In this document: piece after piece, positions 1 through 64,000 of the stretch
Layout: every line of letters begins with the position of its first letter
How positions within the stretch are numbered: the first letter of the stretch is position 1
Assembly: GCA_025890175.1 (NCBI GenBank)
Contig: JANPYM010000006.1
Coordinates: 2,512,073 to 2,576,072, forward strand
From: Ciborinia camelliae
Taxonomy: Eukaryota > Ascomycota > Leotiomycetes > Helotiales > Sclerotiniaceae
Reading direction: 5' to 3'
DNA: 64,000 bases
The notes under the pieces: model-generated
Seen by the model: the letters and a program-made list of their open reading frames with translations, nothing else
Database searches by the model: none
What the model was told of the DNA's origin: nothing
Translations under genes and position numbers: made by a program

Positions 1-410
1 GCATGACAGGCAATCAGTCTCACAATTCGAGGGAGCTGAGTCAGGAACTAAGCGCGCTTGACTCTTCAGAGTTCAGATTCACTGTATTCGGAATGTGAAA
101 GATTAGAATATGTTTCACCTGTGACCTGAACTTTTCACACGGGTCATTGAGGCTGAATCTATGTTTCTTATATCTCGTATCATAACACATAAACGGATTT
201 GAGTAATTTGATAAAATATGACTGCGGTCAGCAATTTTTCTCAGAGGAGAAAGAGCGTACCATCGGGTGGCTTTGACGTGAATAGATTATGAAAGATTGT
301 GGCGAAGACGGAGTGAAAAATGTGTCTTTCGAAGGAGTCACAACATTGTGAGATACCGAAGCGGTGAAGGTAGAAGGATTCGTAGTCTTGGATCTAAAGA
401 TGCAATAGTA
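1..410. other. intergenic, no gene seen
   Basis: I see no convincing coding region here. It is moderately AT-rich and ends at the TA target of the TIR element that starts at 411. Confidence 0.5.
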
Positions 411-792
411 CAGCAGAACCTCTATATAAGGATCCTTTATATAAGGATAACCTCTCTATTAGGATTAAATTTTGGGTTCTGTTGAATTTTAGGTATAGAA
501 AATGCTAATATCTTTATATCCTTTTTATAAAAATTATCCTTGAAATTCTTTGATTTCAAAATTAAAATCTAACCTATTTATAAGGATTTTTTTTTAAGTA
601 TAAAATATTTATAAAAGTTATACTAAATTTATGAAAATTATATTGAATTTATACCCGATCAGAATTGGTTGGTATATATTTGGGCCAAAATACTACCCCA
701 CCGAGATTAGCCGGAACCTCTATAAAAGAATACCTCTTTAGTATCCTAAATTTTGGTACTAAAAAAAACATTCTTATATAGAGGTTCTGCTG
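411..792. mobile_element. MITE-like TIR element, copy 1 (pogo/Tigger-like)
   Basis: A 382 bp non-coding element bounded by TA on both sides (409-410 and 793-794). The first 20 bases, CAGCAGAACCTCTATATAAG, are repeated perfectly inverted at the right end. The inside is AT-rich and repeats the CTCTATA/TATAAGGAT motif several times. The reverse complement of this copy aligns along its whole length with the element at 8652-9032. TA target duplication, CAG start and CTCTATA-type ends match the pogo/Tigger branch of Tc1-mariner transposons (established knowledge); with no transposase ORF it would be a non-autonomous derivative. Confidence 0.85.
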
Positions 793-3700
793 TAGATGAA
801 CTTATGAAGATATCGTAAGAAAAGATCAGAAGTAGTCTATATTGCCGTTTATGTTGGCTCTTGGCTTTTACTTTACCCCAGTCCTACTTCAAGAGTCAAG
901 ACAGACTCAAGAGTCTGTTCTTTGGTAAGGCGGCCATAGATAAAATCTGATAAATGAATGGTTGGTTTGGAGTAACTTTGCCAGTACTGTGGTACTGTAG
1001 CACTGGCGTGATGATCCATGTCCTTTGTTAGCCGTTCCAAAATAAGTTTTTGAGTTCGGGGGCGTTTTTTTTCTTCATGATGGTTTCTGAGCTAGGATTC
1101 ATCCATTCCAAATTTCCAGAAAATGCGAATCATGAGCCATGGCGATGCCAATGTTCAATTTGAAAACTCAAATTTGGAATGGAGGGGCAGGAAAGGATAT
1201 TTGGGCAGCAGGTTTTCTTTTTGGGGGTGGTGGCTCGAGGCTGGTGGGGTGTTTGAGACAAGGATGAAATCCAAAAATCCAAAGTCGACTGGCTGGTTGG
1301 TTGGTTTAGGAATCAGGATGACTATCAGAGACTGGGTATCAGAGACGATCAATCTATCAGTCTATCAGTCTATCACTGGTCTTTCCATAAAGACCCTGCA
1401 AATCATTTTTGCCCAGTATGTAGCCCAGTAGCCCAGTAGCCCTGCTGTCGATGTATTCCCCATAAGGCTTCAAATACGGTACAGTATCTTCAAAGTTGTT
1501 ACCCAAAGCCTGATGATCATGGACCATGAATAGAGAGAAATCTTCCGATGTTAAGGGTCTTGAGTCTTGACCCATATGATTTCGATACTTCCCCCCTCTT
1601 CATCTATGCTTTGTGACGTCGTCATGAATGTCATCCTGTCGGTATTTCTTCGTTCCAAATTGGGTAGAAGTTAGAACGTGTTCAAAAAAATGACAGCAGG
1701 TAGAGAGAATTGGTAAATTACCCACTCGTTTATAGGAAAAAAGTTAAGGTATCAAGGGACCTCGAAGGGTGATCGTTTAATTCCGAAGACAAGGCGTTAA
1801 CGAAGGAGATGATGTACATGTTACTGATATGCACCTTGGCAACCCTTGAATATCAAAAAGTAGGTAATAAGCATTTAAGATATATGGATAGGTATGTATG
1901 TATCATGTACGAGACTACGAGTAAGAATGGAAGTATGTAGATAGCCGATGATACCGACAGTACAGAAGAACAATAGAATAATACCTAATTGTAGATCTGT
2001 ATCTGTATCTATATGGATTTGTATGGATCATCTGTACATACAGTACCTACCGAGGTAGGTATCTCTACCCAAAAGAGTCATCGACGACGAGGTATGTAGT
2101 ATGGATATCCATATGGATGGATACATCGATACATACCTACATCATACGGTACATACGATCTACTATCTAGGTATCAAATTATTTATCATCTTTTTATTAT
2201 TTTTTGGCGTTGAACTCGTTTATTTTTTTAATTACCTATCTATTGGCTGAGGTAAGCAATTACCAGCAATTACCAGCAATTACCATCAATTGGTCAGAGC
2301 GTTAAACTCAACTCATTTGGTTATCTTAAAATCCAATAAAATCCTAAATATTGACTCCCAGTCCGTCGGTCTTTACCTATCTTTAACTAGATACCTTATA
2401 GATATAGGTTCACTGAAAACTCTACCAGTCTAGTCCCAGTCTAGTTAGTCCCTTATCTACCACACACACATTTATTAAATTTCAAAATGCGATAATAATG
2501 CAACAATTTGAATTTGACCTATCAACTTCTTCATACTTCACACACAATTTCCACTCCCACTTCGATTCTTCCATTTCACTCCCACTCTTCAATAATTAAA
2601 AATATCTTCACCTATTATAATCGTCCTACCTTGAACATCCTCGCCGCCGCCGTATTATTGTGCTTCAACAAGACAGATTCAATAGAAATACTTAATTTCG
2701 CAGATCAGAACCAAGAAGCAATAGAAAATTTCAATCAACCAACCAACCAACCAATCCTGCTCATCTTTCGCATAGCTTTCACACAATAATTAATATTCAT
2801 TCAAGATTCTTGTGCTGGTGCTTGATGCTTGGTGCTTGGTGTTTCTCCTCTTTCCTCTATCTATCTGAACGGATTTCTCTTGTTTCGCAGACTTTCCTCT
2901 TCTCTTCCCTTCTCTCTTCTCTTCTTATCGACTCTCGAGGTTCAATCCTGTCTCTCGAGTCTTAACCCGTTTCCTTTAATTTTAATTTTTACAGTACATA
3001 GATTGTCTGCACGCACGCTACGACCTGATATTGCATCTGCGTCGCAAACTAGGAAGAACCCTTAAAAGGCCCAGGGAATAGATGCTGGTGTGTGGGTATT
3101 TGATCTCATATACCCTGGTCTTACAGTAGTGGAGTCTTTCCTGTACAACGAAAGGAATTCGACGAACGAACGGCCGACCTCGCTTTGCATATCCATAACG
3201 CCCGCATACATACAATCCATACAGAAGGAAGACCCTGAGCCTGGTAACCTATTGGTCCTTCGGAACCTTGGAATAATACCTCGAAAGCGGCAGAAGTCCT
3301 CTGTTTAGATATCGTCGTCGCAGAACATAGGGAGAGTCCCACCCTCTCTTCTTCCTTCGATCATTTTTCTCTTCCTTCTCAGTCTTGTGAGAGTCTCAGG
3401 GCTGTGTCGCTCTCGGTGTTCCGCACCACGATAAGAGCGTTGAAAAGGTACGTTTAGAAAATTCCTATCCGTTTTCAATCCTCGTTCCGAAGAACATATC
3501 TTCTATCATATGCAGGAGTCCTTTTTTGCGACCCCAAGAGGTAGTGATCGTAGAATTTGATCTCCCGCGCGTGGAAGACACGGGCGAAGAGCTCCATGGC
3601 TTTTTAGGAGATAGCTCCAGATGTGATGTTCTTCCCGATCCATTCACACACGAAATACTACGTTATTGTCACACCAAATGAATTGAAAACCTTCTAACGA

Positions 3701-3886
3701 CGTTGTGTAATATGCAGACTGCCCAAGCAATCTCTTTTTCAAACACCTCGAGTCGTACTCTTGCCATACCACGAACGTTCGCCTTCGAATACAAGGCCCG
3801 CTGATAGCCTGGTTTGAAGATTCTTTCTCCCGTTGAAGGGCTTTCGACTGTAACAAACCGTGGTGATTGAAACACATGCATCCTTA
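793..3886. other. intergenic and long leader region of the LRR gene
   Basis: No gene that I can support. 1860-2170 is rich in short GGTA/ATACAT repeats. 2460-3440 is CT-rich, like a long fungal promoter and 5' leader. Possible leader splice sites exist, for example a donor GGTACG near 3448 and an acceptor ATGCAG near 3715. A 72-codon ATG frame on the minus strand (1575-1357) has protein-like composition but no other support. Confidence 0.4.
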
Positions 3887-6538
3887 ATGATGGATACTGA
3901 GGATGGACAGTTCTTCATAAAGGTACTTGGACAAATCTTTCTTCACGACATGATCTGCCATAACATGGCATGTGCTGATAAAACATTTCTTCTGCAGAAC
4001 TTGGCCCACTTTGTTCGTACACATGAAAAGGCTCTCGCGAATGCTTTGCAACTACGACGCCAACAAGCTCCTAAACATGGCTCCTCAAGCAGCATATCTG
4101 GTGTTGTTGGAGGATCATCCGTCCCTTCCCCAACAGTGACAAACCAGCCGTCATCTGCCTCTTCTTCTACGACTTCTAGTACTCTCGCAGCTGCTCTATC
4201 TCTCCCATACCTTACTTTCGCCTCCCATAACATTAAACCTGCCAAGCTCGCATTGACACCTCATCATCTGTTCTATCTCCTTTCCCGATTTGAAGACCTA
4301 GGGGTTCCAGTTGGCCCAATGAATGTGCGATTAGAAAATCTCCATGCAGATACAACGGCAGCAAATTACGTTTCATTTTTAAGTCAGTCTCAACGCCCGA
4401 AGGGTCGTGGTTCTGACAATGGATCTATTCACTCCGTGTCCAGTGTGAGAAGTGTAATGTCTGGCATGTCTTCTTTATGGTCAAATTTTGGCCTTGGATC
4501 TGGAAGTTCCGCCGCTCGAACAGAGAAGCAAAAAGCTGCCATTGAAGCTGATTTGAAGTACCTATACTCGGCATTTACCAAAATTCCTTGCCTTAGACTC
4601 GCCCCGGATCGTCGCGCACGTTTGATCGAGGGCTATGAAGAATTTCCGTTCGATTCCGCCGTTCCCTTGATTGCCTTTAAAAATATTAGTGCTTTGGAGA
4701 TTAGTGATATCGATATTCGACAATTTTTCGGTTGGGACAAGCTAGCAGAGCAATTGAGATCATTGACTGTCAAACGGGCAGGTGTTGATGATCTAGCTGA
4801 TCTATTGATCAATATTGTGTTGGATGATATGGATAAAAGGAGACGGCGGTCTTCCAAAGTACAAATGTCGCCAACCTCCACCTTCATCCCCGCATCAAGT
4901 CCAAGACGCAGCCCAACAATGCCACATGCCGAGCTCGTAAAATCCAATTCTGCGCCTGGATCACCGGATGATCGCAGCCACATGATCGATGCAGAAACAA
5001 GAGGGTTAGCACGATCTGGTTCAGACGGAGCCGAATTCGGAAAATCACCAAGCAAGCATGGGCAAAGACCAAGAAGCAATTCTCCTGTGCGTCCACCAAG
5101 TTCCCGTACTGGTTCCTCACACGGCCATCTTCGGGGTTCCTCATACAAGGTTAAGAGATCTGGATCTGGGAGTTCACATTCAAGCATGTCTGATAGCTGG
5201 CATAACCCGCGGAGCAGCTCCTCAAATCTTTTGACTATGGGTGTTCTGCCGTCTTCAAAATGGAGATTTTTGAAACACCTTAGCATTGCAGACAATAGTC
5301 TAACATCTATTACTGCGTCCAGCCTTGCACCCTTAGCTAACACACTCCATTCACTTGATCTTTCTTCGAATCTATTCGCCCAAATCCCTGATTGCTTAGC
5401 ATCCCTCACCGCGCTGCGAGCACTGAATCTATCCAACAACATGATCGAGTCCCTTCATTCTCTTACTCGAAATCCTCTACCTGCTATATCCGCTCTCAAT
5501 TTAAGGTCGAATCGTCTCGTATCTATAGCTGGCGTCGAAAGATTATACCCTCTAGAAAGACTTGATCTCCGCGATAATAGGATTACTGATCCAACAGAAC
5601 TTGCCAGGTTGACAGGAATACCAGATATCCGAGAGATATGGATTAGCGGTAATCCATTTACCAAAACACATAGCAACTACAGAACTACAATCTTCAACCT
5701 ATTCAGACAAACTCCAGGATATACCGAAGATATTTTGATTGATGCTTATGGACCAGGTTACTCGGAAAGGCGACATTTGGTAGATCGTGTTGCAGAACGG
5801 GCAGGTGTGCCTGTTGTAAAGCCACCTCCTCCCGATTATGGATTGTCTCCCATTGAGGTCAACAAGCCAATTATTGAGTATGCAGCACCACGAGAACCTG
5901 CAGTACTTCGAAAAGAACGACCAGTACCTGTCGCTGCGACCAGTGAAATCAATACTGGCTCCACGGGTCGAAGAAGAAGAACTCCAAAACGAAGAATCGT
6001 AGATCTATCAACTTCAGAAACATCGCCGAGCAAGCAAGGATTGCCCCAAAATGTTATGCCAGAAGAATCACCAATGCCTATCCCAAGAACAGTATCAGAT
6101 AGTAGCTACGGCATAAGTCCTGATTTTTCTCCTAGAACAGTTCCTACCTATATTCCTTCAGAACCTCGACAGGCTCAAAGACAACCCGAAATTCCACGCA
6201 TCGATACTTCTGTGTTACCTCGTTTACCTCCAATGCCACAGGCGAAATCTGTACCTTACGAAACAGCAATCAAATCACAGCCGGTGAGGACTCCAGATAC
6301 TCCTGACTGGAATATGAGCGGAGAGCTATATCGAAAGAAGATAGAAGCTCTAAGAAATGATGTTGGTCAAGGATGGTTGAGTGTATTAAGCGAGGAAGGC
6401 TGGGAGGCCCAAAAAAAGAACCAACCTACTGGGTATCAAGCCCCCGAATACGATTCGACAATTACAATGAGATCAAGTCCTCCTACAATTAGGGCAGGTA
6501 GTCAACAAACGATACATAGCGGTCGCACTCTGGGTTGA
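3887..6538 (+). CDS. leucine-rich repeat protein, fungal conserved
   Basis: Two exons, 3887-3922 and 3998-6538. The 75 nt intron is in frame and free of stops, so an unspliced reading inserts 25 codons; I place it because of the donor GTACTT, branch CTGAT and acceptor CTGCAG, and because removal joins FFIK to NLAHFVRTHEK, giving a continuous hydrophilic helix. The product is about 858 aa from ATG 3887 (a second ATG follows at once). Low-complexity Ser-rich stretches lie around residues 50-80 and 320-430. Four to six leucine-rich repeats of the LxxLxLxxNxI type lie at about 433-590. The tail is basic and Pro/Ser-rich. LRRs mediate protein binding; the partner is unknown. I recognise a conserved filamentous-fungal LRR protein but no proven function. 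Confidence 0.85.
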   Translation: MMDTEDGQFFIKVLGQIFLHDMICHNMACADKTFLLQNLAHFVRTHEKALANALQLRRQQAPKHGSSSSISGVVGGSSVPSPTVTNQPSSASSSTTSSTLAAALSLPYLTFASHNIKPAKLALTPHHLFYLLSRFEDLGVPVGPMNVRLENLHADTTAANYVSFLSQSQRPKGRGSDNGSIHSVSSVRSVMSGMSSLWSNFGLGSGSSAARTEKQKAAIEADLKYLYSAFTKIPCLRLAPDRRARLIEGYEEFPFDSAVPLIAFKNISALEISDIDIRQFFGWDKLAEQLRSLTVKRAGVDDLADLLINIVLDDMDKRRRRSSKVQMSPTSTFIPASSPRRSPTMPHAELVKSNSAPGSPDDRSHMIDAETRGLARSGSDGAEFGKSPSKHGQRPRSNSPVRPPSSRTGSSHGHLRGSSYKVKRSGSGSSHSSMSDSWHNPRSSSSNLLTMGVLPSSKWRFLKHLSIADNSLTSITASSLAPLANTLHSLDLSSNLFAQIPDCLASLTALRALNLSNNMIESLHSLTRNPLPAISALNLRSNRLVSIAGVERLYPLERLDLRDNRITDPTELARLTGIPDIREIWISGNPFTKTHSNYRTTIFNLFRQTPGYTEDILIDAYGPGYSERRHLVDRVAERAGVPVVKPPPPDYGLSPIEVNKPIIEYAAPREPAVLRKERPVPVAATSEINTGSTGRRRRTPKRRIVDLSTSETSPSKQGLPQNVMPEESPMPIPRTVSDSSYGISPDFSPRTVPTYIPSEPRQAQRQPEIPRIDTSVLPRLPPMPQAKSVPYETAIKSQPVRTPDTPDWNMSGELYRKKIEALRNDVGQGWLSVLSEEGWEAQKKNQPTGYQAPEYDSTITMRSSPPTIRAGSQQTIHSGRTLG

Positions 6539-7650
6539 AGTGCACACATCAAAAGCGAATTTTCTACACATAAAGATTGAAACGACTCGACATACAGGAA
6601 GGAAAGGTCGAATGTCGGAAAGGGAGCATGATCCCTAGAAATGAAGAATCATTGTCGATATCGATGGTGCTTATGTTAGGAGGAGATGAGAGAAGAGGAA
6701 CTTGTTTATTTTGATACCCCACCCCCATTCTTCATCATTTTTGAGAAAATTGATTTGTATCATTGCATGACAACTCTACTCTCGACTCATGAAAATTTGC
6801 ATTTGAAGAAGCATTTTTCTATTTATTTTTTTCTGGTTCGGATTCTTTATCATCAATGCATAGCGTACAGGTTGGAGGTTAACTTGCTGTTTTTATATTT
6901 TTCTTTATGGACGAATCAATGATGGATTGGAACAGGTTTTTTTCCGCCCTTTCGAGAATGAATGAATGGGATATGTTACTAGATCTTGAGAGAGACAATG
7001 GGGGAAGAACAGGGTGATGAAAAGAAAGAAATTTTGAGTCAGAGAAAGCAATGTCATGTCTGTAAGATAACGGTTTTCATGATGGAGTTTTATGGTTGGG
7101 GAATACTTTTCATTTCATCTACCCATGGGTTGGTGATTGAGATGGATGAATGGGTTGGGGCGTTTAAAGTCATCAAGGAATTATTGGTCAGGTATGGTCT
7201 GATCAGACCGGTCATTTAAATAGGGGGCATTACACGAATAGTGGATGCGCTTAGGATGAGGGGCTGGAGGTTTACGTGGACGGGATTTGTTTACAAAAAG
7301 GGGAACGTGAGAGAGGTCGATTCAAGTTTTATGTTTTGGGGGGGGGAGGAGTGGAGAAATGAGAGATGGGGCGGATCAAGGGAGGGAGGGGTGTAGGGGT
7401 GTGATGGATAGAGGTGGATTAATGATATGAAAAATTTGTTCCTTTTTGTGATGATGATTTCTATTCTATCTTGGGTCTTTTCTGCATGCATCGAACTTGA
7501 TTATGTATGATATATACTGACTGTATGATATATGCTGACTGTATTGTATGATGTGAAGAATGGATATGAGAAAATCGAAAAATCGGAAAACTCGCGCGGT
7601 TATTAATCTATATTTATCTCTCTGGCAAGTGCTGGCAGATACTAGGAAAG
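6539..7650. other. intergenic, AT- and G-rich simple sequence
   Basis: This is the 3' flank of the LRR gene. It carries scattered T-runs and G-runs (for example around 7340 and 7380) but no supported gene. Confidence 0.4.
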
Positions 7651-7654
7651 AAAA

Positions 7655-7822
7655 TGGTGGTGGTGGTGGTGGTGGTGGAGGAGGATCTGGAGGGGCTGGT
7701 GGGATGGAGGGAAGATGGATGGAGGGATGGAGGGATGGTGGGAAGATGGATGGAGGGAAGATGGATGGAGGGAAGATGGATGGAGGGATGGAGGGAAGAT
7801 GGATGGTGGGATGGAGGGATGC
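7655..7822. repeat. TGG microsatellite and GGATGGAGGGAAGAT minisatellite
   Basis: About eight TGG units (7655-7678) lead into imperfect 15 bp units built from GGATGGAGGGAAGAT, purine-rich on the plus strand. Long frames on either strand here are artefacts of the repeat. Confidence 0.85.
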
Positions 7823-8118
7823 ATGATGGAGGAGGGAATACCCCTGATTCATTTTTTTCATCTCCAAGGATATCTTTTTTTGGGGGGGGGGTTAAAATTC
7901 CTGCATATCATCTGATCGGATCGGATCTGATCGCATCGGATCGCATCGGATCTTCTTACCTTATCGATAATTGCATGGTTGGGAGCATGCTTGGGAGTAT
8001 GGTTTGTTATATGGGGGGAGAAGGACGCTTTTTATCCTTTTTTTTTTCTTTTTTGGGCACGTTTTTTATAGTTGGTTGGCTGGTTGGTTGCCAGTAAGGT
8101 TGACAGTTGATAGTTGCT

Positions 8119-8253
8119 ATGTGGTATATGTGGTATATGTGGTATATGTGGTATATGTGGTATATGTGGTATATATGGTATATATGGTATATATGGTATA
8201 TATGGTATATATGGTATATATGGTATATATGGTATATATGGTTTATATGGTAT
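8119..8253. repeat. 9 bp minisatellite, TGGTATATG/TGGTATATA
   Basis: About 15 head-to-tail 9 bp units. The first six read TGGTATATG and the later ones TGGTATATA, so the array has two homogenised blocks, as expected from local unit spread. Confidence 0.9.
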
Positions 8254-8263
8254 TATTAATATT

Positions 8264-8386
8264 TTGGAAGTTGGAGGTTGGAGGTTGGAGGTTGGAGGTT
8301 GGAGGTTGGAGGTTGGAGGTTGGAGGTTGGAGGTTGGAGGTTGGAGGTTGGAGGTTGGAGGTTGGAGGTTGGAGGTTGGGGGTTGG
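8264..8386. repeat. 7 bp minisatellite GGTTGGA
   Basis: About 16 almost perfect copies of GGTTGGA, ending in variant units. It starts only about 10 bp after the 9 bp array. Confidence 0.9.
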
Positions 8387-8651
8387 GGATTGGAGTTGGA
8401 GTTGGATAGACAAGACAGGACAAGATAGGACCAAGATAACCCGGGCCTTATCTCGCATGATTGATCGATCGATTGATTAATCGATCGATCCTTTTTTCTC
8501 TATGCAGTATGTATAGCCAGCCAGCCAGTCGGTATGTATCAGGTTACCTACCAAGGTAACTCCAACTTGAAAGTTGGATTTCGTACTTTCATATTTTCTT
8601 GGAAATACTTTCTTGGTTCACCTCGTGGGGGAATGGTTCGTTTTGGGGTTA

Positions 8652-9032
8652 CAGCAAAACCCCTCTATAAGGATATTTTTTTTAGCGTTTTTTTTAAGGA
8701 TATCAAGGGGTATTTTTATAGAGAGGTTTCGGCTAATCCCGGTGGGGTAGCATTTTGGTCCAAATATATATCGACCAATTTCGATCGGATATAAATTTCA
8801 TAAATTTAGTATAATTTTCATAAATATTTTATATTTAAAGAAATATTCTTATAAAAAGGTTTATTATAAATTAGATTTCAATTTTGGGACCGGGATTTAT
8901 AAGGATAATCCTTATAGGCGGAATATAAGGATATAGTCATTTTTTACATCTAAATATTAATGGGACCCAAAATTATATCCTATTCGAGGGGTTATCCTTA
9001 TAGGGGGGGATCCTTATAGAGGGGTTTTGCTG
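8652..9032. mobile_element. MITE-like TIR element, copy 2, inverted relative to copy 1
   Basis: A 381 bp element with TA at both borders (8650-8651, 9033-9034). The 23 bp terminal inverted repeats start CAGCAAAACCCCTCTATAAG and match perfectly. The interior matches the reverse complement of 411-792, including GGCTAAT(C/T)(C/T)CGGTGGGGTA near one end. The ends differ from copy 1 (AAAACCCC versus AGAACC), yet each copy's two ends agree with each other. Confidence 0.88.
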
Positions 9033-9313
9033 TATTGTTTTGGGTGATCGGGTGATCTTGATCTTGATCGGTGCGTGGGTGCGTAGGTTTCTGGGTTCTG
9101 GGTTCTGTGCTCTGCGTTCTTGGATGGTCCATTATCTAGGGTAGAGTGGGGGGTAGAGTGGGTTGTAGGGTAGAGTGGGGTAGGGTATAATGGGGTAGGT
9201 AGAGGAAATGGAATTAGATTCTATTTTGTCTGATTGCATCTGATGTGATGTGATGTGATGCGATATGATATGATCTGATGTGATTTGATGTGATTAGGTC
9301 ACTAGTGACTTTA

Positions 9314-9323
9314 NNNNNNNNNN
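9314..9323. other. assembly gap of 10 N
   Basis: Ten N symbols, flanked by TGATG-type and GGAGG-rich simple sequence, so repeats probably broke the assembly. Confidence 0.99.
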
Positions 9324-10514
9324 GGAGGGGGAGGGAGGGGAGGGTGGAAAGTGAAAGGTGGAAAAGGTTAGGTTGGGGGAGAGGAGGGGAGGGGAGGGTG
9401 GTGGTGGTGCTGGGCTTGGATTCTGGAGAATCTTGAGAAATTTGAGAATCTTGCTTATTGGTTTTAGGGGTTTTGGTGGGGGGGATGGATAGTTGGATGG
9501 GGATATAGGGGGATAAGTGAGTAGAGATATTCTATCTATATATATATATAGAACAACGCAATTGATAAAAGTATGATTTTTACATTATTCGCTCCCTTAA
9601 TTGATTAACAGGCTTTGCTTACAATGTAATGTAATGAATAATATAGGTATACTTTAAAATATAAATTTAGCATTTCAGATAGGAGGGTTTTTATTAATAA
9701 TTAGATATAGTAGTTTGAAGTTAATAGATCTAAAATACGAGTAATGTTTTTAATATATATAATACATCTCCATGTAATGCTCCACTATAAATAAGACTGT
9801 ATTTAGACATGGGTATTCTTGTATCTATAAGGACCTCGAGATCATAAGATAAAAGAAAGAAATCTTCTGGAAAACTTTAGATTTTAAATATAGTTAGATT
9901 ATATAAAAATCCTTATTATATCTACTAATAAATCAAAAAAGGGTGTATAAGAAATTAATACTTATATTAACCACTTCATAATGTCTCTATCTTCAGCCCT
10001 ATACCAAAGAAGGAGACTGCGACCCCATTCATCCATTCATTAATTGATACAACTCATCGAGTCATCCCTGTTTAACCTTCAGCCTTCAATAAAATATGTA
10101 AGAAAAAGCGGTAGCAGTGATAATGACGATGACAAGACGTGTCAGTGCAGATATCATGGTGTGGAAGTATCTGTAGAGCTGGTGATCGAATTTAAATCAT
10201 TCTCGAAACGTAGAAAGTACACGTAGGAAAAGTTTCATCTCCTTGTTCAGCAGACAACCCCATGGATCAATTGGGTATTCCTTTTGGAAAGATATTGAGA
10301 TTGGTGAGTTTAAAAGCTTGGATGGTTACCCAGTTACTTGTGTGAAATGAAGGGGTAGATCAGGACAAGATATTTTAATACCTTAGATGTAGCCACTTTG
10401 TGGCACGCATCATCTCATTCTTCATAAAACAGAGTCATAGAGACATAAGCAGCCGAAAGCCCGTGAACGAGGTCTTGTAGTCCTGGCCCCCGTTAGTTAT
10501 GATGCAGGAAGATC
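9324..10514. other. intergenic, no gene seen
   Basis: A G-rich simple tract near 9330-9410, then AT-rich sequence (9530-9960). I found no supported coding region. Confidence 0.4.
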
Positions 10515-12320
10515 TTAATGCTTAGCCCAGGGCATGGCATCCTTTGCCGAGGCGAGAATATCTTTGCCATATTCCTCGATCTTGTCAAGTTTGCTCCTCC
10601 TCTGCGTCTCTCCCGTCCAACCTGAAGCACCCGATCTCACACTTCCACCCCAAATCGACTTCTTTTTCCTATAATAACTCGTCAGTATACCATGAGTTGA
10701 TGATTTATATACTACGGTACTTACAGATCTCGGTTCTCGTAGAATCGCTTCCGGTATGAAGCTCTGGTGGTATCCCAAATGCTGCATAGCTTTTGAAAAG
10801 TTTCCTTTCCCTTGGTATTCCTCAAAAGATATCCATCAATGGACTCGAGCGCCGCGTCCTCATTCCTGTCCAGGATTCTTATCAGTAGATTCTGAAATCC
10901 AATCTCGAATTCCGAAGTAATCGTCCGGTGTTCGGTCTTGCAGTTGTACATGTCATATCGCATATTCACAAGTTTGGCAAATGCCGCGCTTCCCCCAAAC
11001 CTCTCAACGGTATCGATCGTTACTCCGTAGTGCTCCTTGAACCATGGAGAATCGTCAAAGTCCGCATTGGATTTGATTCGAAAAAGGTCGGCGAGACAGC
11101 TGGATGGATGTTAGCGAGTGGTCGAAAATGCAATTCGTGTAGTACTGATTGACTTACGTTCCACCATGTGCTGACAGATTTCCTGTTTCAATCACGTGGT
11201 CGTCTCGAACCTCAAAAGGTTTCATCAACTCTCTCTTTCGGTTTAGTATACTGATAGAAACCTCACTGTGAGCGGCTAGTTCCTGACGCAACCCCTTCAT
11301 CTCGGCTGTTGAGGTCAACTTTTCCTCTTCGAGGTTCGCGATCAAGTTACTTTGTTCCTTCAACTTCTTCTCGTACTCATCCTTGATCTCAGCTACCGCG
11401 CTCTTCTCCCTTTTCTCGATATTGGCGATAATATCATCTTTCTCTTTCAACTTCTTCTCATACCTGCCCTTAATCTCAGCTGCCAAGCTCTTCTCCTTTT
11501 GTTTGAGATTCGCGATGATGGCATCTTGCTCCTTCACCTTCGTCTCATATCTGCTCTTTATCTCAGCTGCTGAGACGTTTCCCTTTTCCTTTAAATCGGC
11601 GATGATGTTACTTTTTTCCTGCAGGTCTTTCTCATGCTTACTCTTAGTTTCAGCTACCGAGACCTTTTCCCTTTCCTGAAGACCTGTGACGACGTCACTT
11701 TGCACCTTCAGCTTTTTCTCGTGCATGAGAACTTCCGACTGGAGCCTATTGACCTCGGATTTGAGTCTCACTCCCTCGGCTTTGAACGCATCTAAGAGTT
11801 TGGACATGCGCTCGGCCACCACTTTTTGGCAAAGAATTATCTCAATATTGTCCTGCTTGGTGTATGAACTTCGCCATGATCTTGTTGCAGATTCGTATTT
11901 CTTCCAAGCTCGTTAGTATTTTTATACGTGAGTATTCTTGGGGCTATCACTTACCTCTCGATCAACCTCTGCACCCGTAGCATCAAAAGCCATCCTATTT
12001 CTAAAAATTTCATTGATGGCCGCTGACCAGATCTTAATGTTTTGCTCTTGTACTTCGAAACAATTCAGATTCAATTTAGCATCTATCTTTTCGAATATGC
12101 CAATACGATTTATTAACAGCTTCTTTTCAGCTCCAGCTTCCATATTAGCAACCTCTAATGCCTTGATGATGTTTCGAAGCCATCTGTTCTCCGTGGTTAA
12201 TCTTCCGTTCAGTTGGTTTAGTTTATCGAGTTGTAGAATCTCGGACTTATCAATGGCTGAGCTCAGTGTGTCATCTTGAGATGTGCGCGGGGCGTTATTC
12301 GGTGTTTCTATGTGCGGCAT
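10515..12320 (-). CDS. coiled-coil protein A of a six-member local family
   Basis: Four exons on the minus strand: 12320-11955, 11900-11158, 11099-10725, 10668-10515, giving 545 aa with all frames closing. Introns are 54-58 nt with CTAAC/CTGAC branch sites. Residues 182-326 are five tandem 29-residue coiled-coil repeats (HEKxLxxxxxIIAxLxxKEK type). Then comes the family signature GNLSAHGGT (362-370), split by an intron after AHGG, and a helical C-terminal domain with a YG and a NMRYxMY motif. The C-terminal domain is clearly shared with gene B downstream and more weakly with C-F at 52-61 kb. I do not recognise a described family. The protein is probably cytoplasmic or structural: no signal peptide or membrane segment is visible. 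Confidence 0.85.
11289..11723 (-). repeat. five in-frame 87 bp repeats inside gene A
   Basis: Five consecutive 29-codon units, each beginning HEK or YEK/YET and ending AE(I/T/M)K. At DNA level they share blocks such as CTTCTCATA and TCAGCTGC. The unit length keeps the reading frame, so copy number could change without breaking the gene. Confidence 0.85.
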
Positions 12321-13232
12321 GTTGAACCTTTAAGGGTGTGGAGTGTGGGATTGTAAGAGTTTTTATGTCGAAGTGGAAATACCGGCAAAATAGTCCCTTT
12401 ATTATAGTGAGCATACCGTGGATGCGTTGAAAAGATTATGTGTTGGAATTTGGGGGAAAAGTCAAGGTGATCTAGTTTATGTTCGCAAGTTAAGTGATAT
12501 ATAGACTACCCAGTATGGCTGCTTGAATGCATACCGTAGTTCATTCGACATATTGAGTATTTTCTCCGTGATGAGCTCATATACGGCAGTGTGTTATACA
12601 GCAGAGTGGAATTTTCATGAATATAGGTCTTTCTAGAGCGTCTTTCCCTTTTATTGGTTGATCCTAGGTAGTTCTCTTCTTAGTTCCTGATTTCTAGTTT
12701 TTTTCTGTTGAAGTTGTTGGCTATTAGTTGGGCCACTTTCACATGTAGTTGAGATCGAGAGCTGAAATGAATCTTCATGGTTAACTCCTAGTTCCATAGA
12801 ATGAACTGCTTTAAAGAAATACCAAAGCACACTATTGATAACTCAAAATATGGGGGTTTTTATGGGTCATTGGCCAGGCAAAGAAAGACACAATTGACTG
12901 ATGATATTATAAGCCAATTTCTGGTTATAAAAGACCGTTGAAGTATCTGATTGTATTGAAGCTACGCTAAAAGTAATATAAACACTCCTTACAGGCTCTC
13001 CCATGTCTAGAGCTCAGTCGGTTTAACTTCATATGCTATAGCTAGTGGGTAAAAGTTTCATGACTTAAGGACTTGACTATGAAGCCAAAAAGAGAAAGAG
13101 AGAAGACAGATTGGATTTCCAAATCTGGGGGAGGCTCTATATGTATAAAAGAGGAGGGATATGATAGCATTGCGTAATATTCGGCATTAAATGTGACTCT
13201 GATGACTATAATTTCCACCCTTCAGAATAAAT
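12321..13232. other. intergenic between genes B and A
   Basis: This is the promoter side of gene A and the 3' side of gene B (both transcribed leftward). No further gene was seen. Confidence 0.45.
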
Positions 13233-14472
13233 CTATTTCTTGCGGATTCCATTTTTCCATAAGACGCAGAGGTCCTGGTAGAGATTCCTCATATCTGTCT
13301 CCATATCTCCTACAAGAAGACTTTGCACAGATTCAGCAGTCGCATTCTTATTTTCCAAAATTATTCCCAACAATTTTTGGAAGCCCTCTTCGAATCCATC
13401 AGCAGCCGTTCCAACATTCTCTCTATAACGATATAGTTCGTATCGCATGTTAATAAGCTTTTCGAATGCTTCGCTTGTTCCAAACTGAATTACAGTTTCA
13501 GGGGTTGTTCCGTAATATTCCCTGTACCATCTAGAGTCAGTGTTGTGGGAAGACATGATTCGGTAGGCGTCTGCGAGGCAACTTTTCAGCAAGTCAGTAA
13601 TTAAATCTTGGGCCTATTGGATAGAATAGAATAACTTACGTTCCCCCATGTGCAATCTTATTCCCCTTATGGATGATATTGATGTCACGGAAATGAGAAG
13701 GTCTGCTCCATTCCCTTTTTCTATCCATGATGCTTTCAACCACTTCGCTGTACACTTCAAGTACATGATCTAGATCCAGGACTTCGGAATAGATCTTTGA
13801 AATTTCTCTCTCGAGAACCGAGACTTGATCCCTAATATCAACAATTGTGCCATCTTGCTCGATTATCCTTTTCTCCAAACGTTCCTTCTCTGATTCTAGA
13901 TTCTGGGCCCGCCCTCGCTCGAAGATTCTACTCTTCATCAAATTTTTATTTTGAACTTTTAGCTCGTCCATCTGACTTTCCACCTGACTAATCTGCTCAT
14001 AATTCTCCGTCTTAAGGTCCGCCAACTTTAGTTCTAGGGCCAGAATATTCTTTTTCGCAATTGAGCGTTCCTCGGCTAACCTTAACTTCAGGATCTCAAT
14101 CTTCTTTTCCCAAACTGATCGTTCCTCAGCCAATGCCTTTGAGTTATTGTGTTTCGAATGAAGTACCACGGAGCGGAGGAATTCGTTATGCGTGTGTAAT
14201 TTCAAATTCTCCTCAACGAGTCCATCGCGTTCGAGTTGATGCCCCGATCGAAGTTTAGAAATTAGACGTCCAGTTTTCATGTATAGATCCCGCCAATCTG
14301 TACTAGTATTGGTCGGGGTGAGATTATTAAGCCCCTCGAGTACTATGGTATCCAAGTTCATGGGAATTCCATTCATATCTTCCTGGCTAGTCAGCTGAGA
14401 TATATCTGGTAGCAATGTTTGCGAAGAATTGCTGGGCTCCTGGGCGGAAGCAATGTTCTTTTGCTCGGCCAT
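13233..14472 (-). CDS. coiled-coil protein B, paralogue of A
   Basis: Two exons, 14472-13640 and 13581-13233, giving 393 aa. The 58 nt intron has donor GTAAGT, branch CTGAC and acceptor AAAAG. Residues about 80-250 form a long Glu/Lys/Leu-rich coiled coil without the tandem repeats of A. The signature GNKIAHGGT is at 270-278 and is followed by CLADAYRI, WYREYYG and NMRYELY, matching A. The intron sits at exactly the same codon position and phase as in A (after the two bases AC of the last Thr codon), which strongly supports common descent. Function unknown. Confidence 0.85.
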
Positions 14473-15416
14473 TTATTCTTGGAAAAAGGTGTAGGTAATC
14501 GTGGCGCTTGTTTATTTCTGTCCAGAAAATATTTCGGAATAAAGTACTGAGGAATTCGAAGAGGAAATAACTCTTGATTGGTGTCGAAGAAATTTAGGAT
14601 GGTGATGATGAAGGAGGAAATGTGCTTTTTATTGTAGATTTCCAGGACTTTATAATACGATATCTTCCTTTACGGTAATTTACCAGTAGGTAGCTCAAAA
14701 GATAAAGAACCTACCATATGTAAACGACATGTATGTGTTGAAAAGTCCAGTAAGTACGGTTGCTCAAATAAACCCCATGTATTACATTGGCTCAATCCAA
14801 CAGGTTCATCGTACTTCGCCGTATACCTACCACTTTGTCCCTAAATAGAGCTACAAGATACTGGAAATTCTGAATTCGTACGGTTATGACCTGATGATTA
14901 TGCTTCAAATTCAATAACTATTGACCTGGATATACTTACTGCTTAGACACTTAAAGTTTTCCGGGGTCCAAGTCAACGGACAATATTTCATTAAATGACT
15001 TCATACCAAAATTCGCCATAGCTTGCTAACTGTGCAATTTTCGACATAAATCTGTGAGCATTTCAAATATTCAAGCTTTTAATCTTGCCGTAGAAGTATC
15101 TCCTTCATAATTTACTCCCAAAATTTGGCGTGTTTACATCTACTATTCGTGGATATCTACCTTATATTAGATCCGAAGATCTAACATTGCCTTTGTGGCC
15201 CTTGTATATTCGACTAGACTGAAGTGGAATCTTTGATTTGAAACTCTGTGTCTGCGCCTCGTAAATACGGTTCTTATTTCCAACACTAAGGTAGAATACG
15301 CAGGCTTCTCAGGCTTAACTAGAAATTCATTATTTCCCCACTAAGGATCAAATATTCAGTGTGATCTCATTTTTAAGGGGGTGTCAGTTTGGAGATGTCT
15401 AGATCTGGTTCATTGT
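14473..15416. other. intergenic, possibly the tail of the decayed gene
   Basis: No intact gene. One minus-strand reading frame carries on from the relic described next, with a further open stretch near 15170-15310, but this could be chance. Confidence 0.3.
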
Positions 15417-16528
15417 TTAACTTAAATAGGTACGCACATAGCTTACTAGGTCCCGTCTATGCTCCGTACGTATTCGTTCCTTGATATATTTCTTCATTTC
15501 CCCCCAATTAATTATCCAGGTTGGCTAGTACTCTAGCCCAAGATGCTTGATACGCGCGTCATCTAAACCTAAGTCTGACAGCACGAATTTTTCTAATGGT
15601 CTATCTTAGTTTTGGGTGCAGTCGAAGATAAGCTCTTTACTGTGATACTAGACTTCGGGGAAGAGATACACAGTTCTCTTTAGAATAGATGGGTTAGCTG
15701 TGGCTTCTGGCTCGACATCTTCATCTGCAGGCTTGTGTTTCTCTTCAGAGTTCATGATATTGGCAGTACGAGCTAGTCTCTGCTGCTCGTCTTGGTGTTC
15801 TGGCCAGAACATCCATTCTCCTCGCTACCTTCTTATTGCGAAATTGGCGGTTTTCACAGTAGATGCTGTTGTAGACGATTCGGTTTCAGTCGGAAGCTCG
15901 GTAGTCTTGGGACTTGGATCTTTTATTGCAGGTATAGTTTTTCCCCGACTCATCAACTTCTCCTTGTCCTTGGACACACGGATGAATGAACCTACGTCTC
16001 TCGGATTGAGGAATTGATTCTAGCTTGACGAACCCGCTCGCGATCAAGACTCCGATTTTTGTGGGGGAGGGGGCATCTGATTGTGGTTCTCGCATCGTGA
16101 TACTTCTGGAATAGATATGGATGAGGAATTACAGTGTTGAAAAGTATAAACGTAGGTTTGGTTTCGCGTTCAATGATGTCTCGGGGTAAATAGTACAGAT
16201 TTCTGGAATCTTCAGCTGTCTTCTTGTAAGCAAGTATATCTTCCCGGTACTTGTAAACACAAAGATAGCAAGGATGCAGCTGTAGATCATCCTCAGGACC
16301 TTAACTAACAATTCTTTGAAAATTTTCATATAATTTATAAATGGCATTCAATGACTGTACAACTGTGACTACCATACCAGGTGCAACATTTTCCGAGATT
16401 AACCCATCTGCTTCAATGCAGAGCGCAGCTTGGATGCGTGTTAATCTTATAGCTTTCTTTGAATCTTGATGAGCGGGTGTGGTAGGAACAATTTGTATTT
16501 GTTGAACATGGATTGTATTGTGTGTCTT
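15417..16528 (-). pseudogene. decayed protein-coding gene with in-frame stops
   Basis: Reading the minus strand from 16528, one frame gives a protein-like run (includes AALCIEADGLISENVAPGM) to a TAA near 16306. It continues in the same frame past it (DSRNLYYLPRDIIERETKP) to about 16000, then shifts by one base to a run with FLNPRDVGSFIRVSKDKEKL. That frame then meets TAG at about 15835, TAG at 15650, TAA and TAG, yet stays protein-like to 15417 (LGLDDARIKHLGLEY). The interrupting stops are TAG/TAA, which CAG/CAA would become by C-to-T change, as in RIP. No intron fits these breaks. The family is not recognised. Confidence 0.6.
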
Positions 16529-17089
16529 AAACTACCACAGTAATGGTGAGAGATTGTAAGCTACTGTATATAGGACGAGCGTATACACATGTCTTATTTC
16601 CGGTCACATGATCAGGGATCACCTGGTAAGCTATACCGCATAGGGTATGGGGGAGTAGCATATAAGGGCAGCTGGGCTGCCACCAAATACATACTCCTTA
16701 GTCAAATCAATCTACCATAATTCTACCCTAGTACTTCCTTCCTACCGTATTGCTGGTCATCCCAGGTACATACGCTTAATATTTTTTTATATTAAGGGCT
16801 TTAGAACAGGTTTCAAGGTCTTGAGGCCGGTCTTTAAGCTAGAGATTCTATACTCAAATATAATCGATTATAAAATATTAAGGTTATTATAGGAAAAAGG
16901 TGTACTATAGATACGATTGAATGCAATATAAAGATTCATTGACTTATACTAAGAGATAAAGGCACAAACAAATACCAATATGAGTAACTAACTAGGAGAC
17001 CATTTTTTCTCTAGTTCCTGAGCTTCTGTCGCCCAAAAACATTCGCGTACTTCGTCATCCTTCCATTCTTTCCATGCAATGGTTTTGAT
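16529..17089. other. intergenic, no gene seen
   Basis: AT-rich flank between the relic and the P450 gene, with nothing that I can support as coding. Confidence 0.4.
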
Positions 17090-18661
17090 CTATTGCGAAG
17101 GTACTAGTGATATTTTCACTCCATTTCGACTCTCTCTGGTGAAAATCTGCTCTCCTACATACTCAAAACAAGGGTCTCGATTCTCACAAGCTCGAAATTC
17201 TTGCATCAACCTTACGAGAACATACGACACATCAGTTAATACGTTCTGTTGAGCAGGGCAAATGCGTCGTCCCCCAAGAAATGGGATATATTTCCAATCC
17301 TGCTTTCTCCCCTCCCACCTTTGTGGTCTGAACTCTAAAGCATCCGAGCCCCAAATGTCTGGATCTTGATGCATGGAGGCGAAGGCCATATCAACCTGAT
17401 CTCCAATTTCAATGTATATCGGATCCTGGCCCAAGGCGCCTCCTCCATGCGGAAGAACGCATGGAGCGAGACAAGTTTTCCAGCTCCGAACTACCGGACT
17501 AAGAATCCGAAGTGCTGAACATAAAATGTTAGGATCGTAGAATAAAGATGAAGATGAAGCAGGAGCCAATCACTTACTTTCACTGATGGCATGTTGCAAA
17601 TGTTTCAATGACTTCAGTCTCTCAAATGTCAGTTTTTCGTTACCGATACCCAATACCTCTGCTCGAATTCTTTCCCACTCGTCCGGGTGTCTCGCGAGCA
17701 AAAACACGACGTTACTCGTCAGGACTGCAGATGAATCCCGGGCGGGAAAGAAGATGTTCATCAATTCATTGCGGATAAACCGTCGATCTCCTGTTCCCTT
17801 TGCCAATTCCTTTAAGAGTATGTAATTATATGGAATGTCGCTCGAAGGTCTTCTTCTTTCTTCCATTTCTTCATCGATATAACTATCTATAATGGAATGT
17901 ACTTCGGCACACTTTCTCAACCATTCCTTCTCGCCACCCGCTAGAAATCTGAATTTGCCGAGAATGAATCTTTTGAGCATGCCTCGGAGAGCATCGTCGA
18001 ATGCTTGTGGAAGTCTGCGGGCAACAAGACTGCTGGTTTCTGGGGAGAGGGAGTTCGCTGACTTCCCAAATATGAATTCGGTGTTACTGTCCAGATATAG
18101 CATCTTACTCAATATTTGGAAATCGATTGTTGATCCGTCTCGAGGAATCTTATCCAACATTCGACGAACATGCAATTCAAATGTTGAGAGTTCTGAAACT
18201 TGAGCTCGAGTGAAAATGGGGTTCACCAATTGACGAGATTTTTTCCATCGCAGACCGTCGGTATTAAGTATGCCTTCCCCAAGAAATGGCAATGTAGCAG
18301 TATAATTCATAGGAGCCGACCCGAAGTTATCTACCTCCGTTGCTAATATAGTCTGGATATTTCGGGGATCCATCGTCACATATTGTCTTTTTCCCCAAAC
18401 GTTTGTTTGAACAGTTTTGCCATAATTGCTGAATAGATGTACATCCACGTCTAGCCATTTCCCTTCCTTTATAGCAGTGATACGCTTCATGAATAAATCC
18501 AGTCCGAAGATCGGGTCCCAGTGCCGGTATCGTATGGGAAGGCTGCAGCCATTCTGGTGGACAGCGTAGAGGTATCTTGCCCATTTCCAAACCACGCACA
18601 GGCCACAGATACCAAATACGAAAAGGGGGGCCAAGAGTCCTACCGAAAACATGGTAATCAT
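17090..18661 (-). CDS. cytochrome P450, CYP52-like clan
   Basis: Exons 18661-17578 and 17514-17090, 502 aa; the 63 nt intron splits the ExxR helix and its removal recreates ETLR (361-364). I chose ATG 18661 because the frame has no earlier ATG; it gives an N-terminal membrane anchor (MFSVGLLAPLFVFGICGL). Visible P450 landmarks are the I-helix motif ARDSS (about 307-311), ETLR, the PxRW-type FRPQRW (423-428) and the haem loop FLGGRRIC with Cys447, followed by PAQQ instead of the common LGQQ. The layout (LPHGGG, MHQDPDIWGSDA) resembles fungal CYP52/539-type fatty-acid or alkane hydroxylases. It would sit in the ER and oxidise a small hydrophobic substrate. Its position 3.2 kb from a UstYa-family gene makes a role in tailoring a secondary metabolite possible, but this is inference. 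Confidence 0.88.
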
Positions 18662-18984
18662 CGCATAGGGTGTGACAGCGATGTGTCCGTACGTCAATGG
18701 AAGTTGAAATGGTGACAGTAACGTATTCGAAACGTATATCTCCTTACGGAGTACAAATGCGGCTTGTCAGGTTGAGGGGTAAAGAACGAACTCCCTGCGG
18801 GTTTTATTTATTTCTTTCCACCTAACGTCCCTTCCCTTTTGAGTCCAAGATTATGTAAGACGGTCTAATTTCCTGCAAGTTGAGATATGGTACGACGAAA
18901 GAGTGTAACAAGGACGAAAATGACATTATGCTATCTAGGATGGCTATGTACTTGTTATCTCTGTGAAACTAGTACTAGCGTAAC

Positions 18985-19640
18985 AAGATGTCAACAAACC
19001 CCTGGTATGGCGTCTTTTTGGAACAATTTTAGATACATACACTAATTTCCAATAGTATACTATCGATATATTGTATATTATACAATTGTCATTATATATT
19101 ATATAATTATAATCGCGTATTGATTACATAATATACCTAGTCAATTAATTTTTTTAATTTTTTTTAAAAATTTATTATTTTCTTAAAAAATTCAAAAAAA
19201 GTATTACTTTTTAGAAAATCTATAAAAAAAATTATTTGTCGCGATACTAGTAAATCGTATATGCGGCTATAGGGCGCCTGGCCGTAGACAGTCTATTTGT
19301 CCGCTTAGCGAGTATATAATGTAAAAGAGTAAAGGTTAATAGATAGATTATAAAGTTAGTCTTTTTTATATTATATAAGGATCAACGATAATAGTAGTCT
19401 AAAAAAAGATATTCATTTCATTTTATATAATAGTAAAATATAAAGGTGTTAAATTTAGGTTTAGAATATAATGTTTCTAAAATTGTCGCAAAAAGATACC
19501 GTATCTGGTTTATTATATTTGGCCTAATCACAAACGAGATTTGTAATACAGTAATGTATACAGGTGTCGCTCGATTTTGGTGCATAATAAGAAAGTCTTC
19601 GATTATGCCTTTTGTATGTAACCCTTCAAGAATCATTTGC
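18985..19640. repeat. AT-rich block, probable RIP-affected repeat relic
   Basis: Very AT-rich sequence with long A/T runs and no sustained reading frame, sharply different from flanking genes. It begins right after AGTACTAGCGTAACA (18971-18985), which recurs at 23768-23782. I infer a degenerate transposon. Confidence 0.5.
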
Positions 19641-19885
19641 AATCCTTCAAGCCTGTGTTAGCAAGGCGTAGAACTCTTTCTTGGACAATTCCCTGTGGAA
19701 CGCAGTTTCAATGTAACCTCTATTCATCTGTTGATTACGATAAATTAACCCCTCAATAATGGGTACCCAGGGTTATTACTCTTTAAGGTATTAGAAGAAG
19801 TATCTGTCTTACCCTCTCAATTTTGCCATTTCATGATTTACATATACATTTTCAACTACATTCTGTGATTTTGACTTCATCTACC

Positions 19886-21373
19886 ATGGCTTCCAATACC
19901 GAGGGAACCGCCATTTTTGTTCCTTACGCCACAGCTGGCGAGATCATTGCTACTGGCGTCGTTCTCCCAGTCCTCGGGGTCGTCGCAGTAGTTCTTCGGT
20001 TTTATATGCGCAGCAAGAGGAAAAATGCTGTGGGGTGGGATGATCTATTCATTGTTCCTGCTTTGGTTAGTTCAACCTTCAATTGGTAAACATCTTTCAA
20101 TACTCTAATCATGACTGGTATAGGTGATGGTTATTGGGATTGGCGCAACCCTTATTGCCGGTGAGATATTTCGGCGCGCACTGCTAAGCTGACAGAAGAA
20201 ACTAATTTTAACGTTTTGTTGTAGGCGTGAGGGAACATGGAATTGGCTACAAAACACCCCCTAGTACGGCAACTACGCAGACGGAAGTGTTAAATGAGAT
20301 AAATCCAGAGACGGCGGTCGGTGAGCAAGTATGGATAATGAAACATGATCTCTTTTATTTCGCTGACATCTCCACAGATTGAATGGGCTGTTACTTTGTT
20401 ACTCATTCTCGCATACGGATTCATTAAGACCAGCATTGTTCTGTTCTATAGACGCATCTTCGTCGTTAACCAGAATGATATCTTCAGCATCGCTACATGG
20501 ATTGTATTGGCGATCAACACTGCATGGATGATAGCATTCTTCTTCACCTTTCTATTCTCTTGTGGAACTAACTTCTCTGCGAACTGGGGATCACGCCTGA
20601 CCCTGATTGTTTACTGTCACAATAGTCTGATGAAAGAGGAAGCTCTTTATATCTCAGAATTCTTGATCAATATTTTGGTCTTGTCCATGCCTCTTCCTAT
20701 AGTAGGTTTGAATATCAACTCATAAAGCCAATATCTAACCCCAAGTTTATAGATATGGCGTCTTCATATGGCAACGAATCGAAAAGTCGCCATGACTGGG
20801 ATCTTCCTACTAGCCGCCATGTACAGCTCTCTTCCATCCTTGCCGTGCGCGATTTATCGCTGACCTTTGCAGGGCTCTCGTAGCATCAATAATTCGACTT
20901 GGCATTGTTCTCAAGCTGACGACTGGAAGCATAAAAACACTGCATTTCGATGAGGATTGTGAGTTCAACCCATTGCCCTCTAGATCCTTTCAGATCCGCT
21001 CGTTCACTAACAACACCCAATATTAGTGACTCTAGGCACAATATACTATTGGGGAATGATAGAAGCCGGACTCGCCCTCATAGCCTCATGCCTCCCTACT
21101 CTCAAGTCACTCGTCAGCACCCAGGGCATCGCATCTGCCGTGGCCAGCGTCCGAAGCGCCATATCGCTCCAGTCCTTGCGATCTCAAGTCCACGTGTCGA
21201 GTGGCTCAAAGGACTCTCAAGGTCGTACCGGCGCCATTACGAAGGGCACAGATGCATATAGTAAGATTGAAGGCGAATCTTCGAATGCGGCTTTAAGTGG
21301 GCATCAACATACTGTTATGAAGAAGACGAGCAATACCACCGGGTTTGAGGAGATTGCCATTCCGCAAAAGTAG
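19886..21373 (+). CDS. seven-helix fungal rhodopsin-domain integral membrane protein
   Basis: Seven exons: 19886-20065, 20124-20160, 20225-20328, 20378-20701, 20753-20820, 20873-20958, 21027-21373, together 381 aa with all frames closing. The N-terminus is outside, then hydrophobic helices run through VVLPVLGVVAVVLRFYMR, VMVIGIGATLIAG, WAVTLLLILAYGFIKTSIV, IVLAINTAWMIAFFFTFLF and later segments. Family hallmarks are the WDD motif after the first helix, the GY after the second, and KTSIVLFYRRIF on the third loop. The C-terminal tail (Ser/Thr-rich) is cytoplasmic. This is the large fungal 'rhodopsin domain' (PTH11-related) family; most members have no proven ligand. It lies between the P450 and the UstYa-like gene, so it may simply be a neighbour of that locus or act in transport or sensing for it. 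Confidence 0.85.
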
Positions 21374-21906
21374 AGCGGGGGAAAATCCGCGTTGGGAAGA
21401 AGTTCAATGTTGATGGTTCTGTTGGATTTGGAGGCGCTTAGCACACGACAATTTGCTGTTCTTGGCTCATGAGATGGGCAGGTATGTACTGCCGCACCTA
21501 CTAGCATATATTTAGTTACGGAGGTCACGGTCACGGTCATATACCTAGGTATCCAGGAAACTCATTTTCACTATTAGTTTTTTTTTGTATTTTTTGGTGC
21601 GTGCGGAAGGGGGTGCGGAACTGAGGACCGATTGATTGTTGTATTTTACGAAATATCTTCCCATTATTATCTCCATCTCCTGTGGTTTGTGCCCACTAAA
21701 GATAAAATTAAAAGTTCTCTCTGGCTATTATCTGTATTTGTATTTGTATCTCTCAAGTTCATGGATAATGAAGCTTTTCAATTGTTGCGCAATGAAAGTT
21801 TTCCATCGGGACCATATTGTAATCTTTGCAGATTTGAGATACTGTTCTTGTTGATTGATTAATTCATCCAATCAATTCGAAGGTAAAAAAAACAAATAAA
21901 ACATCA
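21374..21906. other. convergent intergenic region
   Basis: Shared 3' region between the membrane-protein gene (plus) and the UstYa-like gene (minus). No further gene was seen. Confidence 0.4.
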
Positions 21907-22909
21907 TCAAATCAAATCATATATATATTTATTTCCATCATCGAACCAACTCCACACGTGATCATCAGCTGGTCTCCAACCCTGTCCCTTGCCAAAATAC
22001 TCCCTAACCGTCTCCAGATCCGGATTTCCCTCCCGACAATATCGCATCCGCGGAATCTGGCTTTCTTTCTGGTCTTCAACATTCGGGTCGCCGTATCGGT
22101 AGCATCCCGCATTCGCATAGGTCCATGCTTTGAGCGCGTCCCAATTCTTGCATTTGCGAAGCTGTCCCTCCCCAGTCACCGGTCGCATGTCTGGCGTGGT
22201 GACGCGAAGAGTATCGTCGGCTGCGCAGAGTATATCGGCACGGATTTGATCGAGACAGTGGATGATATGATGAGCGGGGAGGGATTGTTCGATGCCGAGC
22301 CGATATTCCATGAACGAGTGGTAAATATTTTTCTATCCATGTTGGTAGTTCTTAGTTTGTGAAGACCTGACCGCGGATTTTGCGTATGTATGTACTTACC
22401 ACGCAGTGCAAGCCATGATAAGCATTGACAAAATAAATGGTTTTGTCCGCATCCCAAGGGAACGTAGAGCCCATGGGCAACCCCTTTTCAGAAGCCCATG
22501 ACTTTGGCACCGCCACGATTCCACTATCGTGATTAATGGCGTCCCAGTATTGGTCCCTTTCGGTGGCATTAGGGCTCGAGTAGACAGAATCTTGCAGCCA
22601 TTCAACGAGGACTTCTTTATCCCGTAGATCGGCTGTACATATTTGTCAGAATGATGGTCCATCATTACGGAGAGTCAACTGACCGAACTCAGAACGGTGG
22701 CATTTTTGATCGTCGTGGTGGGGCCATAGGGATGAGCTTCGTACGGTTGCTTGTATAAGGTTTATGACCATAGAAAAGGCAAGGAGTCCACTCAGAATAC
22801 CACTGAGTCTCCATCTTTGACGTTCATTGGTACAATTAGGATGTTTTCTTCGTGCGAGAGAGTTCTTGTCATCACTGAGAAGACCTTCAGACTCATATTC
22901 TTTAGCCAT
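21907..22909 (-). CDS. UstYa-family (DUF3328) oxidase-like protein
   Basis: Three exons on the minus strand, 22909-22684, 22632-22400 and 22332-21907, giving 294 aa. Introns start GTCAGT and GTAAGT. A single transmembrane segment (about 36-53, LSGILSGLLAFSMVINLI) follows a short polar N-terminus. The two family motifs are intact: HGLHC at 148-152 and HIIHC at 175-179, the latter followed by LDQIRADILCAADDTL, the typical second-motif context. Motif 1 lies at the end of exon 2 and motif 2 just inside exon 3. UstYa-type proteins catalyse oxidative cyclisation or related oxidations in fungal RiPP (dikaritin) and other peptide pathways, probably binding copper through the HxxHC pairs. A possible precursor peptide gene starts 2.1 kb upstream on the opposite strand. 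Confidence 0.92.
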
Positions 22910-23477
22910 TCTCTGGTAATCAATAAGTCTCCGGTTGCGTATGTGACAATTTGAGAACCTTCAGCTGAGAAGAGATGGAGAATGCCTCTTATCGATAGAG
23001 AGGTCTTTTAAGGAAATGTTTTAGAATCCTACCATGTGTCAGAGATTACTATTTAACAAACTTTTAAGTCCTCTAGCCCTTATTGTGTGACGAAGTTACA
23101 GGAAGGAGGGGTCACGTGGCTTGAACGTGACCGTGGGCCGCGTGCTACAGCAGTGAATGTTTCAGAGCCTTGGCGAAGAAAATGTTCTGCGGAGGCCACT
23201 AAAGGTTCGATTTTGTATGCTGTATCGTTCTTTTTGTATTTTTGTTTTTTAAACTTTATTCTTTTAAAGATTATATAAATTATATAATCATTTCGAAACA
23301 AAAAAAACTTTCGTTTCGAGGTTCCAAAATTCGAGCCGAAAAAGATTCCAAGTCGGCCTAAAAGAGAGATGAGAAAGGATTGGCTTTGAAATATGTGTGT
23401 GCTGTGTATGACCTCAATATGATTGTGGCTGTAGTATTAGGATTGTTGGTATAAAATGGTCGATTTTTGAAGTAATA

Positions 23478-23712
23478 ATAAGCGAACCTACTTTTACGAA
23501 CGTACGAAAAGTACAAACCTTCGAATTGTACAAAGCTACGAAAAGTATTGTACAAACCTACGAAAAGTATAAATCTATAAATGAATTGTATAAATCGTAC
23601 AAACCTACGAAAAGTATTGTATAAACCTATAAACCTACAAATCGTACAAACCTACGACTTGTATAAACCTAGCCTACGAATCCTACGAATCTAGCCTACG
23701 AACCTAGTCTAT
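23478..23712. repeat. imperfect tandem repeat around GTACAAACCTACGA
   Basis: At least eight degenerate units of the kind GTACAAACCTACGAAAAGTA, many with C replaced by T (ATAAACCTATAAA), consistent with decay by C-to-T mutation. Confidence 0.65.
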
Positions 23713-23759
23713 AAGGATCTCAAGTGTAGAAAGAATGAAAGTTTAAATAAAGGCTTACT

Positions 23760-23781
23760 GTTACGCCAGTACTAGCGTAAC
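23760..23781. repeat. near-perfect 22 bp palindrome
   Basis: The block from 23760 reads GTTACGC-CAGTACTA-GCGTAAC, with one mismatch pair. Its right half plus one base is repeated directly at 18971-18985. This could be two fused transposon ends or an excision footprint. Confidence 0.6.
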
Positions 23782-25038
23782 ACTAGATAGCAGTACATAG
23801 CATTCTTCCATAGAATAATAACAACTTCGTCCCTCTTACCGTGACACTTACAAAAACGTACCAGCTTACCCTCATTAATTTTAAAATAATACTAATAATA
23901 TTAGAATTTTGATTAAAGGTAATATTAATAATACTAATAAGAGAATAACTTGAATTAAATTTGTTGTAAGAATATATAAATGTTATATATTCATTGTATA
24001 GAATATATACTACGAATACGAAATTAGCGTTTTACGTTAGTTTTATATTCTATAATAGATAACTAGTATATAATGTCTATACGATTACTATATATGATAT
24101 ATATAATAATACAACAAAATTATTTATAAAAAAAGAGTAATTTAATATTTAGAATACGAAAACTAAAAAAAAAATGTAAGTATAAATATAAAAAATATAT
24201 TATAATTAGCGATATAGCCCTAAAAGTAGATATAGAAGGACCATCTCACTTTTAAAAATTTCGTTATCTATCTATTATGATTGTGTAAATTCGCGTATCC
24301 TGTATGTACTATGTAGCCGCAGCTACGCTACACCGTGACTCTGCGTAGGATATACAAATATGATAGAAAGCCTTACAGCATTGCGATTCGCCCCTAGGTA
24401 ACGTCACGGTAGAAGCCGGGGATACCATCATCACCGAGTAGCTGGTCCGCGTATTTCCACCAATGAGAGAGATCAGATGAAGGTCGCGGTACAAAACTGG
24501 TTTTGAGAGTTTAGCGACGATTTTATTTCCGGTGGGGAGATGCATTTTCCATCTTCCTTCCACGAGCCGTTATCTTGCATGTTGTGGAAAGAAAGACAAG
24601 ACAAGGGGTGTGAGTTATCGTCATTTCCGAAATACAGGTGGGAGGTTAAGGTATCGATCGACACAGCATGCTGCATCTATCTGCCGTGCAGCGAGGTGAA
24701 AGATATGGAAGGAAGGTGGGTGGGTAATAATTGCCTCGATACGCCCGACCATCTTTATCGAATATCTAAGGCTTGATAGATGGATACAGATACAGATAGA
24801 TAGATAGATAGATAGATTGTGAAGATGGGTGTCACGATCCGGATTGGAAATTCAACCAGTGGGAAACGGGGGGAGTATATGAAGATCAACGACACCCGTC
24901 TATATTTTCGTGATTCCCACTTCCCCATATCTCGCAAGCAATCTAGATACACACACACACAAACACACATCAGAGAATCAAGCAGCGTCATTTTCTCCAT
25001 CATCCATCTCCTCTGCACAACGCATCCAGCCGTCCAAT

Positions 25039-25396
25039 ATGCTATTTAATAAATCGCTCGTTCTGGCGATGAGTTTCGCAACTCTCGCCATCACATCACC
25101 ATTAGCGACTTCTGGTAAGAAAAAAAACCCATCTCTATAAGTGCTGGCTCCCATCCCGAGTCACTTTCAAGGCTAAAGGAATTTCTCCAGATGGGATGGC
25201 CAGAGACGCGGGCGTGGGCCAAAACATAGCCGAACCAGGACGATTCGCCCGAAAGAGGCTCGAGAAGATCGCCGAGCCGGAACGATTCGCCAAGAAGGAT
25301 GCCAAGATGATTTTGGAGGAAAGGGGGAAGACGGTTGCCGAGCCCGGGCGATTTGCGAAAAAGGGGGTGGAGATTCAAAATGCGGTGTATGTTTGA
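25039..25396 (+). CDS. small secreted repeat protein, candidate Kex2-processed RiPP precursor
   Basis: Two exons, 25039-25114 and 25191-25396; the 76 nt intron has donor GTAAGA, branch GCTAAA and acceptor CTCCAG. The product is 93 aa. Residues 1-25 form a signal peptide (hydrophobic LVLAMSFATLAI, then SPLATS). The rest has no Cys and carries three copies of (I/V)AEP(G/E)RFA(K/R)K at 38-47, 52-61 and 74-83, so the conserved heptamer is AEPGRFA or AEPERFA. Each copy is followed by dibasic residues (RKR, KK, KK), the kind of site used by Kex2-type proteases in the late Golgi. This is the architecture of dikaritin-type and other KEX2-processed repeat precursors. A UstYa-family gene lies 2.1 kb away and a P450 further on, as in fungal RiPP loci. 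Function is inferred; KK is a weaker Kex2 site than KR, and no Tyr is in the repeat. Confidence 0.75.
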
Positions 25397-25886
25397 TGGG
25401 AAAGGTCTGCGAAGGAGGGGTATGAGGAGAGCCGGTGAAGTGCAATGATAATATCGGAGGTGCCGTGGTTTGATGTTTCACGTTTTAATAAAATATTTAA
25501 TCATTCATTGAAAATTTTTGTTATTATTGTGTATCAAGCTAAGTTTCACAAAATCTTCGATTTTACAGAATTTAATTCGATGATTAAGCTAATATATATA
25601 GAATTATTATATATCAACAAAAATACTTTACCTACCTATGCAATACTCCAACAAGATATGATGATACAAATTTGGGAGAGGAAATGTGAAAAGATCGGCC
25701 CATGAATCGGTCTCCATCAAGCTTGCACTAGCAGGAAAACTCGCCAATCACGAGTCCTGGTTTGAAGTTTCGAGGGGAAGAAGCCGGATCTGGGGATGTG
25801 ATATGAGCTCCCATGATGGTCAATATATTACATTACCCCTCCAATAGCCACTCGATGCATCATACGCATACGTCTGAAACCCTAGC

Positions 25887-26251
25887 TTACAAACACACCA
25901 GAGGCGCCGCTGGATATTCTTTCGAAACGGGGAAGGGATTCGGCAGGAATGCTATATACTCCGTGCCTTCAGGCTGGGGTATTCGCACTTCAAATCGCCG
26001 ATGATATTTCCATCGACTCTGAATTGGGTAGAGAGTAATGAGATCTTTGCAACCAAGTTGCGGGTTGTGAGAGATTTCGATTTCGCGTGAAGAAAGAATC
26101 ATGGGATCTTCCCAATCAATGACGAGTTAATAGTTATCTCTATCTCCAACAACCGCCAACGCTTCCAGGTCTCCCACGATATTTTCACCCAATCCCCGGT
26201 ATCAGATAGATCTTGCTTTTGCGGGAAAGAAACGATTGCAACAAGAAACAT
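25887..26251 (-). pseudogene. possible decayed small gene, two overlapping frames
   Basis: One minus-strand frame from ATG 26251 (about 50 codons, containing DTGDWVKISWETWKRWRL) stops at TGA 26101-26099, overlapping the ATG (26102) of a second frame. The second frame runs 71 codons to 25887 with protein-like composition (SRWKYHRRFEVRIPQPEGTE). No splice sites join them. It may be a frameshifted relic or chance. Confidence 0.25.
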
Positions 26252-26499
26252 GACTTGAGCACGTGTGACCAAAACAGGAAGGAATCCAAGGCTTTAGTTT
26301 CAATTGTTCATTTTCACTGTATGAACCATCTTCATCTCGATCACAGCCAAGATTGCAATTCGGGGCGCACATCTATCTTACTTCAGCAGATACAAGCCAC
26401 TCAAAGTCCCCATCAGAGTCGTGGTTAAAATATGGATATGGTGCGGGATTTATGATTGAAATTTGAAATTTGAATCGCCCTCCATCTTAGATATCTAGG

Positions 26500-26717
26500 A
26501 TGGGACTGACAATCTACTCCGCGGCTCTTTCAGTTGAATACCATGATGATCCGTCATGGGATGGCCCTTTCGAAGATGAGAATGCCAGTATTTCCGATAC
26601 AGGGTGGGAGTTCTTTGATACGAATGCGTCTGCGATTACTCTGATGATGAAGATGCCGAGGAGAATAGATGGGATGAGAGCCGAGATCTGTATTATCTGA
26701 AGGGAATCCATGAATAA
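26500..26717 (+). pseudogene. possible frameshifted acidic small gene
   Basis: From ATG 26500 an acidic run (SWDGPFEDENASISDTGW) continues best in a neighbouring frame (DYSDDEDAEENRWDES) ending at TAA 26717. I found no intron that joins the two frames. Weak evidence. Confidence 0.2.
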
Positions 26718-27832
26718 ATGAATGACATAGTCTCAAGAGGAGAGTCTTTGATGACCCATTTTCACAAGTGGGTGGGCAGTATGTATGTATGTATGTATTC
26801 TTTTCCGAATCATTCCCGATGCGAATACGTACGCATTCCAATACATTCCATCCATCCTTCCGCAAATTCGAAACTTCTTCACGAAACATCATGATTCATC
26901 ACCCAACATCGACCTCGCATCCCTTAAACCATCACCGCAAACCATCTACCGTTTTCCCATTTACATTTGCATCTCCCCATATCCCTCATTCCTTCCGCAT
27001 ATTCGAAATATTCCCTGAAAGATAGTTAACATTAACAGCTAATAATTTAATACCACGAGATATAACTCCACTCCATATCTAACAACAATAAAATAAACCA
27101 ACAACCCGTAACTCGCTCGCCTCCGATTCGCCACTGGCACTAACTATTGAAGAGAAGCTTTAATTTTAATCAACCGATCAGGACAAAGTATTCGGAGTCC
27201 GAGTTGGGGATATTCACAAGGGCGCGATGCATGGATCCGGAGAGCTGTGTTTGTGTTGATATTGTATTATTAATAAGGACCAATGATACCACCGAAGAAT
27301 TATATTTCGAGGTTCGCGTTTAATACTAAATATTCATCTTTCGAGAGATGAAGGGAGGAAGACCCCAGGAAAAAAGATATAAACAATTTCCTTTAAAAAA
27401 ACTAACCAAAAAAAGAATTGGAAATCCAAATCCAAATCCAAATCCAAATCCAACGGCGAAAAAAATCAATCAGTCATAAACTAAAAATCAAATCAATATC
27501 CATGAGAAATAATAAACAATCCAAAAAACATAAAAGGCATAAACTTCGCGAGAGATTCGCGAGATTTTTATTTTCTCGACGCTGGAGAAGCGGTGTCTGG
27601 ATCTGTCTTGGACACTTTTCGATTGGACTCCTATGTGGATCTTGAGTGTTCAAGATTGATTTTGATTTTGATTTTGATTTGATTTTAGAATTGATGATAA
27701 CCAATTATAAAAATAAAAATGAATATTATATTTCGATATAGTAATATTATAAATGGATTTTTATTTCTTATTTTTTATAACTTGGAAATTTTATATATAT
27801 TAATTAATCTTTTCAAGATTTAAGATATAATT

Positions 27833-28095
27833 TATCCCCCCCATTCTCACTTTCATCTCCCCTTCTATCCCCCTCATCCTCATTATTCCCCCCCATCCTT
27901 CCTTTTCTCTCCTCATCCATCCTTTTCTCTCCCCATCCATCCTCTCCATCCATCATCCATCCTCTCCCATCCATCCTCTCCTCTCCCCACCTATCCCCCC
28001 TATTCTATCCCCCCTATTCTATCCCCCTTATCCTCTCCTCTACTTTCCTCTACTTTCCTCTACTACCCCCTGCCCCCTCCTCCCCTTTATCCAAC
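27833..28095. repeat. polypyrimidine tract
   Basis: About 260 bp made almost only of C and T on the plus strand, with recurring CCATCCTCTCC and TCTATCCCCC. Such homopurine/homopyrimidine tracts can form triplex DNA; no gene here. Confidence 0.8.
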
Positions 28096-28617
28096 CTCAG
28101 GCTTGAAGAAACCATCTACCTCACATACACCATAGATCATTCCCATTCCCAATCCCATCCCCAAATGTGCCTCCCAGCTTCTAGCTCCCAGCTCCCAGCT
28201 CCCAGCTTCGCGGTTAAAAATTTCTTCTTCGAGATTCTTCGAGATTCTTCAAGATTCTTCGAGCTGATATATAGAGTATGTATGGATGGATGGATGAATG
28301 GATGGATATATGGATGCATAGATGTATGGTATTAAGACTGGGTTGGGTTGGAACATGATCGGATGAGATGGGTTTTGGTTTTTTGAGGGGAGAGGAGAGG
28401 AGAGGAGGGGAGAGGAGAGAAGAGCATGAGGTTTTTGGGGGGGTTTTGGATTGTGTGGATTGCTTGCTTGTTTTGCTCTCTGGCTCTCTGGCTCTGTGAC
28501 TCTCTGACTCTCTGACTCTCTGGCTCGCTTTTCTCGCTTCGCTTATATTTCCTCTTTGCCTCCCCCTTTCCCCAATCCAACTTATATATGTATTCATCAA
28601 CCACACACACAGCCCCA

Positions 28618-30626
28618 TCACACCAACCACCGCCAAACCGCCATCCAAAGCACCAGCAAACCCGCCCACGGCAACCCACCCATCTCCCCCCCAGGCCTCA
28701 CTCCGCCCACCCCACTCTGCACCAGCACGGCCGTGGGTAAACTCGCATTAACAAACCCCGGACCACACTGAGCATCGAGGACGCTCGCGGCCTCTGGATA
28801 AACGCGAGCGAGGGCGCTCGTCCGCACGCCGGCCGCCTGTTGAAAGATCGTCATGGTATTTTTCAGACACGTGTTGCAAGTCGGTTGAGTGCCGACGGGG
28901 AGCGAGACGTTGAGCGGGAGGTAGTAGATGTAGGAATCGGTGGGGGAGGAGGAGTTTGTGACGGCTTGCGCGTAGCAGTAGGCTGAGGTCGAGGGGTCTT
29001 TGAGACAGGATGCCGTGTAGAGGGTGGAGTAGGCGAGGAGACCGAGGCGCGCTTGTGTGATGAGGGGGTTGTGGGCGAGGAGGTCTAGGGAACAGGTTGT
29101 GGGGGAGGTGAGGTTGTTGGCGAGGGTAGTCATTAGGGTGGAGCAGGTGGTGGGGTTAGCTGAACAGGTGGCGTCGAGGGTTTGGGTGATGCGGAAGTGT
29201 GATTTGCTGGCTTGGAAGAAGGAGTTGGAGTTCTGGGGTGGGGATTTGTTAGTTTGATGCTTGATGATGTGATGGGATGTTTATATCAATTTAGGGAATG
29301 GAGGTGAATGTATAAATGAGATGAGGTTTATGGGATGAAATGAGAGGATAGATGAGATGAAATAGAATGATATAATGAAATTAATGAAGCTCCTCAAAAT
29401 CATAAAATCCCCTCCCTCTACTCCCTCTAGTCCCATCTCAAAAATATGGGATGACAAATTACACATTACAAATTACACATCAAAAAACACAATACAACAC
29501 CACACCACAAAACACAACACAAAATAAAACAACATACCTGCAACAGAAGAGAAAAAGGCAAACAAGCCTTAAAAGATTCATTTGCCAAAAAGCCCATCAT
29601 AAAACTCGAGCACGACGCCGTGATATTACTCGTAAACCCACTATCAAACGGCGCGGGCAACGCCCCCGCATTCCCCGTAGCCGCGGACCAGAGTCCACTA
29701 CTCGTTTCCGAAGACGCCAGGGTGGATGATGAAGAGGATGCCGTGACGGTGCTGGTCATGATACTCTTGGGTGGGATGATGGTTGCGGTCGATGTGATCG
29801 TTGCGATGTTTCTTTTGTGGAGGTCCGAGGAGGGATTGGCTTCTTCATCGGATGAACGTTCTTGGGATTGAGATTGAGATAGAGGTTGGAATTTCTCGAC
29901 TTCTAGATCTTGATTCAAATCATGATTTGTATCTGTATCCAGATCTAGATCATCTAAATTTTGATGACCTAGATAAAAATGATGATTGTTTACAGATATA
30001 TCATATTCATTTTCACTTTCACTCTCGTCTTCTTCACGATCCTTGGTATCGGGACGCGTAATTTCCCACTGTTTTAAAGCTGGGATGGTTGCGCGTGGGA
30101 GCGAGGGATTCGGTCGTTGATCAACCAAAATCGTACCGGATCTAGCTAGACGTTCAAGTGTCGATGCGAATAATTCGGGTATGTCATTCCTCACATCCAC
30201 CATTTGTTCCTCGATGTAGTATTCCGCCGAACATATTTGAATGAAGAGGGTGAAGAAAATGGTTAGGATTATTATTATATTAGTGTGTGAAAAGAGGAGG
30301 AATATTTTCCTTGGATAAGATGGATATGAGGATATATATTTTTTGGAGGGGGATGTTGATGTTGATGATATCGATGATGCAGTTGATGTGGGTATTGAAG
30401 TGAGACAATTGGAGATGGAGATGGAGATAGAGATGGAGATGAGCGGAGCTGAGATCCATTTGATTGTAGGGATTGAGATAGGGATAGGGAATGGGGTAAC
30501 AGCCAGTGATGCCGTTGGATTGTGCAACATTAAACATTGCAAAGAAGGTGAGGATCGACACCTTTGAACAACATCCATCTGATCCATATCCATATTATTC
30601 GAAGAAGAAGAAGTATCCATATCCAT
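28618..30626 (-). CDS. DUF7729-type secreted/GPI-anchored protein
   Basis: Two exons, 30626-29538 and 29232-28618 (donor GTATGT, acceptor CCCCAG), giving 567 aa. A long Ser/Ile-rich N-terminus precedes a strong hydrophobic segment at about 110-130 (NIIIILTIFFTLFIQICSA) that could be a signal anchor; the mature protein may start after it. A basic/acidic linker (about 200-290) and a Ser/Thr-rich stretch follow. The conserved cysteine-rich domain spans the splice junction: SCSSFMMGFLANESFKACLP before it, then TLDATC, CSLDLLAHNPLITQARLGL, SYIYYLPLNVSLP, PTCNTCLKNTM and CGPGFVNASLP. The hydrophobic C-terminus (LLVLWMAVWRWLV) is typical of a GPI signal. I recognise the fungal DUF7729 family; role probably at the cell wall, unproven. 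Confidence 0.85.
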
Positions 30627-32895
30627 ATCCGTATTATTCGAAAAAGAAGATATCTCACGATAAAGATAAATATCTTTAGAATCGTAGTTCCAGCATCACT
30701 CTATCGAGTTTAAAATCGACAACCGATATAGTCGTCGAAGAGAAGATGAGATGCGAGGAGAGGAGATAGGTAGATACCTAATAAAAGTACCCGACCGGTA
30801 CAAATGATGGAATTCGTTCAATTAAGTTGTTCCTGGAAAATCGTATCGTATCGTATCGTAGGTATCGTATTGTAGGTATTGTAATGTATTGTAGGTATTG
30901 TATTATAACGTATCGGAACTGATGAATATTTCTGGAACGAGGAATCAATCAGTTGAACAATATCGAGTTCGTTCCTTGTAATAAATATCCTTCCGTATCC
31001 TATCCTTCCCTATCCTTCCCGTCTCAAGCTCGAATCGCGATTGGAAAATTATAAGATTGAAGGTTTGAAGTTTGATGGATAGTCCTGGGTAGGTAGGTAA
31101 GTATCCAATAGTAATTAAAATATATCCGTCCGATATTTTTCGATTGCTAAGATTCCTTGACGTGATCTTCCTCTCCTTCGTCATCGATGTATATATGGAT
31201 GGTGTATGGATGGTGTATATTGCTATCAAGTACTGTACGTTATCGATTCGCAACTATCTATCGTATGATGGCTTCGGTGCGTGATTGAAAGGGGATAGGT
31301 ATTCATCAATAGGTAGGTAGGTGGTTAGGTGGTTATCTAGGTACCTAGTAGGTAAATAAAGTAAAGTAAAGCCAAGTAAAATCAAATCAAATAATCGTAA
31401 AGATGAGATGAGAGGAGACAAGAGGAGATGAGGAGATGAGATGAAAACACGCGAAGAATAATTTAATATCTTCGAAACCACCTCAATCACAATCACAATC
31501 ACAATCACAACCAAAGCCCAAGCCCTCGCAAAAGAAAAAGAAAAAGAAAAGAATGACAGTAGTTGGAAAGGAATCGGAATCGGAATTTCCTCGAGTACCT
31601 ATGAAATACAACTGAAGCTATCGATATCGATAGATAATGAAGCTGTCGATAATGAAGGATAGGTGTGATAAGATGAACAGGAAGAAAATCCAGAGAAAAA
31701 TGTTTCGAGTGATACTATAGTGTAGGTAGGTAGGTAGGTAGGTAGTAATCGATCACTTTTTTCCTTTCCTTTTCTTTCCAATCTAATCCAATGCAATGCA
31801 ATGCAATGCAACGCAAAGCCTTTCTTTCCTTTCTTTACTTCACTTCAGTTCATCTCATCTCATCTCACATCCATCTATCCATACACAACGACTCTCCACT
31901 CTCCACTTCTCTCGGCGTTGCGTTGCGTTGCGTTCACGGGCGCCCGTCCAATTCCGTCCAGTCCAGTCTAGTCCAGTCTAGTCCAGTCCAGTCCAAGCAG
32001 ACTTCTGGATTGAGATGAGATGAGATGATTCGATCGATCGAGATGATTCGACAGGCAAAATCAAAATCGATAACTAGGGAACTAGGTCTGGGTAGGTATG
32101 TATGTATGTATGCAGGTCCAGGGATTTTACGAATTTACGAATTTACGAATTTACCTATCCAAACGGTAAATCGTCCGTTGGTTTATCGGGTTTATCTGGT
32201 TTATCGGTTTATCCGAAATGTCTTTGGAAGGTTTTCACGAGCGAGTGAGTGCGATTTGTTTAATACGATCTATTCCAATCCAATACGATCTAATCACGTA
32301 AATACCATACCATACCATACCGTTCGTCAATCGTCGATATAAATCAAGGATGGATAGATAGTGTTGATGGATGGATCGATGGATCGAGAGCTTTTCTAAA
32401 TACTAGGAAGGAAATAGGTAGGTGGTATATACCTACCTATCTATCTATCTCGTAATCAGGTAGCTATCTAATAGAATCTAGATAATGCCAATAAAGATGA
32501 AGAAGAATCCCGGGATATGAATTAGAATTACTAGGTATAGATGGATTCTAATATAAAGCTAAAGGTCGATCTGCTCATCAAGGACGAACGGGTACTAAGA
32601 TACCTATCGAACCTAGATAGTCTAGTTTGCTTAATAGAAAATCGATTGTGGATTCGATCTCTGGATCTACCGATGGATAGATTGGATGGAGTACCTAGTG
32701 GATGGAATACAGGACTAGGAAAAAGATTGCCGGGGGATTTGCATATGTGATATGGATGGAGATACTTTGGAGGTTGGTTGGTATATTGAAGGAGATATAA
32801 GATATATCTAGGTAGGTAATATCCGTTGTTATGCTTCGATTCATTCAAATACGAGGGTTATTTACCTGCTCTACTCTATTCCCTCGGTAGGTTAC

Positions 32896-32939
<44 letters not shown>
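32896..32939. repeat. GATA microsatellite
   Basis: About 11 uninterrupted GATA units. A shorter GATA run is at 24795-24818. Confidence 0.95.
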
Positions 32940-35116
32940 TACTTTATGCATTTATGCATTTCATGCGTTTCATTTATTTCATCCATATTTTATTTATCTA
33001 TTGATTTCTCCCTCCATCCAAAATACCTACCTACCTACCTCCCCACCTCCCACCCAATACCTCCACCTCTAATAACCGAAACCATCAACAAGTTCTAGCC
33101 CACCCACCTAATACCAGGTAGATCGAGGCACAGTATGTATGTACCTAGGTAGTACCTCCAGGGCTATGTATGCACACCAACCCGTTCCGTTCTAGATGCG
33201 AAGTATAGATGTATAGATGTAACCTTCCGATTAGGATTCTAGATGTTCATGGGTAACTTCATCCTTAATGCATTTTAAATGTACGCAACAGATATACATA
33301 TCTAGGTACATAACAATGCAAACAACCCCAATCCAATCCAACAAACCAATCAACGAATAAGAAATCAACGAATAAGAAATCCAAATAATTGATTCGATTG
33401 AAATTGAAATTTATTCTCCAGAGTACATACATATATACATACATATATAGTAAATCGTAAATCCTAAATCGTAAATCGTAAATCGTACATAATAAATCGT
33501 ATATAATAAATCGATAGATAGATAGTAAGATCAGGTAGATAGGTACCTACCACAAGAAGCTCCCATCTCATCCAAGCAAGGAGGCGTAGCGTAGCGTAGT
33601 GTAGCGTAGTGTAGCGTATCATAGATATCTACACCAATAAATAAATAAACAAGTAATACAAAGGCAAGCAAGCCATTAAAGCCATCGAAGCCATTAAAGC
33701 CATCGAAGCCCAAATCCAAATATGCCCCGTACCTTACCTTCCTTACCTACCTTACCTAGTTACCTTACCTAGTTACCTAGTTACCTACCTATGAGACGGG
33801 AGTAACATCTGCACTCACACTCACACTCACACTAACTAATAACATATATATACATCGATATGCGAGACGTTAGGGGCGAATGCGATGTGATGCGATGCGA
33901 TGCGATATGTTTTTGAGGTTTGAATCGATGGTTATTTTAGGTAGGTATATATATGTACCTATGTATACGCAGGTTTTTATTGTGAGATTGAGATTTATGA
34001 GTTTGAGGTTTGAGGTTTGAGGTTTGAGGTTTGAATCGGTGGGTGGTTGGTTATTTGTAGGTAGGTAGGTAGGTAGGTAGGTATATATATATAAAAAGAA
34101 AGAGATGAATAAATATCCATCAATAATTTATTTCATTCTCCTCTTCTCTTCTCTTCTCACTCCCCTCTACTTTACTTGACTTTAGGTACTGAGATATTTT
34201 CCAAACACTTCCAAGTTCCAATCCAATTGACTTACCTCCAATTACCTAACTTCCATTCAATCCCTCCAATCCCTCTATATACCTATAAACCCCAAACCCC
34301 AAACCCCAAACCCGAATCCGTATCTGTATCCGCATCAACCTACCTACTTTAAGTTAGTACCCAAATCTGACCTTAAAATAGATAATAGCTGGAGATAAGA
34401 GATAGATCGATAAATGATAGATAAATGATTGCCCTTCTTTTTCTTCTCCTCCTCCTCCTTCTTCTCCCAAAATTTATATAGGTATATACAAAATATTTAT
34501 TTAACTTTTCCACCCCAAACCCACAGCCCCCCATATCATCTCATCATCTCATCCCATCATCTCAGCCCCAATCTTTCATGGATATCCACGTTCCAATTCT
34601 TCTAAGACATCGAGATCAGCCTATATAGCTTAGACATAGATATTCATAGACATCCATAGACATAACATTAACTCAACTTAAAGCTACCTAGGTAGATGGG
34701 ATCTCTTAGGTTAGCTCTAACGAGATCCGACGAGTTCAGATCCGATCCAATCAGATCAGATCGGACGAGAATCAAGATTAGAAACGATACTAGATCAGAC
34801 GAGGAATATCCCCGATCAATTCAATCATTAATTCAATCAATCAATCAATCAATCAATCATGATCTACCCGATCCGCTCCCCCAGAAATCAATGCTTTCCA
34901 AGGTTTTCTGCGTAATGAAATTTAAGTTAATATCTATCCTATCTATCTATCTACCTCCGTAATGCATGAACTTAACTTAAATGCAGATGAGATAAAATGC
35001 AGATGATTTTTCAACCTACCTATCTACCTACCTACCTCCTACCTCCTACCTACCTACCTATCTACCTACCTCCTACCTCCTACCTACCTACTTACCTACA
35101 TACCGATTTACTAGAT

Positions 35117-35242
35117 CATTCATTCATTCATTCATTCATTCATTCATTCATTCATTCATTCATCCATTCATTCATTCATCCATTCATTCATTCATTCATT
35201 CATTCATTCATTCATTCATTCATTCATTCATCCATTCATTCT
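35117..35242. repeat. ATTC microsatellite
   Basis: About 30 ATTC units with four single-base variants (CCATTC) spaced through the array. It follows TACC-rich arrays at 35010-35105. Confidence 0.95.
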
Positions 35243-35906
35243 CCAAAACCTAACCAAAACCCAACCAAGATCTCCATCTAATCTCGAACCTTTTTTTTTT
35301 TTTCTTTTTTTGCCTTTTTTCAGATACTGTAAATAGATACTGTAAATAGATATCTAAGAACATATCGAAAATAATGCAATACAATGCAACTCGATTGAAT
35401 CGATTAACTCCTTACTTCCTGAGTTACTTCCTTTGAGTTATTTGTTTTAGGTTATTTTCGATAAGTTATTTTTGATTCTTGTTTGTTGTATAGGTGGTAT
35501 ATAGGTGGTAGATAGGTGGTATATGGGTAGATAGGTAGGTAGGTAGGTAGGTAGGTAGGTATCTAGAACCTCCAGCTAGATAGGTAGGTGGTAGGTAGGT
35601 AGATAGGTACCTAGGTAAGTGAAAGTAAGTAGGTAGGATGAATAAATATTCCATACTATGCCATATCCCCCATCCCCATCTCCATCCTTTTTTCTTCCCA
35701 TCCCCATCATCCCCTCCCATCCCATCCCCTCCCCTTCCATCTCTTCCCCTCCTCTCCTCTCCTATCCCCATCCCATCCCCTCCTCCCCCATTCACATTCA
35801 AATCCACATTCACATTCACATTCACATTCGCAAATACGCAACAAGTATAGATACAGACCGTTACAGGTACAATAATAAAAACAGAGGCATCCATGCCTAG
35901 ATACCC

Positions 35907-36083
35907 AATTCCACCTAATTCCACCTAATTCCACCTAATTCCACCTAATTCCACCTAATTCCACCTAATTCCACCCAATTCCACCCAATTCCACCTAATT
36001 CCACCTAATTCCACCCAATTCCACCTAATTCCACCTAATTCCACCTAATTCCACCCAATTCCACCTAATTCCACCTAATTCCA
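35907..36083. repeat. 10 bp minisatellite AATTCCACCT
   Basis: Seventeen head-to-tail 10 bp units, either AATTCCACCT or AATTCCACCC, otherwise perfect. The C variants are interspersed singly or in pairs, suggesting recent unit-by-unit expansion. Confidence 0.95.
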
Positions 36084-36563
36084 AGGTATTTGAGGCATTT
36101 GAGGCCTTAGTGCGATCGATAGGTATGGTATGGTATGGTATGATATAGTGTAGTGGTGGAAGCGGGCGGTACCTACATGATGGGAGAAATCCAGAGGTAC
36201 CTAGGTACCTAGTATTGATTTTCTATACTAGACCTGCTAGCTATCCATATCCATATCCATATAAAATAGATTGATTTATCAAAAAAAAAAAAGAAAAAAA
36301 GAAGAAAAAAAAGATGGGAAATAACCCCCTCCCCTCTTCAATACATTCATATCCTCTCTATCTACCCCTCTCATCTACCCCTCCCCTGTAGATCCCCTCG
36401 TAGATAGATATCTACCTACATAGGTACATATAGTATATATCTATACTCATCTACTCATCTACTCATCTACCCCTCTCATCTACCCCTCCCCCCTCTACTC
36501 CACCCCTATTTCCACCCCATCTACCCCTATATCCCTCTACTCCACCCCTCCCCCTCTACCCCT

Positions 36564-38349
36564 CTACTTCCCCCCCGAAAAGCTAACCACCGCCCACTTC
36601 CCACTCCACGCCCACAACCTCTTCCCACTATCCCCACCACCTCCCTCCCCCATCCTCAACCGCTCATCCACGCCCTCCTCCAACCCCACCACCACATCCG
36701 CCTTACAAGTGCGCAAGGCCAAAACATTAACGCCCGAGCCCGGACCCAACGACCCAATGGCCTGGGAAAAGGGCGTCGTGGGTTCCCACATCGCATCACC
36801 CGTCAACTTGCGATAGTTGAGATCGCCCTTGAAGATCACCAACTCGCTCTCCTTCACATCTTCATAGAGTCGCGGGGCCGTACCAGGTAATCTCCAATAG
36901 CTACCTCCTTCGGTCCAGAATCGATTGGCGCGTAATGTTAATTGTCCTTCGGCGTGAAATTCGCTCCATGTCTTGAACAAGAAATCTAATTCATCTTCTT
37001 CCTTTTTAGAAAGTGGTTCGGGGGTTTTTCCATTTCTTTCTTCGTCTTCAGATGGGGTGGAATAGAATGATTGAGCATTATTCAATGCATTTAATAAATC
37101 CGAGAAATCTTTTGGTACAACATCTGATACGAACCATGGGATGGCTTTGGAATGTAAGACTACATTTGTAGCGAGACCTGCGCTGAGTAAAAATCCGGCC
37201 AAGATTAAATCGACATAAAGTTCAAATCCAGCATTATCGAGAACGATATCGACCTGACGATTTCTTCCTTCTTTCTTGGCAGCCTTGAGAACATCATAAG
37301 CTTTGCTCAAATCATTGATAAGGATATTCTTTTCCGAATTCTTTCTTGCTTCGGAACCTTGTAATTTTTGAATATCTTCGTAGGTGAGGGATGTGAGGAG
37401 TGAGAGATCGGTTGCATTTCCCCATAGACAAATCTCGCACATTTCCATGAAAAGCATCTTTTCCGTTTCATCATCTGTTTTATTATTCGACATTTGGGTG
37501 ATGAGTTCGTAGTAGCGACTTGCGAGTTCGAGAACAGCAGGGCGAGAGGAGCGAAAGGTTGACATCTTTTGTCGCGCAAATACATCATGGGATTTCCATT
37601 CTTTGGATAAGGAGAAAGAAGTTGCTACACGTCTGAAAGAGTTGTTAGTTGATGGGGGTGAAGGGTGAGGAGTTCATAAATGTACCTGTAGAGATAACAT
37701 TCTCCAAATAACCATGGCATATTAAACCACGATGGGTAATTCAATTGCTCCAATTCCTTATTATAACCCTCGATATCCGGTTGACCATCATCGAGAAGAG
37801 GACTAAAAGTCAGATCAGCGGAGAAATAAATGCCTGCAGACACGAAATCCCTCACGTTAATTTTCTATCGTGTTGGAGTTCGTATTTGAGCTTTGCGAGG
37901 GTTTCGACGATTCGTTTTCCCTCTTCATGTTTGCTACCTGTTGATTCGGATACTGCTCGATGAACATCATCGATGGCACCAGTCTGTCATGACCCAGGGT
38001 TAGAGAAGATCTGGTGGGGTTGGGTTGGTAATGGAAGGAAATAATCTTCGAGCGCAGCGAGCTATGGGGGTTTGGGGGCTTGCCCCCATAATGTCACAAT
38101 CAATCATTTGAAATGACGCTCCGCTGGCCCTCCGGGGGCCACTGCCGTGGAGGCAGACTATTTGGAAGATGGTCAAGAGGGAAATCTTACAAGAATAACT
38201 GGCCAACGATCCCTTGCGGAGACGTATGCGAAAGAGGTTTTATCCTGGGTAGAATAAAGAGCTATGGAGGTATTTCATTAGTTAAGATATGGATCTCATC
38301 TTTGCATCTCCAAGGGATGAAACCTACGGGTCTTGGTATCGAACTCCAT
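36564..38349 (-). CDS. ARMT1: ARMT1/DUF89 metal-dependent phosphatase
   Basis: Five exons on the minus strand: 38349-38328, 38261-38191, 37983-37856, 37802-37686, 37632-36564, giving 468 aa, the usual length of the family. The small first exons were placed by family pattern: MEFDTKTP, SFAYVSARDRWPVIL then TGAIDDVH, PLLDDGQPDIEGYN, and WLFGECYLYRR across the last junction. Active-site motifs are visible: WGNATDLS (about 184-191), DNAGFEL (245-251) and GDLNYRKL. DUF89 proteins of this class (yeast Ymr027w/Hrt2, human ARMT1) are cobalt/manganese-type damage-control phosphatases acting on sugar phosphates such as fructose-1-phosphate; a methyltransferase role has also been proposed. The second intron is unusually long (207 nt) and GC-rich. 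Confidence 0.92.
37984..38190 (-). other. ARMT1 intron 2, long, with GC-rich hairpins
   Basis: Donor GTAAGA at 38190, acceptor GACAG at 37984. Other introns of the gene are about 51-66 nt. The core (38046-38156) contains the hairpins GGGGGCTTGCCCCC and GGCCCTCCGGGGGCC and the words GAGCGCAGCGAGC and ACGCTCCGCTGG, foreign in style to the surrounding DNA. I infer a small inserted element inside the intron. Confidence 0.6.
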
Positions 38350-39094
38350 TTTGATCGAGTATATACTTGTGTTATACTTCTGCGATCAAAAAGAAAGGAT
38401 CGCTGAAACCCTCGAGTTTTGTATACCTGGATAGCTTTCCTTTGTTTATAGCTCGATGTAAGCTCGAGATATGGCGGGGGTTGATTAGATATGGTGGGGC
38501 ATTTTCTTGGCATACACGTGATGGTTTCAATTTGCCTGGAACGAAGTGGAAAGTCTCATTCCCTTCAACTTATCAATCTTTTTATCACCAAAGCTCTAAA
38601 ACATACAAAATCAAACCTTTAATAACCTCCGCAAAACAGTATATCTAATGATTTTATATAATAATTATAATTTTACATGATATGATAGTACTATTTAATA
38701 GATACCTAGGTATAGAGAAAGGGGCCCGGGGGGAGTAATATAAAATAAAATAAAATAAAATAATTGTACAATCCCGTTATTTCTACATTTCATTTCATTT
38801 CGCTATCGATGTCATATTGATATCATATTCATATTCATATTGATATTACGGTATTGTATTAATGATTGATGATGTTATTGTACAATCCAATCCAATCCAA
38901 TCCAATCCAATCCAATCCAATCCAATCCAATCCAATGCATTCAAGAAAGAACTCCATGCATCCAATCCCATTCCCATTCCTCCTTTTCGTGTATATCAGT
39001 CATTCCCATTCATTTCATGTGTATCATCCAATCATTCATCCATCACTCATCCATCCACCCCCCACCTACCGCCCATCCACCCACCGCCACCCAT
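38350..39094. other. intergenic with CCAAT-type microsatellite
   Basis: Promoter side of ARMT1 and 3' side of the histidine kinase. A (CCAAT)n array of about 10 units lies at 38883-38936. No gene seen. Confidence 0.5.
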
Positions 39095-42000
39095 CTACAT
39101 CCCCCGATCCCCAAAACCCGTCCCCCCAACCCCCCTCGCCGCCTTCTCACAACTCAGCCTCTTAAGCAACTCACCCACCTTCGGCAATTTAACCGGTTTC
39201 GTCATGAAATCATCAAACCCACTCATGACAGCCTCATCTCTCGCTTTCTGGCTCCCCAACCCCGTCATCGCCACCACAAACGCTCTCTGTTTTTCTTGGC
39301 CCCTCTCGCCATGCCCCCTCTCGCCATACTCCCAAGCGGCAGCAGCCACATCATTCAATCCCAGACACGAACCCTGATCGCCCTCCCAGCAGCGAATCAA
39401 GCGTGTGGCTTCAAACCCATCCATTTTCGGCATCGAGATATCCATAAAGATGACATCGAACCCATGATCGGAAGCCTTGACCGCGGCCACCGCTTCTACG
39501 CCATCGGTGGCGCTGACGACCGTGTCGGTTTTGCGTTTTTGGAGGTACCGGTGGATTAATTGGAGATTGAGGGCGTTGTCGTCGACGGCGAGGATGTGGA
39601 GGGGGGTCTTTTCGGGGGCAAGGTTAACTGGTGGGTCTTGAAGCGGTGGAGGCGGAGGGGGAGGTTGGGGTTGAGGTTGAGGTGGAGGTGTGGGCGGAGG
39701 TGGAGGCGGTGGTGTAGGTGGTGGTGGAGGTGGAGGTTGTTTTGAAGAGGTACGTTCAGGGATTTTGGGTCGAGGTGCTAGTTCCAGGGAAGTGGGGGGA
39801 GGGGTTTGAAGTTGTAGCCGTTCTAACTTTTTGAGAGATTGGGCGAATTGATCGTGGGCTTTTTGATCCACTGAAGTAACGGCCGCTTCATTGACAACTT
39901 TTGTGTTTGATTCTGGCTCTTGGTGAGGGAAGAAGTTATATTCTCCCATTTCATTGCGAAAACGTTCATCTGGTGATCCAAGTGGAGTTTGTGTCGTGGC
40001 ATCCTTGTGACGTGGTTCGCAGCTCTTTTGATTAAGGAGAGCAAGGATAGATCGAGCTAATCTGTAAGGTCCTATGGGTTGAGAGATGTGTGCAATGAAA
40101 TGCTGGTTATCTTTTTTCTTCATGCCTGGAGAGCTCATGGCGTCGTGAATTATTAATATTCTCCGAGAAGGGGAGCATTCTGGAAATTTAGACGTCTCAT
40201 TGATGAGAAGTAAATCTTCGGTCTTTGAATTTTTGTCCGATTCAAGTATATCGAAACCATACCACTCGGTACAGTATCTTTGAATGCAATCCCACGCATT
40301 ATTTTGAGGGTATGTAAGCTGGCCACGATCGATAGAGATCATCTTCCCAGCAGCTCTATCACGGAGTGATCTGATTACTTTTTCGGCGGAGATTCTGACA
40401 TCAGTCGTATCAGCAGTATCTCTGCTTATTATATCATCATAGGAAGGAGGCTCTGATTTCTCCACAGGAATAAGAACTTCGACATTGGTCCCTATTCCTA
40501 CCTCACTGTGGACGAGAATAGTTCCACCCAATTGTTTAACAATACTCCAGCTATGCCTTTCGTTAGATCAATCATATAAACTAGACGGATAACTTACACA
40601 ATGGAAAGACCCAAGCCAACGCCAGGGGTAAAACTATTCTCCTGGGCAAACGGATGGTAAAGTTTACGTTCCATGTATTCAGTTGACATTCCTCTACCCG
40701 AATCTTTGATACGTAAGCACATAAAATCTCCAGTACAGTTTGATACTGAAGCCGGAACGCCCGAAAGATTTTTTTGCTGCTGTAAACGCAATGATACTTG
40801 AATATAGCCCACATCTGTGTATTTTTGTGAATTGCCGAAGATATTCATAAGGATACGTTGAATTGCACCTATGAAATATGTTAGTAACATACCAAATATG
40901 TTAGGTGACAACACATACCAGCATGAACTTTGTAAGTCCAATCGCGCATTTCAAAGTCCAGAATGATCTGTAAAGGTGCTGCATCTTTCTTGTTTGAAGA
41001 ACCATTTGAAAGTGCCAAATTATAGGTCGGAGCAGCACTTCTGAAGTGGTTAGCAGCGATCATACCATTAATCGTATCCTCGCAAAGCAAAGCTACATTC
41101 GTTACTTGATGAAGCTCGCTAGAGAAAGATCCTAGGACATTGTTAATGCACGGAGAGCTTAGCTAGCTAATATAAAACTCACCATGTAAAGAACCTTCTC
41201 TCTTTTCGAAGGAATTTATTTTGCTGTAGTCGAGAACGTGATTGATTGTATCCTATGACGTCACTGTAAGTATCATGGAGGTAATGATGCGTCATGAGCA
41301 TGTGGGTCGGGAACAATGAGGTATAGGATGAGAATCGTTCGACTTACTAGAAGAGTTCCACTGCAATTTTGAATCGTCGAAACGAATTCTGTCTGTGAAT
41401 TATCAAGATTTGATTCTCGTAAGAAGTCCGCAGAAGCTAGTATCCCGTGAAGAGGAGAACGGAATTCATCATCGGGGATGTTAGCTTATATCACGTAATA
41501 AAGGACATCAAATACTCACGAGAAATACTACTGATGAAATCAGACTTCATCTTGTTGGAGATAAGTGCATCCAATCGACTAATCTCAACCATGACCGAGT
41601 TTGTGAATGCAGATAGGTAAGATATCTCATTGTTTACAGTGAAAACAGGAAATGCTGCTTGGCTCCACACAAACGAAGCTGAATACCATCTCTCTGTAAC
41701 AGTGAATTATTAGCCGAGAACAGAAGGGGGAACACCATGACGTAGAAGCATGACGTACCTCCAGCAGAGTCCCAAAGCGGGAGGAATATTATTTGTCTTG
41801 CTTTGTGGAATACCTTCGCAAGCATATTTGCTTCAGCTTCACGCTTCGTCATATCGAAAGAACCAGACGATGAAGGTCTTTCAGATGATGGACTGACACT
41901 CTTTGAAAGTGGTTGTTTCCGATCATTGAGTTGTTCCAAGCTTGAGAAATAGCAATTGTCGGGATCAACATACCAGACATTTCCTTTGGGGTAAGAGTTG

Positions 42001-43592
42001 ATTAGAGATTGGAGAGTTTTGCCATCGAGAACATGAGCTTCTGAATCCCATGTTGCAACTTTTGCTGCTGACATAGAGAGAACCTTTGCCGCTTTATGTT
42101 TATACGTCGAAGTTCGTAGTGTACCTTGAGATAATCTTCTTTGGTACTCTTCATATTTTGGTCGTTCTTCCTCATGATTCAGTGATCTCCTTGACTCGAC
42201 CTCCTTCACCTCCGTACCCAAATCAGTGGTTGTATCTAAGTAAGCGTCTTTAATTCCCGCTTCGGTGTGGCCAGCAGTCGTATCTAAGAAAACAACACCT
42301 CCAACGTTGAGTTCAAGAGATTCCCGAAGAATTTCGGCCGCATGATCTAAAGTAATTCGAATTTGGTCAAGTACGGATTCGGAAGACTGATTTACTTGAT
42401 TTGACGAATTAGAATGCTCACTTCGAGATTCGTCATTCATATCAGCAGATACCATCTCCGAGACGTATGTGTCATCAGAAGTACTCGTATAATGGGAAGT
42501 TCTTTCTAGAAAGGTAGCTATTCCTTTTGACATGAGTGCCACTCGATGTCTTTCAATAGCCTCTCGTTGTGTTTCCATGTACTTCATGATACAGTTCGCT
42601 TGATAATATAGAACTAAATATCAAATTAGTATTTGTGACACAACTTCCTAGCTGAAATTGTCGAGAGGTAAGTAGAACATACATTTTCTTCTCTCCAAGT
42701 TCAACCCCCTGATGGGACGATCGCCGAAAACACATAAAACGCCAATGTTTATACCATTTTTGGTGGTGATTGGGGCTCCAGCATACCAAACATACGAAGC
42801 CATAGTTCCATCAACTATGGGTAAACCTGCAAATCTTGGGTCTTTCCTCAAATCATCTATAATGAAACAGGGATAGGGATCATCTTTAGCATTCTTAATG
42901 GCTAAGGTGTTCTGGGGTTTTAAGTCAACATATGTAGATCTAGGGATTGTGTCAAGTTTTGCCTTACCTCGCAAAGACCACCTGGCGTTGGCACCTGAAA
43001 ACAGCCAAACCATGGATCGGTGATAATATCAACCTCGTGTGAAGATTTACCACGTCGTGCCCCTGCAATGAAGTATTGAGTACATCCATCTATAATACTA
43101 TAGTGTGTTAGCTTCAACAGAGTCCATGTAACAAAGTTGACTTTCTCATACCTGATCAATGAATGAAGACCTCCTAAGCGCCAAATAGCAACCTCAGCAT
43201 ATGCATCGAGGGCGCCATCAGAATTGAGTCGACCATTCAAAGTATCCTCGGAAGAATGTGGGTTTATATCAGCTTGGCAAGGATCATAGAACCTAAGGGA
43301 CAGGAGTAAAGAAGTTAGCAAATAAGTACTGGCAAAGGGATTCATGGCTCACGTGAGACATAGCAGGACATATAGGATTAGCCACAAAGAAAGAGTAAAA
43401 AAATTGAAAAGACCAATTTTGTTAACAAGTGAAATGATATAATGTCAAAGTTTATTAGACTTACTTCCTCAGTTCAAGTGCACGCTGTGAAACATTCATG
43501 TCTTTGGCCTTCTGTGTTGATGATATTGACAATGTGACTTTTCCTGCCTCTCGAATAATCCCACCATTGAAAGCAAGATTCATGGATTCCAT
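39095..43592 (-). CDS. hybrid histidine kinase with GAF and receiver domains
   Basis: Eleven exons on the minus strand: 43592-43465, 43292-43152, 43097-42968, 42911-42683, 42613-41759, 41693-41520, 41469-41348, 41252-41183, 41131-40919, 40868-40598, 40550-39095; 1262 aa if all are right. Order: N-terminal GAF-like domain (about 40-205, TQYFIAGARRG, YAGAPITTKNGINIGVLCVF), variable linker, HisKA dimerisation domain (SDFISSIS then EFRSPLHGILASADF, about 546-570), HATPase domain with N box NIFGNSQKYT, DSGRGMS and GVGLGLSIV, a Pro-rich linker, and a C-terminal receiver domain (ILAVDDNALN, phospho-acceptor Asp1148 in FMDISMPKMDG, Thr in AMTG, Lys in TKPVKL). It would autophosphorylate on His and pass phosphate to its own Asp and on to a phosphotransfer protein. 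Oddity: the phospho-acceptor His codon would be split by an intron lacking AG (see findings). The start is the first ATG that extends exon 1. Confidence 0.85.
41470..41519 (-). other. histidine kinase intron with TG instead of AG at its 3' end
   Basis: On the minus strand the intron starts GTGAGT and has a good branch GCTAAC, 10 nt before the point where the frame must resume (ATGAATTCC). The last two intron bases are TG, not AG. Using this boundary restores Ser-His-Glu-Phe-Arg; the nearest true AG lies upstream of the branch site. Confidence 0.55.
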
Positions 43593-45413
43593 GGTGAAGA
43601 CCGGATACGTATTAGTATGAAAGGATAGGTATACCTAGGTAACCTTAGGTAGGTATCAAAAGATTCTCATTCCATTCCTTAAAGATATAAACAACCTTCT
43701 TACTCCAATACCAGTGTCACCACATGGAATAGGAGATGAAGAGAAAAAAGATGAAATAATATCAATGCGATGGAAGAATAAAAAATTCAAGGGTTTGAGG
43801 TCGCGTTTGTGGCGTTACTTTACCTTGGTAGACCGGTCCAGTCTTTTTCAAACTTGGCCTAGACGTCATTAGCGCATGGGTGATGATAATTTAGGTTATG
43901 AATGAATGAATGAATGAAGGTTGGAACGATACGATATGATACGATACGACCTAATCGGTTACCTAGGTGACCAATGAGCGGAATGGATTTCTTTTCTTTT
44001 ATTGAGGGAAGATCCGAAAGAGGTAAGGTAAGGTAATAATTATAATAAAGCATCAGTAAGTAGGTATCTAGATATGCTTTATTAACCAATTCGAGTGTAA
44101 TAAGATCATATATAATAAATCACATGTGAAATCATTCCAATCCAATTTCATGTTGGATATAGGTAATACTTAGGTATTATATTAGGTACCTGTCTGTACC
44201 TTACCTAGATAGGTACCGTACCTACGTATTAATAAATCCCTACCTAGTATTGATGTAGGTCGTATAGGTCGTATTATTTATACCAACCTACCTATATTAA
44301 CCTCAACTGATGATCGGGGCTGAAACTTGACAGCTGCCATCTATCGGTGATAACACACAACGCTACCAACCTTACGTAGGTCTGGTAGGTGCGGCGCGGT
44401 GCGGTGCGGGTCTAAAAGGTACCGTCTGGGAGGCATATTTCAGAAATGGGTTTCAGAAATGGGTTTCAGAAATGGGTAGACCTCGGCATGATAAGGCTGA
44501 AATCATATTTTGATATCAATATAGGTGGGGAGGGATCGTCTCATCATTCATTTGAAGGACATACCGGTAGATTTCTTTCATATCCATCCGTATGGTCATT
44601 GGTAAATGCCCAGGGTAGGTAATTTACTGAAGAGGAATGTCAACGTGAGGACTCGGAAACTGTTCATCATGAGCTATAAATGAACATGGCGCGTGGATGC
44701 GATTTGCCGCGGTCTTCTGGTATTCCTATATATTCATAACCTTGAAAGTGATGATCAAAGAGTAAATAGCTGAAGTTTACCCTCCCCCTTCCGCCCCCTC
44801 CGCCCAAGCCAATGAGATGAGAAGTTATCCCTTCATATTCGTTCTCCAAAGTTTCTGGGCGTTAAAAGGAAATATTCATCCCCCTCTTTTTCGGAACCCC
44901 CCATTACTCAATCGTTGATCTCAATCTTTCCCTTAATATCCCAGACTGTCACTACATAAACATCAGTCCTCAAAGTGCACTTGTTCTAGCCATCCAAATC
45001 CTTCTATCACTGACTGTCTCCAATGATTTCCATCATCCCTTCGAAGTTAATTTATGAAGCACACCATTTCCATTCCACAATTATACAAGTGACCCCCCTA
45101 GAAAAATTTTCCGATTTCAACTGATCTACCTGAGATTTGATATTGATGGAACTGGTAGACATATATATTATCAAGATGGCCATCTAACACTTGGCCCACA
45201 AACTTTCCTAAAGACGCTTGTCCTCGCAGCTAATAATTCAGATATTTGCAACTGCATGGCCAGTATGTATAACCAACTATTTGCTTCCTCATAGAGAAAT
45301 AGAAAAGTTATAGCCGTGTTCGAAATATGGGCATTTCTTGTTGAAAATGAGATGACAGGTCCCCAGGATAGAATTTAACCCATATGTACATCGATTTTCC
45401 ATCAATTAATTCT
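43593..45413. other. intergenic, repeat-rich
   Basis: Promoter side of the kinase and 3' side of NDUFB3. Contains many ACCTAGGTA/TACCTACC motifs (44160-44300) and a triple GAAATGGGTTTCA repeat near 44450-44475. No gene seen. Confidence 0.45.
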
Positions 45414-45832
45414 CTAGTGATGTCCCTCGCCGTGACCTCCCTCTGCATGTCCATGATGATCGTCCGCCAAAAAGAAGTATTCGTATCCGCAATATGCTGC
45501 AAATGCTACCGTCGCAATGCCCAAGCCGGGGAAGGAGTTTGAAAATCGATTCCATCTCGAGTACTGTCCTTGGTATCTCCAAGCCTCACTAATGAAACAA
45601 ATCAGTATGGCGAGTCCGAGCATTCCATTGATGGGCTTCCTGGCTCACCGTCTTGCCCATGGGTCGCCTGCATTTTTGCCCGTTGCGGCGGCTAATGCCT
45701 TTGGGTCGAATCCAGTGAGGTTCGCACGTTGTGCAGCTCTGAGTATTCTATGAAAAAAACAAAGTTAGCCATTGGCAATTCCAAATTGACCATCTCTTAC
45801 TCCTAATTGATTACATACCTTGTGCACTGCAT
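45414..45832 (-). CDS. NDUFB3: NADH:ubiquinone oxidoreductase B12 subunit (NDUFB3)
   Basis: Three exons on the minus strand, 45832-45819, 45747-45649, 45588-45414, giving 95 aa, normal for the fungal subunit. The 14 nt first exon holds only ATG and three to four codons; joining gives MQCTRI then NLTGFDPKALAAA. Conserved features: DPWARREAWRYQGQYSRWNR, a membrane helix (FPGLGIATVAFAAYCGYEYFF) and a His-rich tail (DDHHGHAEGGHGEGHH). It is an accessory subunit of the membrane arm of mitochondrial complex I. It is divergently arranged with CAF1, 385 bp between start codons. Confidence 0.9.
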
Positions 45833-46217
45833 TGTGAGAATGAAATCCTTCACTCAATAGGGTATTGTTGAAAGATAAACAGGGTATTCAATATTGAGGT
45901 CCATCTTCAAGAAGAGCGGGTACAGCCGGCCGCGGCTAATTAAGCGCTGGCTACACCCAATCAAGCACCATGGTTAGTTAATTGTTCATGCCCAGTCAAA
46001 GCAGCCAGCTTGAACTTAAGAAACACAAAACTTGGAGTTGTGACGCTTTGCATCTTAAACCAAACAATAATTTAAAAAGTGATAAATATTTGATTTTCCT
46101 TGTCTGAGATTGTTCCTCGGCGACAAATAACAAACGTTCCCCTCCTTACGCAATTTACGTCCATGAAAACCATCAACCGACCTTCTATACCCAACATACA
46201 TACTCGACGAAAACAAG
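45833..46217. promoter_or_regulatory. divergent promoter region NDUFB3 / CAF1
   Basis: 385 bp separate the two start codons, so both genes must be driven from here. It contains GGCCGCGGCTAATTAAG-like GC/AT transitions near 45930 but no element that I can name with confidence. Confidence 0.5.
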
Positions 46218-47753
46218 ATGCCTCCGCGAATGCAGGGCTATGGGGCTGCCCCGAATAGTATGGCATCTCATTATCAGCAATATCCACCGCATACACAACC
46301 ACATACAGCAGGGCTTCCTCCGCCAGGCTCGATCGGCAATCAATTCATGAGTCCGAACTCGATGAGCAATGCCTTTGCGAATGGAGCTAATATGGGTATA
46401 CCAGGAGGATTCTCTGCGCCTGGCTTACCTTTACAAGGTGGTGGATTGGCAAGTCAAGCTGCACAAATGAGCTTTGCTGCGGCGCCTTTACAACAACAGG
46501 GGCATAATGGCATGGCAGACTCAGGGACGCGGGGTATGCGTGATAAGGGTAGAATACGAGAAGTATGGAAGGGGAATCTTCATGAGGAGATGGCGATTCT
46601 GCGGCAGCTGGTGGATAAATACCCTTATATTTCTATGGTGAGATATGTGTTCGTTTATCGTTGGCGCCAGAGTTAACATTTCTAGGACGCGAAATTTCCT
46701 GGGATCGTAGCTCGACCTATGGGATCTTTTAATGGCAGGGGGGATTATCACTATCAGTGCTTACGATGCAACGTAGATCTACTGAAACTTATACAACTGG
46801 GCATAACATTATACTCGGAGGACGGAGAATCACCACCTGCGACCCCTCACTCGGACTCGGGCCTAGATCGGAACGCAGCAGGACGAAAATATGGCAACGG
46901 CGTGGTACAGATACCTTGTACATGGCAGTTCAATTTCAAGTTTTCACTATCAGATGATATGTATGCAGAAAGGAGCGTTGACGAAAGGAAGGCTGCCGGC
47001 ACGGATTTCAGCAGATTAAAGGAAGAAGGCATCGACCCATTTGAGTTTGGTGCGGTACTGATTAGTTCTGGACTTGTATGTGATGAGGAGAAGCGTTGGA
47101 TCTCTGCGCACGCCGGCTACGATTTTGGATATCTTACAAAAATCATGCTTCAAAAAGCTTTACCGGATGACGAAAGAGAGTTCGATATGCTTATGAAAAA
47201 GTTCTTCCCGAGTGTATACGATCTCAAATATCTCATGGCACAAGGAAACGCTATGAACAAGTTAGGACAACTTCCCCACATCGATGCCGTCACCGCAGAA
47301 CTCCTCCAACGCTGTGATCGACACCCCAACACCGAAGTCATGATCGATGTCCTCAAAGTAAAACGTCTCGGTACCGCTCACCAAGCCGGCTCCGACTCCC
47401 TCGTCAATGGCCGATTATTCTTCAAGCTCCGCGAGCGTCTCTTCGATGGCGAAATCGCAGATGAACATCTCGGTCGCGTCTTCGGTATCAATCTTCAAGA
47501 AGCCAATTCGTCTACCGCTCAACAACAGACGACCCCGCAACATTACAATCAATACCAAGAAAACACTACCCCGAATCAAAATGGTTCCGGGTCGAATTTC
47601 GCAAATGGTGCACCCAGCACACCGAATAATGGAAATGCTAATCTAGCATCCACGCCGGCGCATAATAGCAATGGTGGAAGTGGTATCGGTCCACTCACAC
47701 CCGGTAATGGTGGAGGTACCTTTGGAAATTTCCAATATGCAAATAAGCAGTAA
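46218..47753 (+). CDS. CAF1: CCR4-NOT deadenylase subunit CAF1/POP2
   Basis: Exons 46218-46637 and 46686-47753 (intron 48 nt, GTGAGA..TTCTAG), 495 aa. A Pro/Gln/Met-rich N-terminus (1-110) precedes the DEDD nuclease domain: IREVWKGNLHEEM, then the first motif, then VARPMGSF, DYHYQCLRCNVDLLKLIQLGIT, WQFNFKFSLSDDMY, SAHAGYDFGYLTK (third acidic residue), and GSDSLVNGRLFFKL (fourth). The tail is Gln/Asn/Gly-rich. CAF1 removes poly(A) from mRNA within CCR4-NOT in the cytoplasm. Oddity: the first motif after the splice junction reads DAKFPG, where the family has D-x-E-F-P-G, so the second catalytic acidic residue is replaced by Lys. Budding yeast Pop2 also departs from DEDD, so activity may be reduced rather than the gene dead. 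Confidence 0.93.
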
Positions 47754-48185
47754 ATAAAAGCCTCGTTTGATTTTTTCATCTCTCTCGGTCCTTTTTGTTA
47801 AGCGTGAGCATTCCCCCCAAAAATACATTCCTTGGTCAGGTCGGAGCGAAGTGAAGGGAATGGAGTTGGGGGCTTGGGGCACGTCTTTGGCTGGCTTGCT
47901 TGTCTGCTTGTCTGCTTGCCTGCTTGCTTGCTTGCTTGCTTGCCGGTTTGTTTACTAGGTAGTTACACCGTATTTTCCATGCAATGGTCGTACTCCTGAG
48001 ATATGTTCGGTTCGGTTCGGTTCTGTTTGATGGATGGATGGATGGATGGATGGATGGATTGGGCTCAGCGCTGTGATTTGATTTGATTGCTTGATTGGTT
48101 CCCTGGTCTTTCCACGTGAAACGGAAGTGGAAGCAAGTCCGGATGGGTTTCGTCATCCGTCTCATGGATGCGTTTGTTTGATTGA

Positions 48186-48272
<87 letters not shown>

Positions 48273-48287
48273 GGATTGATGGATTGA
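48186..48287. repeat. GATT microsatellite
   Basis: About 24 GATT units, with GGATT variants at the right end. A short GGAT run precedes it at 48032-48058. Confidence 0.95.
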
Positions 48288-48381
48288 TGATTGACATTTG
48301 TACATTATGAATTGGAGCGCCGTTTTGCACTTCCTTCCTTCCTTCGTTTTCTTGGTGTGCTTCGTGGATTGTGGAGTGTTG

Positions 48382-48382
48382 G

Positions 48383-48453
<71 letters not shown>
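48382..48453. repeat. GAT trinucleotide microsatellite
   Basis: 24 perfect GAT units, reading as poly-Asp or poly-Met in plus-strand frames; non-coding in my view. Confidence 0.95.
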
Positions 48454-48454
<1 letters not shown>

Positions 48455-48692
48455 CCTTTTTTTGATCCTCTCTTGCAATGGAATGAAATGGAATGTAATG
48501 TGATCTGATCTGATCTGATGTGTAGATACCTACCTACCTACCTATGCATATTTGACGTAATTTCAATACTTGGGTATCATTTCTTAATCTGCTTTGTACA
48601 ACTCGGTCTCGATATATAGGACAACATTCACCCCCTCACCACCACTTCTTCCGCAACAGCCATTTTCTATCCACCCCTACCTACCTACCTCC

Positions 48693-49923
48693 CTAACTCC
48701 TCTTTCCCCTCCCTCTCCCCCTCCCCCCCCGTTTCCCATTCCGACCCATCCTCCCCCCACCCCTCTTCGCCCCCTCAATCCCCGCCACATCCCCCCGACT
48801 CAAACTCAACGTCGCGCCCCTCATCCTCCCGACCCCAGGACCCCCATCAAACGCGCCCCCCATCCCACTCCTCTCCTTCCTCCTCTCTCGCCCCCCTCCC
48901 CTCGGGGGAGCCCTGATCGTCTCAAGCACAACCCCATTCTCCCTTGCCTCGCGCCGTCTCTTGTCCTCTCGCTCCCCCGCTTTCCGCAAGATCCCCTGCC
49001 GCATCTTCATCGGCATGCTCTCTTGCACGTGGATCGACGTTTTGGCTCCCAGCGCTTGAACCCGCAGATCGAGCGCTTTCAGTCGGTTTTTGCCGGCTAG
49101 GACGTGCGTGGCGTGCGTGTTGCTCGAGGTTGAGGAGGTGGAGGTGGTGCTGGTTAGTAGGTGCGATTCTTCGAGGAGTCGTTGTAGCGCGAGATCGTTT
49201 TTTAAATTCAGCGCGTCGGTGGCGCCGGGGAGGTCGCCGGAACCGGGGTTTGTTTCTTGGAGTTTGGATAGTGAGGTTGTGGGGTGGGATTTGGGGATCT
49301 TGGAGGACTGGTGTGCGTGTGTTAGTTGCATTTTTGTATATATAGCATGTAGTATGTAGCATGTAGCATGGAGCGTAGTGGAATAAGAGGGATGAAAATG
49401 AATATGAATATTTATATATATATATACATACCATAAAAGCCCTCGATTCCCCCTTCGTCATCCCCGCGATCCTCGAATCAACTCTCTTCACATGCTCAAC
49501 TACTTGCACGCCATTTTCTCCATCCTCGTCTTCGTCGCTGCCGGAATCTTCCGATAGCCCTTCCCAATCGTCCGTTTCCTCATTCTCGGGATCCGCGATT
49601 GTTTGGCTGGGATGCGGTTTGCGGGTGGTGGGAGGAAGCGGTTTGAATTGTGCTTCGAAATGCCGACGGAATATCTCTTGCGGGTCAAGAGTTTCTGTGT
49701 CGTCGTCGTCGTCTTCATCTTCGCCGTCTTCTGAGTCTGATGATTGGGGTTCAGATACCGGTTCTGGTATTACTGGAGTGCTTTTGGATACTTTGAGAAG
49801 CTTGGAGCTGGGAGGCGCAGCGGCGGATGTGCGCTTTCGTTTTCCGAGTGAAGCGGGCATGTTGAATGTGGTTTGTTTGGGGTTTGGGGATTTTCGCAAA
49901 CGTGAAGATGGTCGCTTTTCCAT
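48693..49923 (-). CDS. FAF1: FAF1-like 40S ribosome assembly factor (DUF4602)
   Basis: Exons 49923-49432 and 49307-48693 on the minus strand, 368 aa, with a 124 nt intron (GTATGT, branch CTAAC, CACCAG). The N-terminal half has a basic patch (GKRKR) and acidic runs (SEDGEDEDDDDD). The conserved domain starts at the junction: FMSSKIPKS, then LQETNPGSGD, NDLALQRLLEESHLL, RLKALDLRVQALGAK, QESMPMKMRQGI and RRREARENGVVLE, followed by a Gly/Arg-rich tail. These match yeast Faf1 (forty-S assembly factor), which acts in early 18S rRNA processing in the nucleolus. An in-frame second Met (MPASLGKRKR, residue 22) is an alternative start. It shares a divergent promoter with HIS6. Confidence 0.9.
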
Positions 49924-50152
49924 AAAATCAATGTTCTGGATGCGAAAAAATTAAGAGGTCGTTGCCGAGATTCTGCCGGGTGGTGGAAATCCTCTTTTGA
50001 TGGAGAGGAAACACGATTTTAGTTACACGGCATCGGGTCAACCACAAACTTCATCATTACTTGATCTTTCATTTCTCGTATCCAGAGGCTTCAATTTAGA
50101 TCGTGTCTCGGTTTGTCGACGTGGGAAGGATCAGCTTGGAAAGATCCTCATC
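49924..50152. promoter_or_regulatory. compact divergent promoter FAF1 / HIS6
   Basis: Only 229 bp lie between the two ATGs. If HIS6 used the earlier in-frame ATG at 50000, the gap would shrink to 76 bp, which argues for the ATG at 50153. Confidence 0.65.
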
Positions 50153-51046
50153 ATGACGAAATTTCGTCCCTGTATTGACCTACATTCAGGTCAGGTGAAG
50201 CAGATTGTAGGTGGTACATTAACAACTGCGTCATCCGATTTGAAGACCAACTACGTATCGACATTACCCGCTGGCCATTTTGCAAAACTCTACAGGGAAA
50301 ATGGTCTCACCGGTGCTCATGTCATTATGCTTGGACCTGGGAATGAGGAAGCTGCGAAAGAGGCTGTAGCAGAGTGGAAGGGAGGTCTTCAGGTTGGAGG
50401 TGGTATCACGGATCAGAATGCTAAGCAGTGGATTGAATGGGGTGCCGAGAGGGTATGTTTCTATTGTGTTGCTTGAGGATGAGGGGCTGGATGTTGATTG
50501 GAATAGTAGGTTATCATCACTTCTTTTCTATTTCCAAATGGGAAGTTTTCCCAAGAACGATTAGATTCGGTACTGGCAGCTTTAGGTGGTGATAAGGAAA
50601 AACTTGTCATTGATCTGAGTTGTCGAAGAAGAGACGATACTTGGTTTGTGGCTATGAATAAATGGCAAACCATTACCGATATGGAGGTGAATGAGGGTGA
50701 GTATTCTTTTCTTTCCTCTCTTCATCATTGAAAACTTATATCTCTTCTAGCATCTATCAAACTCCTAGAGCCATATTGCTCAGAGTTTCTAATCCATGCA
50801 GCGGATAATGAAGGCTTGCAAAAAGGTATCGATGAACAGCTCGTCGAAAAATTGGCACAGTGGTGCAGTATTCCAGTCACCTATGCAGGTGGTGGGAGAA
50901 ACCTTCAAGATCTTGATAATGTCGAGAGACTTAGTGATGGAAAGGTTGATCTTACGATCGGAAGTGCTCTGGATGTTTTCGGAGGTTCCGGAGTCACGTT
51001 TGATGAATGTGTACAATGGAATCAGAAGCAAGTCGCTTCTTCATAA
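50153..51046 (+). CDS. HIS6: HIS6, ProFAR isomerase of histidine biosynthesis
   Basis: Exons 50153-50452, 50510-50696 and 50751-51046 give 260 aa, the normal size. The enzyme converts phosphoribosylformimino-AICAR-phosphate (ProFAR) to PRFAR, step four of histidine synthesis, in the cytosol. Seen in sequence: start [20 protein letters not shown] with the catalytic Asp of the first (beta-alpha)8 strand, [19 protein letters not shown] (phosphate-binding glycines), a long insertion typical of fungal enzymes ([24 protein letters not shown]), then [13 protein letters not shown] and [12 protein letters not shown] at the C-terminal phosphate site. The second intron acceptor is TAGTAG, where the second AG keeps the frame. 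Confidence 0.95.
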
Positions 51047-52225
51047 AATGCATAAATGCAAAATGGGGTGTCCCAATATCTTTCTACTATTGTTACACCG
51101 GGGGCGAGCTGGATATCGTCACCCTTCTTGTTGCATTGTCTTTCGCTTTCCTTCCTAATGTTTTGTGAGCTTACTAAGATTTCGTGAACTATTACCCCTT
51201 TCGACCCGTTACATTGCATTATCTTCTGCTTGATTTTCTGCATAAACGACAAAAAAACCTTTCGCATATTGGATTTAATCCTATCAACTGCATTACTGAC
51301 ATTTGGTTCATCCAAATTTAATTGCGGCGTGAGGCTTGTGGGGAATCACACCTCGATTCTCCAATATCATTTGGCGGCCTTGGGAGTGAGCATCGGAAAA
51401 AGCAATGTTTAGCCCCACCATCAGCATTTCCACTTTATCGAGTTCTTCGTAGGGTACCCGACTCCTCTCCCTCCAACTTCCCAGGTTCCCTTTCCACCGA
51501 ATCGCCAAGGTCTAAATATTGCAAATATGGAAAAATGAGGCTCGATTGTCCGATTCAGGTCGAGGCCGGGGAAGATTGCGTTAGCATGATTAGTACCTTT
51601 TCATATGCATCACTGGCATTAGGTCAAAAGATCTGTTGGCCCGGCGGTTGCGAAAGAATCTAGACGATCATATCCACGCCTCATTTTTAACCACGAATGA
51701 GACGAAACACGTGGCATCAGCATAGTAGGTACCTGAACAGTTGAAACTTTGCCTAAACCAGTGAAGTGTTTCTTTATCGCCCAATCCTCCCTCATACTGC
51801 TTGTTGCTTCGTTGTCGGCTCGGCTTGGTGGCCAAGTTTTTTTTTGTTTGGACTGCTTGCTACCCTTCCGTACCTGCATTGTTTTTATACATGTACTTTG
51901 GGCTCCGCTGATTTATTCTTCTCTTCACAATACAGCCCCATCATTCTTCTGCGATTTCTTTCGCAAATAATTACCTTTAATCTTTTCAAGTCATTTATTT
52001 GCTTCTTGGATTTTTCTTTCTTTTTTCTTCACCATTTTTTCAACATTTGAACATTCTGTCATACCGAACTAGGTTCTGTTTTTGGTTCAACCTTGCACAA
52101 CAAAAGCAAAGGAATTGCAGTAGCTTTATTGGACCCTGCCCGTATTTTTAATTTCAGCACCCGCTATTTCAACCTTTATACAAAAACATCACGACACTCT
52201 TTTTAAACCCCTACCCCAATCCATC
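51047..52225. other. intergenic, weak minus-strand frames
   Basis: A minus-strand ATG frame (51879-51619, 86 codons, basic) and a second minus-strand frame without an ATG (51508-51308) look slightly protein-like, but I find no convincing splice that links them. 51890-52060 is T/C-rich, like the leader of gene C. Confidence 0.35.
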
Positions 52226-53629
52226 ATGTCAGAATCCGGATATTTTAACATGGACGAACCCACCTCGTCAGGTCCTGAATGTGACCTTATGGAAGATTCT
52301 GGGGTTGTTTTCGAAGAAGAAGATAATTTTCCAGAACAAACCACAGGAGAACGCCTCGGAGCTATCTTCGAAGATGAAGAAAAAATTCAAGAGGAAGATA
52401 ATACTCGAGATGAAACCCCAGAAGCACGACTTGCACTGAAAAAAATCAATCTCAAAAAATGTGCTGAAGATATGGTTTCTGAGCATTCAGAAGCCGTGGC
52501 TCTTTCTGTATTGGCAAAGAAAATCGAATCAGGACTGAAGGAGGTCAACATCAAGTTATTGGAGAAGAACGAAATTGTCCAATACTTCATCAAGAGAAAC
52601 GGTGAATTGTCAACTGAGATCCGAGAGGAGGAGACCAACATCAAGTTCTTCCATTTGGAATCATCACTGGGTATGAAGACTTTGGAATGCGAGCAACTGT
52701 TTGAGGAAAACCAAAAGTTATTGGAGAAGGTCAGACTCTATGAAGAAGCCGTGAACGACAAGGGGAAAATCGACGTGGGCGCCTTACTAGTCGAGAACTC
52801 CGAATTAAAACTCAAGCTCGAATCATCATCTACTCAGCCAGATTTCGACTATGGTGCACCTCCACACGAAGAGCTTCAAAGCGAAGCTACCTTTGTCAAT
52901 CCTGATCACCACGTTGCAGACTGGAAAGAAAATCCCAAGGTCCAGGAATTTATTGCCGAAACCGTTCGCTCTGCCCTCAACCAACAGCGAAAATCAATGA
53001 AACATCTTTTCTTCGTCGGTCAGCGTGTCCGCAATAGGTTCCTCGAAAGGAACTCTGGCTTCGATCCCAAAGCCAAGGAAAGAAACGCCATCTATGAATT
53101 GGGTAATTCGAGCGTCTATAATGGACGTCCCATTACCGATGCTACTCTCTTCTCTCACGTGCCGGGCATTGCATTCGAGAAGCGAACCGATGAAGAAACT
53201 TTCAAGGAGCTCTATTGGGCAAGCTGGCAAACCGTACTCCGTCTTCAAGATTGCGCCGAATTCATCGAAATGCTCCGCTGGCATTCATCCGTCAAAGCCT
53301 GGCGCAAACAAGACTACATGGACACGGAATTCTTTGACACCTGGACCAAAAACATCGACACGACATTCGAGGACATGGACTTGGCCGCCGTGCGCGAATA
53401 TTGCGGGAACATCACCCGCAAGAAGTTAAAGGCGTGTTACCTGGACGAGAAGAGGAGGAACATGAAGATTAGAAGGGGAATGGGAATGGGATCAGGCAAT
53501 GGTAAGTCTGATTATCTTCCTTGTGCTTGTGATTGTGGAGAGCAAGTTCAGGTTCCGCTTGAAGTTGTTGTTGCGAAGTCCAACCACGTGTCGAGGTTGC
53601 CTTTTGGCAGGCGAGATACCGTATCGTAA
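52226..53629 (+). CDS. coiled-coil protein C of the local family
   Basis: Single-exon reading of 467 aa from ATG 52226. The N-terminus is very acidic (EEEDNFPEQ), then a coiled coil at about 75-215. The C-terminal domain (about 245-410) contains DWKENPKVQEFIAETV, GQRVRNRFLERN, the degenerate signature GNSSVYNGRPITDATLF, a WASWQTVLRLQ helix and a DTEFFDTW..FEDMDLAAVREYC block. These align with gene D in the same order and with A, B, E, F at the signature region. The end is uncertain: a donor GTAAGT at 53503 and acceptor GGCAG at 53608 would replace the last 40 or so residues by a Gly-rich tail ending at 53852. Function unknown. Confidence 0.75.
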   Translation: MSESGYFNMDEPTSSGPECDLMEDSGVVFEEEDNFPEQTTGERLGAIFEDEEKIQEEDNTRDETPEARLALKKINLKKCAEDMVSEHSEAVALSVLAKKIESGLKEVNIKLLEKNEIVQYFIKRNGELSTEIREEETNIKFFHLESSLGMKTLECEQLFEENQKLLEKVRLYEEAVNDKGKIDVGALLVENSELKLKLESSSTQPDFDYGAPPHEELQSEATFVNPDHHVADWKENPKVQEFIAETVRSALNQQRKSMKHLFFVGQRVRNRFLERNSGFDPKAKERNAIYELGNSSVYNGRPITDATLFSHVPGIAFEKRTDEETFKELYWASWQTVLRLQDCAEFIEMLRWHSSVKAWRKQDYMDTEFFDTWTKNIDTTFEDMDLAAVREYCGNITRKKLKACYLDEKRRNMKIRRGMGMGSGNGKSDYLPCACDCGEQVQVPLEVVVAKSNHVSRLPFGRRDTVS

Positions 53630-55612
53630 ATTCTTATCTCATCGTATATTATTTACTGAATGTGCGACAAGAAACGCGTGTGTCTTTGGGAATGGGAATG
53701 GGAATGGGATGGGGGATTGTGGCGGGTGTGATGCGGTGGGGAATGTTGGCGTTGATCGTCCTCTGTCAATTCATCCTCTGGATATTGTGGTGGGTGGAGC
53801 AGCACGACTTGATGGGGTTGGAGGATTGGCTGGATATGGACCTGGAGCTTGATCTCGCGTGGTGCGGATTGGGCACATACGACTGGGAGATGGAAGATAT
53901 GGTGGTGTGTGCGCGGACGAGCTTGATGTTGGGATGGTTGGTGGGCGAGTGTGCAGTTCTCACTGCACATCGAAGGGGCTGGAACTCGAACTGGAACTGG
54001 AAATGGGGTATTCCACGCGCTGGGAATTTTGGGCGGAGTTTGTGCTTTTGGATGTGAATGGACGGATAATGAGAGGAGGATGGTTCGCTGGCTTGAAGGC
54101 ATGAAACGTGAGGCATGATGAAGCATTCATTTGAAATACGGAAATAATATTGGATGGGGATGGAGATGGGGATGGGGATGTTTATGGATGGTTATGGATG
54201 GATGGTTGGATGGGTTTGGGCACGGATATGGATATGGATATGGATATGGATACGGATCGGACGATTATGATAACGAATTTGGATATACGAAATACACACG
54301 ACGGATGACGGATGATGGACGATGGACGAACAGATACAACTGCATCACGCTCGAATACGAATTTCTTTTAGAAAGCAACAGAAAATACCCAATGGTTCAT
54401 GGTTCATGGTTAATGGTTAATGGTTAATGGTTTAGGAGTTTTTCTTTTCTTCTTCTTCTTTTCTTGGCTTTTAGTTTGGAAGATGCAGACAGACAGACAG
54501 ATGAGATGAGATGAGATGAGATGGGATTGGATGGGATTTTCCTCTAGAGTAGATTGATTGTGAAATGATTATATATGTAATGAAATGAAATTTAGAGGTT
54601 TTATGATGGCCGGCCGTTGAGGCATTTTGCTGAATGGGTCGTGAATGGGTGAAGAAGAGTGGATGTGGATGTGGATGGTAGGTAGATGTCCTGAAAAGTT
54701 TTAGCAGTAAGGGTGAGAATGAGAATGAGAGTGAGAATAAGAGACCTCAAATTAAGACCAAATAAATTTTTTTTTTTGGCAGGTATGTACCTACTAGGTA
54801 GGTACCTATTCAGATAAATAAGAGTACAGCACCTTAGTGGGTCGGTCCACTTCCCCTCCCTACCTATCTATATCTATATCTATCTGATTGGGGAGAGATT
54901 TCGCCATGTAAGATATTTCGCCATATTGGTACCTAGGGTCGCAGACGGGGCGAGCGTCTCCCATATATATAATGGCCAACAACCTTAAGTCAAGTCGACA
55001 AACTATCAAGCCCGCCCGTCACTGCTGTTGGATGGTCACTGAGTCAGGGAAGATGATCAAGTGCTTTGCTGTCATTGAAAAGTGCGCAAGAGTTGCTCTT
55101 TCATTTATAAGCATATGGTCAGTGAAGTGACCATGGCAAAGGATTATCTGCTAGTTGAGAAGGCTCGCCCTCTCCAGCAATTGCTAGTATCACTCAGGTA
55201 TGGTGGCTCAGTGGTTGGGGAGGTGAATCAGGTGACTGAGAGCTTCAGACCATTACAGTCAAGACATTCCGATTCCTCATTTTTGAAGCATAATTTTATT
55301 GTCCTTGCCGTTTATATTCTGACTCTGACTTCTCAAGATACATATAGTTGATATTCGATCTTTGTCATTGTCGACTTTTCTTTTTTTTTGCAGGACTGAC
55401 TTCTCGAGACATCACCACCTTTTCAAATCTCAAGCTTCACTTCAGCAATCAGCAAAAGAATTTTAACATCTTATTTGGCTTAACGTGTTTTCACTTTCGG
55501 ATTGATGGTAGATTTGCGATGATACTTGTCTCCCGCTTCTAGACTTTGTCTTGATTTTAATTCCATCATAACACAGACAAACAAATACCAGTTTATCAGA
55601 ACACAAATCACC
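53630..55612. other. intergenic, G-rich simple repeats
   Basis: Contains GGAATG, GGATGG and GGATAT (54222-54250) repeats and a TACCTAGGTA-rich block at 54780-54810. Possibly holds an alternative last exon of gene C (to 53852). 55360-55610 is a T/C-rich leader for gene D. Confidence 0.45.
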
Positions 55613-56938
55613 ATGTCGGGGTGGGGAGTAGGTCATTTCCAGTCCGAAACCCAGTGGGGCCCTTCAGATCCTCTTGAAGCTTCAGCCAGTAATGGCTGGA
55701 GCAATCAGGATGGCTTTACGTTACCTCAAATTCGTCCTGAAGCCGAGTCTGTCATCGAAGCACAGATAGCGGCAAAAGAAGCCGAACTTCTCACATTGTC
55801 GACAGAAGTCAAGATCAAGGAACAGAAGATTCACGAATCTACCGAAACCTTCGAGCGCAAAAAGTCGGAGATGCATAACGCAATCACTCAATTGGCGGAG
55901 GATACGGCGGAGTTGGTGGTGGCAGAAAAGAAATATGATCTACTTGTCGAAGAGATTCGTTCGCAGACTGAACACCTGCAAATAACTCGGGCGGCGAAAG
56001 ATCGTGCACATGGACAACGGACGTGGGAACAATGTTTGCTCAAGGAAAACAAGAAGCTGAAGAAGAAAGTCGAGTCCCTCCAGCAAGACAAGGTTCTCGC
56101 GGCGGATCATTGTGCATACTATGTTAATGAAGCCGATTCATTGAAGAAGGATATGGATGAACTGAAGCGCGAGAATGGGTCTCTGGGGCGTGATCGGCGC
56201 GAAACTAAGTCATATTGGGATGATTATAACTGGAAAGTAGATCCAAAAGTGAAGGAACATGTCGCTGCTGCTGTGAAGGATGCTGTGAAGGATGCTGTGA
56301 AGGAGGCCGTGGCGAAGGCAGTGAGTTCTGTGGGTGCAAAGTCTGACATGGTTGGTCCAAGTGTACGGGCGAGCTTCCTTGAAAGCCATCGGGTGCGTGG
56401 CCTTTCAACTTCTACTCGTACTCAGGCACTTGTCCCACACGGATCCAAACCTAGTCATGGTTTCGATGTTCTCGCCGACGCGACTTTATATGTCGACTCC
56501 AAGATACCCGGATTTCGCACAGACAGCGACACATTTGCTCGGATCTATGGTGTTCAATGGTCGACTGCCTTGAAGCTAGAGCTTTGTTCCACGTTCGAAG
56601 ATTTGGCAAACAAATATGCTTTAGCGAAGAGTTACTGTCCACATACATTTCAAGCCACAGAATTCTTCAAGATCTGGTCAACTATGGGCATCTCATTTGA
56701 TCATATGAGCTTTGGGGAGGTTAAGTCATGGGTCAACAACACTCGACGTGACATGTTCAAGACGACCTTGAATCTGAATCTTGCCCTCGCTGAGATGAGC
56801 CGACTGTGCAACGACGGAGTTGTTCCTCAATCTCATGACATGATGACAACGGACAACATTCGCATGCAGCAAGTGTCGGGAAATGAAGACGCTGATTTCT
56901 GGGGATCAGCAAAATGGAACCCTGGCGGCTGGGATTAA
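55613..56938 (+). CDS. coiled-coil protein D of the local family
   Basis: Single exon, 441 aa from ATG 55613 (context CACCATGTC). The N-terminus is Trp/Gln/Ser-rich, followed by a coiled coil at about 50-200. Then VDPKVKEHVAAAVKDA and a threefold 12 bp repeat (GATGCTGTGAAG, about 56279-56305) extend an amphipathic helix. The C-terminal domain has RASFLESHRVRG, signature GSKPSHGFDVLADATLY, FARIYGVQWSTALKLE, FFKIWSTMGISFDHMSFGEV. It is the closest relative of C in this window (same block order). No signal peptide or membrane helix. Function unknown. Confidence 0.8.
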   Translation: MSGWGVGHFQSETQWGPSDPLEASASNGWSNQDGFTLPQIRPEAESVIEAQIAAKEAELLTLSTEVKIKEQKIHESTETFERKKSEMHNAITQLAEDTAELVVAEKKYDLLVEEIRSQTEHLQITRAAKDRAHGQRTWEQCLLKENKKLKKKVESLQQDKVLAADHCAYYVNEADSLKKDMDELKRENGSLGRDRRETKSYWDDYNWKVDPKVKEHVAAAVKDAVKDAVKEAVAKAVSSVGAKSDMVGPSVRASFLESHRVRGLSTSTRTQALVPHGSKPSHGFDVLADATLYVDSKIPGFRTDSDTFARIYGVQWSTALKLELCSTFEDLANKYALAKSYCPHTFQATEFFKIWSTMGISFDHMSFGEVKSWVNNTRRDMFKTTLNLNLALAEMSRLCNDGVVPQSHDMMTTDNIRMQQVSGNEDADFWGSAKWNPGGWD

Positions 56939-57736
56939 AATGTATCAAACGGTGGTGGGGAGAAACCTTGTATCACAATTCTGCTTGTCTTGCTCTGAAG
57001 CAAAATTGTGCAGTTAGATCATATGCAAGAATCAAAACACTCAATATGCAAACATGACTCTTAAGGCTGTAAAGATTACTTGGGCTCCTCTGCCGCTTAA
57101 AGACAAAATGTGATTTCTGAGTAAACTTATTGTACCAAATAGTAAGATTTACATCCTTGTGACCTTAATTATTTGCGCAAACTCTCTACTAACATATTTA
57201 CTCAGTTATAAAAGTAGCTTCTTCCCCCTATCAATGCCAGGCCTCATATCTCCCGAGATCATCCTCACGCAGTTAACATGAACATGAAGTCTTCCAAGAT
57301 GGAGGAAACATGTTTCACGCAACTGAAATATCTGTCTTGGCAAATAATTCACTTTCAACATCATTCACTCCTGAATCAGAATCCGGGGTAAAAGTCTTCC
57401 GCACGTGCTTTTGGATCGATCTTAAACCCCATCCAATTTCATACCGCTTCTTCACATTTTCTCCGCAACGCGCAAAATTTCTTCTCCCTCACATACAGTA
57501 GGTAGGTAGTTCCGATTGCTTGGATGTACAACCACCGTCGATAATGATCAGCAATGTCATTCTAAAAGTAATTCTTCTCAATTAATCAGATCCGTGTGGA
57601 TTTCTCTTCGATCTGTATAAATTCGATTTCTTTTTCTGATGGTGTTGCGAGGGATCACTTTTCACGTCGTCGCGTCGCATTTTCATATTCACTAAGGTGA
57701 AGTTTGCTACCTGGATTGCGTTTACGCTGTCTTAAG
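56939..57736. other. intergenic between D and E
   Basis: No coding region supported. A short GTAGGTAGGTAG tract lies near 57500. Confidence 0.45.
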
Positions 57737-59662
57737 ATGGAGGACGAAGAGGTCTTCAAACCTGTTACGGTATGGTGTGGACTGGTGTTTGGTATCGGAA
57801 TTGCGAGGGGCTGACTGGCTGCGGACTAGGCTCTTATTGCGGATCTGAGGAGGCAGTTGGTGGAGAAGGATCGACTTTTGAAGGTTGCTAATGATACTAT
57901 TGCCGAACAAAAGCGCGTGTTAAATGGAGAGGGATGTAGTTTGGCTAGTGGAGTGTCTCATAAGACCACAAAAGCCAAAGATAAAGTGATCGAGGGCCAT
58001 CTGGGAACAATTAATTATCTCCAGCATTTACTATCACTGTGGGAAATACCCATCAAACCCAAATGTAACCTCTATGAAGTCGAATCGGGAAAGGATACAC
58101 TTACCAAGGAACAAAGTCGGATGGTTAATTTGCAAGCGGTTGTATCAAAGAAAGATCAGGTCATTGCAGAGAAGAATCTGCTGTTTTCACGTACGGATGA
58201 CGCGCAGAAGGTAACCACTTGCCGCTATCAAGACATAGAAGTATTGAATTTGGGTTTTGATTGCTATGAGAAGTTGATTGGAGGTGTTGCATGTGAGTTA
58301 CATATTCTTTACTTCCAACCCCAAATTCGAATTCTTACGTGCTCCAGATCCTTACTTAAAAGTCACTAAAGCAACAAGAACGAACAAAGTAGAGGTAAAA
58401 GATCTTGCGAAGCTGATCAAGAGGCAAAATGTTACAATTTCATGGCTTCATCGTAGGTATGAGGAGTTACAGGGCTTGGTCATCAATATGCTACAAGAGG
58501 GAGCCCATTCCAAGCAGATGGAGGCGATGGAAAATTCGTTGAAGATCGCCAACCAAACCATTACAGAAAAGGAGAGGGAGAATACGACATGTAGAAAGTC
58601 AGCATTGTTAGACATGGTAAGATTTACGATCGCAAATTCAGAAAAAGACAAGCAAGTTGAAAAGCTTCGCGAGACCATATCAGCAAAAGACCAAATCATC
58701 ACGGACCAAGAAAACAATATTGAGCGTATGCAGGAGATCCAAAAGTGGCAAAAGAAACGTCGCGAAGAGAAACGTTGCCGTCAGAGTAACCTGAGGGATG
58801 CGTTACCACTTTTTGGGGATTTAGAGGTCCCTGAGCTAGCAGGTGCATCTGACTTAGGTAAGTAACAACTATCACTGTGTTTTGGTGTTACTGACACTAA
58901 AATTTAGCAGAAAAAGACCTCAAATACAAGGTTGAGAAGGTGCAGCTGGACATTAATAAGGGAGAGGCGATCAATTTCGATGTCATTAAACACCTGTGCG
59001 TTCAGCTTCAGTATCTTCATAAACGGTACACGGATGTCAACTCCTCCTACAAGAATCTCAAAGCGACGGAAACACTCAAAAAACCAACATACGAGGTCGG
59101 TCTGAAGATTCGAGCTCGCAAGATGGAGTTTGATCTTGCAGCTCGGACGGGTTCCACGCCCCGAGAAAAGGTCATAAACCCCGGAAACCTCGCTGCTCAT
59201 GGTGCCGACGGAGTTGCCGATGCTCATATGGTCAACAAATACGATCCCAAAACCGGAAGCGCGGTCAGGGGACGATCATCCCCAGGCTTCAGGGAGCAAT
59301 ACGAAAACAACTATCTCTTTCCTCCCGAAATCACACTCAGCTTCTCCGTGTTGGATGTCAGCCATGAGGCATACTTTTCGCATTTTATCTGCTTGATGAA
59401 CTGGTATGAAAATCTCCGATTGTGGCAACTGGAGGGCATCGTTGGGCCTAGCTATGCGATGCTGAGAACACGTGTCAAGGATCTCATCACGTTGATATAT
59501 CCCTTGGAACAATTCGTCAATAGCGACGAGTTTGAGGGGGACGATGAAGTCATGAATGAATTTGTCGATTTGATGCCTGTAATGACCAAACTAGAGGATG
59601 CACATGTAGAATACCGTGCGAACTTGGGACAATTTACTCGCAAAGGGTTGAAGCGAGCTTGA
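57737..59662 (+). CDS. coiled-coil protein E of the local family
   Basis: Four exons, 57737-57769, 57830-58292, 58348-58857, 58908-59662, giving 586 aa. Exon 1 codes just 11 residues (MEDEEVFKPVT), the same layout as gene F. Coiled-coil segments lie at about 12-60, 100-150 and 190-330 (repeats of SKKDQVIAEK and SAKDQIITDQ type). The C-terminal domain (about 400-586) has KIRARKMEF, the signature GNLAAHGADGVADAHMV (from 428), FREQYENNYLFPPE and WYENLRLWQLEGIVGP. The last intron ends TTTAGCAG, a tandem acceptor; both choices keep the frame. It sits 215 bp upstream of F, in the same direction, as a tandem duplicate. Function unknown. Confidence 0.82.
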
Positions 59663-59877
59663 GAGCATGATATGAGTACCTTGGCCGTTAATGTTATCTC
59701 GGGGGTTCTTAAAACACATATTGAATTTTTTCATTAGATGGCTCTGTAATTCACTTTTGTCTTTCCTACCTGTAATAAAATCTTCTACAATCTCGCAGTC
59801 CCGATATTCTTCACCCAACTTTATTTTTCTGATTTGGTTTCCGTGACATATTTTCTTCCGAGACTCGCGGACAAATA

Positions 59878-61028
59878 ATGGAGGAAGAAGATCTTTTCCA
59901 GCCTATTAAGGTGTGTTCTCGATCTTTGATTCGTGATACTCTTGCTTAAGACTAAACCGAACCCTCAGGCTGTCATTGCCGATCTGAAGCGCAAGTTGGC
60001 TGAAAAGGAGACGGAGTTGGCATTTGAAAAAATACGCAATCAGAATCTATGTGCCTTGGTTTTCAAGCGGGACATGAGGATCGAGGAACTCGAGAATGCT
60101 ATTTCAAAGAAGGATCGAATCATTGCTGAGAAAGACTTGCTTCTTTCGGATCCGGATGGTGATCAGAAAGTCACTTTTCATCGCCATCAAGAGCTGGAAA
60201 TAGTGGTCATAAAACCCGGTCTGTGGTGGCTGCTAAGTATGTTTCCCCACGAATTGCGAGAACCATTTCTAATGCATCTCAGACAGAGGCGACGACATCA
60301 GTAAGATTGTGAAAGTTCAAAAGATACCAATTGAGGACATGGCACAGGCTATATCCACTCAGAATTTCATGATTAATTGGCTCTATGAAAGATACCATGA
60401 GTTAAAGAAGATGAAGCTCCAGTTAATCGAGGAGAAAGACCAAAGAGAGTTCACGTATAATCTTGGCCTTTTTGTTCGTGCTCGAAGGATGGAACACGCT
60501 CTGGCAAAAAGTACAAAATCCGTTCCCAGAGAAAGAACTATAGTAGCAGGAAACCATGCAGCACATGGCGCTAATGCAATCTGCGATGCACATATGGTCA
60601 TGAAGCTTGATCCAGAAGCTAGAACACACACGGGAGGAAATACTTCCAAATTGAACATATACTCGGGGTTTAGGGATCACTACGAGGAGATGTATCTCCT
60701 TTCACCTGAGACCGTTTCCAAATGGGCGGACGATATTAAGAATTACTGGAAGTTTTTAAGTCTGCTCGACTTCTATGAAGGTTTGAGATTGTGGAATTCC
60801 GAAGGCCTCGTAGGCTGTAGATATAGGTTCCTCAGGCAACGGGTCAAAAATCTCATCGATAAGCTTCGATTTGAAGATGGATATTATGACGACAATTATT
60901 TATATTTAAACGAGGGTGCTTCTCAAGAATATCATAAATTGGAAAATATTTTCAGAGAACTGTTGAAAGCTCATAGAGATCATCGCATGACTCAACGAGG
61001 CTCAAGTGGACACTTGACAGAAGCATGA
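59878..61028 (+). CDS. coiled-coil protein F of the local family
   Basis: Three exons, 59878-59910, 59969-60236, 60283-61028, giving 348 aa. Exon 1 again encodes 11 residues (MEEEDLFQPIK), followed by AVIADLKRKLAEKE, matching E's ALIADLRRQLVEKD. A short coiled coil (12-75) contains SKKDRIIAEKDLLLSD, the counterpart of E's block. The C-terminal domain has FVRARRMEHA, the signature GNHAAHGANAICDAHMV (from 190), FRDHYEEMYLLSPE and FYEGLRLWNSEGLVG. F is a shorter paralogue of E that lacks E's middle coiled coil. Function unknown. Confidence 0.83.
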
Positions 61029-61960
61029 GGGCATGCAATGGAGGATGATAGCCAGGCCATGGGAGGTTGGGCAGTAGACGGTCGCCAATCTACAGGAAAA
61101 GGGTGATACTTCTTTACTACTATTTTTGTTTCCCATGTATTCCTTCAAAATTCTTGCTAGCTTCTCTTCAGCCTTCTCTAGCAAATCCAAGAACCAATCT
61201 TCAGACGATATGATATGGTCATCGACAGGCGTTTACGCAGCTAGATCGAACTAGAAGTTACTTTGACAATGGATAAGGGGGCGCGCAATGCTTTGGTATT
61301 TTATTTCATTCTGCAAGTCAAGACGTGATGAGGTTAGTGTTGTGAACAACATCAGATTCAGTCTAGCATTCTAATACAAAAAAACAATCGGCCACAAAAC
61401 GTTTAACTTTATGAATAAAGATCTTAGTCTAGAGCTTACTCTGTCCTTTCAAGTTAAATGCACACTTTGATTTTTTGATACGTATTTACCAGGCAAATCT
61501 TTTATTTCTACTCCTTATTGGACTCTGATAGCTACATGGTAGGTTCAAATACCTCATCCCCAACTATTTAAGCAATGTGAACATTAATTACCACAGCGAC
61601 AGTGAATCTACAAATTCTTAGAATCTATCTTACGCAAAACAATTATACACTGATAGCTCCATCTCTCCAAGGAAAAATCAATCTAGTTAAACTTCCGTCA
61701 AGGTACTGTGGAGGCAGGAGTGATTAGTAACCATTACGTAATCATTCTCTTATTCAGTTAGTATAAATTATCTAGTTTAGCTAGCAAACAATGAAACCAT
61801 CCCTTTCCCACTTAATACAAAACTCCCGACCTTACAGTAGGTAGGTACAATCTGTAGCAGAGTATAGTTTAGAAAAACAAGCCGAATCCATTACATGACG
61901 ATACTATAGTATAATCCGTCTTCACCACCCATGGTGATACCAGCACTCATATTAACCCAA
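61029..61960. other. intergenic, no gene seen
   Basis: AT-rich, with no supported frame. Confidence 0.4.
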
Positions 61961-62690
61961 TCATATTCCCCCACACCTTACTTCCAAATCCTCCATCTCC
62001 AGTCTTGGAGAAGTTGAATCACTTCCAACCATATCAACTTGGATGAAATCACTTAGTCGAGTCACCACATCATCGGCCTTGCCATTCTTCAAAGACTGAT
62101 TATCCATCAATCTTTTTGGAGAGACTTTCATGCCGTCCGTCTCTTTGACTTATAACAAGACTTTATCATCTGCTCTTTGCCTCGGCAATCCAACTCTGAT
62201 AATGGTTCGATATATTGTCCTGCCATTCCCTCCTCCGAATCATTCTTATACTTCGGAAGGGACAAGCCCCTACCAACCGCAATGATGCATGGTCGGCCAA
62301 TACCGTAAAATCTGTCTCGGTCCAGAGACCAGACATACCACTAGCATGGTACGGCCTTCAGGAAAGATTCTTAATGCTTCTTGTATATGTTGCTCCGTAT
62401 CGGAATCCAATGCAGTGGTAGCTTCATCGAATGCACCAATCGGTTTCCGGCGTAACGACATTATAGTCGTCCTGCCATTGCCATCGCTTTCGTATGAGCT
62501 GATAGCCCTTAAAATCAAATCACCCCCCCAGTCAGAAACAGCCCCAGCATCAACAACCTCCGATCCCGCGGTACTCTCATCCGTCCTCCCAGATACCCAC
62601 CCCTCCATTCCCCCCCTCCCATCCTCCTTGATCAAATCTAATAAGACCAAACCACAATCAACCTCGGTAGCGAAGTCGATTGGGCGAACC
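61961..62690 (-). pseudogene. ABC-transporter remnant
   Basis: On the minus strand around 62440-62370 the frame reads AFDEATTALDSDTEQHIQEA followed by LRIFPEGRTMLVV. This is the Walker B/D-loop region of an ABC nucleotide-binding domain, closest in style to half-transporters of the HMT1/ABCB6 type. The Walker A and signature (LSGGQ) segments are absent and the H-loop region is broken. Further downstream, 62150-61961 gives another protein-like stretch (MKVSPKRLMDN, LSDFIQVDMVGSDS) in a different frame. I read the whole as a deleted, frameshifted copy of a transporter gene. Confidence 0.55.
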
Positions 62691-63228
62691 ATGTGCTTGC
62701 TGGTGTTGATCCCTATAGTTTACTGACTTTTCGGTCCGGTGTATGATCTTCCCAGCAGCCGCGAAATCCGACTCCACGTTTAAGAGTTCTTCAACACTTG
62801 GTGGCTTTGGCTGAAAAGTCCATCGCATTGGTTGTTGTGCTGGTGCAGATGCCGGCGACGGAGGAAATCCAGGAATGGGATAAAAAGGGGGAAATCCAGA
62901 ATCTACTGGAACAAAACCATTGGGGTTATTCCACGCAAGGGAGGAATTATCATGACAGTTCCACCTAAATAATGTGGGCTCATCGTAACGGGGGCAGGAC
63001 GATGACTAGTTGGTGTATCTGGAGGGATACTGATAGGAACTAGCCTCTTATCAAGACATTGAGGTAACCCAGTACCCCTCCAGCCATCCATTATATATCT
63101 GAAGCATGTCATTATTCTCGCACAATCTTGACATTGGCATTGTGTTCTTCATCAGATGAGGCAAATTTCTTGGCAGACTGCTCCCGGAAAGAACAAATCT
63201 CATCGATATTATCATCATCGCCAGCCAT
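62658..63228 (-). pseudogene. possible small gene or relic, frame broken
   Basis: An ATG at 63228 starts an acidic run (MAGDDDNIDEICSFREQSAK) that stops near 63110. A neighbouring frame then gives a Cys-rich piece (CARIMTCFRY), and a third frame gives a Pro/Phe-rich piece (FPPFYPIPGFPPSPAS, MRWTFQPKPPSVEELL) ending at TGA 62660-62658. One 130 nt intron with a weak donor (GTCAAG) could join the first and third pieces. Unknown family; intact gene with an intron or relic cannot be decided by eye. Confidence 0.3.
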
Positions 63229-64000
63229 AATCTGGTCTTATATCCTCAGTACAGAAACCGTACTGTGGAAATTCATCTGCGATATTCAGTGTACCACGAA
63301 AGGTTTATCGAGTAGAAAGTTCAAAATATTTGGGGCCGAATCTAGATGAGTCTCTGACAAGGTTCCAGATGAGATGGGTTCAATTGAGATCTGGTAACTG
63401 TCGGAGCCAATGACTGTATCTGGAGGACCTTGAGATCGAGGTCATTAGAAAATGCACCCAAACTCTACTAATGGTCCAGAGTAACACTAGATTCCGGTTA
63501 GTTACTGCGATGCTCAAGATACCTTGGTACGTACCTAGATAATTGCGATTTCAAAACAGTTGAACTCTAGGTCTCAGTTAAGCAACGCTCACGCCACTTC
63601 GAGAGGAATGCACGCCGAAGCGGCTACAGGAAACGGCATTTGATTCTACATATGACTAATCATTCTCCTTTCACTACACAATCCTTCTCGGCCTCCATCA
63701 CCCCAATAAATATCAGAGCTCGAGCTCAAGTCAAGACCAAAACAAGCCATTGCAAGTTATATTAATTGAATAACTCCCCTCAACCTTCTGGGATGTGTAA
63801 CAGAACCGCACTAAGACCCTCCTCAGTATACCGGTTTAAAAAGTGAAACACATCCCTCACCATGCCCATGGCCTGGTTTCAGACGACGGAAGACCCCATA
63901 CTAAGATGGAAGATTCCATGGGAGAGGAACTTGAATAACTAGCAAGGTTAGTTGGGGAACAGCATAAATGAGTTCCGATTGAGAGAATGGAGACAAACAG
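63229..64000. other. intergenic, no gene seen
   Basis: I found no supported coding region up to the window end. Confidence 0.35.

Follow-up and report, generated by a model that had tools for sequence, protein, structure and literature searches.

A candidate dikaritin-like RiPP precursor beside a UstYa-family gene in Ciborinia camelliae

The class of Kex2-processed repeat proteins (KEPs) was surveyed by Le Marquer 2019 (PMC6339444), and the catalogue of 2020 comprises 7878 KEPs in 838 types together with 2560 stand-alone ones (Umemura 2020, PMC7329392). According to the passages cited here from that catalogue, DUF3328 genes are found near 1758 of the 7878 KEPs (22%), with a mean distance of 3.09 genes and a maximum at the next gene, and tyrosine is present in 65.6% of the repeats of the DUF3328-linked KEPs (PMC7329392). 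Dikaritins are RiPPs produced from KEPs and cyclised by UstYa homologues, and five of them had been reported by 2022 (PMC10512285). As described in the passages cited, victorin is closed via a C-terminal phenylalanine and the epichloecyclins via an N-terminal isoleucine together with an internal tyrosine (PMC9233826), and the gigA cluster consists of four genes (PMC7317419). Not all DUF3328 genes belong to RiPP clusters, some being part of polyketide or nonribosomal ones (PMC12048977).

The locus compared here with these systems lies in a 64 kb stretch of the Ciborinia camelliae genome, which was analysed as a whole and is called the window below. It contains a frame for a 93-residue protein, the candidate precursor, which we consider, with a probability of about 0.68, to be a KEP and the precursor of a dikaritin-like RiPP. 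With the dikaritins ustiloxin, phomopsin, and asperipin-2a the locus shares a signal-peptide-like start, repeated cores with Kex2-type sites, an adjacent UstYa gene, and a P450 gene nearby. It combines a KEP-type precursor, with a putative signal peptide judged by inspection only, and a UstYa/DUF3328 gene including the HxxHC motif twice. It differs from these dikaritins in having only three, unevenly spaced copies of the core, a single UstYa gene in the window, and no tyrosinase among the open reading frames scanned. Also the tyrosine that serves as the cross-link site in all three is lacking from the core, which has phenylalanine instead. Tyrosine was counted as typical of dikaritins and not as strictly defining them, since victorin uses phenylalanine.

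Victorin of Cochliobolus victoriae is likewise a KEP product of a plant pathogen with phenylalanine instead of tyrosine as the cross-linked aromatic residue, a role for which phenylalanine is only a candidate here (PMC9233826, in the part cited). In the present core the phenylalanine is followed by alanine and is not C-terminal, and no other victorin-type genes were recognised. The victorin core, taken without an alignment, presumably differs from (I/V)AEP(G/E)RFA. The epichloecyclins and GigA of Epichloe have in common with the locus a small DUF3328 cluster and a core with N-terminal isoleucine and a later aromatic residue, but in the passages cited they are described with tyrosine, where the present core has phenylalanine, and with 27-residue repeats, and the gigA cluster with a kexin gene (PMC9233826, PMC7317419). 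No kexin gene was recognised here. The sequence features that define KEPs as a class (Le Marquer 2019; Umemura 2020) are also those of the candidate precursor, the signal peptide being putative and judged by inspection only, but the core string is absent from the literature text searched (supplementary tables being outside its scope) and no protein homologue was found.

Translation confirmed the frame that the first-pass annotation had reported, which encodes 93 residues without cysteine, with an N-terminus resembling a signal peptide and with three repeats, the splice being predicted (Table 1). The N-terminus, judged by inspection only, reaches an 11-residue hydropathy maximum of 2.2 at residues 7–17, which are followed by SPLA. 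An alternative acceptor at 25178 likewise leaves the frame open. The predicted intron is short, like the two introns (51 and 67 nt) of the UstYa gene.

Table 1. Features of the window and KEP-like frames of other UstYa regions in the C. camelliae genome.
Feature	Position	Strand	Details
Cytochrome P450 gene NHQ30_005737	17090..18661	-	exons about 18661-17578, 17514-17090; Pfam p450 E 2.2e-20, 3.4e-12
Fung_rhodopsin (PF20684) multi-exon membrane protein gene	within 19787..21373	+	between P450 and UstYa genes; middle ORF E 1.6e-12
UstYa-family (PF11807/DUF3328) gene NHQ30_005739	21907..22909	-	294 aa; exons 22909-22684, 22632-22400, 22332-21907
AT-rich RIP-like island	23501..24500		between UstYa gene and candidate precursor; GC 0.30-0.32, TpA/ApT 1.17-1.52
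Candidate precursor gene	25039..25396	+	two-exon frame, 93 aa, 0 Cys, three (I/V)AEP(G/E)RFA(K/R)K copies; translation
Exon 1	25039..25114	+	signal-peptide-like N-terminus MLFNKSLVLAMSFATLAITSPLA...; translation
Predicted intron	25115..25190	+	76 nt, GTAAGA...CCAG
Exon 2	25191..25396	+	all three cores and stop; translation
Repeat 1, IAEPGRFARK	25226..25255	+	R next, giving RKR site
Repeat 2, IAEPERFAKK	25268..25297	+	
Repeat 3, VAEPGRFAKK	25334..25363	+	
DUF7729 protein gene	28618-30695		next recognised gene on the other side of the candidate precursor; Pfam
AIVYPAE-type x6	L041:1547-2038	-	UstYa region; KEP scan
GTGSDRY x6	L036:7354-7827	+	UstYa region; KEP scan
EDLIEQY x4	L035:8333-8590	+	UstYa region; KEP scan
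QMFSDIE-type x3	L026:2061-2372	-	UstYa region; KEP scan
SDAAELW-type x3	L037:9348-9983	+	UstYa region; KEP scan

The basic sites of the candidate precursor are RKR at residues 46–48 and KK at residues 60–61 and 82–83, and the spacing of the repeats is uneven, 14 and 22 residues. KK is a weaker Kex2 site than KR, and it occupies two of the three sites. The pattern GCNGARCCNGNNMGNTTYGCN was found three times in the genome assembly (46.2 Mb in 27 contigs), each time within the candidate precursor, with no match on the reverse strand and none for a reversed control. When the residues were shuffled, two 7-residue copies with at most one mismatch appeared in only 3 of 2000 shuffles, while the protein has three. 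The definition of Umemura 2020, in the part cited, calls for an N-terminal signal peptide, which is putative here, and for at least three repeats of at least eight residues between KR, KK, RK, or RR, and the protein has an octapeptide three times, ending in RK(R), KK, and KK, although the 40-aa seed algorithm of that paper might fail at the uneven spacing (PMC7329392).

The three 10-codon repeats differ from each other at 7 (repeats 1 and 2), 9 (1 and 3), and 8 (2 and 3) of their 30 bases, and the spacers separating them are unrelated by eye. The repeats are not recent DNA copies. Synonymous codon differences number 3, 5, and 4 in the same order, non-synonymous ones two in each pair. Under random placement of an equal number of base changes, so few non-synonymous changes have p-values of 0.029, 0.003, and 0.003, the pairs not being independent. 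The dN values of the pairs are 0.09–0.12, and dS is 1.2 for repeats 1 and 2 and not computable for the other two pairs. Mostly synonymous differences are the pattern expected from selection on the peptide, and they support the coding reading even without a homologue.

The core had been given earlier as the heptapeptide AEPGRFA or AEPERFA. The conserved block begins with I, I, and V in the three copies, thus having an aliphatic residue at position 1 and phenylalanine at position 7, and the core is therefore better taken, probably, as the octapeptide (I/V)AEP(G/E)RFA. The statement that it is not recognisable among described fungal peptides held: no protein homologue was found, and AEPGRFA, AEPERFA, and related strings are absent from the open-licence literature text of PMC, figures and supplements being outside its scope. 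Among the matches listed, no paper title deals with RiPPs of C. camelliae. An amidated, RFamide-like C-terminus was considered and dropped; such amidation would need glycine before the basic residues, and they are preceded by alanine.

The search with the candidate precursor covered 5.77 billion proteins, in a database clustered at 90% and with lengths of 0.55–1.75 of the query. It gave 17 word-sharing candidates and no match at E ≤ 10, the copy of its own genome included. The flanking genes are present in the same database as NHQ30_005737 and NHQ30_005739, and the public annotation of C. camelliae thus apparently lacks the candidate precursor. Also within its own genome a protein search found no paralogue at E ≤ 10, but only the protein itself.

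The UstYa gene is the nearest recognised gene, the two start codons lying 2.1 kb apart and the genes being divergent. Its last exon matches Pfam PF11807 with an E-value of 1.2e-10, and the gene model agrees with the annotation, the product being 100% identical over 294 aa to NHQ30_005739 (database entry P0001). In an alignment of 12 sequences (P0001–P0012 of the 16 matches, four of 168–193 aa being left out) H148, H151, C152, and H178 are invariant and H175 and C179 nearly so, forming two HxxHC motifs, which we take to be typical of the UstYa family. The P450 model, the start and intron of which were placed by reading the sequence, is 97% identical over 95% of its length to the database protein P0017. 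A second AT-rich RIP-like island (19001–19500) separates the P450 gene from the rhodopsin-like one, and the GC content of both islands is 0.24–0.32. Pfam was run on 20 stretches chosen from the 102 stop-to-stop open reading frames of at least 100 aa in the window. None of these 20 showed a recognisable tyrosinase, peptidase, or transporter; their other outcomes were LRR, response-regulator, CAF1, ARMT1-like, one sub-threshold IATP, or nothing.

The UstYa protein search identified 16 proteins, one being the window's own and 15 its relatives, and the P450 search at least 111. Linkage of the two genes was judged from equal recorded contig size, from which we infer that the contigs are the same. 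Among the matches listed, four of the 15 UstYa relatives share an equal-sized contig with a P450 match, three of these at 57–76% identity: Rutstroemia sp. NJR-2017a BBW (contig size 415,102; UstYa P0010 and P450 P0036, 71%), Sclerotinia trifoliorum (2,432,036; P0014 and P0021, 76%), and an ENA contig (18,941; P0016 and P0058, 57%). The last is the strong case of linkage because both genes would fall within 19 kb. In the fourth, Stromatinia cepivora (4,533,853), the UstYa protein is 66% identical but the P450 only 36%, and the two are 34 locus-tag numbers apart. Five relatives are on contigs of less than 4 kb and are uninformative about the linkage. For Hymenoscyphus fraxineus, four Hypoxylon, and one Daldinia, with UstYa contigs between 72 kb and 4.0 Mb long, there was no equal-sized P450 contig among the matches listed. 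Sclerotinia nivalis has a 69% identical P450 but no UstYa match, and in C. camelliae itself the Mb-size contig that carries the window also has a P450 paralogue of 65% identity. The P450 linkage is therefore patchy, and of the parts of the cluster the P450 is the less certain one. The UstYa model of S. trifoliorum is 168 aa long and ends at the second HxxHC motif; the gene, or only its model, is perhaps truncated.

Counting that in the window, the genome has 58 stretches with a UstYa domain match, and outside the window these were grouped into 33 regions. The KEP scan covered 20 of the 33 regions and the window, altogether 264 kb, for frames with at least three near-copies of 7 residues (at most one, else two mismatches), each followed immediately by a dibasic site. 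It found seven frames, the candidate precursor and six others, in six of the 20 regions. Five of the six are given in Table 1; the sixth, RRMQPRA (L033), is doubtful and was discounted by eye as probably a non-coding frame rich in Arg. The controls were ten order-2 Markov simulations of 264 kb, which gave no KEP-like frame, and the rest of the window as real DNA, where no second frame with three or more copies was detected. Judged by repeats and dibasic sites, the C. camelliae genome thus has at least six KEP-like frames linked to UstYa genes, the candidate precursor being one of them.

The main rival to a modified RiPP is a KEP from which peptides are secreted in linear form and without modification, as signals or directed at the host, the UstYa gene being there by coincidence or serving another product. 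We regard this as rather unlikely, even though 6120 of the 7878 catalogued KEPs are without a nearby DUF3328 gene (PMC7329392) and UstYa proteins act outside RiPP clusters too (PMC12048977), as stated in the passages cited. Also the lack of tyrosine in the core would suit linear peptides, and with 33 other UstYa regions in the genome chance neighbours are possible, but it is the UstYa gene that stands nearest among the recognised genes, and the KEP scan showed no other candidate substrate with at least three copies in the 64 kb window. A chance frame across a tandem DNA repeat, with no gene at all, would agree with the missing annotation and homologue and with an intron that is predicted. Nevertheless, the number and mostly synonymous nature of the base differences between the copies, the unrelated spacers, and the rarity of such repeats in the shuffles and simulations make it very unlikely.

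The same architecture of signal peptide, repeats, and Kex2 sites is found in precursors of alpha-type mating pheromones, a reading that we consider extremely improbable here. The alpha pheromone core is of the WCxxPGQPC type, which the present core is not, and the genome has repeats of WCGRPGQP, which we take to be the pheromone core of the Sclerotiniaceae type, at two other places (13 at C7:164732-165669 and three at C6:490790-491040); the reading was rejected because of these repeats and the different core. The basic sites are not followed by a run of XA/XP dipeptides, only a single DA being present. In the passages cited from the catalogue, annotated pheromone KEPs are nearly all without DUF3328 neighbours (PMC7329392).

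The dikaritin-like reading, which the first-pass annotation had already suggested, gained support from the complete UstYa gene 2.1 kb away, the P450 gene, the synonymous pattern, and the other UstYa-linked KEP-like frames, while the excision and cyclisation it also proposed stay conditional. The repeats with their dibasic sites and the restriction of the motif to this one gene in the genome also favour it. Against this reading are the lack of tyrosine, KK at two of the three sites, the uneven spacing, the patchy P450 linkage, the negative homologue search, the failure to recognise a tyrosinase, peptidase, or transporter in the 20 stretches given to Pfam, and the occurrence of DUF3328 proteins in non-RiPP clusters (PMC12048977). 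The kind of precursor is well known, and the novelty is in the sequence, as far as searched. As a dikaritin-like precursor it would enter the secretory pathway via its signal peptide, and Kex2/Kex1-type proteases would cut each copy off at the RKR, KK, or KK behind it and remove the basic residues. The UstYa-family protein encoded next to the precursor would then oxidise the octapeptide or a trimmed form of it. In the boldest step, this oxidation would perhaps tie the side chain of Phe7 to that of an aliphatic residue, for instance the Ile or Val at the N-terminus; the analogy to epichloecyclins and victorin makes residue 1 and Phe 7 the candidate partners. Further tailoring may come from the nearby P450, and the modified peptide would be secreted. 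A more specific proposal, speculative and in our view unlikely, is a UstYa RiPP based on Phe and free of Tyr: one UstYa protein, alone or together with the P450, would join Phe7 by an undescribed cross-link to the N-terminal Ile/Val or a different residue, the product coming from a small cluster whose UstYa–P450 pair recurs in some other Helotiales.

With this apparently unannotated frame, a UstYa gene of a flower-specific plant pathogen gains a candidate substrate, and a Tyr-free core with phenylalanine would let it be asked what UstYa proteins are capable of beyond tyrosine ethers. The other UstYa regions of C. camelliae suggest several further peptides of the dikaritin-like kind.

On both sides of the window (10515–14472 and 52124–61028) there are long open reading frames that look coiled-coil-like by eye, some of them sharing an AHG(G/A) segment, and none of the five scanned had a Pfam match; they perhaps represent a lineage-specific gene family. 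Short tandem repeats at 47836–48537 give long runs of His or Ile and a repeated INQS in the open frames.
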